DNA of 44,413 nt. Origin: a virus. The stretch lies in the IMG/VR virus record IMGVR_UViG_3300046690_000430, positions 1 to 44,413 of that record. One strand, written 5' to 3'. The position numbers were made by a program, and so were the translations under genes. Below are positions 1 through 44,413 of the stretch, in pieces. Every line of letters begins with the position of its first letter. Position 1 is the first letter of the stretch. The notes below the pieces were generated by a model. That model was given only the letters and a program-made list of their open reading frames with translations. It was not told the DNA's origin and did no database searches.

Positions 1-616
1 GCACCTTGTAAAGGTTCGCGCTCCTGCTCAGCCAAAGCTTAGTGCAGAGCCCGGCAGCATTGGTAAAGCCGATCCGAACCTCGCTCTCAGTCTCCTCGAG
101 CACGTCGCAAAGCTGGCCTGCCCATAGCACGCGTTTTAGTTGAGGCGGCTTTGCTTCCAACTTCGCCCTCTGCGCCGCCGCCTCCAAATCTCCCGGCCGC
201 GCTCTCACTAGCCAACTCGGGCCAAACATGTTCCGGATCCCCTGCAGTTGCGCCGCCCACTTCTCCAGCCCATCCCGCCTGTAATTCCCGTCCATCCAAG
301 CGCATCGCACCATCGCCTTATACGTCCGCCCTACCGCCTCCCGCACTTCCGCCAGCACTGCCAGCGCTGTCGCCTCCTGCACGTCCAGCATTGCCTCCGC
401 GGCCGCTTCCGGTGCCTCGAGCTCTTCAATCGGCCGTCGCTCGATCACTTGAAAGCCCTTCATTCCAAGCATCCGTATATCCCGTATCACTCCCGCCCTC
501 TGCGGATGCACCCACGATCCAGCATGACCCGGCACAAACCCTTCAGACGTGCAGCGGTGCCTCGCATCCGCCATGGTGTTCTCAGCAAAACCGATCTTCA
601 CTTCTTCAAACCTCAT
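1..616 (-). CDS. Unknown phage protein, 3' end outside window
   Basis: This frame is open from an ATG at 616 to the left edge, giving at least 205 residues with no stop, so the C-terminus is missing. A good ribosome binding site (GGAG, five bases before the ATG) supports the start. The N-terminal third has a 'GFVPGHAGSWVHPQR' stretch followed by an Ala/Glu-rich helical middle (residues about 65-100) and a Trp-containing helical tail. I do not recognise a family. Both long plus-strand frames over this stretch are Pro/Ser/Arg-rich, as expected for shadows. It is transcribed divergently from the gene at 764 and may belong to the same early transcription direction as the minus-strand operon at the right edge if the genome is circular. 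Confidence 0.7.
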   Translation of the reverse strand, partial: MRFEEVKIGFAENTMADARHRCTSEGFVPGHAGSWVHPQRAGVIRDIRMLGMKGFQVIERRPIEELEAPEAAAEAMLDVQEATALAVLAEVREAVGRTYKAMVRCAWMDGNYRRDGLEKWAAQLQGIRNMFGPSWLVRARPGDLEAAAQRAKLEAKPPQLKRVLWAGQLCDVLEETESEVRIGFTNAAGLCTKLWLSRSANLYKV

Positions 617-741
617 AACTTCTCCATTCAAAACGCCACCCCGGCAGCGCTGAAAGCTGCGCACAGTAGATGCACGCAGACGCCGCCAGAGTGGCGCAAA
701 GTTTCTTTCGTTTGACTATGGGCTTTCAGTTCCACAAGCCA

Positions 742-770
742 ACCTTATCAAACCTCATCTCACTTGTCAA
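742..770 (-). promoter_or_regulatory. Candidate promoter for the left-edge minus gene
   Basis: On the minus strand a perfect TTGACA (770-765) is followed after 17 bases by TAAGGT (747-742), a weak -10. A transcript would start near 735 and leave a leader of about 120 bases before the ATG at 616. Spacing and the -35 are good and the -10 is poor. It overlaps the likely TTG start of the divergent gene at 764. Confidence 0.35.
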
Positions 771-1249
771 CTCCTCCCTCCTCGCCCACCTTCTCCTCCA
801 TGCCGGAAACCGCTTCCCGTCCCTCTTACATCTGGACTCGAGAGCAGGCGATCGCCAAAGGCGAGAAGGGACGCGCTACTCTTCGCGCTCGCGCCGCCAA
901 ACGTCAGCAGCTCATCGCCCTCGCTAACTCCGTCCGCCGCTCTCCCCCTCAAGAGGCTCTCGAGATCATCCTGGCTGATACCTACAGAACTTACGCACGC
1001 ACCCCAAAAGACTCCGTAGCTGCCGAGCGTCTCGCACGTACCCTGCTCACTCTCGAGCACATCAGACGCATCCAAGGCAAGGCACCGCGGCCAGGATCGG
1101 TTGGCTCTCCTTCGAGTAGTGCAGTTGCACAAAGTGGCCCCATCGGGGAAGCGCCTCCGATCAACCCCGTACCCCAACCTCAACCCTTATTGCCGGATCC
1201 GGCTCCTACCGATCTCGATGCTCCTCCCGAGATGTCTCCTGAGCTCTGA
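764..1249 (+). CDS. Small basic helical protein; possible small terminase subunit
   Basis: The 161-residue product has a helical, Arg/Ala-rich core (about residues 20-105, including 'TREQAIAKGEKG' and a run of Leu-Ala helices) and a Pro-rich tail. The start is uncertain: TTG at 764 or ATG at 800, neither with a convincing ribosome binding site. It is the only plus-strand gene before terL at 7772, from which it is separated by the minus-strand operon. A small terminase role is a guess from size, helical composition and strand. The competing minus-strand frame is low-complexity and looks like a shadow. Confidence 0.5.
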   Translation: MSTPPSSPTFSSMPETASRPSYIWTREQAIAKGEKGRATLRARAAKRQQLIALANSVRRSPPQEALEIILADTYRTYARTPKDSVAAERLARTLLTLEHIRRIQGKAPRPGSVGSPSSSAVAQSGPIGEAPPINPVPQPQPLLPDPAPTDLDAPPEMSPEL

Positions 1250-1580
1250 GCAATCAGGAGTCTCCTTTTCGTCCAGGGCACCCGTCCCCGCACCCCCAGG
1301 AGGGGGGAGGCGCGAGGGCGCGGCTGGTTGGTTGATACCCCCTCCGCTACAAGCCCTATTTCTCATAGTTGAGAACAGAGCGTATAGGGCATTGTTCCAT
1401 AAGGAGCAATCGTAAAACGTTGGAGTACAGGGATCACCCTTGATCAGGTTAACCGGTTACTCTGAGAGCTTCAGAGGCAGGGCGAGGGATTGGCTCGCGC
1501 TGAGCAATGGCCGTCATCGGGCACCTGTTCCTCAAGAGCGCCCTGGTTGGGGGAGCTCTGGTCCCGATCCTGTAGGGCAG
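1250..1580. other. Non-coding region with nested dyad
   Basis: No convincing gene is seen in these 330 bases. They hold a G-rich tract (about 1299-1310) and a nested dyad: arms GCCCTAT (1353-1359) and ATAGGGC (1384-1390) enclose TTCTCA-TAGT-TGAGAA (1360-1375). Near 1450 there is an AACCGGTT palindrome. The region lies between converging genes, so the dyad could be an operator or an RNA hairpin acting on transcripts arriving from either side. Neither strand shows the T-run of a classical terminator directly after the dyad. Confidence 0.4.
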
Positions 1581-1964
1581 TTATGCGGAGGTGCGCTGTA
1601 GACGCAAGGGTGTTGCCGGGAGGTAACAGTTGAACCCTGGGTGGGGTTGCGGTCGTATCTCCGTGGATTGCTTGGCCGGTCCTGCACCCGTGGGCGCGGA
1701 GCTTGTTGGAGCAGTGAGCGCGCTGTTTTGCGCGGTTACCGGGGCAATCGGTTGAGGTTTTGGGAGCACTTCTGAATGAGTCTGCTGCATAACTTTCCCG
1801 GTGAGCCGCAGCCCGGCCGGGACGAAAAAGGAAACGATGGGTTTGGCAACGTATCGATGCCTGGAGCGCCACGAGCGCATGTAAGCGTTGTGGCAGGGAA
1901 GGCAGGAGCGTTGACCGTCGCGGGAGGGGTTTGTGTGGCAGGTGGAGCAAAGGGAGCTTCTCAC
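1581..1964 (-). CDS. Small zinc-ribbon protein
   Basis: The 127-residue product begins with a compact zinc-binding pattern: CSTC at residues 6-9 and CLPC about 14 residues later, followed by 'HNAYMRSWR', a basic helix. The rest is a Pro/Thr-rich, probably disordered tail. The GTG start at 1964 has a GGAGG six bases upstream and overlaps the stop of the preceding micro-ORF (GTGA). It is the last gene of the minus-strand operon. CxxC-x(n)-CxxC phage proteins of this kind often bind DNA or are HNH remnants; no catalytic histidine pair is evident here, so no function is assigned. Confidence 0.65.
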   Translation of the reverse strand: MRSSLCSTCHTNPSRDGQRSCLPCHNAYMRSWRSRHRYVAKPIVSFFVPAGLRLTGKVMQQTHSEVLPKPQPIAPVTAQNSALTAPTSSAPTGAGPAKQSTEIRPQPHPGFNCYLPATPLRLQRTSA

Positions 1965-2113
1965 GCTGCGCCTCCGGAAAAGAGTTCTCCCGTTGTTAGC
2001 AGCAACGGGAGGGTTGAGAACGGAGAATGACTCGATTCTCGGGTGTTTTTGGCGTGGGAGCCAAACCTTTTCGGGCTTTGTCCCACGCCTGCACTGCTAA
2101 TGCGGCAATTCAT
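1961..2113 (-). CDS. 50-residue micro-ORF
   Basis: An ATG at 2113 opens a 50-codon frame whose TGA overlaps the GTG start of the next gene (GTGA), the junction type used throughout this operon. The product is Ser-rich with a short hydrophobic patch ('LPLLLTTGEL') near the end. No good ribosome binding site is seen. Two perfect hairpins lie inside it, so the stretch could instead be a structured leader for the downstream gene. Confidence 0.4.
   Translation of the reverse strand: MNCRISSAGVGQSPKRFGSHAKNTRESSHSPFSTLPLLLTTGELFSGGAA
1987..2089. repeat. Two perfect 9-bp hairpins in tandem
   Basis: Arms CTCCCGTTG (1987-1995) and CAACGGGAG (2003-2011) enclose a 7-base loop. Arms GGCGTGGGA (2051-2059) and TCCCACGCC (2081-2089) enclose a 21-base loop with an inner GCC/GGC pair. 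In the direction of transcription (minus) the second hairpin comes first. Neither is followed by a long T-run, so attenuation, RNA protection or protein binding are all possible. Confidence 0.55.
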
Positions 2114-2148
2114 AGGAACGCGTTTTTACTCCTCCGAGTGGGTGCCCG

Positions 2149-2355
2149 TCAATACTTATTTTTTGCCTGCCTCCTGGCGGCGCGGTTACCGGCTTTGAAC
2201 CGGGCGAAGGCGGCGAAGAGGGACTCGCCGGGTTTTGCGCCCAGTTCTTCGAGGGTTTTGCGGTGCCCGGCGAGTTGGGTTTGCCAGTCAGGGTTCAAGG
2301 ATTCGCGTACCCTGGCCTGGATATTTTCTTCGCGGAGCCGGTCTTCTGGTTTCAT
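2149..2355 (-). CDS. Small charged helical protein
   Basis: The 68-residue product is almost entirely predicted helix, with alternating acidic and basic residues at the start ('MKPEDRLREENIQARVRE') and a basic C-terminus ('RRQAKNKY'). The ATG at 2355 overlaps the stop of the preceding zinc-ribbon gene (ATGA). No family is recognised. A small nucleic-acid or host-protein binding role would fit the charge pattern but is not shown. Confidence 0.6.
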   Translation of the reverse strand: MKPEDRLREENIQARVRESLNPDWQTQLAGHRKTLEELGAKPGESLFAAFARFKAGNRAARRQAKNKY

Positions 2356-2513
2356 AGGTGGGTAGGATCAGCGCCAGGGTAAGCTTTGGATTTCCAGTGC
2401 AGGCGTTTGGGGATTTTCTTGCAGCGCTCAGCGCCGTAGCGGGAGAGGGCGGTTTTGGGGATGAAGATGTTACCGCAGCCGCGGCAGGACCGGGGATTGA
2501 GTTTTCGTTTCAC
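2352..2513 (-). CDS. 53-residue zinc-ribbon microprotein
   Basis: A GTG at 2513 overlaps the previous stop (GTGA), and its own TGA overlaps the next ATG (ATGA), so the gene is exactly fitted between its neighbours. The product has 'CRGCGNIF' at residues 10-17, a further Cys near residue 31 and a basic C-terminal half. It looks like half of a zinc ribbon. Function is unknown. Confidence 0.65.
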   Translation of the reverse strand: MKRKLNPRSCRGCGNIFIPKTALSRYGAERCKKIPKRLHWKSKAYPGADPTHL

Positions 2514-2767
2514 GTTCGAGGTGGGAGGCGTTTCTCGGAGTCACCGGACCAATCGACTTCCTGATCGAGGCGGCCTCCAGCGTCACGGCTTTTGAGAACC
2601 TTATCGATCCAGCCGTAGAAGCAAGCGATGGAGCAGAAATGCTTTGTGCCCTGAGGACGCGGGAAGTTTGGCCCGGTGAAGGTGATTTGCGGCACGGCGA
2701 TATCATCGCACCAGTGACATTCAAATTGCTGCGATGGGAATGGCTGTAGTTGTTCTTCAGTGCTCAT
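2510..2767 (-). CDS. Small Cys-rich (treble-clef-like) protein
   Basis: From the ATG at 2767 the 85-residue product shows CHWC near residue 17 and 'HFCSIACFYGWIDK' near residue 45, a CxxC ... CxxxC pattern like small MYM/FLZ-type or treble-clef zinc fingers. The acidic/basic tail has no motif. The start overlaps the end of the upstream zinc-ribbon gene by 11 bases. A longer frame back to 2917 exists but its extra part lies within the upstream gene, so the internal ATG is preferred. Confidence 0.6.
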   Translation of the reverse strand: MSTEEQLQPFPSQQFECHWCDDIAVPQITFTGPNFPRPQGTKHFCSIACFYGWIDKVLKSRDAGGRLDQEVDWSGDSEKRLPPRT

Positions 2768-2936
2768 TCCGGAGTGAAGTAGTGGACGCAGACGGTAACC
2801 ACGCAGGAGGATTGATAATGTGTCGGCATTTTGGGCGTGGGCAGCGAGTTGGGTTAGTCGCTTTTCGCAACGTGACTTTGGGGTGCCAGAGATGACCGCA
2901 CTTTGGGCAGCGCTCACGTTTTGGTTTCAGTTTCAT
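2757..2936 (-). CDS. 59-residue zinc-ribbon microprotein
   Basis: The product begins MKLKPKRERCPKCGHLW and has a second knuckle CPRPKC near residues 32-37, together a zinc ribbon. The ATG at 2936 overlaps the stop of the secreted-protein gene (ATGA). The last codons overlap the next gene by 11 bases and lie on a DNA repeat that looks like a copy of the end of the upstream gene (see repeat at 2764). No specific function can be given. Confidence 0.65.
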   Translation of the reverse strand: MKLKPKRERCPKCGHLWHPKVTLRKATNPTRCPRPKCRHIINPPAWLPSASTTSLRNEH

Positions 2937-2950
2937 TCCGGAGTGAAGTA
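2764..2950. repeat. 18-bp direct repeat at two successive gene starts
   Basis: The plus-strand sequence TCATTCCGGAGTGAAGTA occurs at 2764-2781 and 2933-2950, each copy carrying the (complementary) start codon of a zinc-finger gene. Similarity extends upstream: in one minus frame both copies can be read as an SSC...VC..YFTPE-stop tail. At 2933 this is the real C-terminus of the secreted protein; at 2764 the tail frame is not used by any called gene. This suggests a local duplication that left a remnant. Confidence 0.7.
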
Positions 2951-3397
2951 TTGGGGGCAAACGAAAACGGTACAGGAGGAGCCACCGTCGCAGTAGCGGA
3001 GGAATTTGAAATCAGCGCCGGTCATCCCGGCCGGGACAATGCACCATTGATCCTGAGTGTGGCCGTTGGCGCACCAGATTTGGATGAGCCCGGCGTAGTA
3101 CGGGGAGACAAGAGGGACGTTGCCGACTGTGCGGACCGACCAGATGACGCCCGGCTGCCACCCGGCGCAAGCGTTGGTAGTGGTGCCAGGGATGCAGATG
3201 CCGGAGTAGCGGGAGCCACCGGGCGCGGCGATAACATCGGGCTCGCACTGCTCCGTCTGGTTCATGTATTCGATGATGACTCCCGGCCATTGGTTCGGGG
3301 TGAGCCAGCACTGGATGACACAGTTGGTTTCAGCATGGAGGCGATGGACGGCGAGGAGTGCGAGGGTGAGCAGGGCGAGTTTGAGTGTGTTTTTCAT
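2933..3397 (-). CDS. Secreted Cys-rich protein
   Basis: The 154-residue product opens with a clear signal peptide: a basic start (MKNTLK), a Leu/Ala hydrophobic core and a likely cut after 'RLHA' at residue 22. The mature part carries about ten cysteines, several Gly-Trp segments and ends YFTPE, so it is probably exported and disulfide-bonded. No family is recognised. The start overlaps the upstream gene by 68 bases, but the signal peptide argues strongly for it. An exported protein in an early operon could act on the host envelope, for example in superinfection exclusion; this is inference. Confidence 0.65.
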   Translation of the reverse strand: MKNTLKLALLTLALLAVHRLHAETNCVIQCWLTPNQWPGVIIEYMNQTEQCEPDVIAAPGGSRYSGICIPGTTTNACAGWQPGVIWSVRTVGNVPLVSPYYAGLIQIWCANGHTQDQWCIVPAGMTGADFKFLRYCDGGSSCTVFVCPQYFTPE

Positions 3398-3590
3398 GGT
3401 GTTTTTTCTTTCGTGGTTTTCGTTTCAGTGATTCGAGGTAATCGAGGCGAGTGTCGGAGTAAAGCTTGCGATCGAAGGATTCGGATTTTTCGCGCCCGGC
3501 ACCCATGATCCACTTGTAAAAAGCCTTGGCGCACTCTGAGAGCTGAGCCGGGCTCATGGTGACGATTTTCCGGATGCGTTTACGTTTCAT
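3330..3590 (-). CDS. Small very basic protein
   Basis: From the ATG at 3590 the 86-residue product has a basic start (MKRKRIRKIV), a helical middle ('LSECAKAFYKWIMGAG') and a strongly basic Lys/Arg/His/Pro tail. The start overlaps the stop of the upstream gene by 11 bases. The end overlaps the secreted-protein gene by 68 bases, which is long; both frames look authentic, so the tail may tolerate sequence constraint from the signal peptide coding. It is possibly nucleic-acid binding; no family was recognised. Confidence 0.55.
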   Translation of the reverse strand: MKRKRIRKIVTMSPAQLSECAKAFYKWIMGAGREKSESFDRKLYSDTRLDYLESLKRKPRKKKHHEKHTQTRPAHPRTPRRPSPPC

Positions 3591-3906
3591 AAGGCGGAGG
3601 TGCGTTTGGGTCGGGCTTGATTTGGACGCGTTTGGCTTTCCCGGCTTTGACGGCCGCGATCGCTTCGATGAGCTTTTCGTGCGAGATGAAGGCGCAAGAT
3701 CCGGTCCGATCATTGGAGATGAGGTAGCTCCCGCCTTTGAGGAAGTGCTGCCAGATTATGTCAGGAGCTTTCAGGGCATCGGTAGCGACTTTCATGGCGC
3801 GATCCGTGGGACCGAAAGGCGTTAACCTAACGATCTCGCCGATGGGCAGCCGGAAGCTTTTAAAGTGTGGGCTTGGATGCGTGATGGTGAAAAACTTGCT
3901 CATCAT
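3580..3906 (-). CDS. Unknown 108-residue protein
   Basis: The product has a beta-like N-terminal half ('MMSKFFTITHPSPHFKSFRL') and a C-terminal helix-rich part with 'LIEAIAAVKAGKAKRVQIKPDP'. Spacing of hydrophobics suggests a folded alpha/beta domain. The start overlaps the upstream stop (ATGATGA). No motif is recognised. Confidence 0.6.
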   Translation of the reverse strand: MMSKFFTITHPSPHFKSFRLPIGEIVRLTPFGPTDRAMKVATDALKAPDIIWQHFLKGGSYLISNDRTGSCAFISHEKLIEAIAAVKAGKAKRVQIKPDPNAPPPYET

Positions 3907-4157
3907 AATTCGAGATCTTTTACCGCTTTAAAATCGAATTTCCAGACCATGTTCAAGCAATCTTTGGGATTCTTGCCGCGCATTTGTGCGTGGCGCAGGA
4001 ACATAATCCCGTGGCGGCACATGGTGCAGAACGGGCCGGAGTGATTCGCTTTGGCGGCCGTCTCCACCTTGCAGGTGGGCAGTGGCTCCGCGCACGGCCA
4101 AACGTGGTGGCAGCATTGGCAGCGGTGTGCGTGTCCATCTCCAGGGGCAAAGCTCAT
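3903..4157 (-). CDS. Small zinc-finger protein
   Basis: The 84-residue product has CQCC-HH near residues 14-18, then C22 and C29, then 'FCTMCRHG' near 44-51, enough ligands for one or two zinc sites. The C-terminal part is a plain helix. The ATG at 4157 overlaps the previous stop (ATGA). It is one of at least six Cys-knuckle miniproteins in this operon. Function is not known. Confidence 0.6.
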   Translation of the reverse strand: MSFAPGDGHAHRCQCCHHVWPCAEPLPTCKVETAAKANHSGPFCTMCRHGIMFLRHAQMRGKNPKDCLNMVWKFDFKAVKDLEL

Positions 4158-4969
4158 ACAGTTTTGCTCACGGCTTTTGCGCGGAGGGTTTGCAGGCGGG
4201 TGCGTTCTTCACATAGCCACTGGTGATAAATGGCATCTGTGCCTCGATGGCCAACATCGCCCATGAAGTCTTCGATTCGGTCTAGGCACTCAATAGTCGC
4301 ATCCAACTCCGAGACGTGAATCATGCCGCTGCCGCAGGAGGTGGAGTTGCCCAGTTCAACATTGTTCATTTCAATTTCCATCCATTCAACTGCCCTCACA
4401 ACTGTTGGAACGTGCCCAAAGTTCGCCATGACTCTACCGCGAGCGATTTGCCAGTGATTTTGCAACGAAGCAACCTGCGCCTGCGCTTTTTCCAGTTCAG
4501 CCTTCGGAACGAAGTCGCTTCCGCAGGAGGTGGAAAGGGCATGGTCCCACTCGCGCTTATACGCTTCAAAATCTTTCGTTGAAAGCCACTCTTCGCGGAA
4601 TGGTTTCGCTTGAAGTAAAACTTTTCTGCATTCAGCAACCTGCGCCTGCGCTTGGGCAAGCTGCTGTTTGTATTGAAAAACTAAATCTTGGACCACAACG
4701 AGCTGGTCGTTTCGGTCGCGAAGTCTTTGTCTCAAGCCTTCCCGCCAGCCGTTCACCTTGGCAAGCTGTTGTTCGGCTTTGTAGGCGCGTGTCTCCGCGG
4801 TATCGCGAAGCGCCTCCAGTGCTTTTACCTCCTTCTCCGCCTCGAAAAGCTCCTGCTTCAGAGCTCTTATGGTCTTCGACCCATCCTCAACAGCAGAGGC
4901 TGACATTGCGGCGCGTGCCTCCGCTTCGCCCAATCGGCGGCAAATTAAAAGTTTTTCGTCTGTGCTCAT
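4154..4969 (-). CDS. Coiled-coil protein with repeated STSCGS motif
   Basis: The 271-residue product is mostly heptad-rich coiled coil (about residues 28-125 and 155-175). It carries two copies of a short Cys motif, STSCGSDFVPKAEL near residue 146 and STSCGSGMIHVSEL near residue 208, each followed by an acidic Leu helix. The underlying DNA is also repeated (4332-4345 and 4521-4534 share 14 bases). The C-terminal 60 residues look globular. The start at 4969 overlaps the upstream stop by four bases. It could be a structural scaffold for other early proteins; no family is assigned. Confidence 0.65.
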   Translation of the reverse strand: MSTDEKLLICRRLGEAEARAAMSASAVEDGSKTIRALKQELFEAEKEVKALEALRDTAETRAYKAEQQLAKVNGWREGLRQRLRDRNDQLVVVQDLVFQYKQQLAQAQAQVAECRKVLLQAKPFREEWLSTKDFEAYKREWDHALSTSCGSDFVPKAELEKAQAQVASLQNHWQIARGRVMANFGHVPTVVRAVEWMEIEMNNVELGNSTSCGSGMIHVSELDATIECLDRIEDFMGDVGHRGTDAIYHQWLCEERTRLQTLRAKAVSKTV

Positions 4970-5187
4970 AATTCAGTTTCTTTGATAAGTGCCAGGATGC
5001 GAACAGGGATCGGGCTTTCGGTGTAGGCGTGGTACCGCATACATCCGGAGCACAACCAAACTTTTGTGGGCGAGGTGCAGATCGTAGCGTAAAAGGCGTT
5101 GAGCTTTTCCTTGCTGATAAAGGCCGGAAGATTCGCTTTGGTGCAGATCTCCGGTCCTCCAATCCAGCGTGCAGGTTCGAGGCTCAT
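4966..5187 (-). CDS. Small Cys-containing protein
   Basis: The 73-residue product contains 'ICTKANLPAFISKEKL' and, further on, 'VWLCSGCMRYHAYTE', giving one CxxC knuckle with nearby His and a third isolated Cys. It starts on the stop of the methyltransferase gene (ATGA) and ends on the next start (ATGA). It may pair functionally with the methyltransferase, but only the gene order suggests that. Confidence 0.6.
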   Translation of the reverse strand: MSLEPARWIGGPEICTKANLPAFISKEKLNAFYATICTSPTKVWLCSGCMRYHAYTESPIPVRILALIKETEL

Positions 5188-6119
5188 AACGGCAATCCAG
5201 GGGTAACGTTAGTACGGTGACCGATCAGCTTCACGTATTCGGGGTTGAGCTCGATCAGGATTGCACTGCGCCCAAGTTCAAGCGCGACCTGTCCGGTTGT
5301 GCCGGAGCCTCCGAACGGGTCAAGAACGGTTCCCCCGAGTGGGCACCCGGCGAGGATGCAAGGCTTGATCAGGTCTGGTGGGAAGGTGGCGAAGTGGGCT
5401 TCGGAGTAGCAATTCGTATTTACGGTCCAAACGCTCCTCTTGTTTCTGGTTCCCTCTTTCCCAAAGTCTCCAACCTCCCGATCGCAATCATTTCGACCTG
5501 TGCCATTTCGGGATGAGGGGGAAACTGAACGGCGATGCACGTAACTGGACGTTTCGCTAATCGCCTCCGCGTCGTAATAATACTTGGCGCTCTTGCTGAG
5601 CAGGAAAATGTATTCGTGGGCTTTGGTGGGGCGATCGGTAACGCTCTCAGGCATTGGGTTGGGTTTGTGCCAGATGATATCTGAGCGCAGATACCATCCG
5701 TCAGCCTGCAGCGCGAAGGCGACGCGCCAGGGAACACCAACGAGATCTTTTGACTTTAATCCTGGCAGCGCCATGCGGTTCGGCTGACAGACCGGGAAGC
5801 TTCCCTCATCGATCACCTTATTCGATTTCCCGAAACAATCTCCGCCAATGCTCCGGCCGGAGCCTGCTCCGGTGGCGTAACAGTCCCCGAGGTTCAGCCA
5901 GAGTGTGCCGTCATCTCGTAGCACGCGCTTAACCTCTCGGAAACCTTTAACGAGCTTCTCAACGTACTCCTGCGGAGTCTTCTCAAGCCCGAGTTGGCCC
6001 TTCACTCCGTAATCCCTCAACCCCCAATACGGCGGAGACGTAACGCAGCAGTGCACGGATTGATCCTCAAGCAGGCCCGATCCTTTGATCCAATCGGCGG
6101 TGATTACCCTGAGACTCAT
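5184..6119 (-). CDS. DNA methyltransferase, SPPY (beta-class) type
   Basis: From the ATG at 6119 the protein is 311 residues, a normal size for a phage N4-cytosine/N6-adenine methyltransferase. The catalytic motif TSPPYW is at residues 27-32 and the SAM-binding motif DPFGGSGTTG follows late, near 267-276; catalytic motif first and SAM motif last is the beta-class order. TSPPY is more often seen in N4-cytosine enzymes, DPPY in N6-adenine ones, so N4-cytosine is favoured but not certain. The upstream frame extends to 6224, but the internal ATG overlaps the preceding stop (ATGA) and suits the family N-terminus. No restriction endonuclease lies beside it, so it probably protects phage DNA or alters expression. 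A Gly/Ser/Arg-rich stretch near residues 195-215 is the likely target-recognition insert. Confidence 0.88.
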   Translation of the reverse strand: MSLRVITADWIKGSGLLEDQSVHCCVTSPPYWGLRDYGVKGQLGLEKTPQEYVEKLVKGFREVKRVLRDDGTLWLNLGDCYATGAGSGRSIGGDCFGKSNKVIDEGSFPVCQPNRMALPGLKSKDLVGVPWRVAFALQADGWYLRSDIIWHKPNPMPESVTDRPTKAHEYIFLLSKSAKYYYDAEAISETSSYVHRRSVSPSSRNGTGRNDCDREVGDFGKEGTRNKRSVWTVNTNCYSEAHFATFPPDLIKPCILAGCPLGGTVLDPFGGSGTTGQVALELGRSAILIELNPEYVKLIGHRTNVTPGLPL

Positions 6120-6679
6120 TGCTTTCGGATCCGCGCCGGGAGGAACGTCTGCGCCGGGGTGCGGTAGGTAATGCTGGCGCTTGGAAACGATTCCGCATAC
6201 CCAGGATAGTACGCTGTCGCCCAAAACTCGTATTGCGTGTCAGGCGCGAGCGTGAGCGTTACTTGCAGCGCCCGGCCAGCATCAAACTGGTTTGTCACTC
6301 CCGCGCTCAGGGTGAAAATGTGGTAATACACGTCCGGAGATGGAGACGCATCCCAAGCCAGAGTCACCAGCGCGTACACCGATCGTACCCGGTAGTAAGC
6401 CGGAGCAGGCTCAATAATCTGGTAAGGCTGATTGGCAACGTTGCTCACGACCTGCCAGGAAAGCAGGTTCGAGCTGTAGAGCACGCTCACCGGTACCTGA
6501 TTGGTCCAGAGCAGAACCAGGGAGAGAGACTTGGGCGTTTCCGAGGTGAGCGCTTTTGCTGCTCGAGGAGCAATCTTTGGCGGCAAAGGCACACCCGGTG
6601 CCTGGGAAACATGGGGCACCGGGTGCGCGCAACCGAACAAACAAAGCGCCAGGAGGCTACTCGGTAGTATAACTCTCAC
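6116..6679 (-). CDS. Lipoprotein with fibronectin-III-like domain
   Basis: The favoured GTG start at 6679 has GGAGG nine bases upstream and gives 187 residues. The product begins with a short lipoprotein signal ending LALCLFGC (lipobox Cys at residue 17). A region 'SSNLLSWQVVSN ... YYRVRS' follows, then an FN3-like domain ('VTLAWDASPSPDVYYHIF' through 'YEFWATAYY'). It is expected to be anchored in a host membrane. The 'SNLLSWQ...YYRV' wording is common in Verrucomicrobiota exported proteins. The start lies inside the end of the upstream gene (23-base overlap). A role in surface exclusion is possible. A longer frame from 6763 lacks a sensible start. Confidence 0.7.
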   Translation of the reverse strand: MRVILPSSLLALCLFGCAHPVPHVSQAPGVPLPPKIAPRAAKALTSETPKSLSLVLLWTNQVPVSVLYSSNLLSWQVVSNVANQPYQIIEPAPAYYRVRSVYALVTLAWDASPSPDVYYHIFTLSAGVTNQFDAGRALQVTLTLAPDTQYEFWATAYYPGYAESFPSASITYRTPAQTFLPARIRKQ

Positions 6680-6959
6680 CCTCGGATGCCTCCCCGTCCA
6701 CTTTGACGGTTTTAACTTTAACATGCTCTTTGCCGGGTTTGACGGTGATCTCCTGATCGCCAAAACGGTACTTGGCGATCCCTTTCTCGATCATCTTTTC
6801 GATGATGGAAGTTTCGACCTTCCCGAGCGCCGTCGCTAGTTCGGCTTTCTCATCGCGGATCTCGATGAACTTATCACCCAGGCGATCGAGATCCTTATGC
6901 TTCACTGGAGCGACTCCCTTGCCTTCGATGGGCATTTCTGTCTGTTTGATTCGGGCCAT
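6657..6959 (-). CDS. Small phage coiled-coil protein
   Basis: The 100-residue product starts MARIKQTEMPIEG. It has 'VKHKDLDRLGDKFIEIRDEK' followed by a helical hairpin and ends with a short beta segment 'YRFGDQEITVKPGKEHVKVK'. This pattern (helical pair, then a small beta region with KVK) is widespread in phage early regions but has no established role. The ATG at 6959 is preferred to the longer frame from 7034, whose extra residues overlap the upstream gene. Confidence 0.65.
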   Translation of the reverse strand: MARIKQTEMPIEGKGVAPVKHKDLDRLGDKFIEIRDEKAELATALGKVETSIIEKMIEKGIAKYRFGDQEITVKPGKEHVKVKTVKVDGEASEGESYTTE

Positions 6960-6987
6960 TGTTACTGTTCTTTCTTTGGTTGGAGGT

Positions 6988-7554
6988 TTACTTCCTGCGA
7001 TTTGGCGGCCAATACGGCAGGCCGACAAAATCAAAAATCTCTTTCTCGCTCCCCATCTCTACCCGCTTTGAGTGATCGGTCAGCTTGTGAAAGCCGGAGC
7101 CGTAAGCCTCGAACGAGTACCCCTTTTTATTCGCGGCCATGGTGAGCGCCAGATTCGAGCGCTTGCCCCCGGTGCGAACTACGAGCGCGTTCCACCATTT
7201 CTCAGGGCTCGTGCTAAAGAAATCTACCGGGATGCCTGAGTCAGTGTGAACGGCGAGTTTGTTGAACGGTCCCCAACACTCGGTATCGCGCACGCTCAGG
7301 CGCTTGCTGATGTATCCGGCCGTGATCCATTTGTTGAGCTGCTCATCTACGAGATCCACTTTTGTTTCATCGCCAAATAGGGTGACCGGGATTTTGTAAT
7401 ACTGAGGGATCGCCAGAAACTCGATATCGGAGACGTGACTCAGACCGCGCCGGAGCGACCCGGCGACCTTCAGCCGTTCGCAGTACGGCAGCAGGAGCTT
7501 GTAAATCTCATCTGCCACCTTGAGCGCTTTCTCTCTCGGGAATTTCTCTTTCAC
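6988..7554 (-). CDS. Minimal PolX-like nucleotidyltransferase
   Basis: The 188-residue product matches the palm and thumb of family X DNA polymerases: 'VAGSLRRG' (GS at 32-33), metal carboxylates D43 and E45 in 'SDIEFL', third carboxylate D111 in 'IPVDFF', then 'RTGGKRSNLALTMAANKKGY' and a closing 'FVGLPYWPPNRR'. The 8-kDa lyase domain, the HhH motifs and the PHP exonuclease of bacterial PolX are absent. It probably adds nucleotides in phage DNA repair or end processing. The GTG start at 7554 overlaps the stop of the RHH gene (GTGA), coupling the two. Confidence 0.8.
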   Translation of the reverse strand: MKEKFPREKALKVADEIYKLLLPYCERLKVAGSLRRGLSHVSDIEFLAIPQYYKIPVTLFGDETKVDLVDEQLNKWITAGYISKRLSVRDTECWGPFNKLAVHTDSGIPVDFFSTSPEKWWNALVVRTGGKRSNLALTMAANKKGYSFEAYGSGFHKLTDHSKRVEMGSEKEIFDFVGLPYWPPNRRK

Positions 7555-7727
7555 TTCTTGATCGGTGGCGTGATGTTAATAAAGTAAGTCGGTCCATGGG
7601 CACGGATGATCATATTTACCAGAGCGGCAAAGCTGAGCGTCCATGGACAATTAGACCTTTTCCGTATGGATTTTAGAATTGTAAGGGTGTCCTTTTCAAG
7701 CCTCACCATGGTTTTAGTTCTTGCCAT
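7551..7727 (-). CDS. Ribbon-helix-helix DNA-binding protein
   Basis: This 58-residue gene is first in the minus operon. The pattern is a short beta strand ('TKTMVRLEKDTL'), a helix ('TILKSIRKRSN') and a second helix ('SFAALVNMIIRAH'), the Arc/CopG layout. The ATG is at 7727 and the TGA overlaps the GTG of the PolX-like gene. As the promoter-proximal gene next to a 44-base divergent interval with a direct repeat, it is a good candidate for an autoregulator that also controls terL. Confidence 0.7.
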   Translation of the reverse strand: MARTKTMVRLEKDTLTILKSIRKRSNCPWTLSFAALVNMIIRAHGPTYFINITPPIKK

Positions 7728-7771
7728 GCGACACGATGTAGCACAATGATGACACGCGGTGCAACTCTAAA
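7728..7771. promoter_or_regulatory. Divergent control region with GACACG direct repeat
   Basis: Only 44 bases separate the RHH gene from terL. They contain two GACACG copies (7730-7735 and 7751-7756) spaced 21 bp start to start, two helical turns, as RHH dimers often prefer. No textbook -35/-10 pair is obvious. The short distance implies overlapping or leaderless promoters, or plus-strand readthrough from elsewhere. Confidence 0.4.
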
Positions 7772-9568
7772 ATGATCGCTTACGGATTATCCTGGCCGGA
7801 GAATTATTCCGAGCTCAACGTTGAGATCGATATGATCCGCGCTCGCGGCAAGCTGGAGCGAAACGGCAAGGTCTACGGTGAGGGGCTCTTCCATCATTAT
7901 CGCCGCATGTTCACGCTCCTTTGGCCGGAGGATGATCACCATCGCTGGAGCGACCTCGGGCTCAAGCGCAAGACGGAGAAGGATATCGTGGTAATGATGG
8001 GCTCCGGCGATTCCAATAAGACTTACCTGAGCTCGAAGTACGTCCTCTGCAACTGGTGGGTGCTGCCCTATAACACGCTCTGGATGATCTCCAGCACGGA
8101 AGCGCGTGGCGCAGAGCTCCGGAATTGGGGTGCGATTAAAGGGCTCTTCAACCGGGCACGCGAGCGCTTTCCCTGGCTGCCGGGCGTGGTCCTCGAGAGC
8201 AAATACTGCATCACGCCGGATAATATCTCCGAAGGCGGCCGTGAGGGGCGCACACTCACCAGGGGGATAATTTTCATTCCCTGCAAGAAAGGCGGAGCGT
8301 GGGTAGGCATGGGCGCTTACGCTGGCATCAAACCTCCCAAGGGCGGCCGCCTCGGGCATTTCGGGGATGAAGTCTCCTTCATGCACCCAACTTTTCTCAA
8401 TGCTTACGCCAACTGGTTCGGTAAAGCTTTTGAGGCAATTCTGGACGGTAACCCAACGGACCTTGATGACCCGCTCTGCATCGCCGCCAAACCTCCCCTC
8501 GGTTGGGAGACGTGGAAGGACAACGGCAAAACCCAGGAATGGGAAAGCTCTTTCTATAATGCTTGGGTGATCGCTTTTGACGGCCGCGACTCGCCCAACA
8601 TGGATTATCCGAAAGAGGGTCCGATTCGATTTCCTTACCTCATCTCGTATAAAAAGCATGATGCCGTGCTCAAGTTGCACGGTCCGGACCATCCCCTTTA
8701 CTGGCAGCAATGCGTAGGCAAACCGCTCCCAGGCGCGGAAAAGTTCCGAGTGATCCCGCATTCACTTCCCGATCAGTGCGGCGCTTACGCCTCCGTAGTT
8801 TGGGAGGGAGCGGATCTCGAGGACATTGTTTCCCTGGACGCAGCGTACGGCGGGGAGGGCGGCGATCGGTGCATCCTCACCCATATCCGCTACGGGCTGG
8901 ACGTGGAAGGCAGGAACGTGATCGAGCTCAAGGCGCAAGTGAACGTCCCCATAAGCCTCGTTAACAATCTGGAGCGCGCCGATATTCAGATCGCACGGTT
9001 CTGCAAAAACTACTGTGAAGGCTACGGCATCCCGCCAAAGAAATTCTACTTCGACGGTCGCTCAACCCTGGCGATCGCGCTCGCGGAAGTGTGGTCCTCA
9101 GAGGTTAACGTTGTGGACTTTGGCGGACCAGCGACCAAGCGCCCGGTGAGCCAGGATGAGTTTGTCACCGATGAACAGACCGGAGCCAAACGGCTCAAGC
9201 GGTGTGATGAGCACTACTCCAAATTCGTTACCGAACTCTGGTTTACGGTCTACTACCTGATGATCGGAAAACAGGCGCGCAACCTCACCAAAGAGCTCGT
9301 GATGGAACTGCGGAGGCGGATCTGGAAATTCGTTGCCCGGCAGCGGATCGAGGTGGAAACCAAAGAGGATATGAAAAAGCGCACGAGCGAGAGCCCTGAT
9401 ATGGGAGACTCTTACGTGATCGCCGTGGAAGGCGCACGCCGCGAAGGCTTTTTGATTGCGCTCCTCAAGGAAAATGTGCAAGCAGAGGAAAATCCTGAGC
9501 ACTGGCTGGATCAGGAAATAGACAACCGGAAGAAATTTTTAGCTAAGCATGAGCTCAAGCACGTTTGA
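7772..9568 (+). CDS. terL: Terminase large subunit (packaging ATPase-nuclease)
   Basis: The 598-residue protein packages DNA into the prohead. The ATPase half shows a deviant Walker A (GSGDSNKT, residues 77-84) and Walker B with catalytic Glu ('LGHFGDEVSF', DE at 199-200). The RNase-H-like nuclease half shows 'IVSLDAAYGG' (D356), 'KFYFDGRS' (D428) and 'SPDMGDSYVIA' near residue 565. Size and motif order fit a normal TerL. The ATG at 7772 has no Shine-Dalgarno sequence. The 975-base minus frame opposite it is a shadow. Confidence 0.9.
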   Translation: MIAYGLSWPENYSELNVEIDMIRARGKLERNGKVYGEGLFHHYRRMFTLLWPEDDHHRWSDLGLKRKTEKDIVVMMGSGDSNKTYLSSKYVLCNWWVLPYNTLWMISSTEARGAELRNWGAIKGLFNRARERFPWLPGVVLESKYCITPDNISEGGREGRTLTRGIIFIPCKKGGAWVGMGAYAGIKPPKGGRLGHFGDEVSFMHPTFLNAYANWFGKAFEAILDGNPTDLDDPLCIAAKPPLGWETWKDNGKTQEWESSFYNAWVIAFDGRDSPNMDYPKEGPIRFPYLISYKKHDAVLKLHGPDHPLYWQQCVGKPLPGAEKFRVIPHSLPDQCGAYASVVWEGADLEDIVSLDAAYGGEGGDRCILTHIRYGLDVEGRNVIELKAQVNVPISLVNNLERADIQIARFCKNYCEGYGIPPKKFYFDGRSTLAIALAEVWSSEVNVVDFGGPATKRPVSQDEFVTDEQTGAKRLKRCDEHYSKFVTELWFTVYYLMIGKQARNLTKELVMELRRRIWKFVARQRIEVETKEDMKKRTSESPDMGDSYVIAVEGARREGFLIALLKENVQAEENPEHWLDQEIDNRKKFLAKHELKHV

Positions 9569-9863
9569 TCGGCACAGCTTCCCCTCTGGCGGGTGGCAGT
9601 TTTTCCAACCCCAAACGAATTGGAGCGCGCCAACTCCGATCTCTTCCACTTTCGATCAGACTGTGATCCTCATCGTGAAGCATCGATTACAGAACCCGGC
9701 GATCACCGCACAGCATAATCTCGCCACCTCCATCGCGGCCGTTGGTGACGAGCTCGAGGCGTACACGCGCCAACGTTTAGGACTCACCCCCCTAACCGCC
9801 TCGGGCTCCTCACCAGGGGCACCGATATCCATAAACCTCGCCGCAAGTTGCTGCGGCCACTAA
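9549..9863 (+). CDS. Tandem paralogue A (short form)
   Basis: The 104-residue product is a shortened copy of the next gene: both share 'FP[SA]GGWQ[FY][FY]Q.QT.W.AP' at the start and '[DN]ELE[AS]Y.R.RLG' about 60 residues on. The short form ends in a divergent Ser/Gly tail with two adjacent cysteines. Its ATG overlaps the terL end by about 20 bases. Function is unknown; position directly after terL suggests a head-assembly or accessory role. Confidence 0.65.
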   Translation: MSSSTFDRHSFPSGGWQFFQPQTNWSAPTPISSTFDQTVILIVKHRLQNPAITAQHNLATSIAAVGDELEAYTRQRLGLTPLTASGSSPGAPISINLAASCCGH

Positions 9864-9870
9864 CCACAAA

Positions 9871-10551
9871 ATGAAACCTGAGTTTTCGCGCACCACATTC
9901 CCGGCCGGAGGTTGGCAGTATTATCAGAGTCAAACCAGTTGGCACGCGCCCAACCCCAAAGGCAACACCTTCGACCAGCAGGTAAACCACATCATCAAAA
10001 TGCGCCGCGACAACCCGGCGATCCTGATCCAGCATCGGCTCTCCGTGGATCCCGCCATTGTCGGCAACGAGCTGGAATCGTATAACCGGATGCGCCTGGG
10101 TATCCCCGCGCACATACAGCCTCCGATGCCGCCACCGGAAAGCGCGCCGCTCCTTTCGGCTCCGGTGAAGTCGGCGATCTCTGCCGTGAAGAAGATCGCG
10201 GCCGGAGCGGCGCTCCTCATGGAATGGGAAGAGAGCGGGTTGCCACCGGTACCTATCGAGAAAGCAGAGGCACGCGCTACCGTCTGCGCCATATGCCCTC
10301 AGAATCAAAAAGGAAAAGCGCTCACGGACATTTTCACGGTACCCGCAGCAAACCGGATCAAAGAGCGGCTCAAGCGCTTGCATGATCTCAACCTCAGCAC
10401 AACCAAAGATCCCGAGCTTTCAACCTGCCAAGCGTGCCTTTGCCCGTTGCAGTTGAAAGTACACACTCCGATCGCGCTCATTCATAAACGGCTCAAGCCG
10501 GAGCAACGCGCAGAGCTGGATCCTGGCTGCTGGATCCTCTCTGAAGCGTGA
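9871..10551 (+). CDS. Tandem paralogue B with Cys-rich C-terminus
   Basis: Residues 1-80 are homologous to the preceding gene product. The rest adds an Ala-rich helix ('SAISAVKKIAAGAALLMEW') and a zinc-binding tail with 'CAICPQN' and 'CQACLCPLQLKVH'. The total is 226 residues. It ends on the GTG of the first glycosyltransferase-like gene (GTGA), so it is translated together with the sugar-modification block. The Cys tail could bind a partner enzyme; this is inference. Confidence 0.65.
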   Translation: MKPEFSRTTFPAGGWQYYQSQTSWHAPNPKGNTFDQQVNHIIKMRRDNPAILIQHRLSVDPAIVGNELESYNRMRLGIPAHIQPPMPPPESAPLLSAPVKSAISAVKKIAAGAALLMEWEESGLPPVPIEKAEARATVCAICPQNQKGKALTDIFTVPAANRIKERLKRLHDLNLSTTKDPELSTCQACLCPLQLKVHTPIALIHKRLKPEQRAELDPGCWILSEA

Positions 10552-11249
10552 TATTGATTGCTTACATCGCCGTTGCAGGCGGACCGTTAACGCACGAGTA
10601 TTGCGCTCGTTTCGTTGGTAGTTTTCTCGCCAACTCCCCAGGCTCTACCAACAAACTGATCGTTGTCTGCAACGGCGATCATCTTCCACTGGAAACCCGG
10701 TGCCTCTTCCTCCCTCTCAACGCCACTTTCCTGATCCGAGATAATGATCCCTCTTGGGATATCGGCGCATTTATGGACGTTGCCAAACAATTCAAACCGG
10801 ATCTCCTCATGTGCTGCGGCGAGACGGTTTATTTTCATCGGCCGGGCTGGCTCGCTCGCATCCATGACGCTTGGCACGATCACGGACCCGGCATCTATGG
10901 CCCGTTCGCGAGCAACCTCGTGCGACCTCACCTCAACACAACTTGTTTCGCCTGCGAAGGCGAATCACTCGCGAGCTACCCAAAGCCTCGGAATCGGCAT
11001 GAGCGCTACCAGTTCGAGCACGGTGCAGATTCCCTCTGGATGCGGATGCACCGCCGCGGCATGGCCGCCCGGCTCGTGACGTGGAACGGCGCTTGGCAGC
11101 CGGAACACTGGCGCTTGCCCGAGAACATTCTTTGGCGCGGAGATCAGAGCAACTGTTTGGCCTACTGCTCACACACAGACCGGTACCGCGCCGCCAAGCC
11201 GGATATGAAAGCCAAGTGGGCAGCCTGGGCCGATCGCCCTTACCGATAA
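10548..11249 (+). CDS. Glycosyltransferase-like protein 1
   Basis: The 233-residue product has an N-terminal Rossmann-like strand (MILIAYIAVAGG), then 'NDPSWDIGAFMDVAKQF', 'PGWLARIHDAW' and a C-terminal 'WRGDQSN'. The same DI[GS]AF ... GWL.R ... GDQ pattern recurs in the gene at 11751, so the two are paralogues. The layout resembles GT-A (GT2-like) enzymes, but no clear DXD motif is seen, so the activity is probable rather than certain. The GTG start overlaps the previous stop. It is the first sugar-related gene of the block. Confidence 0.55.
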   Translation: MILIAYIAVAGGPLTHEYCARFVGSFLANSPGSTNKLIVVCNGDHLPLETRCLFLPLNATFLIRDNDPSWDIGAFMDVAKQFKPDLLMCCGETVYFHRPGWLARIHDAWHDHGPGIYGPFASNLVRPHLNTTCFACEGESLASYPKPRNRHERYQFEHGADSLWMRMHRRGMAARLVTWNGAWQPEHWRLPENILWRGDQSNCLAYCSHTDRYRAAKPDMKAKWAAWADRPYR

Positions 11250-11253
11250 TTTT

Positions 11254-11754
11254 ATGAAGACCGGACCGAAACCAAACCCAAACGCCAACAGGAAGCATCC
11301 ACTCTATGCAACTTGGAAAGGGATGCGGAATCGGTGCAACAATCCAAACGGGCATGATTACGCGCTCTATGGGGGCAGGGGAATTGAGATTTGCTCCGAT
11401 TGGGAAGATTTCAAAACCTTCGCAAGGGATATGGGACCAAAGCCAAGCCGGAAACACACCATTGATCGAAAAGACCGGGACGGTGATTACTCTCCAGAGA
11501 ATTGCAAATGGGCAACTCAATCAGAGCAAATGGCCCATACGTCCCGCAATCGATTCTTAGAGGCAGACGGCAAGAAGATGATCCTGGCGGAGTGGGCGCG
11601 AATACTAAATGTCAGCCACAAACTGATCACGGACAGGATCGATCGAGGGTGGACCGTTGAGAATGCTCTTTTTGAAGGAAAGCGGCCGAGTGGAAATCGC
11701 AGCTTCGAGTCGCACGTAATCGGGTGGAAGAAAAGAAGAAAATCCTCAATATGA
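11254..11754 (+). CDS. Homing-type HNH/AP2-like endonuclease
   Basis: The 166-residue product matches a widespread phage mobile endonuclease pattern: 'HPLYATWKGMRNRCNNPN', 'YGGRGIEICSDWEDF', 'DMGPKPSRKHTIDRKD' and 'YSPENCKWAT'. A C-terminal helix-turn-helix-like segment ('WARILNVSHKLITDRI') probably reads DNA. It sits between two paralogous glycosyltransferase-like genes and ends on the ATG of the second (ATGA), consistent with insertion as a free-standing homing gene. Confidence 0.8.
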   Translation: MKTGPKPNPNANRKHPLYATWKGMRNRCNNPNGHDYALYGGRGIEICSDWEDFKTFARDMGPKPSRKHTIDRKDRDGDYSPENCKWATQSEQMAHTSRNRFLEADGKKMILAEWARILNVSHKLITDRIDRGWTVENALFEGKRPSGNRSFESHVIGWKKRRKSSI

Positions 11755-12431
11755 AAATCACCGTAGTGTACGTCTTTCCAATTTTCGGAGGGCACTTCAT
11801 TGACGCTGCCGAAAGGTTTATAGCGACCTACAATCTCAATCCTCCAGGCATTGATCATCAGCTCTTATTCATATCTAACGGTGGACCTCCATCGGTTGAG
11901 ATGCGGAGCTTAGCTCAAGCCTGCGATCATGAGGTGGACTGGTTTGAGCATGACAACAGGGCTTACGATATAAGCGCCTTCCAAGCTGCTGCACAATCTG
12001 TGCCCTGCGATATGATGGTCTTCTTCGGAAACAACGCTTACCTCCGAGGCGAGGGCTGGCTCAAGCGCATGGCAGAAGCTTTCGTGACGCACGGTCCCCA
12101 TCACCTTTACGGGTGCATGGGCAATGATGGCGATTCGCGTTTCGGAGTCGCGCCGCACATCCGCACAACTGGGTTTTTCACCTCGCCGATGATGATGAAC
12201 CTCTACCCGATGCGAGTTACCCGGCCGGAACATCGTTACCCGGCAGAGCATGGGCCAATGTGCCTCACCTCGTGGTTTAAGGGCCAAGGTCACCGGGCGA
12301 TCATCGTGACGTGGACTGGTGAGCATGATTGGCCCTGGGACGCAATACCGGGCGGGTTTCACCAAGGCGACCAGCACGCACTTTTGAGCGGCGATAAAAA
12401 TAGCTGCCCTCCTTACTACCCTTACTCATGA
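11751..12431 (+). CDS. Glycosyltransferase-like protein 2
   Basis: The 226-residue product, a paralogue of the protein at 10548, starts MKITVVYVFPIFGG. It carries 'AYDISAFQAAAQ', 'GEGWLKRMAEAF', 'IRTTGFFTSP' and 'GGFHQGDQHALL'. Fold type (GT-A) is inferred from strand-helix order. The ATG overlaps the HNH stop. A second copy of the same enzyme type suggests two sugar additions or two acceptors. Confidence 0.55.
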   Translation: MKITVVYVFPIFGGHFIDAAERFIATYNLNPPGIDHQLLFISNGGPPSVEMRSLAQACDHEVDWFEHDNRAYDISAFQAAAQSVPCDMMVFFGNNAYLRGEGWLKRMAEAFVTHGPHHLYGCMGNDGDSRFGVAPHIRTTGFFTSPMMMNLYPMRVTRPEHRYPAEHGPMCLTSWFKGQGHRAIIVTWTGEHDWPWDAIPGGFHQGDQHALLSGDKNSCPPYYPYS

Positions 12432-12790
12432 AACCAACTGCAGAGCCAATTTCCTCAATCCGGTGCGATCAGCTTCTGGATTGGATGAAGAGCAATCTGA
12501 AGCGCGCCTGTAGCGAACCTTTACGAAGGGGGAGGCGGCCAAATGCCGTGAAGGGTTTTCTCTCAAAGTTTGATCAGTTCGATATGGCAGCAAACGGGAT
12601 GCTTTGCTGCGTTGATCAAATATTACGCACTGAAGAGGCGGTGCATGTGGTTCAATCCATTGCGATTGCCTGCCGACTTTTCAAGCTCAAGATCGATCAC
12701 GTCGATGCCAGCAACACGCTTTTCTTCAAAGGGAACGCAATCTCTAACGAGCGGAGAAACAAAATCTTCATCCTTTTCAAGGACGCATGA
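12428..12790 (+). CDS. Unknown 120-residue protein in sugar block
   Basis: Both ends use ATGA overlaps, so it belongs to the operon. The product has an N-terminal helical part with 'LKRACSEPLRRGRRP' (basic) and a helical core 'HVVQSIAIACRLFKLKID'. No family or active-site motif was seen. It lies between two glycosyltransferase-like genes. Confidence 0.6.
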   Translation: MKPTAEPISSIRCDQLLDWMKSNLKRACSEPLRRGRRPNAVKGFLSKFDQFDMAANGMLCCVDQILRTEEAVHVVQSIAIACRLFKLKIDHVDASNTLFFKGNAISNERRNKIFILFKDA

Positions 12791-13470
12791 AACCCATCGT
12801 TATTTTCTATCACTGTTACCTGTTCACCGGAGAGCCTCCGGATCTACTCGCGTCTGCATATGCCGTAGTTGAGGATCAGATGCGCCGCCTCATGGAAAGC
12901 GGACTCTCCGCGGCCGCTTCCGAAATGATCGTTGGTCTGAACGGAGGAATCGAGAGCATGGATGTTGCAAACCTCCTGATGCCTCGCGAGGCAAAGATCG
13001 TTTTACACGGGCTCAATTCCAAATGCGAAAACCCTACGCTCCTGCTCCTCGAGCATTGGCTCAGAGATCATCCTGGCGAGGCGGACATTCTTTACTTCCA
13101 TGCGAAATCGAGCTCGCACGATGGCTCTACCGAGTACGGACAGTTCGATCAGAAATGGATGCAGTGCATGATGCGCCATTGCATCGATAACTGGCGGCAG
13201 TGCGTCTCGGACCTCGCCACTCATGAAGCAGTTGGGTGCCACTGGATGACCGGGCAAGGTTGGGATCACAGCCAGCACTATTTTGCCGGTACCTTCTGGT
13301 GGGCTCGAGCGAGCTACCTGCGCACGCTTCCGAGCATCATGCTCCGTGAGCGGATCAAAACCTCAGGGCTTGGCAGTGCCGAGAGCCGTTACGAAGCTGA
13401 GGTTTACATAGGCAACGGGCCAAAGTTGCCCACGATCAAAGACTATCACCCAGGCCCGATCAGTCATTGA
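12787..13470 (+). CDS. Glycosyltransferase-like protein 3 (different family)
   Basis: The 227-residue product has 'ILYFHAKSSSH', 'FAGTFWWARASYLRTLP' and 'SRYEAEVYIG'. This series is typical of a group of uncharacterised bacterial and viral glycosyltransferase-like proteins (YFH.KG ... GNFWW ... R.E.E). It is not closely similar to the two earlier paralogues. Overlap with the previous gene (ATGA) ties it to the block. Donor and acceptor are unknown. Confidence 0.6.
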   Translation: MKPIVIFYHCYLFTGEPPDLLASAYAVVEDQMRRLMESGLSAAASEMIVGLNGGIESMDVANLLMPREAKIVLHGLNSKCENPTLLLLEHWLRDHPGEADILYFHAKSSSHDGSTEYGQFDQKWMQCMMRHCIDNWRQCVSDLATHEAVGCHWMTGQGWDHSQHYFAGTFWWARASYLRTLPSIMLRERIKTSGLGSAESRYEAEVYIGNGPKLPTIKDYHPGPISH

Positions 13471-13473
13471 GCG

Positions 13474-13482
13474 TGCTATAAT
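13474..13482 (+). promoter_or_regulatory. Extended -10 promoter, leaderless start candidate
   Basis: TGCTATAAT is a perfect extended -10 lying five bases before the ATG at 13488, with no -35 at the proper distance. Transcription would begin at about the ATG itself, giving a leaderless mRNA for the radical SAM gene and the two methyltransferases after it. Chance occurrence cannot be excluded. Confidence 0.4.
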
Positions 13483-13487
13483 TCCCG

Positions 13488-14558
13488 ATGACTCCAGAAC
13501 TGATCAGGGATTACGACGAATCGACCCGGCCGCTCGTGGAAGGTGGCGGCGCAATCAGCGCTAAAGAGGCGGCGATGAAATCCTGGCGCTACTTCCTCGA
13601 GATCAATTCCGCCTGTAATCTCAAATGCCCGACCTGCACCAAAGGCAATCAGGGAACGGGTTACGAGCATCAGACCGGGATCATGGAGCCTGAGCTCATG
13701 GAGGCGTGCATAGACAAGATCGCGGCCGAGAACCCCAAAGCGATCGTTTTCCTCTACGGCAACTCTGAGCCGTTCCTGCATCCGCGCTTGCCGGAGTGCA
13801 TCGCGGCCGTGAAGCGCCGCGGCCTGCGGTGCGAGCTCTCCACCAACCTAAATTACGTGCAGCGCCTGGATGATACTCTGGCCGCCAAGCCCGATTTCAT
13901 GATCGTTTCGCTGTCCGGTTTCACCCAGGAGGTTTACGTCAAGGGCCACGCCGGGGGAAATATCGATAAGGTGAAGCGCAACATGGAGCTTTTAGGCGAG
14001 GCGAACGGCCGCGCCAATCCGAGGATCGAGATCAATGTCAATTACCACATCTACAAGGATAACCAGCACGAGTTAGAGCTGATGCGGACCTTTGCTCACA
14101 ACTGCGGATTAGGTCTGTTCACGAGCAAAGCGCGTGCGATCTCAATGGAGAATGCGATCCAGTATTGCCGGGAGAAAGAGGGCGCGATCGATGGTTACGA
14201 GGTGCAGCCGGGCCGACCGGACTGGAATGCAATCCTACCGCCACCCTCGCCGCAGTGGCGTGAGACAATGGATCGGCTCCTGATCCCTCCGACCGAGGCG
14301 CGCCAGATGTACGCGCATTACCCGGTGCAACCTGTGTGCCCGGTGGGTGCAGGCGGCATTTTCACTTTCATCCGGCACGATGGTAAGACTCAGCTCTGCG
14401 CGTGCGTGGCCGACCGGAGGATCACTCTCGGGGATTACCTGAAAACCTCCGCGGAAGAATTGATCGAGCAACGCCAGGGGCACGCCATTTGCAAACAGTG
14501 CATCAAATATAGGCTGAACCTCTACTTTATGATTGCAGACCGCGAGAAATGGGATTGA
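13488..14558 (+). CDS. Radical SAM enzyme with SPASM-like tail
   Basis: The 356-residue protein has the radical SAM cluster motif ACNLKCPTC (Cys 43, 47, 50) in a TIM-barrel-like sequence ('FLYGNSEPFLHP' as the GGE-type SAM motif region). The C-terminus has extra cysteines: 'VCPVGAGG' near 284, 'LCACVADR' near 305 and 'ICKQCIKY' near 335, like a SPASM auxiliary Fe-S domain. An alternative start is the ATG at 13575 (MKSWRYF), just ahead of the conserved core. SPASM enzymes modify peptides or sugars by radical chemistry; the sugar-methyltransferase neighbours favour a carbohydrate or a glycosylated target. Such an enzyme inside a phage late region is unusual. Confidence 0.85.
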   Translation: MTPELIRDYDESTRPLVEGGGAISAKEAAMKSWRYFLEINSACNLKCPTCTKGNQGTGYEHQTGIMEPELMEACIDKIAAENPKAIVFLYGNSEPFLHPRLPECIAAVKRRGLRCELSTNLNYVQRLDDTLAAKPDFMIVSLSGFTQEVYVKGHAGGNIDKVKRNMELLGEANGRANPRIEINVNYHIYKDNQHELELMRTFAHNCGLGLFTSKARAISMENAIQYCREKEGAIDGYEVQPGRPDWNAILPPPSPQWRETMDRLLIPPTEARQMYAHYPVQPVCPVGAGGIFTFIRHDGKTQLCACVADRRITLGDYLKTSAEELIEQRQGHAICKQCIKYRLNLYFMIADREKWD

Positions 14559-15160
14559 TGAAAACCTTAGACCAAATCGGGATTGCTCACGGCACGGACA
14601 AGGCCAGCGAATTTACGCGCACCTACGCGAAACCTCATGACTATTTGCGTCATATGGATCGCCTCTTTACCGAGATGCGATTCGAGCCGATCAAGCTGCT
14701 GGAGATTGGGGTTGGTGGCGGGGAATCGATCCGGACGTGGCTCGAATACTTCACCCACGAGGGCACGCAGATCCGAGGGATCGACCTCGTAGAGAAAACA
14801 AACCCGTGGAACACGCCCGGCGAGAGCCCTGATAAGCGCTACCAGTTCCTGCAGGGCAACCAGAGCGATCAGATCATGTGGAAGTGCGCGATCGCGAATT
14901 GGGGAAGAGACTTTGATATCGTGATCGATGATGGTTCGCACGAGCCCAAGGACGTTATTGAGACTTACTCCGCTCTTTGGCCGTGCCTCGTTAGGGGAGG
15001 GTACTACTGCATAGAGGATCTCGGGTGCGGTTTTACCAGCGCCGGGTACCCCTCACATTACGAGTGGCTTAACTCGCTTAACGTTGGTCTGAACACATGG
15101 CGCAAAGAGATTGACTCGATCACTTTCTCTCGCGAGCTTGCAATTCTGCGTAAATCGTAG
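14558..15160 (+). CDS. SAM-dependent methyltransferase, sugar O-methyltransferase type
   Basis: The 200-residue product has motif I 'LLEIGVGGGESIRTWLEYF', then 'RGIDLVEK', 'DIVIDDGSHEPKD' and 'GGYYCIEDLG', the pattern of metal-dependent sugar O-methyltransferases such as MycE. IDDGSH supplies the likely metal and base residues. The ATG at 14558 shares its A with the radical SAM stop (TGATG); another ATG lies nine bases upstream. It probably methylates a hydroxyl of the sugar added by the upstream transferases. Confidence 0.75.
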   Translation: MKTLDQIGIAHGTDKASEFTRTYAKPHDYLRHMDRLFTEMRFEPIKLLEIGVGGGESIRTWLEYFTHEGTQIRGIDLVEKTNPWNTPGESPDKRYQFLQGNQSDQIMWKCAIANWGRDFDIVIDDGSHEPKDVIETYSALWPCLVRGGYYCIEDLGCGFTSAGYPSHYEWLNSLNVGLNTWRKEIDSITFSRELAILRKS

Positions 15161-15171
15161 ATAACAGCGGC

Positions 15172-16479
15172 ATGTACCGCGTTCACTCCCGATGCCGCGC
15201 CTGTAACTTCGGACCTCCAATCCTGCCAGGAGGCACCAAAGCCGGAAGCTCTGGCGATCGTCTCCTACCCGCATTCAACCTCGGGCTGCAGCCCCTCGCC
15301 AATGACTTTTGCCTAGATGACGAAGAGCGCGCCGGAGCTGCTCCCCTCGAGGTGCTCGTTTGCCCTCAATGCGGCTTGGCTCAGCTCAGCGTAGTTGTCT
15401 CTCCGGACATTCTTTACCGGAAAAATTATCCGTACGTGACCAGCAAGAGCGAGACGATGCGCCAACACTTTGAGATTCTTTGGGAGGACTGCATTAAGCT
15501 CGCCAAATCCAGCAAGGTTCTGGAGATCGGCTCCAATGATGGAGACTTCCTCGCCTTCTGCCGCAACCGTGGCGCAGAAGACGTGATCGGGATCGAGCCT
15601 GCCGAAAACCTCGCGGCGGTGGCAGAGCGCCAGGGGGTCCGCACCATCCGAGATCTGTTCGGTCCGGTATCCGCCTCCATGGCCGCTCAGGCGATGCCCG
15701 AACCGGGGATTATTTTCGCCCGGCACGTTTTTTGCCATGTGCCCGAGTGGCAAGCATTCATGGCAAACCTCACGCTCCTGGCCGGGCCTGATACGATCGT
15801 TTGCATCGAAGTGCCTTACGTGATGGATCAGCTCAAGGCCGGGAGCTTTGACCAGATTTACCACGAGCATTGCAGCTACCTCTCCATCCGTGCGATCAAA
15901 GCGCTCCTCAATGGCGGCGCTTTTTGCCTGAGCGATATCAAGCATTACACGGTTCACGGCGGAGCGATCGCTCTCATCTTGAAGCGCCGCTCACCGGACA
16001 CCAAAGCGTCTCAAGCTGTGCTCGATTACCTCGAGGCGGAAGGGAACTCTCTCCAGGCATGGGAAGCGTTCGCGACCAAGAGCAACGATTCGATCCATAG
16101 GCTCAAAGGGTTGATCCGGTCACTTCGGCGCGAAGGCAAACGGGTGGTAGGCTTTGGCGCTTCCGCAAAGAGCACAGTCTGGATCAACGCCATGGGTTTA
16201 ACCCGGCAGGATCTGTCCTGCGTTTACGATTGCACGCCCAACAAGTGGTACCGGTACATTCCCGGCACGGATATCCCGGTAGTGAACGAGGGCGCTTTTT
16301 ACGTAGACGATCCGGAGTATGCCGTCATTTTCTCGTGGAACTTCGCTCGAGAGATCATCGATAAGAACCGCAAATGGATGGAGGGCGGAGGGCAGTTCAT
16401 TGTCCCGATCCCCGATATCACGATCCACCGGGTTGATCACTCCTGGCAGCCTTACAGCGGGGACACGGTAAGCGTTTAG
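15172..16479 (+). CDS. Sugar C-methyltransferase, TylC3/NovU type
   Basis: The 435-residue protein shows the three-part family layout: an N-terminal zinc domain (CRAC at 8-11, CPQCGLAQL near 64-72), a central SAM domain ('VLEIGSNDGDFLAF', 'GIEPAENLA', 'FARHVFCHVPEW') with the conserved 'YHEHCSYLS', and a C-terminal domain ('VVGFGASAKSTVW', 'YIPGTDIPV'). Length equals the family norm of about 410-430. Known members methylate C-3 of NDP-4-keto-6-deoxyhexoses. No NDP-sugar synthase or dehydratase is present here, so the sugar nucleotide would come from the host or another phage region. Confidence 0.85.
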   Translation: MYRVHSRCRACNFGPPILPGGTKAGSSGDRLLPAFNLGLQPLANDFCLDDEERAGAAPLEVLVCPQCGLAQLSVVVSPDILYRKNYPYVTSKSETMRQHFEILWEDCIKLAKSSKVLEIGSNDGDFLAFCRNRGAEDVIGIEPAENLAAVAERQGVRTIRDLFGPVSASMAAQAMPEPGIIFARHVFCHVPEWQAFMANLTLLAGPDTIVCIEVPYVMDQLKAGSFDQIYHEHCSYLSIRAIKALLNGGAFCLSDIKHYTVHGGAIALILKRRSPDTKASQAVLDYLEAEGNSLQAWEAFATKSNDSIHRLKGLIRSLRREGKRVVGFGASAKSTVWINAMGLTRQDLSCVYDCTPNKWYRYIPGTDIPVVNEGAFYVDDPEYAVIFSWNFAREIIDKNRKWMEGGGQFIVPIPDITIHRVDHSWQPYSGDTVSV

Positions 16480-16520
16480 CCTTGCGGTTCATCCGCCAAG
16501 AGTTTATGGCAGCTTAATCT

Positions 16521-18842
16521 ATGAAGACCTCGGAAACTCCTGGCGGCCGTTGGAACGACGCTTCAAAGGTGAATCAGCAAGTATGGGACTGGCGACTTGC
16601 TGATCTGCCACGCGGCGGACAGCGCACCATCCTCGATCGCCTTTACAACGGGGATCCGCCTTACGATGAAGCGCTCGCCGAGGAAAACCAGATCCAGATC
16701 AACCGCAACAATCTTGAAGGTCCAAACCTGATCGGCAATGCGCGCCGCCAGTGGAACGCGGCCATGCTCAAGCCCGGCAACTTCTTTACCGTGGCCGTCA
16801 ACCGTGGACCCAAGATCAAGCGCCGGGAATACGGGCACTCGATCACCAAGGTCATGAACCGGGTACTCCGAAAATCGATGCAGTATAAGGAGCAGCGCAG
16901 ACAGACCGGAGCGGCAACCATGCTGCACGGAGTTGGCCCTACGACCTGGGACACGCGAAAAAAAATGGTTCCAAAGCTGATGCACATGAGCAGCATTATG
17001 GTACCAAGCGAAACCCTGATCGATATGAGCAACCTCGATCGGTTCGCAATCTTCCGCGAGTACACCCCGGCGCAACTCTACTCAATGACGCACGGTCCTC
17101 GGGTGGATCCCGGTTGGCAGATGCAAACGGTTATGCAGCAGTGGGAATACGTTCGGCAGATGACGCAGAAGCAGCCAAACGCCACCGCATACCAGTACAT
17201 GCCGGAGCGGATCGAGGAGCTCTCCAAACAGGATCTCGGATTTTGGGGCTCTGATGCCGTGCCTACGATCGATTGTTGGGATTTCTATTTCCGCGGCGAG
17301 AAGGATACGGATGGATGGTACCGGCGCGTGATTCTCGATTGGGGAGTTACCGAGGGTAGCGAGCTATCCAACCTCACCAGGGAAGCGCCAAAGGAACCCA
17401 AAAATGACAGCTTTCTTTACACCTCGGGCAATCGCCGTTTCGCGAACTCCCTCAATGAGATCATCCATTTCCAGTTTGCCGATTGTTCCGCCGTTGCTCC
17501 ATTCACCTACCACGCTGTACGCTCCCTGGGTTGGATGCTTTGGGGTGTGTGCGACCTTGAGAACCGGCTCCACTGCAAATTTAATGAAGCGATTTTCGAG
17601 CAGCTCCTTTGGTTTTTCAGAGTGGCCGGAAACTCGGATATGGTTCGCCTGAAAAAGGCGCTCTTTAGCCAGATGGGAGTAATCCCTCAAGGCGTTTCCA
17701 TGGTTAAGAATGATGAGCGTTACAAGCCGGATGCGGCTCTCATCGAAATGGCTTTTGGCCGGAACCAGTCAGCCATGCAGCGCTTCTCCTCGAGCTTCAC
17801 CCAGGACTTTGCCAATGGGCAAGGCGGCCGCGAGATGACCGCAACCGAAACCATGGCGCGAGTGAACACCGTCAATCAGCTTGTGTCCGGAATGATGCAG
17901 CTCTCGTATGAGTACGAGGAGGCAAAGGATTACGAGGTTTGCCGCCGCGCTTGCATCAAGCACAACTCCGATCCTATGGCGCGAGCGTTCCAGAAGGGAT
18001 GCCTCGAGGAGAAGGTACCGCCGGAGATTCTGGACGTGGAATGTTGGGAAGTGACCGAGGAGCGCACCCTGGGTGCAGGCAATAAAACGATCGAGATGGC
18101 TCAGGTTCAGTTCCTGCAGCAGATCCGAAAGAACCTCGGACCGGAAGCGCAGCGCAAGGTTGACCATATTTCCATTGTGTCCGCCCTGGACGATGCCGCG
18201 CTCGCGGAAGACTTGGCACCCGTGGAAGGCCAGCAGCAGCTCAGCCGTTCGATGCACGACGCGCAGCTCGCCACCGATCGCCTCATGCGTGGACTCATCT
18301 TTGTCCCGGCTCCGGATATGGTTTACGAGGATTACGTTAAGGTGTGGCTCACTGACCTTTCCCAAATGGTGCAGGAGGCAGTCAAATCAGGCGGAATGGC
18401 TTCTGCTCAGGATATTCTTGGGTGGCAGAACATGCAGAAAACGATCATGGCATTCCTCGAGATTATGGCTCAGGACACGGACGAAAAGGAAAAGGTCCGT
18501 GGCTACGCTCAGGCGCTATCGCAGGAAATGAACTTCGTTAAAGCCTTCACCCAACGGCTGCAGCAGAAGATCCAGGCACAGCAGAAGAACGGGCAGCAGG
18601 GCAACCCCCTGGCGATCAAACAGGCGGAAGCGGCGCTCGATCTCCAGACCCAGGCCAAAAAGGATCAGCTCAAGCTTACCAACATGGAGAAGAGCCACTC
18701 TCAGCGCACCGCGCAGCGCCAAGTACAATTCGAGCTCGAACAGCAGCGAGAAGATCGCCGGGCCAATGCCGACAATCGGCGCAAAGGCCAGGAGCACGCG
18801 CTCGATATCACCGCTAACAGGCTCAAAGCCTTTCAGGAGTAG
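16521..18842 (+). CDS. Portal protein
   Basis: The 773-residue protein is the size of P22-type podovirus portals. It begins with a helical clip/wing region ('LPRGGQRTILDRLYNGDPPY'), followed by a mixed core and a long helical stem and barrel rich in Gln, Lys and Glu (about residues 640-773, 'AQRQVQFELEQQ'). It forms the ring at one head vertex where terminase docks and the tail attaches. Position before scaffold and capsid genes supports this. The ATG at 16521 has no clear ribosome binding site. Confidence 0.8.
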   Translation: MKTSETPGGRWNDASKVNQQVWDWRLADLPRGGQRTILDRLYNGDPPYDEALAEENQIQINRNNLEGPNLIGNARRQWNAAMLKPGNFFTVAVNRGPKIKRREYGHSITKVMNRVLRKSMQYKEQRRQTGAATMLHGVGPTTWDTRKKMVPKLMHMSSIMVPSETLIDMSNLDRFAIFREYTPAQLYSMTHGPRVDPGWQMQTVMQQWEYVRQMTQKQPNATAYQYMPERIEELSKQDLGFWGSDAVPTIDCWDFYFRGEKDTDGWYRRVILDWGVTEGSELSNLTREAPKEPKNDSFLYTSGNRRFANSLNEIIHFQFADCSAVAPFTYHAVRSLGWMLWGVCDLENRLHCKFNEAIFEQLLWFFRVAGNSDMVRLKKALFSQMGVIPQGVSMVKNDERYKPDAALIEMAFGRNQSAMQRFSSSFTQDFANGQGGREMTATETMARVNTVNQLVSGMMQLSYEYEEAKDYEVCRRACIKHNSDPMARAFQKGCLEEKVPPEILDVECWEVTEERTLGAGNKTIEMAQVQFLQQIRKNLGPEAQRKVDHISIVSALDDAALAEDLAPVEGQQQLSRSMHDAQLATDRLMRGLIFVPAPDMVYEDYVKVWLTDLSQMVQEAVKSGGMASAQDILGWQNMQKTIMAFLEIMAQDTDEKEKVRGYAQALSQEMNFVKAFTQRLQQKIQAQQKNGQQGNPLAIKQAEAALDLQTQAKKDQLKLTNMEKSHSQRTAQRQVQFELEQQREDRRANADNRRKGQEHALDITANRLKAFQE

Positions 18843-18844
18843 CC

Positions 18845-18919
18845 ATGCCGGAAGGGTGGAGCGATGAAGGCGACGAAGAAGAACCCGGCTTGCCCGAGGA
18901 TCAGCAGGACGAAGATTAA
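18845..18919 (+). CDS. 24-residue acidic micropeptide
   Basis: The frame MPEGWSDEGDEEEPGLPEDQ plus four more residues starts two bases after the portal stop and ends directly before the ATG of the ATP-grasp gene, so it tiles the gap exactly. More than half the residues are Asp, Glu or Gln. It could be a translated coupling peptide, a substrate of the neighbouring ligase, or chance. No other evidence of expression is visible. Confidence 0.45.
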   Translation: MPEGWSDEGDEEEPGLPEDQQDED

Positions 18920-20215
18920 ATGAAAGAGACTTCCGATGTAGTTGCGTGCGTGATCGATCGCGGCGTGTTCTTCTCCGCGGCAGAGCGTCTCGCTCGAGAC
19001 TTCAAGAAGGTTTACTATCACCGCCCAAATGGTGAGGACTCAACCACGTTTGCCCAATCCATCAAAGGCGACGGTCATCCCAATGTTGAGTACACCGATG
19101 ATTTTTGGCCGCTCAAAGATGAGATCGATCTCTTCGTCTTTCCGGACTGCGTTGACGGTGGGTTGCAAGTGTTCCTCGAGAGCCAGGGAAAAGCAGTTTG
19201 GGGAAGCAAGCGCGCAGGCGAGCTCGAGCGGATGCGCGGAAGATGGATCGGTGTCTGCGAAAAATACGGGATGCCGGTACCCGAAACCCATGAGGTGATC
19301 GGGCTTGATAAACTCAAGCTCTTCCTGATGCAGCACGAGGGGGAAACTTACTTCGTCAAAATCAGCAAGTACCGCGGCGATATGGAGACGTGGAAAGCGG
19401 AGGATCCGGAGGAGATCGCCAACCAAATTGATTACCTGAGGCTGAAATTCGGACCGTTTCAGGATCTGATCCGGTTCTACGTCCAGAAATCGATCGACAC
19501 GGAGATCGAGGGGGGCTGTGACACCTACTTTTGTGCCGGGCAATTCCCATCAAAGATCGTCCTGGGGTACGAGAAGAAAGCCAAAGGCTACTTTGCCACT
19601 TGGCGCGAGCGCGCCGAAATGCCTCCCGAAATTTGGGCTGTTACCGAGAAGATCGCTCCACTCCTGGCAGGCCACAACTATTGCAACCTGATCACGAGCG
19701 AGGTGCGCGTTGCAGACGGCAAATCGTACTGGCTGGATCCGTGCTTCCGGTTCCCGTCCCCGGCGAGTGAGCAGCAGCTCGAGCTCTACGGCAACTTTGG
19801 CGATATCGTTTGGCAGGGTGCCAACGGGGTTTTCGTTGAGCCTCAGATGACCGCCAAGTTTTCAGGCGGCGCGGTGATTTCTTACACCGGGCAAAGGGAC
19901 TGCTGGAAGGCGGTAAGCGTGCCCGAGGAGGTGCGCGATAGCGTGAAACTCTTTGCTTACGGGTACCACGAAGGTTACGCAGTTTTCCCTCCAAGCCAGG
20001 AGCCGGAGTCAATCGGATGGGCTGTAGCGACAGCGGACACGCCTGCAGGAGTGCTTGACGGGCTGAAGGAAATTAAAGAAAGTCTCGCCGATGCACCGGT
20101 TGAGCTACACCTCACTGAGATCGCCGACCTCTTCACTCAAATCGAAAGCGCGGAAGAGCAGGGTATCCCGTTCAGTGAGCACGCAATACCGGATCCTGCA
20201 GACGTGATCGAATGA
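18920..20215 (+). CDS. ATP-grasp-fold protein
   Basis: The 431-residue product reads as an ATP-grasp ligase of the PurD/Ddl kind: a Rossmann-like start, then 'IDLFVFPDCVDGGLQVFLES', 'KAVWGSKRAGELERMRGRW' and 'EKYGMPVPETHEV' (typical preATP-grasp to ATP-binding transition), 'YFVKISKYRGDMETW' (nucleotide-binding Lys and loop) and later 'YWLDPCFRFPSP'. ATP-grasp enzymes join a carboxylate to an amine or thiol. The gene lies between portal and scaffold, where no ligase is usually found. Its start abuts the acidic micropeptide. A structural protein built on a decayed ATP-grasp fold is an alternative. Confidence 0.7.
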   Translation: MKETSDVVACVIDRGVFFSAAERLARDFKKVYYHRPNGEDSTTFAQSIKGDGHPNVEYTDDFWPLKDEIDLFVFPDCVDGGLQVFLESQGKAVWGSKRAGELERMRGRWIGVCEKYGMPVPETHEVIGLDKLKLFLMQHEGETYFVKISKYRGDMETWKAEDPEEIANQIDYLRLKFGPFQDLIRFYVQKSIDTEIEGGCDTYFCAGQFPSKIVLGYEKKAKGYFATWRERAEMPPEIWAVTEKIAPLLAGHNYCNLITSEVRVADGKSYWLDPCFRFPSPASEQQLELYGNFGDIVWQGANGVFVEPQMTAKFSGGAVISYTGQRDCWKAVSVPEEVRDSVKLFAYGYHEGYAVFPPSQEPESIGWAVATADTPAGVLDGLKEIKESLADAPVELHLTEIADLFTQIESAEEQGIPFSEHAIPDPADVIE

Positions 20216-20448
20216 ACCAACCTGTAAGACTTCCCGACTTACCCGCGTATCCAGCAACCAATCCCCCGCCAAGCGTAGAGCGCGAAGGCGCTTTCTCAAA
20301 GCCAGGGACAACGAAACTAAGCAAGGGCACCACAGGACCGAAAGGCTGGAAACCTGCCAACGGTGTGCGGTACCGCGCCACCAATGAGAAAGCTCCAGGG
20401 CGGCCGCGCAAACGCAAGCTGGACCCGAGAAGCGTCAAATTTTTCTGA
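20212..20448 (+). CDS. Small Pro-rich basic protein
   Basis: The 78-residue product begins MNQPVRLPDLPAYPATNPPP and ends with a basic segment ('GRPRKRKLDPRSVKFF'). It is probably disordered. The start overlaps the ATP-grasp stop (ATGA). Lys/Arg clusters could bind DNA or the acidic head proteins; no family was recognised. Confidence 0.6.
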   Translation: MNQPVRLPDLPAYPATNPPPSVEREGAFSKPGTTKLSKGTTGPKGWKPANGVRYRATNEKAPGRPRKRKLDPRSVKFF

Positions 20449-20451
20449 CTT

Positions 20452-20625
20452 ATGGGATTTCCACCGAATCCAAATCAAATGAGCCAGGGGATGACTCGGG
20501 TGCATTACCGGAAAGTCTTCTGGCGGATCTGCAAAGTCACCAAAATTGAACCGGAGAGTACCGATTACAAAAACTTGGTTGTCGGCAGACACCTTTTCGG
20601 CCGTTACTTCCTGAAATCCAAATGA
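20452..20625 (+). CDS. 57-residue basic protein
   Basis: The ATG at 20452 opens a 57-codon frame that ends overlapping the next ATG (ATGA). The C-terminal half ('VHYRKVFWRICKV' and 'HLFGRYFLKSK') looks like a compact basic alpha/beta unit. No family was recognised; tiling and coupling support it as a gene. Confidence 0.6.
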   Translation: MGFPPNPNQMSQGMTRVHYRKVFWRICKVTKIEPESTDYKNLVVGRHLFGRYFLKSK

Positions 20626-20795
20626 AAACCGAGAAAATGAAACTCAATCGTCCTTACTGGACGGCCAAAATTCAACGCAAAGGCAAAAGCGTAATCATCG
20701 ACGTTACGCGCATCGTTAGACATTCAACCATGGCGATCGACCTGAGCCGTTGCTCCTTCGCATTCCCAGTGAACCGAAAAATTTTCAAAGAATGA
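20622..20795 (+). CDS. 57-residue basic protein, similar in size to its neighbour
   Basis: The frame starts on the previous stop (ATGA) and ends on the next start (ATGA). The product reads MKTEKMKLNRPYWTAKIQRK, then 'GKSVIIDVTRIVRH' and 'CSFAFPVNRKIFKE', suggesting a small beta-rich fold. Function is unknown. Confidence 0.6.
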   Translation: MKTEKMKLNRPYWTAKIQRKGKSVIIDVTRIVRHSTMAIDLSRCSFAFPVNRKIFKE

Positions 20796-21064
20796 GAACC
20801 GCTCGCGAAGCTTTCTTTAACGGCGCGCACCGCGCTAACCTCGAGAAGATTACCGGTACCGAATCTTTCGAGGTTGCCTGCGAGTATGCGCTCCTGGCGT
20901 TTTACGAAGAGATGCCGGATGCCACCGGGGACGCATCCCAACTTTGGGCAACTCACGCTCAGGCAGTCGGCGCTAAACGAGTGCTCGAGCTCCTCCGCTC
21001 ACTTCATCTCAAGGTGGAACCTCCAAAACAATTCCGCACTCCAACCCTCCGAGCTCCATCATAA
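20792..21064 (+). CDS. Small helical head-region protein
   Basis: From the ATG at 20792 the product is 90 residues, with helices 'MRTAREAFFNGAHRANLEKI' and 'ACEYALLAFYEEMP'. It lies directly before the scaffold gene. A frame extending upstream to 20750 exists, but the ATG at 20792 overlaps the preceding stop and is preferred. Function is unknown. Confidence 0.6.
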   Translation: MRTAREAFFNGAHRANLEKITGTESFEVACEYALLAFYEEMPDATGDASQLWATHAQAVGAKRVLELLRSLHLKVEPPKQFRTPTLRAPS

Positions 21065-21067
21065 CTT

Positions 21068-22420
21068 ATGGCTCAAATCACTCCCGCGGCCGTAGCTGCT
21101 CCGGCCAAATCCGTGCAGGTACCAGTAGCTAACCCAGGCCCGGCACCTCGCCCGGCACCAAAGGCACCCGCTCCGGCTAAGCCAGCGCCAAAGGCTGCTC
21201 CCAAACCCGCGCCAAAAGTCGCCGCGCCAGCGCCGGATCCCAAGCCCAACCAAGATGACGTAAACTCCGGCTGGTTCAAAAAGGAGTTTGCCGAACTGGA
21301 TGAGCTGGACGCTCAGAACGTTCCCCGTCCTGCTCCAGGCGCTAAGCCAAAGCCCAAAGCCGTTGAAGAGCCGGAGACGCCCGAGCCCGAAACTGAAACT
21401 GTCACCGATCCCGAGGAGGCGACTCCACCCGATGAGCGCGGCGTAGAACGACCCAGGCCCGAGAAAGCGCCGGAGACAAACGCTGAGCTCCGCAAAGCCT
21501 TCGATCGCGCTCAGCTCCGAATCAAAGATGAGCTCGAGCCCAAGCTAACCAAGGCTGAGGCTCGCGTTAAAGAGCTCGAGAGCCGGGAACCGGAAGAGGT
21601 TGCGCCGTTGCGCGAGAAGCTCACCGCGATCGAGAAGCGAAATCAGGAGCTCGAGAGCGAGATCGAATACGTTAATTTCAGCTCGAGCGAGAAGTTCAAA
21701 AATGAGTATGCCCAACCGTATCTAACCGCTTTCCAAAAGGCGCTCAAATCGGTCCAGCAGCTCACGGTTGAAACTCCGGAAGGTGAAGAGCGCCCGGCCA
21801 CTCAAGAGGATCTGCTCTTCATCGCCAACCTGCCCGAGGGTGAGGCGATCAAAAAGGCGGGTGCCATGTTCGGCGATGCCGCCTCGGTCATCCTCCGCCA
21901 CCGTGAAAAGCTCGTGGACCTCGCTGAGAAACAGCAAGAGGCGCTCGAAAGTGCGCGCTCAAAATCCGGTGAACGCAGCAAGCAGCGCCAGAAGGAAGAG
22001 AGCGAGCTCCTCAACCAGAGTCGCGCCATGTGGAAGGACACCAACCAGAAGCTTGCGGAGAAATATCCAACGTGGTTCGCTCCCGACGAAGACGATAAGG
22101 AAGGCAACGAGCTGCTCGCCAAAGGCCGACAGCTCGCCGCTCGCCTCTTTGAGCCCACCGATGAAACCCGGCCGAAAACTCCCGAGGAAGCGGTTCGCCT
22201 GCATTCCCTCATCTTCAATAAAGCGGCCAATCACGATCGTTTGGCGCTGCGGCTCAAGAAATCGTCCGCCAGGATTAAGGAGCTCGAGGAAGAGCTCAAG
22301 CAATTCGAGGCGAGTGAGCCCGGCTCCGGCCGTGCCACAACTCCCGGCCGCGGAGCCGTGGGCGTGATCACGGATTACGAGTCGGAGATCGATGAACTAT
22401 CCCGAAAGGGACCGCAGTGA
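21068..22420 (+). CDS. Probable scaffolding protein
   Basis: The 450-residue product has an Ala/Pro/Lys low-complexity N-terminal arm (about residues 1-60), an acidic Pro/Glu linker, a long coiled coil (about 125-205, 'LEPKLTKAEARVKELESREP'), and a helical C-terminal half with another Glu/Lys-rich coiled stretch near 395-420. Highly charged helical proteins immediately upstream of the capsid gene usually act as internal scaffolds. Its stop overlaps the GTG of the next gene. Confidence 0.65.
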   Translation: MAQITPAAVAAPAKSVQVPVANPGPAPRPAPKAPAPAKPAPKAAPKPAPKVAAPAPDPKPNQDDVNSGWFKKEFAELDELDAQNVPRPAPGAKPKPKAVEEPETPEPETETVTDPEEATPPDERGVERPRPEKAPETNAELRKAFDRAQLRIKDELEPKLTKAEARVKELESREPEEVAPLREKLTAIEKRNQELESEIEYVNFSSSEKFKNEYAQPYLTAFQKALKSVQQLTVETPEGEERPATQEDLLFIANLPEGEAIKKAGAMFGDAASVILRHREKLVDLAEKQQEALESARSKSGERSKQRQKEESELLNQSRAMWKDTNQKLAEKYPTWFAPDEDDKEGNELLAKGRQLAARLFEPTDETRPKTPEEAVRLHSLIFNKAANHDRLALRLKKSSARIKELEEELKQFEASEPGSGRATTPGRGAVGVITDYESEIDELSRKGPQ

Positions 22421-22671
22421 AATATAAGTACGCCAGCGCCGCTCAGCTCGCCAAGCTGATCCGGCGCAACCCAATGCGGTACCACACTGCCGCTCACGTA
22501 TGGGCGGAGCGCATCGAATCGGATAAAGCCCGGTGCTCGCTCCCCAAGAAACAGCAACGCCAACTCGGTTTACTTCCCCCTGTAAATGCAAATCAGACCA
22601 TTGCCCGGCCAGTGCCTGTTAGAAGTGCTCCCGCACGAGTCGCAGACGCACACGGGGATATTCCTGCCTGA
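22417..22671 (+). CDS. Small basic protein
   Basis: The GTG start overlaps the scaffold stop (GTGA). The 84-residue product has an N-terminal helical part ('SAAQLAKLIRRNPMRYH') and a flexible tail rich in Ala, Pro and Val that overlaps the GroES-like gene by 86 bases. No family was recognised. Confidence 0.55.
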   Translation: MKYKYASAAQLAKLIRRNPMRYHTAAHVWAERIESDKARCSLPKKQQRQLGLLPPVNANQTIARPVPVRSAPARVADAHGDIPA

Positions 22672-22945
22672 TATCGCCCACGATCGACAGCAGGGCGAGA
22701 AGGAGAAACCAGCGTTTGCCAGGGTGATCGCCGTTGGGCAATGGAAGAGGGGGAACAACGGCTTTGCTATCCTTCCGGATTTTCACGCCGGGCAAAAAGT
22801 GATTGTCTCCTTCTACGCCGGGACCAAGTTAACACGTTCCCTCGGGGAGCGCCTCCGTCTTTGTGCCCTGGACGATGTTCTTGCGGTGGTTTATGAAAAC
22901 GAAACCCAAACGTTACCATTGTCCGAAGTGCGATCGGCAGTTTAA
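22586..22945 (+). CDS. GroES-like cochaperonin
   Basis: The 119-residue product follows the Cpn10 pattern: 'MQIRPLPGQCLLEVLP' (first strand), a mobile-loop region 'THTGIFLPDIAHDRQQ' containing the hydrophobic IFLP edge that binds GroEL, 'ARVIAVGQW', 'FHAGQKVIVSFYAG' and a closing 'LDDVLAVVYE'. Phage cochaperonins such as T4 gp31 redirect host GroEL to fold the capsid protein, which fits the location between scaffold and capsid genes. Confidence 0.75.
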   Translation: MQIRPLPGQCLLEVLPHESQTHTGIFLPDIAHDRQQGEKEKPAFARVIAVGQWKRGNNGFAILPDFHAGQKVIVSFYAGTKLTRSLGERLRLCALDDVLAVVYENETQTLPLSEVRSAV

Positions 22946-23039
22946 GAACCCATGGCACCTCAGACAGCACGAGGCAAAGCACTTGCGCGTTGAGGCAGGC
23001 GCTACTCCTCGCTGGCCGCTCCATCGCCGCCACACGTAA
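22893..23039 (+). CDS. C2H2 zinc-finger microprotein
   Basis: This 48-residue frame overlaps the end of the GroES-like gene by 53 bases. It contains the sequence YHCPKCDRQF followed by NPWHLRQHEAKH, a classical C-x2-C-x12-H-x3-H finger with the conserved aromatic, Phe and Leu positions. The rest is basic. Such a well-formed single eukaryote-style finger is uncommon in phages. DNA or protein binding is likely. Confidence 0.6.
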   Translation: MKTKPKRYHCPKCDRQFKNPWHLRQHEAKHLRVEAGATPRWPLHRRHT

Positions 23040-23077
23040 AGCTTGCGGGAAGCGCGGCCGGGAGCGAATACTCCCAA

Positions 23078-23407
23078 ATGTCAGCAATCCTCGCCCAAGC
23101 TTCCTCAGGCACTACCGAGATCGAGATCCTGGCAATCGCACCCACCCAGGTACCACGAGCAGGGCTCGCGATTATTGAGAAAATTATCGTCTGCAACCGG
23201 GGAGGAAACCCTGCCACTTTCAGGATCTCAATGACCTTGGACGGTGGAGTAACACAGGACAAGGATTACCTCTATTACGACTCACCGCTCAAAGGAAACG
23301 AAACCGTGCAAGTCATCATCGGAGCCACGTTTTCAGACCGGGCATCACTGCGCGGATCTGCATCCAAAGGGCTGATCAGCTTCACGGTGATCGGGCAATT
23401 CGTATGA
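23078..23407 (+). CDS. Probable beta-rich structural protein
   Basis: The 109-residue product has alternating hydrophobic strands ('IEILAIAPTQ', 'IIEKIIVCNRGG', 'FRISMTLDGG', 'LISFTVIGQF'), as in small phage decoration, neck or tail-accessory proteins. The gene ends on the ATG of the HNH gene. The role is inferred from fold type and position only. Confidence 0.55.
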   Translation: MSAILAQASSGTTEIEILAIAPTQVPRAGLAIIEKIIVCNRGGNPATFRISMTLDGGVTQDKDYLYYDSPLKGNETVQVIIGATFSDRASLRGSASKGLISFTVIGQFV

Positions 23408-23892
23408 GCATTGAAGGAAAGCACGCTTACCGATTCGGATACCTGAAATCTGAGCAATGGAAAAACGCTCGGATTGCCGCGCTCGCGAGAGAAAAGGGGA
23501 ACTGCCAAATCTGCGGCCGTGAGTCTATCTTCAATGACGCCCATCATGTTTGGTACCCTCCGAACATCTGGCACACAACTGAAAGGCATCTTGTTGTGCT
23601 CTGCCGCGACTGTCATGAGTTTATTCATATCGTACGGCCGGAGTGCAAAACTCGAAATGAAAAGCAGGGTCTTAAAGAGTGGCAAGCCTTCAAACTGGCG
23701 GTAATGGCATGGCAGTATTCCAAAGGCAAAACCTTCGAGAAAGCCGATGGATTAGGAGGAACTCGCCAAATGCGGGAAGTGATCGAGATGTACCGTAAGC
23801 GCTGCGATGAGCAGGAAAAGCAGCTCACGGAGTATAAAGCCGCACTCTCAAAATTTGGTTTTACGGTTGACAACGCATACCGCCAGAGCTAA
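23404..23892 (+). CDS. HNH endonuclease-like protein
   Basis: The 162-residue product contains 'CQICGRESIFNDAHHVW' and 'VLCRDCHEFIH', i.e. CxxC, HH and CxxCH forming an HNH/beta-beta-alpha-metal site. A C-terminal helical coiled region ('MYRKRCDEQEKQLTEY') follows. The ATG overlaps the preceding stop. The gene is immediately followed by a structured RNA candidate and then the capsid gene, so it may be a homing gene inserted next to the capsid locus. Confidence 0.8.
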   Translation: MSIEGKHAYRFGYLKSEQWKNARIAALAREKGNCQICGRESIFNDAHHVWYPPNIWHTTERHLVVLCRDCHEFIHIVRPECKTRNEKQGLKEWQAFKLAVMAWQYSKGKTFEKADGLGGTRQMREVIEMYRKRCDEQEKQLTEYKAALSKFGFTVDNAYRQS

Positions 23893-23901
23893 AAGCCAAT
23901 C

Positions 23902-24027
23902 AACACCGGGGCTCTAGGTGTTAAAATAAGTGATGCCAGGATCAGCCGATCCAAGTCCGGAGCCTCTCAGGACTTAAAAAACGCAGGGGCTAAGCTCCCA
24001 CCGGGAGCCTCCCGCCTGATAGGACGG
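23902..24027 (+). ncRNA. Multi-hairpin structured RNA candidate upstream of capsid gene
   Basis: Five hairpins follow one another: H1 AACACC/GGTGTT (23902-23922); H2 GGATC/GATCC with loop AGCC (23939-23952); H3 AAGTCC/GGACTT (23953-23975), directly abutting H2; H4 GCTCCC/GGGAGC with loop ACC (23994-24008); H5 CCGCCT/AGGACGG with one bulged A (24012-24027). The H1 loop GGGGCTC can pair with the H3 loop GAGCCTC as a seven-pair kissing interaction with one G-U. The 223-base region has no credible ORF. It could be a 5' leader controlling capsid translation, a processed small RNA, or part of a mobile element with the HNH gene. I do not recognise a known RNA class. Confidence 0.6.
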
Positions 24028-24115
24028 AGATTAACCGAATGCGCTTTGCGCTCGCTACGTGCGCGGCAAAACCATTCAAAACTGTTTAATCGTCCGTTAA
24101 GAGAAAGATTTTACC

Positions 24116-25666
24116 TTGAGTCTCTCGTGCCGCCAGTTCACAGACTACCTGTCTCGCAAAAGCGAACACCTCGACGACAATATCATCCTTTCGATGCACC
24201 CGATCGACACATGGATCGGGCACGTTTCGATCGGCCGCTTCAAGGCGGAGGATGGTGTTGAGCACACCTTCGATCGTTTCGAGAATGTTTTCCCTGATCT
24301 CCGCGGTGCCTGGGAAGACGTGACGGCCGCCTCCTGTGTAGGGCAGCCCTGCGATCCCTCGAGCACAAAGATCGGCCTGGGTTTCACCCGCGACTCTTAC
24401 AAGCTCCAGCGCAAGGCGTATGAGACAGACCTTTTCTGTTTCGACCAGATTTTGAGCGCCGACCGAGCCAAGCAGCAATTCTCGCACGTTATTCGCGTGA
24501 ACCGCCGCGCCTCGAGCTTGATCACCTCTCACCGCTTCCGGACTGAAGCGATCCGGATCGCCAAATACAAGTGGGCGACGGCCAACAATACGCTCGTTCC
24601 GATCACGGCGACTTGGAACACGGCCATGACCGAGCTCACGGTTTCGACCTTGCCCACGAGCAAGATCACCGCCCGGCATCTGCAGCGCCGGGTACAGCCG
24701 CAGATCCGCGAAGGAGCGCTCTCCGAGGACATCAATCGTTCCACTCAGCCCATGCTCGAGTTTGTTACGGATATGGATGAGGTGTGGAACATGGTGGAGG
24801 GAAATCCGGAGCTAACCGATCACTGGCGCTTCACTGATTTCGCCGATGCCGAGAAGTACCATAAGTACGGTTGGGTTGGCAAATTGGGCAACTACGGTTT
24901 GCGCGCCGACTGGACCTCACTCCGGTTCAACGTGCTCCGGCAGAATGCGGATGGTTCGGCCGTGCTGACCATCGTTTTCCCGTACACCAACGTTGCCGCC
25001 ACTGAGGGCATCAAGGAAGTGGTCAACTCGGATTACGACAATGCGCGGATCCAAGTGGATTTCATTTGGCACCGGATGGCGATGACCTCGCTCGTGCGCG
25101 ACACGACGGCGATCAACCCTGAGATGCCCTTCGCGATGCGCGACTTCGCCGGAAAATGGCAATTCGTGATGGATAACCTCACCTGCGGTTTGGACGTGAA
25201 CAACAATCCGATCGCGGTGAGCAACGAGCGCCGGAACAAGGGCAAATTCATTGCCGATTGGAGCTTCGCCACCCAGGCGCAGTACCCCGAATTGGCTGAG
25301 GTGTTCTTCCACCTGCGCGAGCCTGCTTGTGTGGTGGACGTTCCGACCTGCGCGAGCGATCCCGGTTACCCGGCGCAGAGCTACGATTCTGCCAACGCTC
25401 TTTGCTCCTCAACGAATGTCACGTTGACCTTTACCCCGGCTGTCAGCGGTTCCGGCGACTACGCGATTCCGGCTGACTCGATCCTGTGCAACGGGATGAA
25501 CATATTTAATCCGGCCATTTCCGGATCTACCACGCTCGCGGCTTTGGTGGTTCAGTTGAACACCAACCTCGCGGCCATGGGAACCTGGGCCGTTGCGACT
25601 GCTACGACCATCACCCTCGTTGGCGCGGTTTGCAGCGCCGTAGCGATCCCCTGGATCGTTGACTAA
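24116..25666 (+). CDS. Probable major capsid protein
   Basis: The 516-residue product follows scaffold and cochaperonin genes, the normal place for the capsid protein. It has an extended N-arm ('MHPIDTWIGHVSIGRF'), long alpha/beta stretches and many aromatic residues. The last 85 residues or so ('VTLTFTPAVSGSGDYAIP' onward) form a separate Thr/Ala-rich beta domain that could be an Ig-like surface decoration. An in-frame TAA lies 18 bases upstream of the TTG at 24116 and no ATG is near, so TTG is chosen, with a weak AGAGAAAG upstream. HK97 fold is presumed, not shown. Confidence 0.7.
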   Translation: MSLSCRQFTDYLSRKSEHLDDNIILSMHPIDTWIGHVSIGRFKAEDGVEHTFDRFENVFPDLRGAWEDVTAASCVGQPCDPSSTKIGLGFTRDSYKLQRKAYETDLFCFDQILSADRAKQQFSHVIRVNRRASSLITSHRFRTEAIRIAKYKWATANNTLVPITATWNTAMTELTVSTLPTSKITARHLQRRVQPQIREGALSEDINRSTQPMLEFVTDMDEVWNMVEGNPELTDHWRFTDFADAEKYHKYGWVGKLGNYGLRADWTSLRFNVLRQNADGSAVLTIVFPYTNVAATEGIKEVVNSDYDNARIQVDFIWHRMAMTSLVRDTTAINPEMPFAMRDFAGKWQFVMDNLTCGLDVNNNPIAVSNERRNKGKFIADWSFATQAQYPELAEVFFHLREPACVVDVPTCASDPGYPAQSYDSANALCSSTNVTLTFTPAVSGSGDYAIPADSILCNGMNIFNPAISGSTTLAALVVQLNTNLAAMGTWAVATATTITLVGAVCSAVAIPWIVD

Positions 25667-25711
25667 CACTCTGCCGCAGAGCTTGAGCGCCTGCGGTTGG
25701 TTGGAGATCCT

Positions 25712-25743
25712 GGCGCGTCCTGACTCGGGAAGCAGGGCGCGCC
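25712..25743 (+). terminator. 11-bp GC-rich hairpin after the capsid gene
   Basis: Arms GGCGCGTCCTG (25712-25722) and CAGGGCGCGCC (25733-25743) pair fully (one G-U) around a 10-base loop. It is followed by TCCTCCCCC rather than a T-run, so it may be a weak terminator, an mRNA-stabilising 3' structure or a processing site limiting readthrough after the capsid gene. Confidence 0.55.
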
Positions 25744-25768
25744 TCCTCCCCCGCCAGAATCGAACACT

Positions 25769-26113
25769 ATGCCGAAAGCAATGCCAGATGAGGGCGGAGA
25801 GATGGACTCGCTTTACAGCGAGGACAGCCCGTCCAAGGGGAGTAAAACTCCCAAAACCGTCGATCAGGAGGAGGCTGAGCAAAACGCCGATTCTGATGTA
25901 ATCAAAACCAGCGTGCTTCAATCCGGAGAAGGGGACAAAGTTGAGGTAGGAGATGAGCGCGTAGTCAAAGTTTTAGAGGTTTACGGCGATACCTGCAAAG
26001 TCATGTATGCGCCCAAGGAAGAGAAGGAAACTCCGGAAGAGGAAATGAGCCCCAACGAAGAGATCGATCAAATGAGCTCAGAACATGACGCCGCAGGCGG
26101 TGCCAAGTACTGA
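25769..26113 (+). CDS. Small acidic protein
   Basis: The 114-residue product is rich in Glu, Asp and Ser, with a short beta-like core 'GDKVEVGDERVVKVLEVYGD' that resembles an SH3/KOW-type barrel. The tails look disordered. It lies directly after the capsid gene and hairpin. A head-completion or decoration role would fit the position. No family was recognised. Confidence 0.6.
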   Translation: MPKAMPDEGGEMDSLYSEDSPSKGSKTPKTVDQEEAEQNADSDVIKTSVLQSGEGDKVEVGDERVVKVLEVYGDTCKVMYAPKEEKETPEEEMSPNEEIDQMSSEHDAAGGAKY

Positions 26114-26143
26114 GCGGAAAGCCAAAGAAAGCAAAGACAGATT

Positions 26144-26524
26144 ATGAGTTTTGCGAATTGCAATCTGAGCACACTCCAAACGGCTGCCAAATGTTTCGAT
26201 TGCCTGAGTGCGACCGAAAAGCAGGCGTTAAAAGTGCGGTTCATGGCCGAACTGTACAAGAAGGTCACCGGGATTGACCTCACAAACATCAATGTCCTCA
26301 AGCGGACCGTGGCCTGCTTTGGATGCGAGCCGGATTTTACGCTCGAATCGATGCAGGTAGCGATCGCGAAGAACGCGGCGGAGGTGGCAGGAGTCACCAC
26401 GATCCCCGCAACCATCCAGGGGATGCGCGCCTTGATCTCGTGCGTGCCGTGCGGAGAGCAGAAATGGGCACGGGCCGCCGAGGTGTACTTGATGTGCCAG
26501 ATCAGCCGACGCACGATCAGCTAA
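26144..26524 (+). CDS. CxxC-repeat protein, short form
   Basis: The 126-residue product carries three spaced copies of a small motif: AKCFDCLSA (Cys 17/20), VACFGCEP (near 58/61) and ISCVPCGEQ (near 99/102), each followed by a helix with Tyr or Leu-Leu. The same motif continues in the next gene, so the pair may form a Cys-rich helical array. The Cys pairs could bind metal or form disulfides. This repeat type is found in phage tail-associated proteins; its function is not established. Confidence 0.65.
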   Translation: MSFANCNLSTLQTAAKCFDCLSATEKQALKVRFMAELYKKVTGIDLTNINVLKRTVACFGCEPDFTLESMQVAIAKNAAEVAGVTTIPATIQGMRALISCVPCGEQKWARAAEVYLMCQISRRTIS

Positions 26525-26534
26525 GGCTTGAGCG

Positions 26535-28427
26535 ATGGCAACTTGCACCCCTCAGGCTCTGCCTCGGGAGTCAACATGCTTCCATTGCATCCCTCCGGAT
26601 GCAAAGCACGTCCTCAAGCTCTACCTGCTCAACACCCTGGCGGGAAATCTAACGGCGCGGCAACTCTCTGTAGGAGCTGCGCCTTTCCGTCCCATCTACG
26701 GGCATCTCGCGCTCGCCGCCAAGGTCTACCTCCTGGCGCGCATAAACGGGCTTGTGATAACTCCGGCTGCCCTCGAGGCGGCTGCGGCTTGTTACCAGTG
26801 CATTCCGAACAGCGCCCGGCTGGACGTGGAAACGTATTTGATTGCTGGTGATGCTGGATTAGTTGACACCGCGGCCATGACCCGCCAGATCGGGCCTTAC
26901 AAGAGCTTATTCCAAATTCGTGATCAGGTTGAGCTCTACCTGCTCAACGTTCTGGCGGGGAGTCTTTCAGTTGCGACGATAGTAGCCGGATCCAAGTGCC
27001 TGACCTGCCTCAGCACTGGCCGCCTCGAGGAGATTTATATTCGGCTGCTTTGCCTGGGTGTAAATCCGAACCTGATCCCGTCCGGATCGGTTTACACTGG
27101 CTCCCCTGCGGAATTTGATCTGGCGGTGCTCGCCAGCACGGTTTACCTGATTACCTGGGGAACGGCTGAGCTCTACGTCAACATTTGCGGGACGCTTTAC
27201 TACAGCAGCGGACCGGGGACGCAAATAGCCGTGGCGACTGGAGCCTGCACGCTGATGAGGTTCTTTGGAACCTTCGCCGGTACCACAGTGACGGCGATCG
27301 TAAAGCCTGTAACGACGGTGATCCCAGTGCCCACCGGGTTTACTTGGACGATTGTGGGCGCGAATGCGGTAGCGACTTGGAACCCTGATCCGGCTGTAGT
27401 CTTCTCAGTGGAACTCTGGACCAGTACGGACAATATCACTTTCAGCCTCGCAGCGACCACGATCACGCCGGGCACAACGGCCAGCGTTGCCGCGCCAGTC
27501 TCAGGCACGCTCTACGCCAAGATTCGCGCCACTGCGAAAGTCTTTCCTGGCTACAGCGTCTTTACCGGGGTGCTCTCGGTAACTCCATCCCCGCCTCATG
27601 ATCCGGTGGTAGATAATTGGTCATTCCGAGTGCAGCTCAACGGCGGAGCCGTGCCAAGCAACAGCACGCTTAACGCGCTCGATACCTTTGTCACAACGCT
27701 TAAAGGAGCTGGAGTCTGGACCAAGATCATTTGCTGCAACATCGTTGCTCCGGACAGCCTGATCGCAGTGATTACGCCCTTTGTGGTTGGGTCACCCGCA
27801 AACGATCCCTGGACCAATCACAATTTCGTTTTGGCCGATCTCTCGGTCAATGGTCTGGTAGGGAACGGCTCTACGAAGTGGCTTGATACCGGATTGATTG
27901 GAGACACTGCCGGGATGCTTGCGGCATCATCCGGTTTGGTTGTTTACGTGAGCGCCGATGACGCCACTACTCAGCAATCCGAAATTGGAATTTACGCTGC
28001 TGGCGGTACCAACGCTTTCACAGGGCTGTACACCCACTACAACGCCACATTGACCTTTGGCGCTCTATTCCGATTCGATGTTGACGGTTTCCTTACCTGG
28101 GTGGCACCGGTAACGCCTGCTGGTTTTTATTCCTTGCAACGCACTGCGGCAAGTGGGGCAGGAGCGATGAACATTTATTTCGCTAATAGTGGGGCTGCTC
28201 ATAGTTCATTGGCTGTTGGACCTGTCGGGGCAAACATTGGAGCTCCGCCGCATAATTGGCCTATCGTTGCATGGGCTGCCGGAGACGGCTTAGGCGGGGC
28301 ACAAGACTTCACTAAGAAACGGCTTTCGTTTGTGGCTGTTACCTTGGGGCTTTCTGCGGCAGATGATTTGATTCTCTTTAATGCAATCCAAACTTACCGA
28401 ACTACCCTCGGGGGCGGGTTTGTCTGA
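26535..28427 (+). CDS. Receptor-binding tail fibre with CxxC repeats
   Basis: The 630-residue protein has an N-terminal repeat region with STCFHCIPP (Cys 15/18), ACYQCIPN (near 86/89) and KCLTCLST (near 155/158), each with a YLL-type helix. Then comes an FN3-like domain ('TWTIVGANAVATWNPDP', 'LYAKIRATAK') and a C-terminal domain with 'LDTFVTTLKGAGVWTKI', 'NFVLADLSVNGLVGNGSTKW' and 'LDTGL'. That C-terminal pattern matches the common phage fibre lectin-like domain. It probably recognises the host surface. The N-terminal repeats may attach the fibre to the tail. Confidence 0.7.
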   Translation: MATCTPQALPRESTCFHCIPPDAKHVLKLYLLNTLAGNLTARQLSVGAAPFRPIYGHLALAAKVYLLARINGLVITPAALEAAAACYQCIPNSARLDVETYLIAGDAGLVDTAAMTRQIGPYKSLFQIRDQVELYLLNVLAGSLSVATIVAGSKCLTCLSTGRLEEIYIRLLCLGVNPNLIPSGSVYTGSPAEFDLAVLASTVYLITWGTAELYVNICGTLYYSSGPGTQIAVATGACTLMRFFGTFAGTTVTAIVKPVTTVIPVPTGFTWTIVGANAVATWNPDPAVVFSVELWTSTDNITFSLAATTITPGTTASVAAPVSGTLYAKIRATAKVFPGYSVFTGVLSVTPSPPHDPVVDNWSFRVQLNGGAVPSNSTLNALDTFVTTLKGAGVWTKIICCNIVAPDSLIAVITPFVVGSPANDPWTNHNFVLADLSVNGLVGNGSTKWLDTGLIGDTAGMLAASSGLVVYVSADDATTQQSEIGIYAAGGTNAFTGLYTHYNATLTFGALFRFDVDGFLTWVAPVTPAGFYSLQRTAASGAGAMNIYFANSGAAHSSLAVGPVGANIGAPPHNWPIVAWAAGDGLGGAQDFTKKRLSFVAVTLGLSAADDLILFNAIQTYRTTLGGGFV

Positions 28428-28467
28428 TGCCGCTTTACTTTGCATGAGTGTGCCCCACTATCCCGAA

Positions 28468-28752
28468 ATGTCAGACAACACCTCCCAGGCCAACGCTCGC
28501 CGCCTGGAGGATCTAAATCGGAAAGTTGACCAACTCCTAACCATGATGAACGGTACCGGCGAGGATAACCCTGGCGTAATGGGCCGCCTCGCATTTATGG
28601 AACGAGTACTTTTCGGCAAAGAAGATCAGGAAAGAGGCTTGCTCTACAAGGTGAACGTGATGTACCGGGTCCACTTCTGGCTTGTGGGGCTCATCTGCAC
28701 CGCCGCGGGTTTCGGGCTGCGTGAGCTCGTGCATCTCGTGTGGAAAGTGTAA
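28468..28752 (+). CDS. Holin-like membrane protein (XhlA-like layout)
   Basis: From the ATG at 28468 (another is at 28444) the product is 94 residues: a short coiled coil ('RRLEDLNRKVDQLLTMM') then one membrane segment ('FWLVGLICTAAGFGLREL') near the C-terminus. This resembles XhlA-like lysis accessory proteins. It is followed by a second small membrane protein and a lipoprotein, together a lysis-cassette layout. Function is inferred from architecture and context only. Confidence 0.5.
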   Translation: MSDNTSQANARRLEDLNRKVDQLLTMMNGTGEDNPGVMGRLAFMERVLFGKEDQERGLLYKVNVMYRVHFWLVGLICTAAGFGLRELVHLVWKV

Positions 28753-28883
28753 CCCGCGACCGTTGGGAAACCGCCTTCGATATCGCGCTCATCATCGTTG
28801 TTTTCATCCTTTACCTCTGGTGGCTCTCCCGGTTTGAGGTTGACGATTCACCGCTAGTTCCCGAAAGTCCCTCCGATCTATGA
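28740..28883 (+). CDS. 47-residue single-span membrane protein
   Basis: A GTG at 28740 overlaps the previous gene, and the stop overlaps the next ATG (ATGA). The product has one strongly hydrophobic helix ('FDIALIIVVFILYLWWLS') and an acidic C-terminus. It sits where a holin or i-spanin would be expected between two other envelope-directed genes. Confidence 0.6.
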   Translation: MESVTRDRWETAFDIALIIVVFILYLWWLSRFEVDDSPLVPESPSDL

Positions 28884-29479
28884 AACTAACCTTCACCGCC
28901 ATTTTAGCTCTCCTCCTCCTTTCTGCGTGTCAAACGCCTCCGACCAAAGCGGAGAAAAGGCTCTTCGATGTGCAGACCAACCTCGTTACCCAGGTGGTTT
29001 TCCAGACCAATACCGTGCCCGTATTCACCAACGAGCAGCGGATTGTCACTTTCCAAACTAACGTGGTTCAGCTAACGGTGACCAATGAGCAGTATCGCCT
29101 CACTCCAAATGATACGGCCAAATCGATCGAACAGATCGGCGGGACGGTGGGCAATCTTTTTGGTGTGGGCGGGATCGTCTCTACGGCGCTCGCCGGGATT
29201 TTCGGGATATGGGCACGGTCCCGCTCGAGCCGTAACTACCAGACCTCAGCCACGCTCGCTCAAAATGTGGAGGATATCCGAGCTTTCATTAAATCCCTTC
29301 CGGACGGAATGGCCTATGACACCGCACTCACAAAATGGATGGCGGATCACCAAGCCGAGGCGGGTGTTACCGATCAAGTTTTGGCCCTGCTCCGAGACGA
29401 AGTTAGTAATAAAGACGCTCAGTACGCCGCCGATCAAGTGCGCGGCACCCTCGCCGCTCTGCGAGGCACCAACAAATAA
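28880..29479 (+). CDS. Lipoprotein, possible spanin component
   Basis: The 199-residue product starts MKLTFTAILALLLLSACQ, a lipoprotein signal with lipobox LSAC (Cys at residue 17). It then has three Asn/Thr/Gln repeats ('FQTNTVPVFTNEQ', 'FQTNVVQLTVTNEQ'), a second hydrophobic segment ('LFGVGGIVSTALAGIFGIWA', near 90-110) and a helical C-terminal domain. An o-spanin-like role in lysis is possible, but the second hydrophobic segment is atypical, so a different envelope role is equally likely. Confidence 0.6.
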   Translation: MKLTFTAILALLLLSACQTPPTKAEKRLFDVQTNLVTQVVFQTNTVPVFTNEQRIVTFQTNVVQLTVTNEQYRLTPNDTAKSIEQIGGTVGNLFGVGGIVSTALAGIFGIWARSRSSRNYQTSATLAQNVEDIRAFIKSLPDGMAYDTALTKWMADHQAEAGVTDQVLALLRDEVSNKDAQYAADQVRGTLAALRGTNK

Positions 29480-29497
29480 AACTTCCCGGCATGAACG

Positions 29498-31303
29498 ATG
29501 CCGAAAACTACAGTCTTAACCGATGGCTCCTTTGACTGGAGCTCAGGCGTTGACTCGAGCCTGATCACGACGGTTCGCTCCGCCGTGATCCCTCGAGGAC
29601 TGCGGCGCGAGCAACTCGCTTGGGGAAACAATCTCACCGTTCGAGGCGGAGGCATCACCCAACGCACCGGGATCATCTCCCTGGCTACCATCGTGCCCGG
29701 TGGCGGCCTTTGGCAGGGCGGGATCATCTATGATCCGTTCACCCAAAACCCGTGGCTCATCTGCTTGATTTCAGGGCACGTTTATCAAGTGCTCCTCGAG
29801 GCTCCCTTTACGGTTACCGATCTCTCCATCAAATACGGCCAGTTCCATCCGGCCGCCGTTGATCAGGCTTTCTTTGTGCAGGCGGAGCAATTCGTTGTCA
29901 TCCAGGCAGGCGACGGTACCACACTGCCGATCTTCTACGACGGAGTTGGGTTGCGCCGGAGCAACGGCATCATTGCCGCAGGCAACCCGAACAACGAGCT
30001 CCCGGCCGCCTTCATGATGGTTTACTACGCTCAACGCATCTGGTACGCGCAAGGGCGGATCTACTCAGCCGGGGACATTGTTAACGGACCTTCCGGCACT
30101 CCCGCTTACAAGTTCATAGACTCGGTGCTGCACGTCACGGAAAACCCCCTGGCGAGTGGCGGAGACGGTTTCCGGCTCCCGAGCACGGCCGGGACCATCC
30201 GCGCTCTGTCCTATTCGGCGAACCTCGATACGACCCTCGGGCAAGGGCCGCTCTACATCTTCACGCGCAAACAGGTTTATTCCCTGGTGGTACCGTTAAC
30301 CCGCGCCGACTGGATCTCAGCGACGGCCGCCAATCCTCCATTGCAAACCGTGGTCCAGTACAACAATGGCGCGACCAGTGATCGCAGCATTGCCCACGTT
30401 AACGGCGATCTCTGGTATCAGTCTCTGGACCCGGCGATCCGCTCTTTCTTCATCTCTACCCGCTTCTTCAAGCAGTGGGGAAACAAACCGCTCTCAAGCA
30501 ACCTGCTGCGCGCACTCCAGGCCAACGATCGAGCCCTGATGCGGTTTTGCTCCGGCATCTATTTCGATAACCGGATGCTGCAGCTCATCCTCCCCGAGAC
30601 GAATCAAAACGGAGTTGTAAGCAAGGCGATCGCTTCCCTGGACTTCAATATAATTTCCTCGCCGCTCACTGAGCAGGAAACCGATCAACCCGCTTGGGAA
30701 GGCGTCTATGACGGGCTTGATTTCATGCACCTGTTCGCCGGGGACTTTGGCGGCCGCGAGCGCGGTTTCGCGATCATCTCCTCGAGGCAGAGCCATGCGA
30801 TCGAGGTTTGGGAGCTCACCAACGATTCACGCACCGATAACAGCCCGGTACCGGGCACCCTGGATCACCGGGTACTCTGGCAATTTGAAACCCCGGCATT
30901 CAATTTTGACAATCCATTTGAGCTCAAGCAGCTCCAGGGCGGTGAGATTTGGGTGGATAAGATTTTCGGTACCGTGCTGGTAGACGTGGATTACCGTCCA
31001 GACGCTGATCCGTGCTGGCGCAAATGGTTTTCAGACTCTATATGCGTGGCGCGCAACTGCGAGGAGGACAGCCGGGCACCGATCTGCGAGTATCCGCCGC
31101 GCACTTATCGTGAGGGCTACAAGTGGACGCTCACGCTCCCCAAAGCTCCGCCTGCGTGTGATTCCATGGGAGTACGCCCGACAGATATCGGGTACCAGTT
31201 CCAGATGCGAGTCACGATCAAGGGTTGGATGCGGATCCGAGGGATCGTGATGTATGGTGAGCTGAAAGAGAAATCGCTCTACGAGGGACTCAAATGCCCA
31301 TAA
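29498..31303 (+). CDS. Nozzle-like tail protein
   Basis: The 601-residue product begins with a strand-rich part containing 'SAVIPRGLRREQLAWGNNLT' and 'GGGITQRTG', a signature seen in podovirus nozzle (tail tubular B-type) or DNA-stabilisation proteins, then many beta-propeller-like blades. It is likely part of the tail tip that keeps DNA in the head. The stop (TAA) overlaps an ATG at 31294 that is the start of a decayed or displaced gene (see the duplicated MPIIL start). Confidence 0.5.
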   Translation: MPKTTVLTDGSFDWSSGVDSSLITTVRSAVIPRGLRREQLAWGNNLTVRGGGITQRTGIISLATIVPGGGLWQGGIIYDPFTQNPWLICLISGHVYQVLLEAPFTVTDLSIKYGQFHPAAVDQAFFVQAEQFVVIQAGDGTTLPIFYDGVGLRRSNGIIAAGNPNNELPAAFMMVYYAQRIWYAQGRIYSAGDIVNGPSGTPAYKFIDSVLHVTENPLASGGDGFRLPSTAGTIRALSYSANLDTTLGQGPLYIFTRKQVYSLVVPLTRADWISATAANPPLQTVVQYNNGATSDRSIAHVNGDLWYQSLDPAIRSFFISTRFFKQWGNKPLSSNLLRALQANDRALMRFCSGIYFDNRMLQLILPETNQNGVVSKAIASLDFNIISSPLTEQETDQPAWEGVYDGLDFMHLFAGDFGGRERGFAIISSRQSHAIEVWELTNDSRTDNSPVPGTLDHRVLWQFETPAFNFDNPFELKQLQGGEIWVDKIFGTVLVDVDYRPDADPCWRKWFSDSICVARNCEEDSRAPICEYPPRTYREGYKWTLTLPKAPPACDSMGVRPTDIGYQFQMRVTIKGWMRIRGIVMYGELKEKSLYEGLKCP

Positions 31304-31797
31304 TCCTACCAACGAAGGCGGCGAACGATCCTGCTAATCTGAGACTGATGCACGCCAAATTTCTCAGCCAATTCAGATTGAGTGTAATCTACCGATCCGT
31401 AAAGCGTACGGATCTCTTCAACCTGATTGCTGGTAAGCTTCGGCTTTGGAAGATTGAACTTAAAACGACCTTTGCGGATAGCGTCTTGAGTATTGTCTTT
31501 GTGAGATCCGAGGAACAGATGATCAGGGTTGCAACACGAAGGATTATCGCAGCGGTGAAGCACGCATTTTCCTTTCGGAATAGGTCCATTTGCAAACTCC
31601 CAAGCCATGCGATGAGCGAGACGGGTTTTACCCAAGCGCCTACAAAAGCAAATTCCGTAACCCTTATTGCTAAGATTTTCACTCCAGACCTCGCATTGGG
31701 TCATGACGCATCTTTTAAGTTTTTTGGAAAACCATTTTGGAAACATTGGGAAATTATGCCACAGGGGGAGGATTTGTAAATGCCGATCATCTTGTGC
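31294..31797. repeat. Duplicated gene start flanking the HNH insertion
   Basis: ATGCCCATAATCCT at 31294 and ATGCCGATCATCTT at 31780 encode the same MPIIL start and differ at third positions and wobble sites. The first copy overlaps the nozzle stop; the second starts the adhesin gene. This pattern suggests that the HNH cassette separated the adhesin gene from its original start, which was then rebuilt downstream. Confidence 0.55.
31306..31746 (-). CDS. HNH endonuclease, antisense to tail genes
   Basis: The 146-residue product (ATG at 31746; an internal ATG at 31704 is possible) matches HNH_3-type mobile nucleases: 'KGYGICFCRRLGKTRLAHRM', 'AWEFANGPIPKGKCVLHRCD', 'NPSCCNPDHLFLGSHKDN' and an HTH-like end ('QSELAEKFGVHQSQISRI'). 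It runs against the direction of the neighbouring late genes and interrupts them with a short duplicated gene start, as expected of a recent insertion. The plus frame 31294-31779 over it is a shadow. Confidence 0.8.
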   Translation of the reverse strand: MFPKWFSKKLKRCVMTQCEVWSENLSNKGYGICFCRRLGKTRLAHRMAWEFANGPIPKGKCVLHRCDNPSCCNPDHLFLGSHKDNTQDAIRKGRFKFNLPKPKLTSNQVEEIRTLYGSVDYTQSELAEKFGVHQSQISRIVRRLRW

Positions 31798-33237
31798 GAT
31801 CACCGGATTAACTGTGAGGGCGTGGACTCGCCCGTTTCCAACTACTCCGCGGAAGCTCCAGACCTGTTTGATTTTCGTTATTTCTGGTGGGTCTATTGGA
31901 ATCCGAATTACCCGCTTCCTCCGGACCTCAGGGGGCACGCTGATCCTCCGATCTATTGGGCACAGGGTTGCGAATCGATTTGCCTCTCGCTCACGAGCCA
32001 AGCTGATGCCGCGGCGTGCGCGCAGCGGCAGGCTTACCTTTGTGGCAGTGGTCATGAAGAGGACGATGGCGGGACAATAACGCTTTTCTCGAACGCAGCT
32101 CAGACTTGCACGGGCCTTTGCCAGGATGGATCTCCGTTTACTTACGTGGTCCCGGCCGGATGGATCGTTACCAACAATCAAAGCCTTTCCGATTCCGCAG
32201 CTCGAGCTCTGGCGTGCGCCCTGGCAAATAACCAGATGGTTTGCCTCTCCTCGCTCACGGATGGATGCCTTGGGCAAGCTTACTCTGAGCTGACTGCGGT
32301 AACCAAGGGGCTCCCGCCGTTTACGATCTCACTATTCAGCGGTACGCTCCCGCCAGGGTTATCGCTCGCGCAGGTGGACGAAACGAGCGCACTTCTTTCC
32401 GGCACTCCGACAACGCCGGGCAATTTCATTTTCCGGATCCAAGCCAGGAGCGCCTCCGGACCGCAGTTGATCAAGACCTACCAAGTGGCGATCATCGGGA
32501 TCACCAACTTTGGAAGCGCTCCAACTCCGACCAACGGCACCGCCTACAGTTTCCAGCTCGCCGTAGCAGGCGGCACCGCTCCTTACACGTTCAGCTTGGT
32601 TTCCGGCGCGCTACCGGATGGATTGACGCTGAGCTCTACCGGGCTCATCAGCGGCACTCCGACAACTACCGGGACTTTCAATTTCACGATCGGCCTGCAT
32701 GATTCCTCATCGAATGCCGCGCTTTGCCAGAAGACGGCCGCGCTTACCGTAGCGTCAAATAACTGTCCGGATTTCGCCGGAAAGAACTGGAAAGATCCAG
32801 GGTGGTACTCGGAGGCAAACTCGGGCGGTGGGATACTCACAACAACTTTTACACCGATTCCATCGGGGATCAGCTTTGATCTAAATGCGATCTCACCTAA
32901 TTCTCTCGTAGACACTTGCGGCGCTCTTTCACAGCCGAGTTTCCCTCTTACGCCGGGCACGACCTGCAACTGCCGCGCTGTTTTTCAATGCACGCTTGTT
33001 GGCCCGGTAAATGAGCGTTGCCTGAGTTTCGTTATCAGTGCGGATGCTGGCGGACCGTACGTCAATGTGGCGCTCTCAACCTCTGCGCCAGGAGTGTATA
33101 ACTTCGATATTCCTTTCACGCTCGATCCGCTCGCTACAACCATGACGGTGCAAATGCAGGTGCAAGCGTACTGCGGAGCTGCCGGATTTGGACCAATGGA
33201 TCAATCGCGCCTGACTGGAACGCTGGTTAATGTTTAA
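31780..33237 (+). CDS. Virion adhesin with two Ig-like (He_PIG-type) domains
   Basis: The 485-residue product has a Cys-rich N-terminal region (about residues 1-150, including 'FWWVYWNPNYPLPPD'), then two successive Ig-like repeats: 'ISLFSGTLPPGLSLAQ ... LLSGTPTTPGNF' and 'FSLVSGALPDGLTLSS ... LISGTPTTTGTF'. A Cys-containing beta C-terminus follows. Such domains usually decorate virions and bind surface polysaccharides. It lies between nozzle- and adaptor-like genes. Confidence 0.65.
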   Translation: MPIILCDHRINCEGVDSPVSNYSAEAPDLFDFRYFWWVYWNPNYPLPPDLRGHADPPIYWAQGCESICLSLTSQADAAACAQRQAYLCGSGHEEDDGGTITLFSNAAQTCTGLCQDGSPFTYVVPAGWIVTNNQSLSDSAARALACALANNQMVCLSSLTDGCLGQAYSELTAVTKGLPPFTISLFSGTLPPGLSLAQVDETSALLSGTPTTPGNFIFRIQARSASGPQLIKTYQVAIIGITNFGSAPTPTNGTAYSFQLAVAGGTAPYTFSLVSGALPDGLTLSSTGLISGTPTTTGTFNFTIGLHDSSSNAALCQKTAALTVASNNCPDFAGKNWKDPGWYSEANSGGGILTTTFTPIPSGISFDLNAISPNSLVDTCGALSQPSFPLTPGTTCNCRAVFQCTLVGPVNERCLSFVISADAGGPYVNVALSTSAPGVYNFDIPFTLDPLATTMTVQMQVQAYCGAAGFGPMDQSRLTGTLVNV

Positions 33238-33276
33238 GTTGCCAAAACTGCTCCAACGGGAGTAATAACAGCCTAT

Positions 33277-34326
33277 ATGCCGACTCGCCCAACTGCAGGA
33301 CTTGCCAGAAATTCCTCTCTCCCTGGCGTAGTTGGCTTGTGCGCGGCCGACGTTTCACGGGTTTACGCTTACCTCAACGAAGCTCAGGAAAAGCTCATCA
33401 TGGATCCGATGACACCCGATGAGGGATGGTGGGGAGGCTCTGCCGTCATGGCCTTTAACGTGATCCCCGTCACTCAGGCGGCGTACATCATCACTCCTCG
33501 AGAAGTGGCGCGCCCGGTTGCCTTCGACGTTTGCAAGCGGCCGATCCCGATCCGCAATGGCCTTTGGGAATACCTCGAATTTGGCACCGGGTTGCATCCT
33601 CGAGGTTGCGGAGCGAATTGCGCGTCCGGTTGTGGCGGACCTCCGCAAGCGTTCGAGCGTGATCCGGTGCCTTCGCTCAATCCGTTGCCGACAACCCCGA
33701 TGATCTTTCGCATTTTCTTTACCAACGCTGCGGACGTTGGCCGGAGAGTGGTCATCCAGGGAACGGACCAAAACGGGATGGTGATCTATGGCGTGGATCC
33801 GACTACGCAAACCTCAACTCAAGGCGAGGTGATTTACCTTGCCGGGCCTTTCGTAGATTCGTTGAACCAGATTCTCCCTACTGCGTTCATCAAAGATGCA
33901 ACGATTGGCCCGGTGCAATTCTTCGTTGTGGACTCCAGCGGCAACCAGACCCTGCTCACGACCATGCAGCCAGGAGAGACAACTGCGAGTTATCGCCGGT
34001 ACCTGATTGATGGACTCCCTCAACACTGTTGCAATACGCCCGGTGGAGCGGTGCAGGTATCGGCGTTTTGCCGTCTCGATTTTGTTCCCGTGCAGAACGA
34101 CCAAGATCCGTTAATCATTCAGAGCATCCCGGCTCTGATTGAGGAGGTGCAGGCGATCCGCTATTCCCGAATGGACGCTACCCAGGCTCCAGCCTTAGAG
34201 AAGAAACATCACGAAAGAGCGCTCTCAATACTGAACGGCCAACTCGATCACTACGAAGGCAAGGTGAGCACGTCCGTGCGCGTCTCGCTCTTTGGAAGTG
34301 ACCCGCTCCGCCGTCAACCCGTCTAA
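33277..34326 (+). CDS. Head-tail adaptor-like (tail tubular A) protein
   Basis: The 349-residue product has a helical start ('LCAADVSRVYAYLNEAQEKL'), 'WGGSAVMAFNVI', a beta middle ('ITPREVARPVAFDVCKRPIP', 'NGLWEYLEFGTG') and a helical end ('ALEKKHHERALSILNGQLDH'), a pattern seen in podovirus adaptors that link portal and nozzle. An extra Cys-rich insert ('RGCGANCASGCGGPP') lies in the middle. Assignment is by layout and location. Confidence 0.5.
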   Translation: MPTRPTAGLARNSSLPGVVGLCAADVSRVYAYLNEAQEKLIMDPMTPDEGWWGGSAVMAFNVIPVTQAAYIITPREVARPVAFDVCKRPIPIRNGLWEYLEFGTGLHPRGCGANCASGCGGPPQAFERDPVPSLNPLPTTPMIFRIFFTNAADVGRRVVIQGTDQNGMVIYGVDPTTQTSTQGEVIYLAGPFVDSLNQILPTAFIKDATIGPVQFFVVDSSGNQTLLTTMQPGETTASYRRYLIDGLPQHCCNTPGGAVQVSAFCRLDFVPVQNDQDPLIIQSIPALIEEVQAIRYSRMDATQAPALEKKHHERALSILNGQLDHYEGKVSTSVRVSLFGSDPLRRQPV

Positions 34327-34328
34327 AT

Positions 34329-35297
34329 ATGCCAGTTAACGAAAATCTGCCGGGGTACCATCCCAGTGTCGGGGGGCTTGGTGGGCTTGGTGGCTCAGGC
34401 TACTCGAACCCGACAACTGCCTTTGACACCTCAACACCGGGAGGCATCAGCGCGCTTACCGAGTACATGAACAGGCTCAACCGGACAGGGCAGACGGCCG
34501 CCAATGAGGCGCGCATCCCTGGCGGAGCAGGGCTCGAGAATCAAAGCTCAAGCGTGATTAGCCAAGAGCTACACGGACAGCTTCCCGCCGATGTTATACG
34601 CCTGCTTGGACAGCAATCGGCAGAGCGCGGAGCAGGCGGAGGACAAGGACCGGGAGGGCCGAATGAGATGGCATCCTATTTGCAAGCATTGGGCACAAAC
34701 AGCCTCGCACAGATTAGGGCGGGAATGACCGATCTGACAGCAGCTCAAGGGCGCAACCCGGTTGCGCGCACGTTCGATCCCGGCTCGCTGGTGATGACCG
34801 ATTACCAGCGCAATGCGCTCCGGCTCCAGACTCAGGAAGCACGGGACCGAGCTGAGTTTGCCAGGGCGCAACTCGCGCTCGAGCAGGCGAGGATCAACGC
34901 TGGTGCAAACGCTTTTCACAATGCGAGCGGCGGAGGCGGAGGCGCTCCGGTTTCTCACGGGAATTGGAACCCTGGCGCTATCCCGACCGGGTTTGGCGGC
35001 CAGTACGTTGCCAACTCGCTGAGCCCTGATCTCATCACCTCGCGCTCTCCCAATGAAAATTACGTTCCGTCTTGGATGCAGCCGGGCTACACCTCGGGCT
35101 CAACTGGTACCGGCTCCGGCGTGTCTTACTCGGGCACGGGCAATCTGAGCGATGATGAGTTTTACAACCTCACCGGAGGCGAATTTGGCGGGAACAATAC
35201 GACAACCGGATCAAGCGGCGATGGGCTTGGCTGGAATGATTTTATGCTTGGTGGCGGAATTGGAACCGATTCCGGTCCGGTGGACGTGGAAGGCTAA
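34329..35297 (+). CDS. Gly/Ser-rich internal virion protein candidate
   Basis: The 322-residue product has Gly-rich termini ('GGLGGLGGSGYSNP', and a Gly/Thr/Ser tail after about 240) and a helical middle ('QTQEARDRAEFARAQLALEQ'). It is placed between the adaptor and two further putative internal proteins. Low complexity and position suggest an ejected internal virion protein. No family was recognised. Confidence 0.5.
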   Translation: MPVNENLPGYHPSVGGLGGLGGSGYSNPTTAFDTSTPGGISALTEYMNRLNRTGQTAANEARIPGGAGLENQSSSVISQELHGQLPADVIRLLGQQSAERGAGGGQGPGGPNEMASYLQALGTNSLAQIRAGMTDLTAAQGRNPVARTFDPGSLVMTDYQRNALRLQTQEARDRAEFARAQLALEQARINAGANAFHNASGGGGGAPVSHGNWNPGAIPTGFGGQYVANSLSPDLITSRSPNENYVPSWMQPGYTSGSTGTGSGVSYSGTGNLSDDEFYNLTGGEFGGNNTTTGSSGDGLGWNDFMLGGGIGTDSGPVDVEG

Positions 35298-35300
35298 CCT

Positions 35301-36116
35301 ATGGAAGAAGACGATATCCCCGATTACGGCGAGCAAGGGCAGGACGATCGCGAAGACTCCGGAGGGGTAGCCGTTGCACCGCCTCCGGTCATGGCACCGC
35401 CGCAGATGGCTCCCCCCGTGAATCAGGGCATCGCCCGGCCGCCAATGCCAGGAGGCGCTCCGGCCGTCTACGACCCGAACCAGCAGGTACAGCAGGAGTT
35501 TCTCCGGCGCGCAGCTTACGCGCAGCACTACAACCCCGAGGGGAACGATCTCGCTGAGGCTGAGCAAACGATCAACGCCGCCATTAAGTTCCAGGCCATG
35601 CGCGGGTACCAGCAGGATTTACAGAGCGGGAAATCCTCTGCCGAGGCGCTCGCCAAATGGGCTCCGATGCTCTTTGCCAATCCGAAGCAATCGAATATGG
35701 CCGGAGCGGCCGCGATGGTGCGCGCTACTCGCCCTCCAGCGCCGATGATCAAAACGGCCAACAATCAGCTTTTCCAGATCGGACCAAATGGAGCCATGCC
35801 TCTTACTCCGGCTCCGCAGCGGCAGGGGCGTGCCGATCCTTTCGCCCTCGAGGAGTACCGCCAGAAGATCCGAGAGATCAAGACCATGAGTGAGACGCTT
35901 CCGGACCTCCCGGCCGGAAAAGACCGTGATGCTTTGGCGGCGCGCATCGCTACCGCACAGAAGGAAGCAGCGGGGATCCGTGCTTCTGCCAGTGCCGGAG
36001 GTGGGCAGGTTCCAGGCGGAGAAGCTCCTGGCGGTGAAGTGATCCGCATGACGAAGAGCGGAAGGCGTGCTGTTTTTGATAGTGCAAGCAAGCGTTTTCT
36101 GCGCTATGCCAGTTAG
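35301..36116 (+). CDS. Pro/Gln-rich internal virion protein candidate
   Basis: The 271-residue product has an acidic start, a Pro-rich stretch ('PPPVMAPPQMAPPV'), helical central regions ('LAEAEQTINAAIKFQAM', 'YRQKIREIKTMSETL') and a C-terminal 'TKSGRRAVFDSASKRF'. Its stop lies directly before the ATG of the giant protein. Likely a partner of that protein in the virion core; this is inferred from order only. Confidence 0.5.
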   Translation: MEEDDIPDYGEQGQDDREDSGGVAVAPPPVMAPPQMAPPVNQGIARPPMPGGAPAVYDPNQQVQQEFLRRAAYAQHYNPEGNDLAEAEQTINAAIKFQAMRGYQQDLQSGKSSAEALAKWAPMLFANPKQSNMAGAAAMVRATRPPAPMIKTANNQLFQIGPNGAMPLTPAPQRQGRADPFALEEYRQKIREIKTMSETLPDLPAGKDRDALAARIATAQKEAAGIRASASAGGGQVPGGEAPGGEVIRMTKSGRRAVFDSASKRFLRYAS

Positions 36117-39100
36117 ATGCCGACTGAAGCGCCGCCAACTTGGGAAGAGACTCAAGACGTAACTTCGCCCGATTCGCCGACCTGGGAGGACACAACTCCG
36201 AACGTAGAGAGCCCGGCCGCGGCTGTCTATGACACGGTACAGGCTGCAACCCGGCCGCTCGATATCCTCACCAATCCCGCCGTAGTTGCCGCCTCGCACA
36301 TGGCTGCTGAGCGCCGCGCCGCCGCGGCTCGAGTCGGAGCGATGTACTCCCATTCCGCAGAGGAAGCGATGACTCCGGCCGCGCCTGCTCCCGATCAAAC
36401 CAATGAGCTTGCAAAGGGTGTTGGAAGAGCTTTTAACAACGCCTCGCAAGCGTTACTCGCCTCCGTTTCTGATGTTGGGCAGCAGGCGGTAAACGCTGCT
36501 CGCCGCGGTGTGGATGAATTTGGCCGACCGATAGGGCGCGCCGATCTGGTTCAAGCGCCACCCGTGGACGCTGGTGAGCCTCCTTCCAATATCGAAGCTT
36601 TCGCCAGAGGCGAACCGCTCCCGGCCGAAACCCAGGCGAGGGTATTGCCTCCGGCTCTGCGTGGTCCCCTGGCAGTCTCTCAAGGGTTGGTCAAAGGCGT
36701 GCCCCGCCTCGCCGCCTTTGCTGCCCTCGAGGCTGCCGGGGTACCGCCTGTAATCGCCGGGCCACTCGTATTTGCTCCGAGCGAAGAGGAAGGGATCTCC
36801 GGAAAACAAGCGCTCATCGCCGCCGTGCTGCCGTATGCAGGCAGATACGCCGGTACCTATGTCGAAGCGCTCGCCACCAAGCTTGGCATCTCGAGCGAGG
36901 CGGCCGCCGCGACAGCAAACACCCTTGGCGGAGCGGCCGGAGCTACGGCGCTTGTGTCGGCCGACGCTCTTAACGAGCTGCGAAAACTGCCGCCTGAGAA
37001 ACGCGGTGAGGCATGGGCGGAAGTCGCCTCCAATGCCGCGCAGATGTTCCTCTTGGGTTTGAGCCGTGGAAAGTCACGGCCGGAAGACGTAGCGACCCGG
37101 CTGCAACGCCGATGGCAGGGTCCGGTTGCTCAGGGTGCAGTCTTTGATCCGAATGTCCGGTACCCGATTCAGCCGCGATCTGCTGAGCCCGTTGGCGTTG
37201 AGCCTTCCGGCAAGTTTATGCGCCCTGAGGTGCCCGGCACTCCGGCAGAGCCTCGCATGACGGTGAAGGAAGAGATCCGCGCCAAAGATGCGCGCACCAA
37301 AAAGGAGATCCAGGCGTTGTTCCCGCAGCTTTCCAACGAGGAAGCGCGCCAGTTGGCGATCAGTGTTTGGGGCACGGGCGGTGACGTTGGCGTGCGAGTC
37401 TCGCCGACTATCCCGATTCCGGATCGTATTGCGGACCGTCCAGAAATCAAGGCACCGCCCGGCGCTCCTCCTCCGACTGAGTTTGAGGTAGCAGAAAACC
37501 AGCGCCGCCAGGATGAGGCGAGAGCGCAAGCGCAGCAAACGGGAGCTCTTGATCAGCAGATCATCACTTGGGAGCGCGAGCTCGATAAGGCGCTCAAGAC
37601 TGGTGACGGCGACCTCCAGCGCCAAGCGATCCGAAGGCTGATGGAATTGCGCCAGCAACGGGATGCTGTCCCGGCTCCGGCCAAGCGGCCGATCACGCCC
37701 AAAGCTCCGGCTCCGGTGATTCCGCGCCGGGCAATCGGCCAGGAAGTGCCGGGCACTCCGGCCGAACCTCGGGAGCAGCTCACGGACACGATCCGCAGGC
37801 TAAATGCCAGGACGGTAAATGCGATTCGCGAAGCTCTCGGGAATCCGAACCTGCCCAAAGAGCGCGCTAAAGAATACGGGAAAGCTGCTTGGGGCGAGTG
37901 GCCGCCTCCTGAGAGCGAGGGTGCGACCCAAGCGCCGCCAAAGTTTGAGGAGACTACGCCGCTACCTCCGAAGGAAGAGCCTCCCGGCGAAGAACCGCCT
38001 CCGGAAGAGCCTCCAGGCCCGACCGTGCCCAAGCCTCCCGCGCCGCCTGCAGCTCCGGCCGCTCCGGCTGAGGAACCTCCGCCGACTACGCTTCCGGCGA
38101 ACATGGATACGGTTCGCACGGTTGCCGGGATGGGCGGCGTGGAGTTTTTCCGGCAAGCCAACAAATTCAATAAGATCAATTTCGATATCGGTAAGAGCAT
38201 CAGCGCCAAAGAGGCGGCTGAGGTTCGCAAGCTGCTCAAGCAGGTAACGGCCGCCGCGGAGACAGCTCGCGCCGAGGGCATGGCGGCGAAGGATATCGCG
38301 AAGGTCAACGAGAGCGGGGGGCTCATGCAGAAAGCCCAATTCTTCTCAGAGATCCTCCGGCACTACGATAATAAGCAATGGGAGCAGGCCGGGATACTCG
38401 CGCCAAAAGAGGGCTATGTGCGCCTTTATCACGGGCAAGGCGGCGCGGCCGGAGCTGGAGAAGGCGGCGACTTCTGGACTACGAATCTCGAATACGCCAG
38501 GAATTTCGGGAAAGTCTCGTACGTGGACGTTCCCCAGGCCGTTGCCGATGCGGCACGCGCCAAGATGCAGAAAACGGGTACCGGCGGACCACACCTGATC
38601 CTTGATGACGAATGGGTGAGGCAATCAAAGCCGATGGAGAATCAGCCGGGGATGAAGGTTACGGACGTTACTCCGGAGGAAACCGCCGCGGCCGCCGCGG
38701 ATCCCCTGGCGAGCGTGAGCATCGCCGGGCGAAGGCTTACCGAATGGATGAAGGCAACGGCTCCGGATCAGATGCCGATCGGATCGGACCTCTCCGAAAT
38801 GGCAAGACGCCTCGGAGTAGATCGGGATCGCCGCAAGGTGTTCCAGGCGCTCCAGAATGAGAAACGCCTTCGAGAGCTCTTCAAGCCTCCGATGACGGCA
38901 GCGGAAGCAACGCCGGTACCGGAAGCTCAGGCAGCGAAATCAGTTCCGGAGGCAGCGAAAGCGCCAGAAGTGCCAGCGGAATCGGAAAAACCTGCAACGG
39001 AAGTGCCAAAAGCTGCAACGAAAGCGACCGAACCTGCACCGGAACCGCCTCCGGCTGAAACGAAACCTGCAGCTCCAAAGGTGGCGAAAGGTCCGGATTT

Positions 39101-42083
39101 CGAGCAATACGGGAACTGGAAAGTCACGCTCCCTGATGGCTCCGTTAGGTACATGTTTTACGACCGGGACACAGCAGGCGGAGTGTGGCGCGAGTCTAAG
39201 GACGGCAAAACCGATGTTGGCCGGATCCTCTCCATGCTCAATAAACAGGAGGCGATCGACAACTTAGTTAAAGGCGAATCTCCCATCCCATCGAAAGCGC
39301 CACCTCCCGCCAAGCCCACTGAGCCCAAACCTCCCGCCACTCCCGAAGAGCCCGGCATGGGTCCAGGCGCAGCCTCCCGCCGCGAGTTTGAGCTACCAGA
39401 GTTTGAAGCTCCAGATCCCGAGGTGATGGGGATCAAGACTGGCAGCCGTGCTTACAACCGAATCGAGCACAGCTTTAAGAACTTTTACCAGGGCATCCGG
39501 CAGCTCTTCAAGCGCGGCGAAAACAAGCAAGACCTGATGCAGCTCGCCAACGCTGCCGATAACCTCCCGCGCATGGCCGGGTACCGTGCCCGGCAATCGC
39601 TCGAGCTGCGCCTCAAGGATCCGAAGGAGGCGAACGCGGTTACCTTCATCATGCAGGCGCTCAAAATGTCCGGTGAAGGACTCCCTCCAGAGCGCACCGC
39701 AGAGCTCGAGTATGCAGGCAACCCGCTCGATTATCTCAAGGTGAGAGCGACCGATATGGAGACAGCCGCGCAGGAGTTTCTCAACAAAGGCCAGAAGCTT
39801 AATGCGGAGGCGGCCAAAGATGCCGCGGAGGCGATGCGATTCGCCGCCAAGAACCTTGGGCGACTCAAGCCCATTGCCAGCGCCGCCAAAGCCAAATTCG
39901 ACGCGCAGATCAAGCGTGAGCAGCGCGCCGGATCTGATGTTAACTACGAAGAATGGTATGTGCCGCAGCGCCATGAGATCGATCTCATCACCTCCGGCGA
40001 CGGGCCGATCGTCCTGGGTCATGCTCGAGGCGCAACCTCCACCGGGTTTAAGAAAGCCAAAGTCTTCCCCGATTACGCCAGCGCGATCGAGGCGGGTTTC
40101 GTCCCGCGCACCTTCAACATCGGCGAGCTCCTCGAGCACAGGGTTAACCAGGGAGAGCGCCTCCTGGCGCGCAGGGCGCTCTTTGATCGTATGGGGAGCA
40201 TGAAAGACCCGGTTGACGGGCAACCCCTCGCCAAGCCCATCCCTACGCGCATTATCACCCGTCCGGATGGAACGATAGACAAGCAAGAGAGCGTTCCCCG
40301 CGATTACGTCCCCCACGAGGTGATCCCTGGCTACCGGGTGGCAGTTCACAAGGGTTACGCGCCACTGATGCGCGCTCTCACGGCGACTTCTCAGCTCTCA
40401 GAATCGGCTGTGTTCGGCGCGCTCCAGTCCGCCGCGGCCGTCGAAAAGCATTTGATGCTCGCGCTTGATACGTTTCACGCCTCGAGGACCATGCAGGCGG
40501 AGCTCTTCCTCACCGGAAAGCTTTCCATTGGTGAGCGCCAGCGGATCGGCCGGGCGCTCGTGGAGTATGACCCGAAGGATCTGGATCTCGCGGTTAAGAA
40601 AGGGGAGATCACTCAGGAAATGGCGGATTACATCCGCACGCCGATGCCGATCGAGGTGGGCGGTAAGACCGTGCAGATGACTCCGGCCGCGCTCTTCCAG
40701 ATGGGTGCCAGGAACGGGCTCAACTTTGCGCGCTTCTCAGACGTGCTTTACAAGAGTTGGCTCAAGGACATTCCGATCACAGGTCCGGTGAATAAGTGGG
40801 TGTTCGACAAGGTTACCCGAAGCGCCATGACTCAGGGCTTTATCTCGGAGTTTCAGCGCGTGGCAAAAGAGAACCCGAACCTCAGCGCTACCAGGGTTGC
40901 CCGGCAAGTGGCGAGCGATATCAATGTTCTATTCGGCAACCTCGGAAAGGAAAGCATCTTCAAGAACCCTTCCGTAAAAGCAATCAATCAGCTCTTGTTC
41001 CTCGCTCCGAACTGGGTTGAGGCGCTCGCCAGAAGAGAGGCGCGCACCGTCAAACAGCTTGGCAGAGCGGCAAAGGATATCGTTGTCGGCCGCCCAACTG
41101 GCAGGAAGATCCGTTCCGAAACTGAAACGGAAACAGGTAGAACCGAAACCTTGATCGAGGAAATGACTCACACTCCTCGCCTCGGGACGGCCGCCAAAGG
41201 GATTGGCACCGGGCTCGCCGCTTACTTTGCGGCAACCCAGGTGCTCAACCTGATCACCCGGCATCACCTCACCTTTAGTAATCCGGAGGACGGGCACAAG
41301 CTGGACGCTTGGATCCCCGATTTCAGCGGCAAGACCAAGGGCTTTTTCATCTCGCCGCTCTCAGTCTTTGGCGAGATCACCCATGACATTCTCAGGTATG
41401 CGAGGGAGAAACCGGACCTATGGGCGGCCATTAACCAGATCGGTGCCAACAAGCTTGGCAACTTTGGCCGTCTCCTCGAGGTGGTAGCCTCCGGCCGGGA
41501 TCCTGGCACCAACGAAAAGCTTATCGGTGTCGGCCGCCGCGCCATGGCGGCAGGCGCTCAGATGGTACCGGTGCCTATCTCGCTCACCCAGGCCGGGCGC
41601 TTGGGCGCTTCTCTCATCCCTGGCAGTCCGGTAAGTGGCCCGGCACCGGGCGCAGTCCAGCGGCAGCTCGCCGCGAGCGCCGGATTCAAGACTGAACCCG
41701 CCGGTACCGCTCAGCGCCAGATCTACGCCATTGCCGATAAGTGGAAATCAGCCAACCCGAGCCCGAAGATCCGCGCCGAGGTTGAGCGCCGCCTCAAGGA
41801 AGACTTTGGCCCGAGCGACTACAAAGATATCCGGAGCGCCCTGCTGAGGAACGATATCCCTGGAGCGCGCCGCGCCTTTGACGTGCTCCGCGAGACGAAA
41901 GAACCGCAGGTGATTGCCAGGGCGATGAGGCACCCTCACCCGTTTACGGGGAGCCAGCACAACGAGCGCGCTTTCCGTGCTACCCTTAGCGATGACCAGA
42001 AACGGCTGTACCAAGAAGCGCTTGAGGAGCGCCGCCAACTTTACGCCCGGTACCGCCAGATGCTGTTAACGCCAACGAAATAA
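36117..42083 (+). CDS. Giant virion/ejection protein with ADP-ribosyltransferase-like domain
   Basis: This 1988-residue protein is the largest in the window. Residues about 1-340 are Ala-rich with hydrophobic helices. Two related segments follow ('VPGTPAEPRMTVKEEIRAKD' near 371 and 'VPGTPAEPREQLTDTIRRLN' near 544), with Pro-rich linkers. Near 769-800 'YVRLYHGQGG' and 'FWTTNLEYARNFGKVSYVDV' read like the first and second conserved blocks of a polyvalent-protein ADP-ribosyltransferase. Further on, helical polyvalent-associated regions include 'LLFLAPNWVEALARREAR' and membrane-like segments ('GIGTGLAAYFAATQVLNLI', near 1690-1715). It is probably stored in the virion and injected with the DNA, where the ART part may modify a host target. 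A tail-tape or muramidase domain was not seen. Confidence 0.65.
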   Translation: MPTEAPPTWEETQDVTSPDSPTWEDTTPNVESPAAAVYDTVQAATRPLDILTNPAVVAASHMAAERRAAAARVGAMYSHSAEEAMTPAAPAPDQTNELAKGVGRAFNNASQALLASVSDVGQQAVNAARRGVDEFGRPIGRADLVQAPPVDAGEPPSNIEAFARGEPLPAETQARVLPPALRGPLAVSQGLVKGVPRLAAFAALEAAGVPPVIAGPLVFAPSEEEGISGKQALIAAVLPYAGRYAGTYVEALATKLGISSEAAAATANTLGGAAGATALVSADALNELRKLPPEKRGEAWAEVASNAAQMFLLGLSRGKSRPEDVATRLQRRWQGPVAQGAVFDPNVRYPIQPRSAEPVGVEPSGKFMRPEVPGTPAEPRMTVKEEIRAKDARTKKEIQALFPQLSNEEARQLAISVWGTGGDVGVRVSPTIPIPDRIADRPEIKAPPGAPPPTEFEVAENQRRQDEARAQAQQTGALDQQIITWERELDKALKTGDGDLQRQAIRRLMELRQQRDAVPAPAKRPITPKAPAPVIPRRAIGQEVPGTPAEPREQLTDTIRRLNARTVNAIREALGNPNLPKERAKEYGKAAWGEWPPPESEGATQAPPKFEETTPLPPKEEPPGEEPPPEEPPGPTVPKPPAPPAAPAAPAEEPPPTTLPANMDTVRTVAGMGGVEFFRQANKFNKINFDIGKSISAKEAAEVRKLLKQVTAAAETARAEGMAAKDIAKVNESGGLMQKAQFFSEILRHYDNKQWEQAGILAPKEGYVRLYHGQGGAAGAGEGGDFWTTNLEYARNFGKVSYVDVPQAVADAARAKMQKTGTGGPHLILDDEWVRQSKPMENQPGMKVTDVTPEETAAAAADPLASVSIAGRRLTEWMKATAPDQMPIGSDLSEMARRLGVDRDRRKVFQALQNEKRLRELFKPPMTAAEATPVPEAQAAKSVPEAAKAPEVPAESEKPATEVPKAATKATEPAPEPPPAETKPAAPKVAKGPDFEQYGNWKVTLPDGSVRYMFYDRDTAGGVWRESKDGKTDVGRILSMLNKQEAIDNLVKGESPIPSKAPPPAKPTEPKPPATPEEPGMGPGAASRREFELPEFEAPDPEVMGIKTGSRAYNRIEHSFKNFYQGIRQLFKRGENKQDLMQLANAADNLPRMAGYRARQSLELRLKDPKEANAVTFIMQALKMSGEGLPPERTAELEYAGNPLDYLKVRATDMETAAQEFLNKGQKLNAEAAKDAAEAMRFAAKNLGRLKPIASAAKAKFDAQIKREQRAGSDVNYEEWYVPQRHEIDLITSGDGPIVLGHARGATSTGFKKAKVFPDYASAIEAGFVPRTFNIGELLEHRVNQGERLLARRALFDRMGSMKDPVDGQPLAKPIPTRIITRPDGTIDKQESVPRDYVPHEVIPGYRVAVHKGYAPLMRALTATSQLSESAVFGALQSAAAVEKHLMLALDTFHASRTMQAELFLTGKLSIGERQRIGRALVEYDPKDLDLAVKKGEITQEMADYIRTPMPIEVGGKTVQMTPAALFQMGARNGLNFARFSDVLYKSWLKDIPITGPVNKWVFDKVTRSAMTQGFISEFQRVAKENPNLSATRVARQVASDINVLFGNLGKESIFKNPSVKAINQLLFLAPNWVEALARREARTVKQLGRAAKDIVVGRPTGRKIRSETETETGRTETLIEEMTHTPRLGTAAKGIGTGLAAYFAATQVLNLITRHHLTFSNPEDGHKLDAWIPDFSGKTKGFFISPLSVFGEITHDILRYAREKPDLWAAINQIGANKLGNFGRLLEVVASGRDPGTNEKLIGVGRRAMAAGAQMVPVPISLTQAGRLGASLIPGSPVSGPAPGAVQRQLAASAGFKTEPAGTAQRQIYAIADKWKSANPSPKIRAEVERRLKEDFGPSDYKDIRSALLRNDIPGARRAFDVLRETKEPQVIARAMRHPHPFTGSQHNERAFRATLSDDQKRLYQEALEERRQLYARYRQMLLTPTK

Positions 42084-42088
42084 AGCCT

Positions 42089-42250
42089 ATGCCTGCAAAA
42101 AGTGAGAAACAACGGCGGTTCATGGCGATGTGCGCGCACACTCCAGGGAAAGCCTACAAGAAATGCCCATCTAAAAAGGTGGCGCGTGAGTTTAGCTTTA
42201 AGCGCAAGCGCCTCACCATGCCGCGCAAAGACAAGCACGGGTTTTACTGA
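42089..42250 (+). CDS. 53-residue basic protein, DUF3008-like
   Basis: The product starts MPAKSEKQRRFMAMCAHTPG, which matches the common phage 'MPAKS..Q.RFM' microprotein type, and continues basic to the end ('KRKRLTMPRKDKHGFY'). It begins six bases after the giant protein. The stop overlaps the convergent ASCH gene by seven bases. Small basic protein of unknown role. Confidence 0.6.
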   Translation: MPAKSEKQRRFMAMCAHTPGKAYKKCPSKKVAREFSFKRKRLTMPRKDKHGFY

Positions 42251-42612
42251 CGGTACCATTCTATCAGCCACCCGTTGAATGGCAGCGGGTGGATCTTCTT
42301 AAAGAAGGCTAACATCTCCGCCCAACTCTTAAACCCGTCACGGTTGGCGAGAGGTTCCCGCTGCTCAGGCTCCAGGCCGGATCCGTTCACAATCACGAGC
42401 CCTTCACCGATATCGCAGATCCAGATCGCGCTTACTTCGCGGCAAACGTAATCGCCAATCTTCCGGCATTGCTTGGTTCGCATCCCCGTGAACAGGTGCA
42501 GTGTTTCTTGAGGCTTGGGCACCTTGCCGTCTTTCCTGGGTGCGCGAACGGTGGTTACTTTCTTGCCGCTCAGGATGAGAGGCGCGAACTGTTTTTTGAA
42601 GCTGTAGGTCAT
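42244..42612 (-). CDS. ASCH-domain protein
   Basis: The 122-residue product has the ASCH/PUA-like layout: 'FKKQFAPLILSGKKVTTVRA' (the SGxKxxTxR motif), 'LHLFTGMRTKQCRKIG', then 'VSAIWICDI' and a C-terminal 'MLAFFKKIHPLPFNGWLIEW'. ASCH domains bind RNA or act on nucleic-acid-linked substrates; many phages carry them with unknown roles. It is the last gene of the right minus-strand operon, after a 141-base non-coding gap. Confidence 0.75.
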   Translation of the reverse strand: MTYSFKKQFAPLILSGKKVTTVRAPRKDGKVPKPQETLHLFTGMRTKQCRKIGDYVCREVSAIWICDIGEGLVIVNGSGLEPEQREPLANRDGFKSWAEMLAFFKKIHPLPFNGWLIEWYRQ

Positions 42613-42621
42613 AAAGAGGAG

Positions 42622-42747
42622 CCGTGCCCTGATTGCTCAAAGCGAGCGGTTCGAGCGTCATTTCCGTCAATAGGGATACTATTTTCTCAAACCTAAGTGG
42701 ACTAACTTACTTTCGGTCTGCGACGTTTATCGAACCTCAGGGCACGG
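42622..42747. repeat. 11-bp perfect inverted repeat around intergenic region
   Basis: CCGTGCCCTGA (42622-42632) and TCAGGGCACGG (42737-42747) are perfect inverted copies 104 bp apart, and just inside lie GGTTCG and CGAACC, which also pair. They frame the gap upstream of the ASCH gene. As RNA on the minus strand they could form a long-range stem in the leader; as DNA they could be paired operators or ends of a small element. Confidence 0.55.
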
Positions 42748-42753
42748 GAAATT

Positions 42754-42954
42754 TCAAATTCTTACGTTGGCGAAACCGCTTCCCTGGCACTCGTTGCAGT
42801 GCATCCGCGCAGGCGCGCCGTAAGATTGCTTAGTGAGAACACTGTGCCCACATTCCAAAATGTGCTCCGTTTTACCCTCCCCGATCCGGTTGTACTTGTT
42901 CGAGGAGTAGATCCGATTAACAACCTTTTTCCAAATTCTTTTGCCTGTGATCAT
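42754..42954 (-). CDS. Small phage zinc-finger protein
   Basis: The 66-residue product has 'HILECGHSVLTKQSYG' followed by 'MHCNECQGSGF', a C-G-H ... C-x2-C zinc site seen in many small phage proteins. The ATG overlaps the upstream stop (ATGA). Function unknown. Confidence 0.65.
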   Translation of the reverse strand: MITGKRIWKKVVNRIYSSNKYNRIGEGKTEHILECGHSVLTKQSYGAPARMHCNECQGSGFANVRI

Positions 42955-43127
42955 TGCAGTTTGTGCTCTTGGATTGAGTGTCCAACCCTATACGCCTTTT
43001 GGATTGCGAACTGAGGGTGTTGCTTCCATCGGGCCAAAGCCTTTCGACGGGTGGAATAAATGCCTACGATCTTATCTCCTCGATCCCGATCGTGGCTCAC
43101 AAGGAGGTAAACGTATTTTGGTTTCAT
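42951..43127 (-). CDS. 58-residue alpha/beta microprotein
   Basis: The frame runs from ATG at 43127 and overlaps the next start by four bases. The product reads MKPKYVYLLVSHDRDRGDKI, then 'GIYSTRRKALARWKQHP', a beta-hairpin plus helix as in small phage proteins with a 'VY.V.....D....G.YST...A' pattern. Plus-strand frames here are shadows. Confidence 0.65.
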   Translation of the reverse strand: MKPKYVYLLVSHDRDRGDKIVGIYSTRRKALARWKQHPQFAIQKAYRVGHSIQEHKLQ

Positions 43128-43130
43128 AAA

Positions 43131-43400
43131 TCACTCAAAGAACACGTGCCAAACGAGCGCTCCGCTGAATTGCTGGACGGTGCCCAGGAATTGAAGGTTG
43201 CCCTCACCGTCCGGCATGGGGTTACCGGTGCCAACGATGAAGATATCTAACACTAAGGTAGTCGGCTCGTTTGGATCCAGTAATACCCAAATGGTGAGTC
43301 TGTCCCCCTGAGACTGAACACTCAATGGGCGTGCTCCGCGTGGTACGGCAATCCGTTGCCGATCGGTGACGATTAGCGGGAATTTCCAGATTACATTCAT
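43131..43400 (-). CDS. DUF7352-like protein
   Basis: The 89-residue product matches a common phage family pattern: 'WKFPLIVTDRQRIAVPRGAR', 'LSVQSQGDRLTIWVLLDPNE', 'FIVGTGNPMP', 'FLGTVQQFSGALVWHVFFE'. The fold should be all beta. Role unknown. It starts on the helicase-loader stop (ATGA). Confidence 0.7.
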   Translation of the reverse strand: MNVIWKFPLIVTDRQRIAVPRGARPLSVQSQGDRLTIWVLLDPNEPTTLVLDIFIVGTGNPMPDGEGNLQFLGTVQQFSGALVWHVFFE

Positions 43401-44041
43401 GGGAAGTGAATTGACTTGGTGAACTGCCGGATCCGACGCACCAGCGCCGGGCCAGTCCTGAAATTGTATTCGAGCTGATCTGCTTTGCTGTTATGCGTGA
43501 ACAGGCACGGCCGCTTGCAGGTCATACGCTTGTCCAGCAGCGCGAAGAACATCTTTTCTTGCGGTGCGGTGAGGCTCAGCTTGTCCATATCATCGAACGC
43601 GAGGAAATCGGTTTTAGCCAGGAGCCGGATCCATTCCGCCCGGCGATAGTTGCGCGCCTCGAGCTCCGCCATGAAATCGGCTGGAGAGAATACCCGGCAA
43701 CGTTTGCCCGAGAAATGTAACCTTTCGAGTATCAGAAAGAGCGTGCGAGTCTTCCCGGTGTTCGGCACTCCCCAAAGGTTAAGGCCGTGCCCGTCCCAAA
43801 AGCGCCAGGAGAGCGCCTCCTCTGTCTTGCCAGGGTAAGGGAGCTTATCGAGCATGGTATCGTGAAAGAGCGGAGGGCAGAGTTTGATCCATGTGTTCCG
43901 GAGCGCTATGGCCTGCAGACGCTCGAGGCGCTCGCGCTCCTCACGATCAACGCAAACGGAGCAGGTAACTTCCTGCCCCATTGCGTATTGAGGATCAAAG
44001 TCAACCGGGGATCCGCAGACCCGGCACGGTGCCTGCGTCAT
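43397..44041 (-). CDS. DnaC-like helicase loader / AAA+ ATPase with zinc ribbon
   Basis: The 214-residue product begins with a zinc ribbon (CRVC at residues 6-9, CSVC at 27-30) followed by an AAA+ core: Walker A GVPNTGKT (91-98), Walker B 'FLAFDDMDKL' (D150, D151) and a C-terminal Arg-rich lid ('ALVRRIRQFTKS'). It is typical of phage DnaC/IstB-like loaders that deliver the replicative helicase. The initiator or helicase itself is not in the window, so it lies beyond an edge or comes from the host. Confidence 0.82.
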   Translation of the reverse strand: MTQAPCRVCGSPVDFDPQYAMGQEVTCSVCVDREERERLERLQAIALRNTWIKLCPPLFHDTMLDKLPYPGKTEEALSWRFWDGHGLNLWGVPNTGKTRTLFLILERLHFSGKRCRVFSPADFMAELEARNYRRAEWIRLLAKTDFLAFDDMDKLSLTAPQEKMFFALLDKRMTCKRPCLFTHNSKADQLEYNFRTGPALVRRIRQFTKSIHFP

Positions 44042-44254
44042 TTACTTCCACTGATCTCCGATGTTGGGGAAAAGCGGCTTGATTGCCTCCTCGTAGCTGT
44101 CCGGATGGTTATGCAAAATCAGAAGGATTTGAGCGCAAACGAGCCTCTCGATCACTTCACTGCGAGTTTTGCCGTAAAGCCCGATTGAGAGCAGATCGTC
44201 AATGCGCTTGATTAACGCATTAGGGATTTCGATGGGGATGGTTTTATGCTTCAT
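44042..44254 (-). CDS. RHH-type DNA-binding protein
   Basis: The 70-residue product has a first strand 'KTIPIEIPNALIKRIDDL', a turn and a helix 'KTRSEVIERLVCAQIL', the ribbon-helix-helix arrangement, followed by a short tail. It lies between the RusA-like gene and the helicase loader, and could regulate this operon. The ATG overlaps the RusA-like stop. Confidence 0.65.
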   Translation of the reverse strand: MKHKTIPIEIPNALIKRIDDLLSIGLYGKTRSEVIERLVCAQILLILHNHPDSYEEAIKPLFPNIGDQWK

Positions 44255-44413
44255 AACTCATCTATTTTGACGGCGACTCCGGAGCGGCCGCCTTCGATGA
44301 CTTGCGCGTATTGCCAGAGGACTCGGGGATCTGCGTCATCAACACCGAGGCTTGCCGCGATACCATCTCGGAGGGGTTTCGCGCCAGCCGCGAGATTATC
44401 GTCATCAAGTTCT
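44251..44413 (-). CDS. RusA-like Holliday-junction resolvase, partial
   Basis: This frame is open from the right edge to a TGA at 44253-44251 and gives about 53 C-terminal residues. They read as a RusA family end: 'ELDDDNLAAGAKPLRDGIA', 'LGVDDADPRVLWQYAQVIEG' and 'GVAVKIDEL', with the acidic DDDN and DDADP residues that form the metal site. The N-terminus is outside the window. In phages RusA-type enzymes resolve branched DNA before packaging. Confidence 0.75.
   Translation of the reverse strand, partial: ELDDDNLAAGAKPLRDGIAASLGVDDADPRVLWQYAQVIEGGRSGVAVKIDEL

Follow-up and report, generated by a model that had tools for sequence, protein, structure and literature searches.

A predicted glycan-modification cassette between the terminase and putative portal genes of an uncultured phage

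The DNA analyzed here (the window) comprises the 44,413 nucleotides of IMG/VR record IMGVR_UViG_3300046690_000430. A rightward operon begins at terL (position 7772), opposite in direction to the leftward genes. From terL to the putative portal gene adjacent open reading frames overlap by 4–31 nt or are separated by gaps of 4–41 nt throughout, and no clear terminator was seen in this interval. A sequence-only reading of the window had described a largely coupled sugar-modification and radical SAM block between these two genes. The block is present, with open reading frames and coupling as claimed, and its features are listed in Table 1, where GT12 is the label of the family holding GT1 and GT2. 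The enzyme classes given in that reading hold, but an HNH endonuclease inside the block had been overlooked, and the span assigned to the block (9549–16479) starts with two genes (9549–10551) that are ancestral terL neighbors and not sugar genes.

Table 1. Features of the interval from terL to the putative portal gene
Feature	Position	Strand	Basis or remark
TerL (large terminase), upstream anchor, first gene of rightward operon	7772..9568	+	Motifs; PHROG 2 matches of relatives
o104, short paralog of the o226 N-terminal domain	9549..9863	+	Ends in conserved SCCGH
o226, N-terminal domain and Cys-rich C-terminal domain	9871..10551	+	
GT1, GT12-family GT-A-fold glycosyltransferase, GTG start	10548..11249	+	Paralogy with GT2; family alignment
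HNH homing-type endonuclease, mobile insertion	11254..11754	+	PHROG 3377, E 2e-53
GT2, GT12-family glycosyltransferase	11724..12431	+	AF2 model, Foldseek
o120, orphan ORF, 120 aa	12428..12790	+	
GT3, NDP-sugar/nucleotidyl-transferase (GT-A-like) fold, probable glycosyltransferase	12787..13470	+	
Radical SAM enzyme (rSAM), Twitch type	13488..14558	+	PF04055 over cut-off; Cys pattern
OMT, resembling the catalytic domain of MycE/demethylmacrocin sugar O-methyltransferases	14549..15160	+	PF13578; motif
CMT, NDP-sugar 3-C-methyltransferase (TylC3/TcaB9 family)	15172..16479	+	PF08421, PF13489 and PF08484
Putative portal, downstream anchor	16521..18842	+	Position and size only

The TerL assignment rests on motifs visible in the sequence and on two relatives, L030 (1e-7) and L090 (7e-11), which weakly match the PHROG 2 terminase. 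The 773-aa putative portal gave no match in PHROGs, in the PDB or in hhalign comparisons with the N4 and T7 portals, the latter being weak tests with single-sequence templates. TerL, the putative portal and GT2 had no match among 50,697 phage records. The o104 and o226 genes form a duplicated terL-neighbor family that is also found in block-less relatives, where o226 directly precedes the portal, and they therefore fall outside the sugar set. In freshwater phages with split o226 homologs a programmed frameshift was considered and rejected, because the second ORF starts at an ATG of its own and a conserved Cys motif closes the first. The HNH endonuclease is missing from this spot in the close relatives L003, L004 and L010 and is located elsewhere in L006, and no homolog of o120 was found in the relatives. 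Two further assignments were discarded: the terL interruption in L010 and L011 as a known intron family (no Rfam match) and 18920–20215 as ATP-grasp-like (no PDB match and no significant Pfam match).

GT1 and GT2 are paralogs, as had been proposed (29% identity, E 6e-20). The AF2 model of GT2 (pLDDT 95.7) has a GT-A fold, with Foldseek matches in the PDB to WrtF, ppGalNAc-Ts and SpsA (E 4e-6 to 1e-5). We therefore class both proteins as predicted GT-A-fold glycosyltransferases, GT2 by its model and GT1 by homology. Inspection of their alignment by eye revealed no obvious DXD at the expected strand end; this motif is missing from some GT-A enzymes. GT3 is unrelated to GT2 by BLASTP, in keeping with its earlier description as a glycosyltransferase of another type. 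Its fold comparison returned both nucleotidyltransferases and glycosyltransferases (TM 0.33–0.52), and it is a probable glycosyltransferase of GT-A-like fold. Sequence-profile searches of the PDB gave no convincing match for GT1/GT2 or GT3. GT12 and GT3 are two transferase families without Pfam names.

The identification of CMT as a TylC3-type C-methyltransferase was confirmed by matches over cut-off to its Zn-binding N-domain (PF08421), SAM domain (PF13489) and C-terminal Methyltransf_14 domain (PF08484), and its closest PDB match is the D-mycarose 3-C-methyltransferase (E 3e-71). CMT retains the zinc CxxC pairs and the YHEH motif. The Tyr, Glu and His positions that we take to be catalytic, on the basis of the TcaB9 literature (YxEH and an upstream Tyr), are invariant in 29 of 29 relatives; Tyr-86, Tyr-230, Glu-232 and His-233 are kept in every relative with a residue there. 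CMT would methylate an NDP-4-ketosugar at C-3, and the Rml genes neighboring it in relatives support this assignment. OMT matches PF13578, with MycE (E 1e-15) and demethylmacrocin O-methyltransferase as its nearest PDB entries, so the label O-methyltransferase-like also stands. Its IDDGxH...ED motif (DDGSH and ED; Asp-127, Asp-128, His-131, Asp-157) is invariant in 21 of 21 relatives, and the metal-binding and catalytic roles of these residues are presumed from the MycE literature. At 203 aa, OMT covers only residues 191–330 of the 419-aa MycE chain and does not have the full-length architecture with an N-terminal domain.

The enzyme previously called radical SAM/SPASM-like is a radical SAM protein (PF04055 over cut-off) but not a SPASM one. 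The core CX3CX2C (Cys-43, Cys-47 and Cys-50) is kept in 31 of 31 sequences, and one auxiliary-cluster set (Cys-284, Cys-304, Cys-335 and Cys-338) is invariant in the relatives, with one further near-invariant Cys, indicating a Twitch-like arrangement. There was no match to the SPASM Pfam and no 7-Cys SPASM domain with two auxiliary clusters. The best NCBIfam matches are SPASM maturases, far under cut-off.

The block is syntenic in relatives at 48–77% protein identity with dN/dS of 0.04–0.39, so it is not a chance arrangement. Among IMG/VR relatives a cassette lies between terL/o226 and the portal in many lineages of uncultured soil phages, the portals of which diverge to about 32% identity. 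Absence of the block from related phages, with virion mass and host surface unchanged, had been named as evidence against the interpretation. The first half of this condition occurs, in that one freshwater clade cleanly lacks the block and has o226 abutting the portal. As the block-wide alignment was too diverse for pattern scans, another alignment was used instead. The cassette is modular, with gain and loss of parts: GT12 and GT3 occur in all cassettes examined (GT3 in 31 of the 31 tabulated), and rSAM, OMT and CMT are variable. CMT is present in 16 of these cassettes and absent from 15. rSAM shows no association with CMT (12/16 CMT-positive versus 8/15 CMT-negative cassettes).

The window contains no PF01370 or PF00483 gene, which agrees with the earlier observation that NDP-sugar synthesis genes are lacking. 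The suggestion that a host sugar is used also fits, in that a relative has RmlA, RmlB and RmlD-like genes in the same block and the window phage does not. In that relative, L030, genes for RmlA (score 371, cut-off 361), RmlB (378, cut-off 365), an RmlD-like protein and CMT are all adjacent. The RmlD-like proteins score 54–87 bits, below the TIGR01214 equivalog cut-off of 224, and are best regarded as RmlD-like SDRs only. Their genes occur in six of the 31 cassettes (L030 and five others), all CMT-positive (6/16 versus 0/15; Fisher p 0.011, not corrected for phylogeny). Because relatives hold either RmlA-RmlB-RmlD-like-CMT or RmlD-like with CMT, the likeliest sugar is a 3-C-methyl-6-deoxyhexose formed via dTDP-4-keto-6-deoxyglucose, an intermediate that the window phage would need to obtain from its host.

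Similar genes were found at the same site in an unrelated phage. L234/L235, with a Mu-type portal and a PHROG terminase, has GT12-rSAM-CMT between its own terL and portal, and its rSAM and CMT nest within the trees of the window phage's family. Because the L234 trio is encoded on the other strand from terL and portal, it need not be expressed late there; no block-less close relative of L234 was found. In L240, a similar set lies among the structural genes. Among 84,980 genomes scanned, three GT12 loci were found, each with a CMT next to or near the glycosyltransferase, and Rml-type or nucleotidyltransferase genes lay in the surroundings of two of these loci. Cellular GT12 is rare (1/396 genomes in the phylum of the Acidobacteria MAG and 6/396 in that of the Actinobacteria MAG, mostly weak matches) and therefore gives little information on host or origin. 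The polysaccharide-type clusters in which cellular homologs lie point to surface glycans as a probable ancestral use.

We favor, with confidence and doubt in about equal measure, the reading that the block is a modular, late-expressed, cytoplasmic glycan cassette that decorates virion (head) proteins. Late expression is suggested by the terL-led rightward operon, the translational coupling and the lack of a clear terminator before the portal. CMT would add a methyl group at C-3 of a nucleotide-linked 4-keto-6-deoxyhexose, which the host would supply here and which RmlA/RmlB of the phage would make in one relative. The methylated product would be reduced by a host reductase, or by the phage RmlD-like enzyme in several relatives. 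GT1, GT2 and GT3 would then assemble a short glycan from the methylated sugar and other sugars, OMT would O-methylate an exposed hydroxyl, and rSAM may alter the sugar or acceptor further. One or several virion (head) proteins are the likeliest acceptor and would receive the glycan in the cytoplasm as particles assemble; the benefit may be, for example, shielding, stability or adsorption. Of the roles first proposed, glycosylation and methylation of the virion is preferred because the block occupies a late head-gene location, which a diverse phage lineage retains and an unrelated phage shares, and because it has neither membrane nor flippase components. Weighing against this reading are the polysaccharide-type setting of the cellular homologs, the opposite strand of the L234 trio, the lack of an obvious DXD in GT12, the dual fold matches of GT3 and the missing association of rSAM with CMT.

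Alteration of host LPS, capsule or exopolysaccharide with branched methyl sugars, which would block superinfection or the rebinding of progeny to debris, is rather unlikely, yet it is the main alternative and deserves to be taken seriously. Cellular GT12 and CMT homologs sit in sugar and polysaccharide clusters, and in cyanophages the relatives of GT3 and CMT are grouped with NDP-sugar and glycosyltransferase genes, in clusters of a type often interpreted as serving surface modification (PMC9602691). However, the GtrA flippase and membrane glycosyltransferase of the serotype-conversion Gtr system are absent (no PF04138 in 15 records, in which controls worked; no strong membrane segment in the block proteins), no polymerase was seen in the block, the block is placed in a head operon, and a similar set recurs beside terL and portal in an unrelated phage.

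It is improbable that rSAM is instead a peptide or protein maturase, RiPP-like or cross-linking a virion protein, with the glycosyltransferases acting separately. The maturase matches, the gain and loss of rSAM independently of CMT and the conserved Cys pair at the C terminus of o104, the candidate substrate, would fit such a role; against it, o104-type genes also occur in phages without rSAM, and rSAM accompanies GT12 and CMT in unrelated phages. The company that rSAM keeps in the cassette narrows its candidate substrate.

We regard decoration of phage DNA with hypermodified bases, which would resist restriction, as very unlikely. Phage glycosyltransferases can act on DNA, according to PMC12619734, which cites Pyle et al. 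2024, and the window encodes an N6/N4 DNA methylase. However, no thymidylate synthase/hydroxymethylase-family gene (PF00303) was found in 16 records, in which controls worked, and no C5-methylase (PF00145) in the window; a TET/JBP search was empty but uninformative, as its positive controls were empty too. A secondary-metabolite-like deoxysugar pathway yielding a glycosylated small molecule is scarcely credible, since no aglycone-forming genes were seen in the cassettes and the terL/portal location is constant, even though the nearest PDB entries of CMT and OMT are macrolide-sugar enzymes.

If decoration of the virion is correct, the cassette would build a phage sugar coat of a rare kind; to our knowledge, phage virion glycosylation has been demonstrated in few cases, such as mycobacteriophages. 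It would also caution against automatically reading such genes as host auxiliary metabolism. The conservation of the cassette over deep divergence, its recognizable sugar chemistry and its defined insertion site allow a concrete prediction, namely that soil-phage heads bear a glycan with a 3-C-methyl-6-deoxyhexose. More tentatively, this widespread lineage may build a branched, C- and O-methylated, rSAM-modified deoxysugar head glycan from a mobile "glyco-capsid" module taken up at the terL-portal site by unrelated phages, with an undescribed radical SAM reaction on a sugar or glycoprotein.

The best viral fold match of GT2 is a rhamnan-synthesis-F-like protein (TM 0.61), of the GT-A type of RgpF; no match was seen at the sequence level (Pfam, PDB HMM). 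Cyanophages S-SRM01, DSL-LC02 and S-SCSM1 carry genes resembling GT3 or CMT, or comparable sets, alongside glycosyltransferases, epimerases and other modifiers. Their clusters differ in lying in much larger genomes, in their glycosyltransferase sets and in their presumed action on the host surface. The TylC3/TcaB9 pathways (mycarose, tetronitrose) share the RmlA-RmlB-CMT-4-ketoreductase logic, the CMT domains and the catalytic residues; here, in contrast, CMT is phage-borne, stands alone in the window next to packaging genes, and has a predicted product. Cereose of Bacillus cereus spores is another branched deoxysugar of this type. Coxiella virenose is likewise modeled as the product of a branched-deoxysugar pathway (PMC3539893). 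In mycobacteriophages Che8 and Rita, glycans on capsid and tail-tube subunits are reported (Freeman et al. 2023, as described in PMC11256854 and PMC12619734). Their glycosyltransferases are phage-encoded, as here, where the virion glycan is proposed from genes. Those of Maravista are located close to the genome's 3' end, whereas the present set lies between terL and portal and comprises other glycosyltransferase families, a radical SAM enzyme and a sugar C-methyltransferase, with Rml pathway genes in one relative.

The 44,413-base IMG/VR virus record has its recognisable genes running leftward up to ~7.55 kb and rightward from terL. Between terL and the putative portal, the sugar-modification and radical SAM genes proposed from the sequence-only reading were all found in place, with corrections to individual assignments. 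Adjacent genes of the block overlap by 4-31 nt or are 4-41 nt apart, and a consensus scan of the interval detected no clear rightward terminator. In base composition the block resembles the remaining phage (55.8% versus 56.8% GC), with the HNH endonuclease and the 120-aa orphan somewhat below the rest. The gene following the portal had no match in the PDB and matched LAL_C2 only at E 0.09; homologues follow the portal in many block phages (contigs L018, L021, L026, L028, L154 and L230), and none was found in the record of the related phage L004.

Features of the window, in gene order, and of compared phage contigs
Feature	Position	Assignment
DNA methylase	5184-6224 (-)	N6/N4 type, PF01555, E 1e-51; leftward arm
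Polymerase-like protein	6988-7554 (-)	DNA polymerase beta thumb-like, PF14791, E 2e-10; leftward arm
terL	7772-9568	
o104	9549-9863	terL neighbour
o226	9871-10551	terL neighbour
GT1	10548-11249	putative glycosyltransferase
HNH endonuclease		
GT2	11724-12431	putative glycosyltransferase
Orphan		120 aa
GT3	12787-13470	putative transferase
rSAM	13488-14558	radical SAM enzyme
OMT	14549-15160	O-methyltransferase-like
CMT	15172-16479	sugar C-methyltransferase
Portal	16521-18842	putative, 773 aa
Post-portal gene	18920-20215	431 aa, ATP-grasp-like by eye
Co-chaperonin	22586-22945	GroES-like, PHROG 3188, E 7e-11; rightward operon
He_PIG protein	31780-33237	putative Ig domains, E 5e-18
terL insertion, L010	594-1471	~0.9 kb
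terL insertion, L011	3499-4376	~0.9 kb
CMT homologue, L200	326023-327213	
GT3 homologue, L200	327416-327970	

GT1 and GT2 are paralogues (29% identity) with no match in Pfam, PHROG or NCBIfam. An AlphaFold2 model of GT2 from a 35-row alignment had a pLDDT of 95.7; its top Foldseek matches in the PDB were overwhelmingly GT-A glycosyltransferases, upholding the earlier view of the pair, and its top viral match was a rhamnan-synthesis-F-like protein (TM 0.61). The GT3 model (pLDDT 91.8) has an NDP-sugar/nucleotidyl-transferase fold; it is likely to be a glycosyltransferase, a nucleotidyltransferase being the less probable alternative. A 735-kb uncultured phage (L200, LR756501.1) carries another CMT-GT3 pairing, ~200 bp apart.

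rSAM contains CX3CX2C and four further cysteines, all kept without exception among aligned relatives. This pattern upholds the radical SAM assignment and suggests one auxiliary cluster of the Twitch type instead of a SPASM domain. Both methyltransferase assignments held: OMT corresponds to the catalytic domain of the MycE/demethylmacrocin enzymes, which methylate macrolide sugars, and CMT belongs over its full length with the sugar 3-C-methyltransferases of TylC3/TcaB9 type. Among relatives, neither enzyme varies in its catalytic motifs.

Relatives were collected by scans of IMG/VR with terL and with o226, neither of which favours the block, and many more were added using block genes. Close relatives keep the entire block in unchanged order; it is absent from a clade of dozens of contigs (freshwater by our guess, the block clade being soil by impression), which read terL-o226-portal, with -58 to +8 nt separating the abutting o226 and portal, and contain no sugar gene. 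The o104/o226 family (9549-10551, and contigs L083-L147) occupies part of the terL-portal interval. Phages lacking the block have it as two overlapping ORFs, of which the first is a short domain ending SGCRxCGR and the second, starting at an ATG of its own, a Cys-rich protein; the block clade has a duplicate and, in addition, a fused version. Separately, terL of two contigs is interrupted at a common place, around residue 201-211, by a putative intron or mobile element with no Rfam intron match.

Among 31 tabulated cassettes the GT1/GT2 family (GT12) and GT3 occur in 31 each, figures biased upward because the cassettes were partly found via those genes, rSAM in 20, OMT in 18, CMT in 16 and an RmlD-like gene in six. 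On a 41-row portal tree, in which block-phage portals diverge to ~32% identity, all phages without the block group together and one change of state suffices, versus at least seven changes for CMT and at least eight for rSAM. The site and the glycosyltransferase pair are therefore old, while there is turnover of the tailoring enzymes. Purifying selection acts on the block genes (dN/dS 0.04-0.39). Between close relatives, synonymous divergence of rSAM, GT3 and OMT exceeds that of neighbouring genes, suggesting module exchange, which the HNH endonucleases, found at varying positions within and around the block, could drive.

The cassette also occurs elsewhere. L234 and L235, two contigs of an unrelated phage, have a Mu-type portal (PF06074, E 1e-35) and a terminase matched in PHROG; GT12-rSAM-CMT lies between these two genes, on the other strand. 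The annotation is that of L234, and L235 has an identical terL. The rSAM and CMT of this phage nest within the window-family trees, so the cassette has moved between phages and has settled beside terL and portal twice. In L240, GT, rSAM and CMT lie amid virion structural genes, and in L031 GT12-rSAM lies farther along the head region.

Neither an NTP-transferase nor an epimerase/dehydratase gene is present in the window, in agreement with the earlier remark that NDP-sugar synthesis genes are missing. In the block of the related L030, four genes are adjacent: RmlA (371 bits, cut-off 361), RmlB (378, cut-off 365), one for an RmlD-like reductase, and CMT. Two more genes there encode a family-2 glycosyltransferase and a protein that by eye looks GT9-like. 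An RmlD-like gene adjoins or lies near CMT in L021 and L023, and is confined to CMT-positive cassettes (6/16 versus 0/15, p 0.011, uncorrected for kinship). These sets match the gene logic proposed for virenose, namely thymidylyltransferase, 4,6-dehydratase, 3-C-methyltransferase and 4-ketoreductase (PMC3539893), making a 3-C-methyl-6-deoxyhexose the likely product. The window's phage would borrow host dTDP-4-keto-6-deoxyglucose and a host reductase.

The block works like a phage glycan-decoration cassette, and the earlier interpretation is partly supported; attachment to the virion is proposed from the genes. Action on surface glycans is indicated by cyanophage clusters and by cellular homologues: when 84,980 genomes of bacteria and archaea were scanned with the GT2-type family, three loci emerged, all with CMT adjacent or near and two surrounded by dehydratase, RmlC, aminotransferase or nucleotidyltransferase genes. 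However, the block enzymes all look soluble, a search of 15 records for GtrA found no flippase, and the site lies among the head genes of the rightward operon. The simplest account is that a virion protein is glycosylated directly in the cytoplasm. Glycosylation of DNA is disfavoured because no base-hydroxymethylating genes were found (thymidylate-synthase family in 16 records, C5-methylase in the window). The He_PIG protein may be an exposed part of the virion and is a candidate acceptor of the glycan. Mycobacteriophage capsid and tail-tube subunits are reported to bear glycans (Freeman et al. 2023, as cited in PMC11256854 and PMC12619734), a precedent for the present cassette, which would add a radical SAM step.
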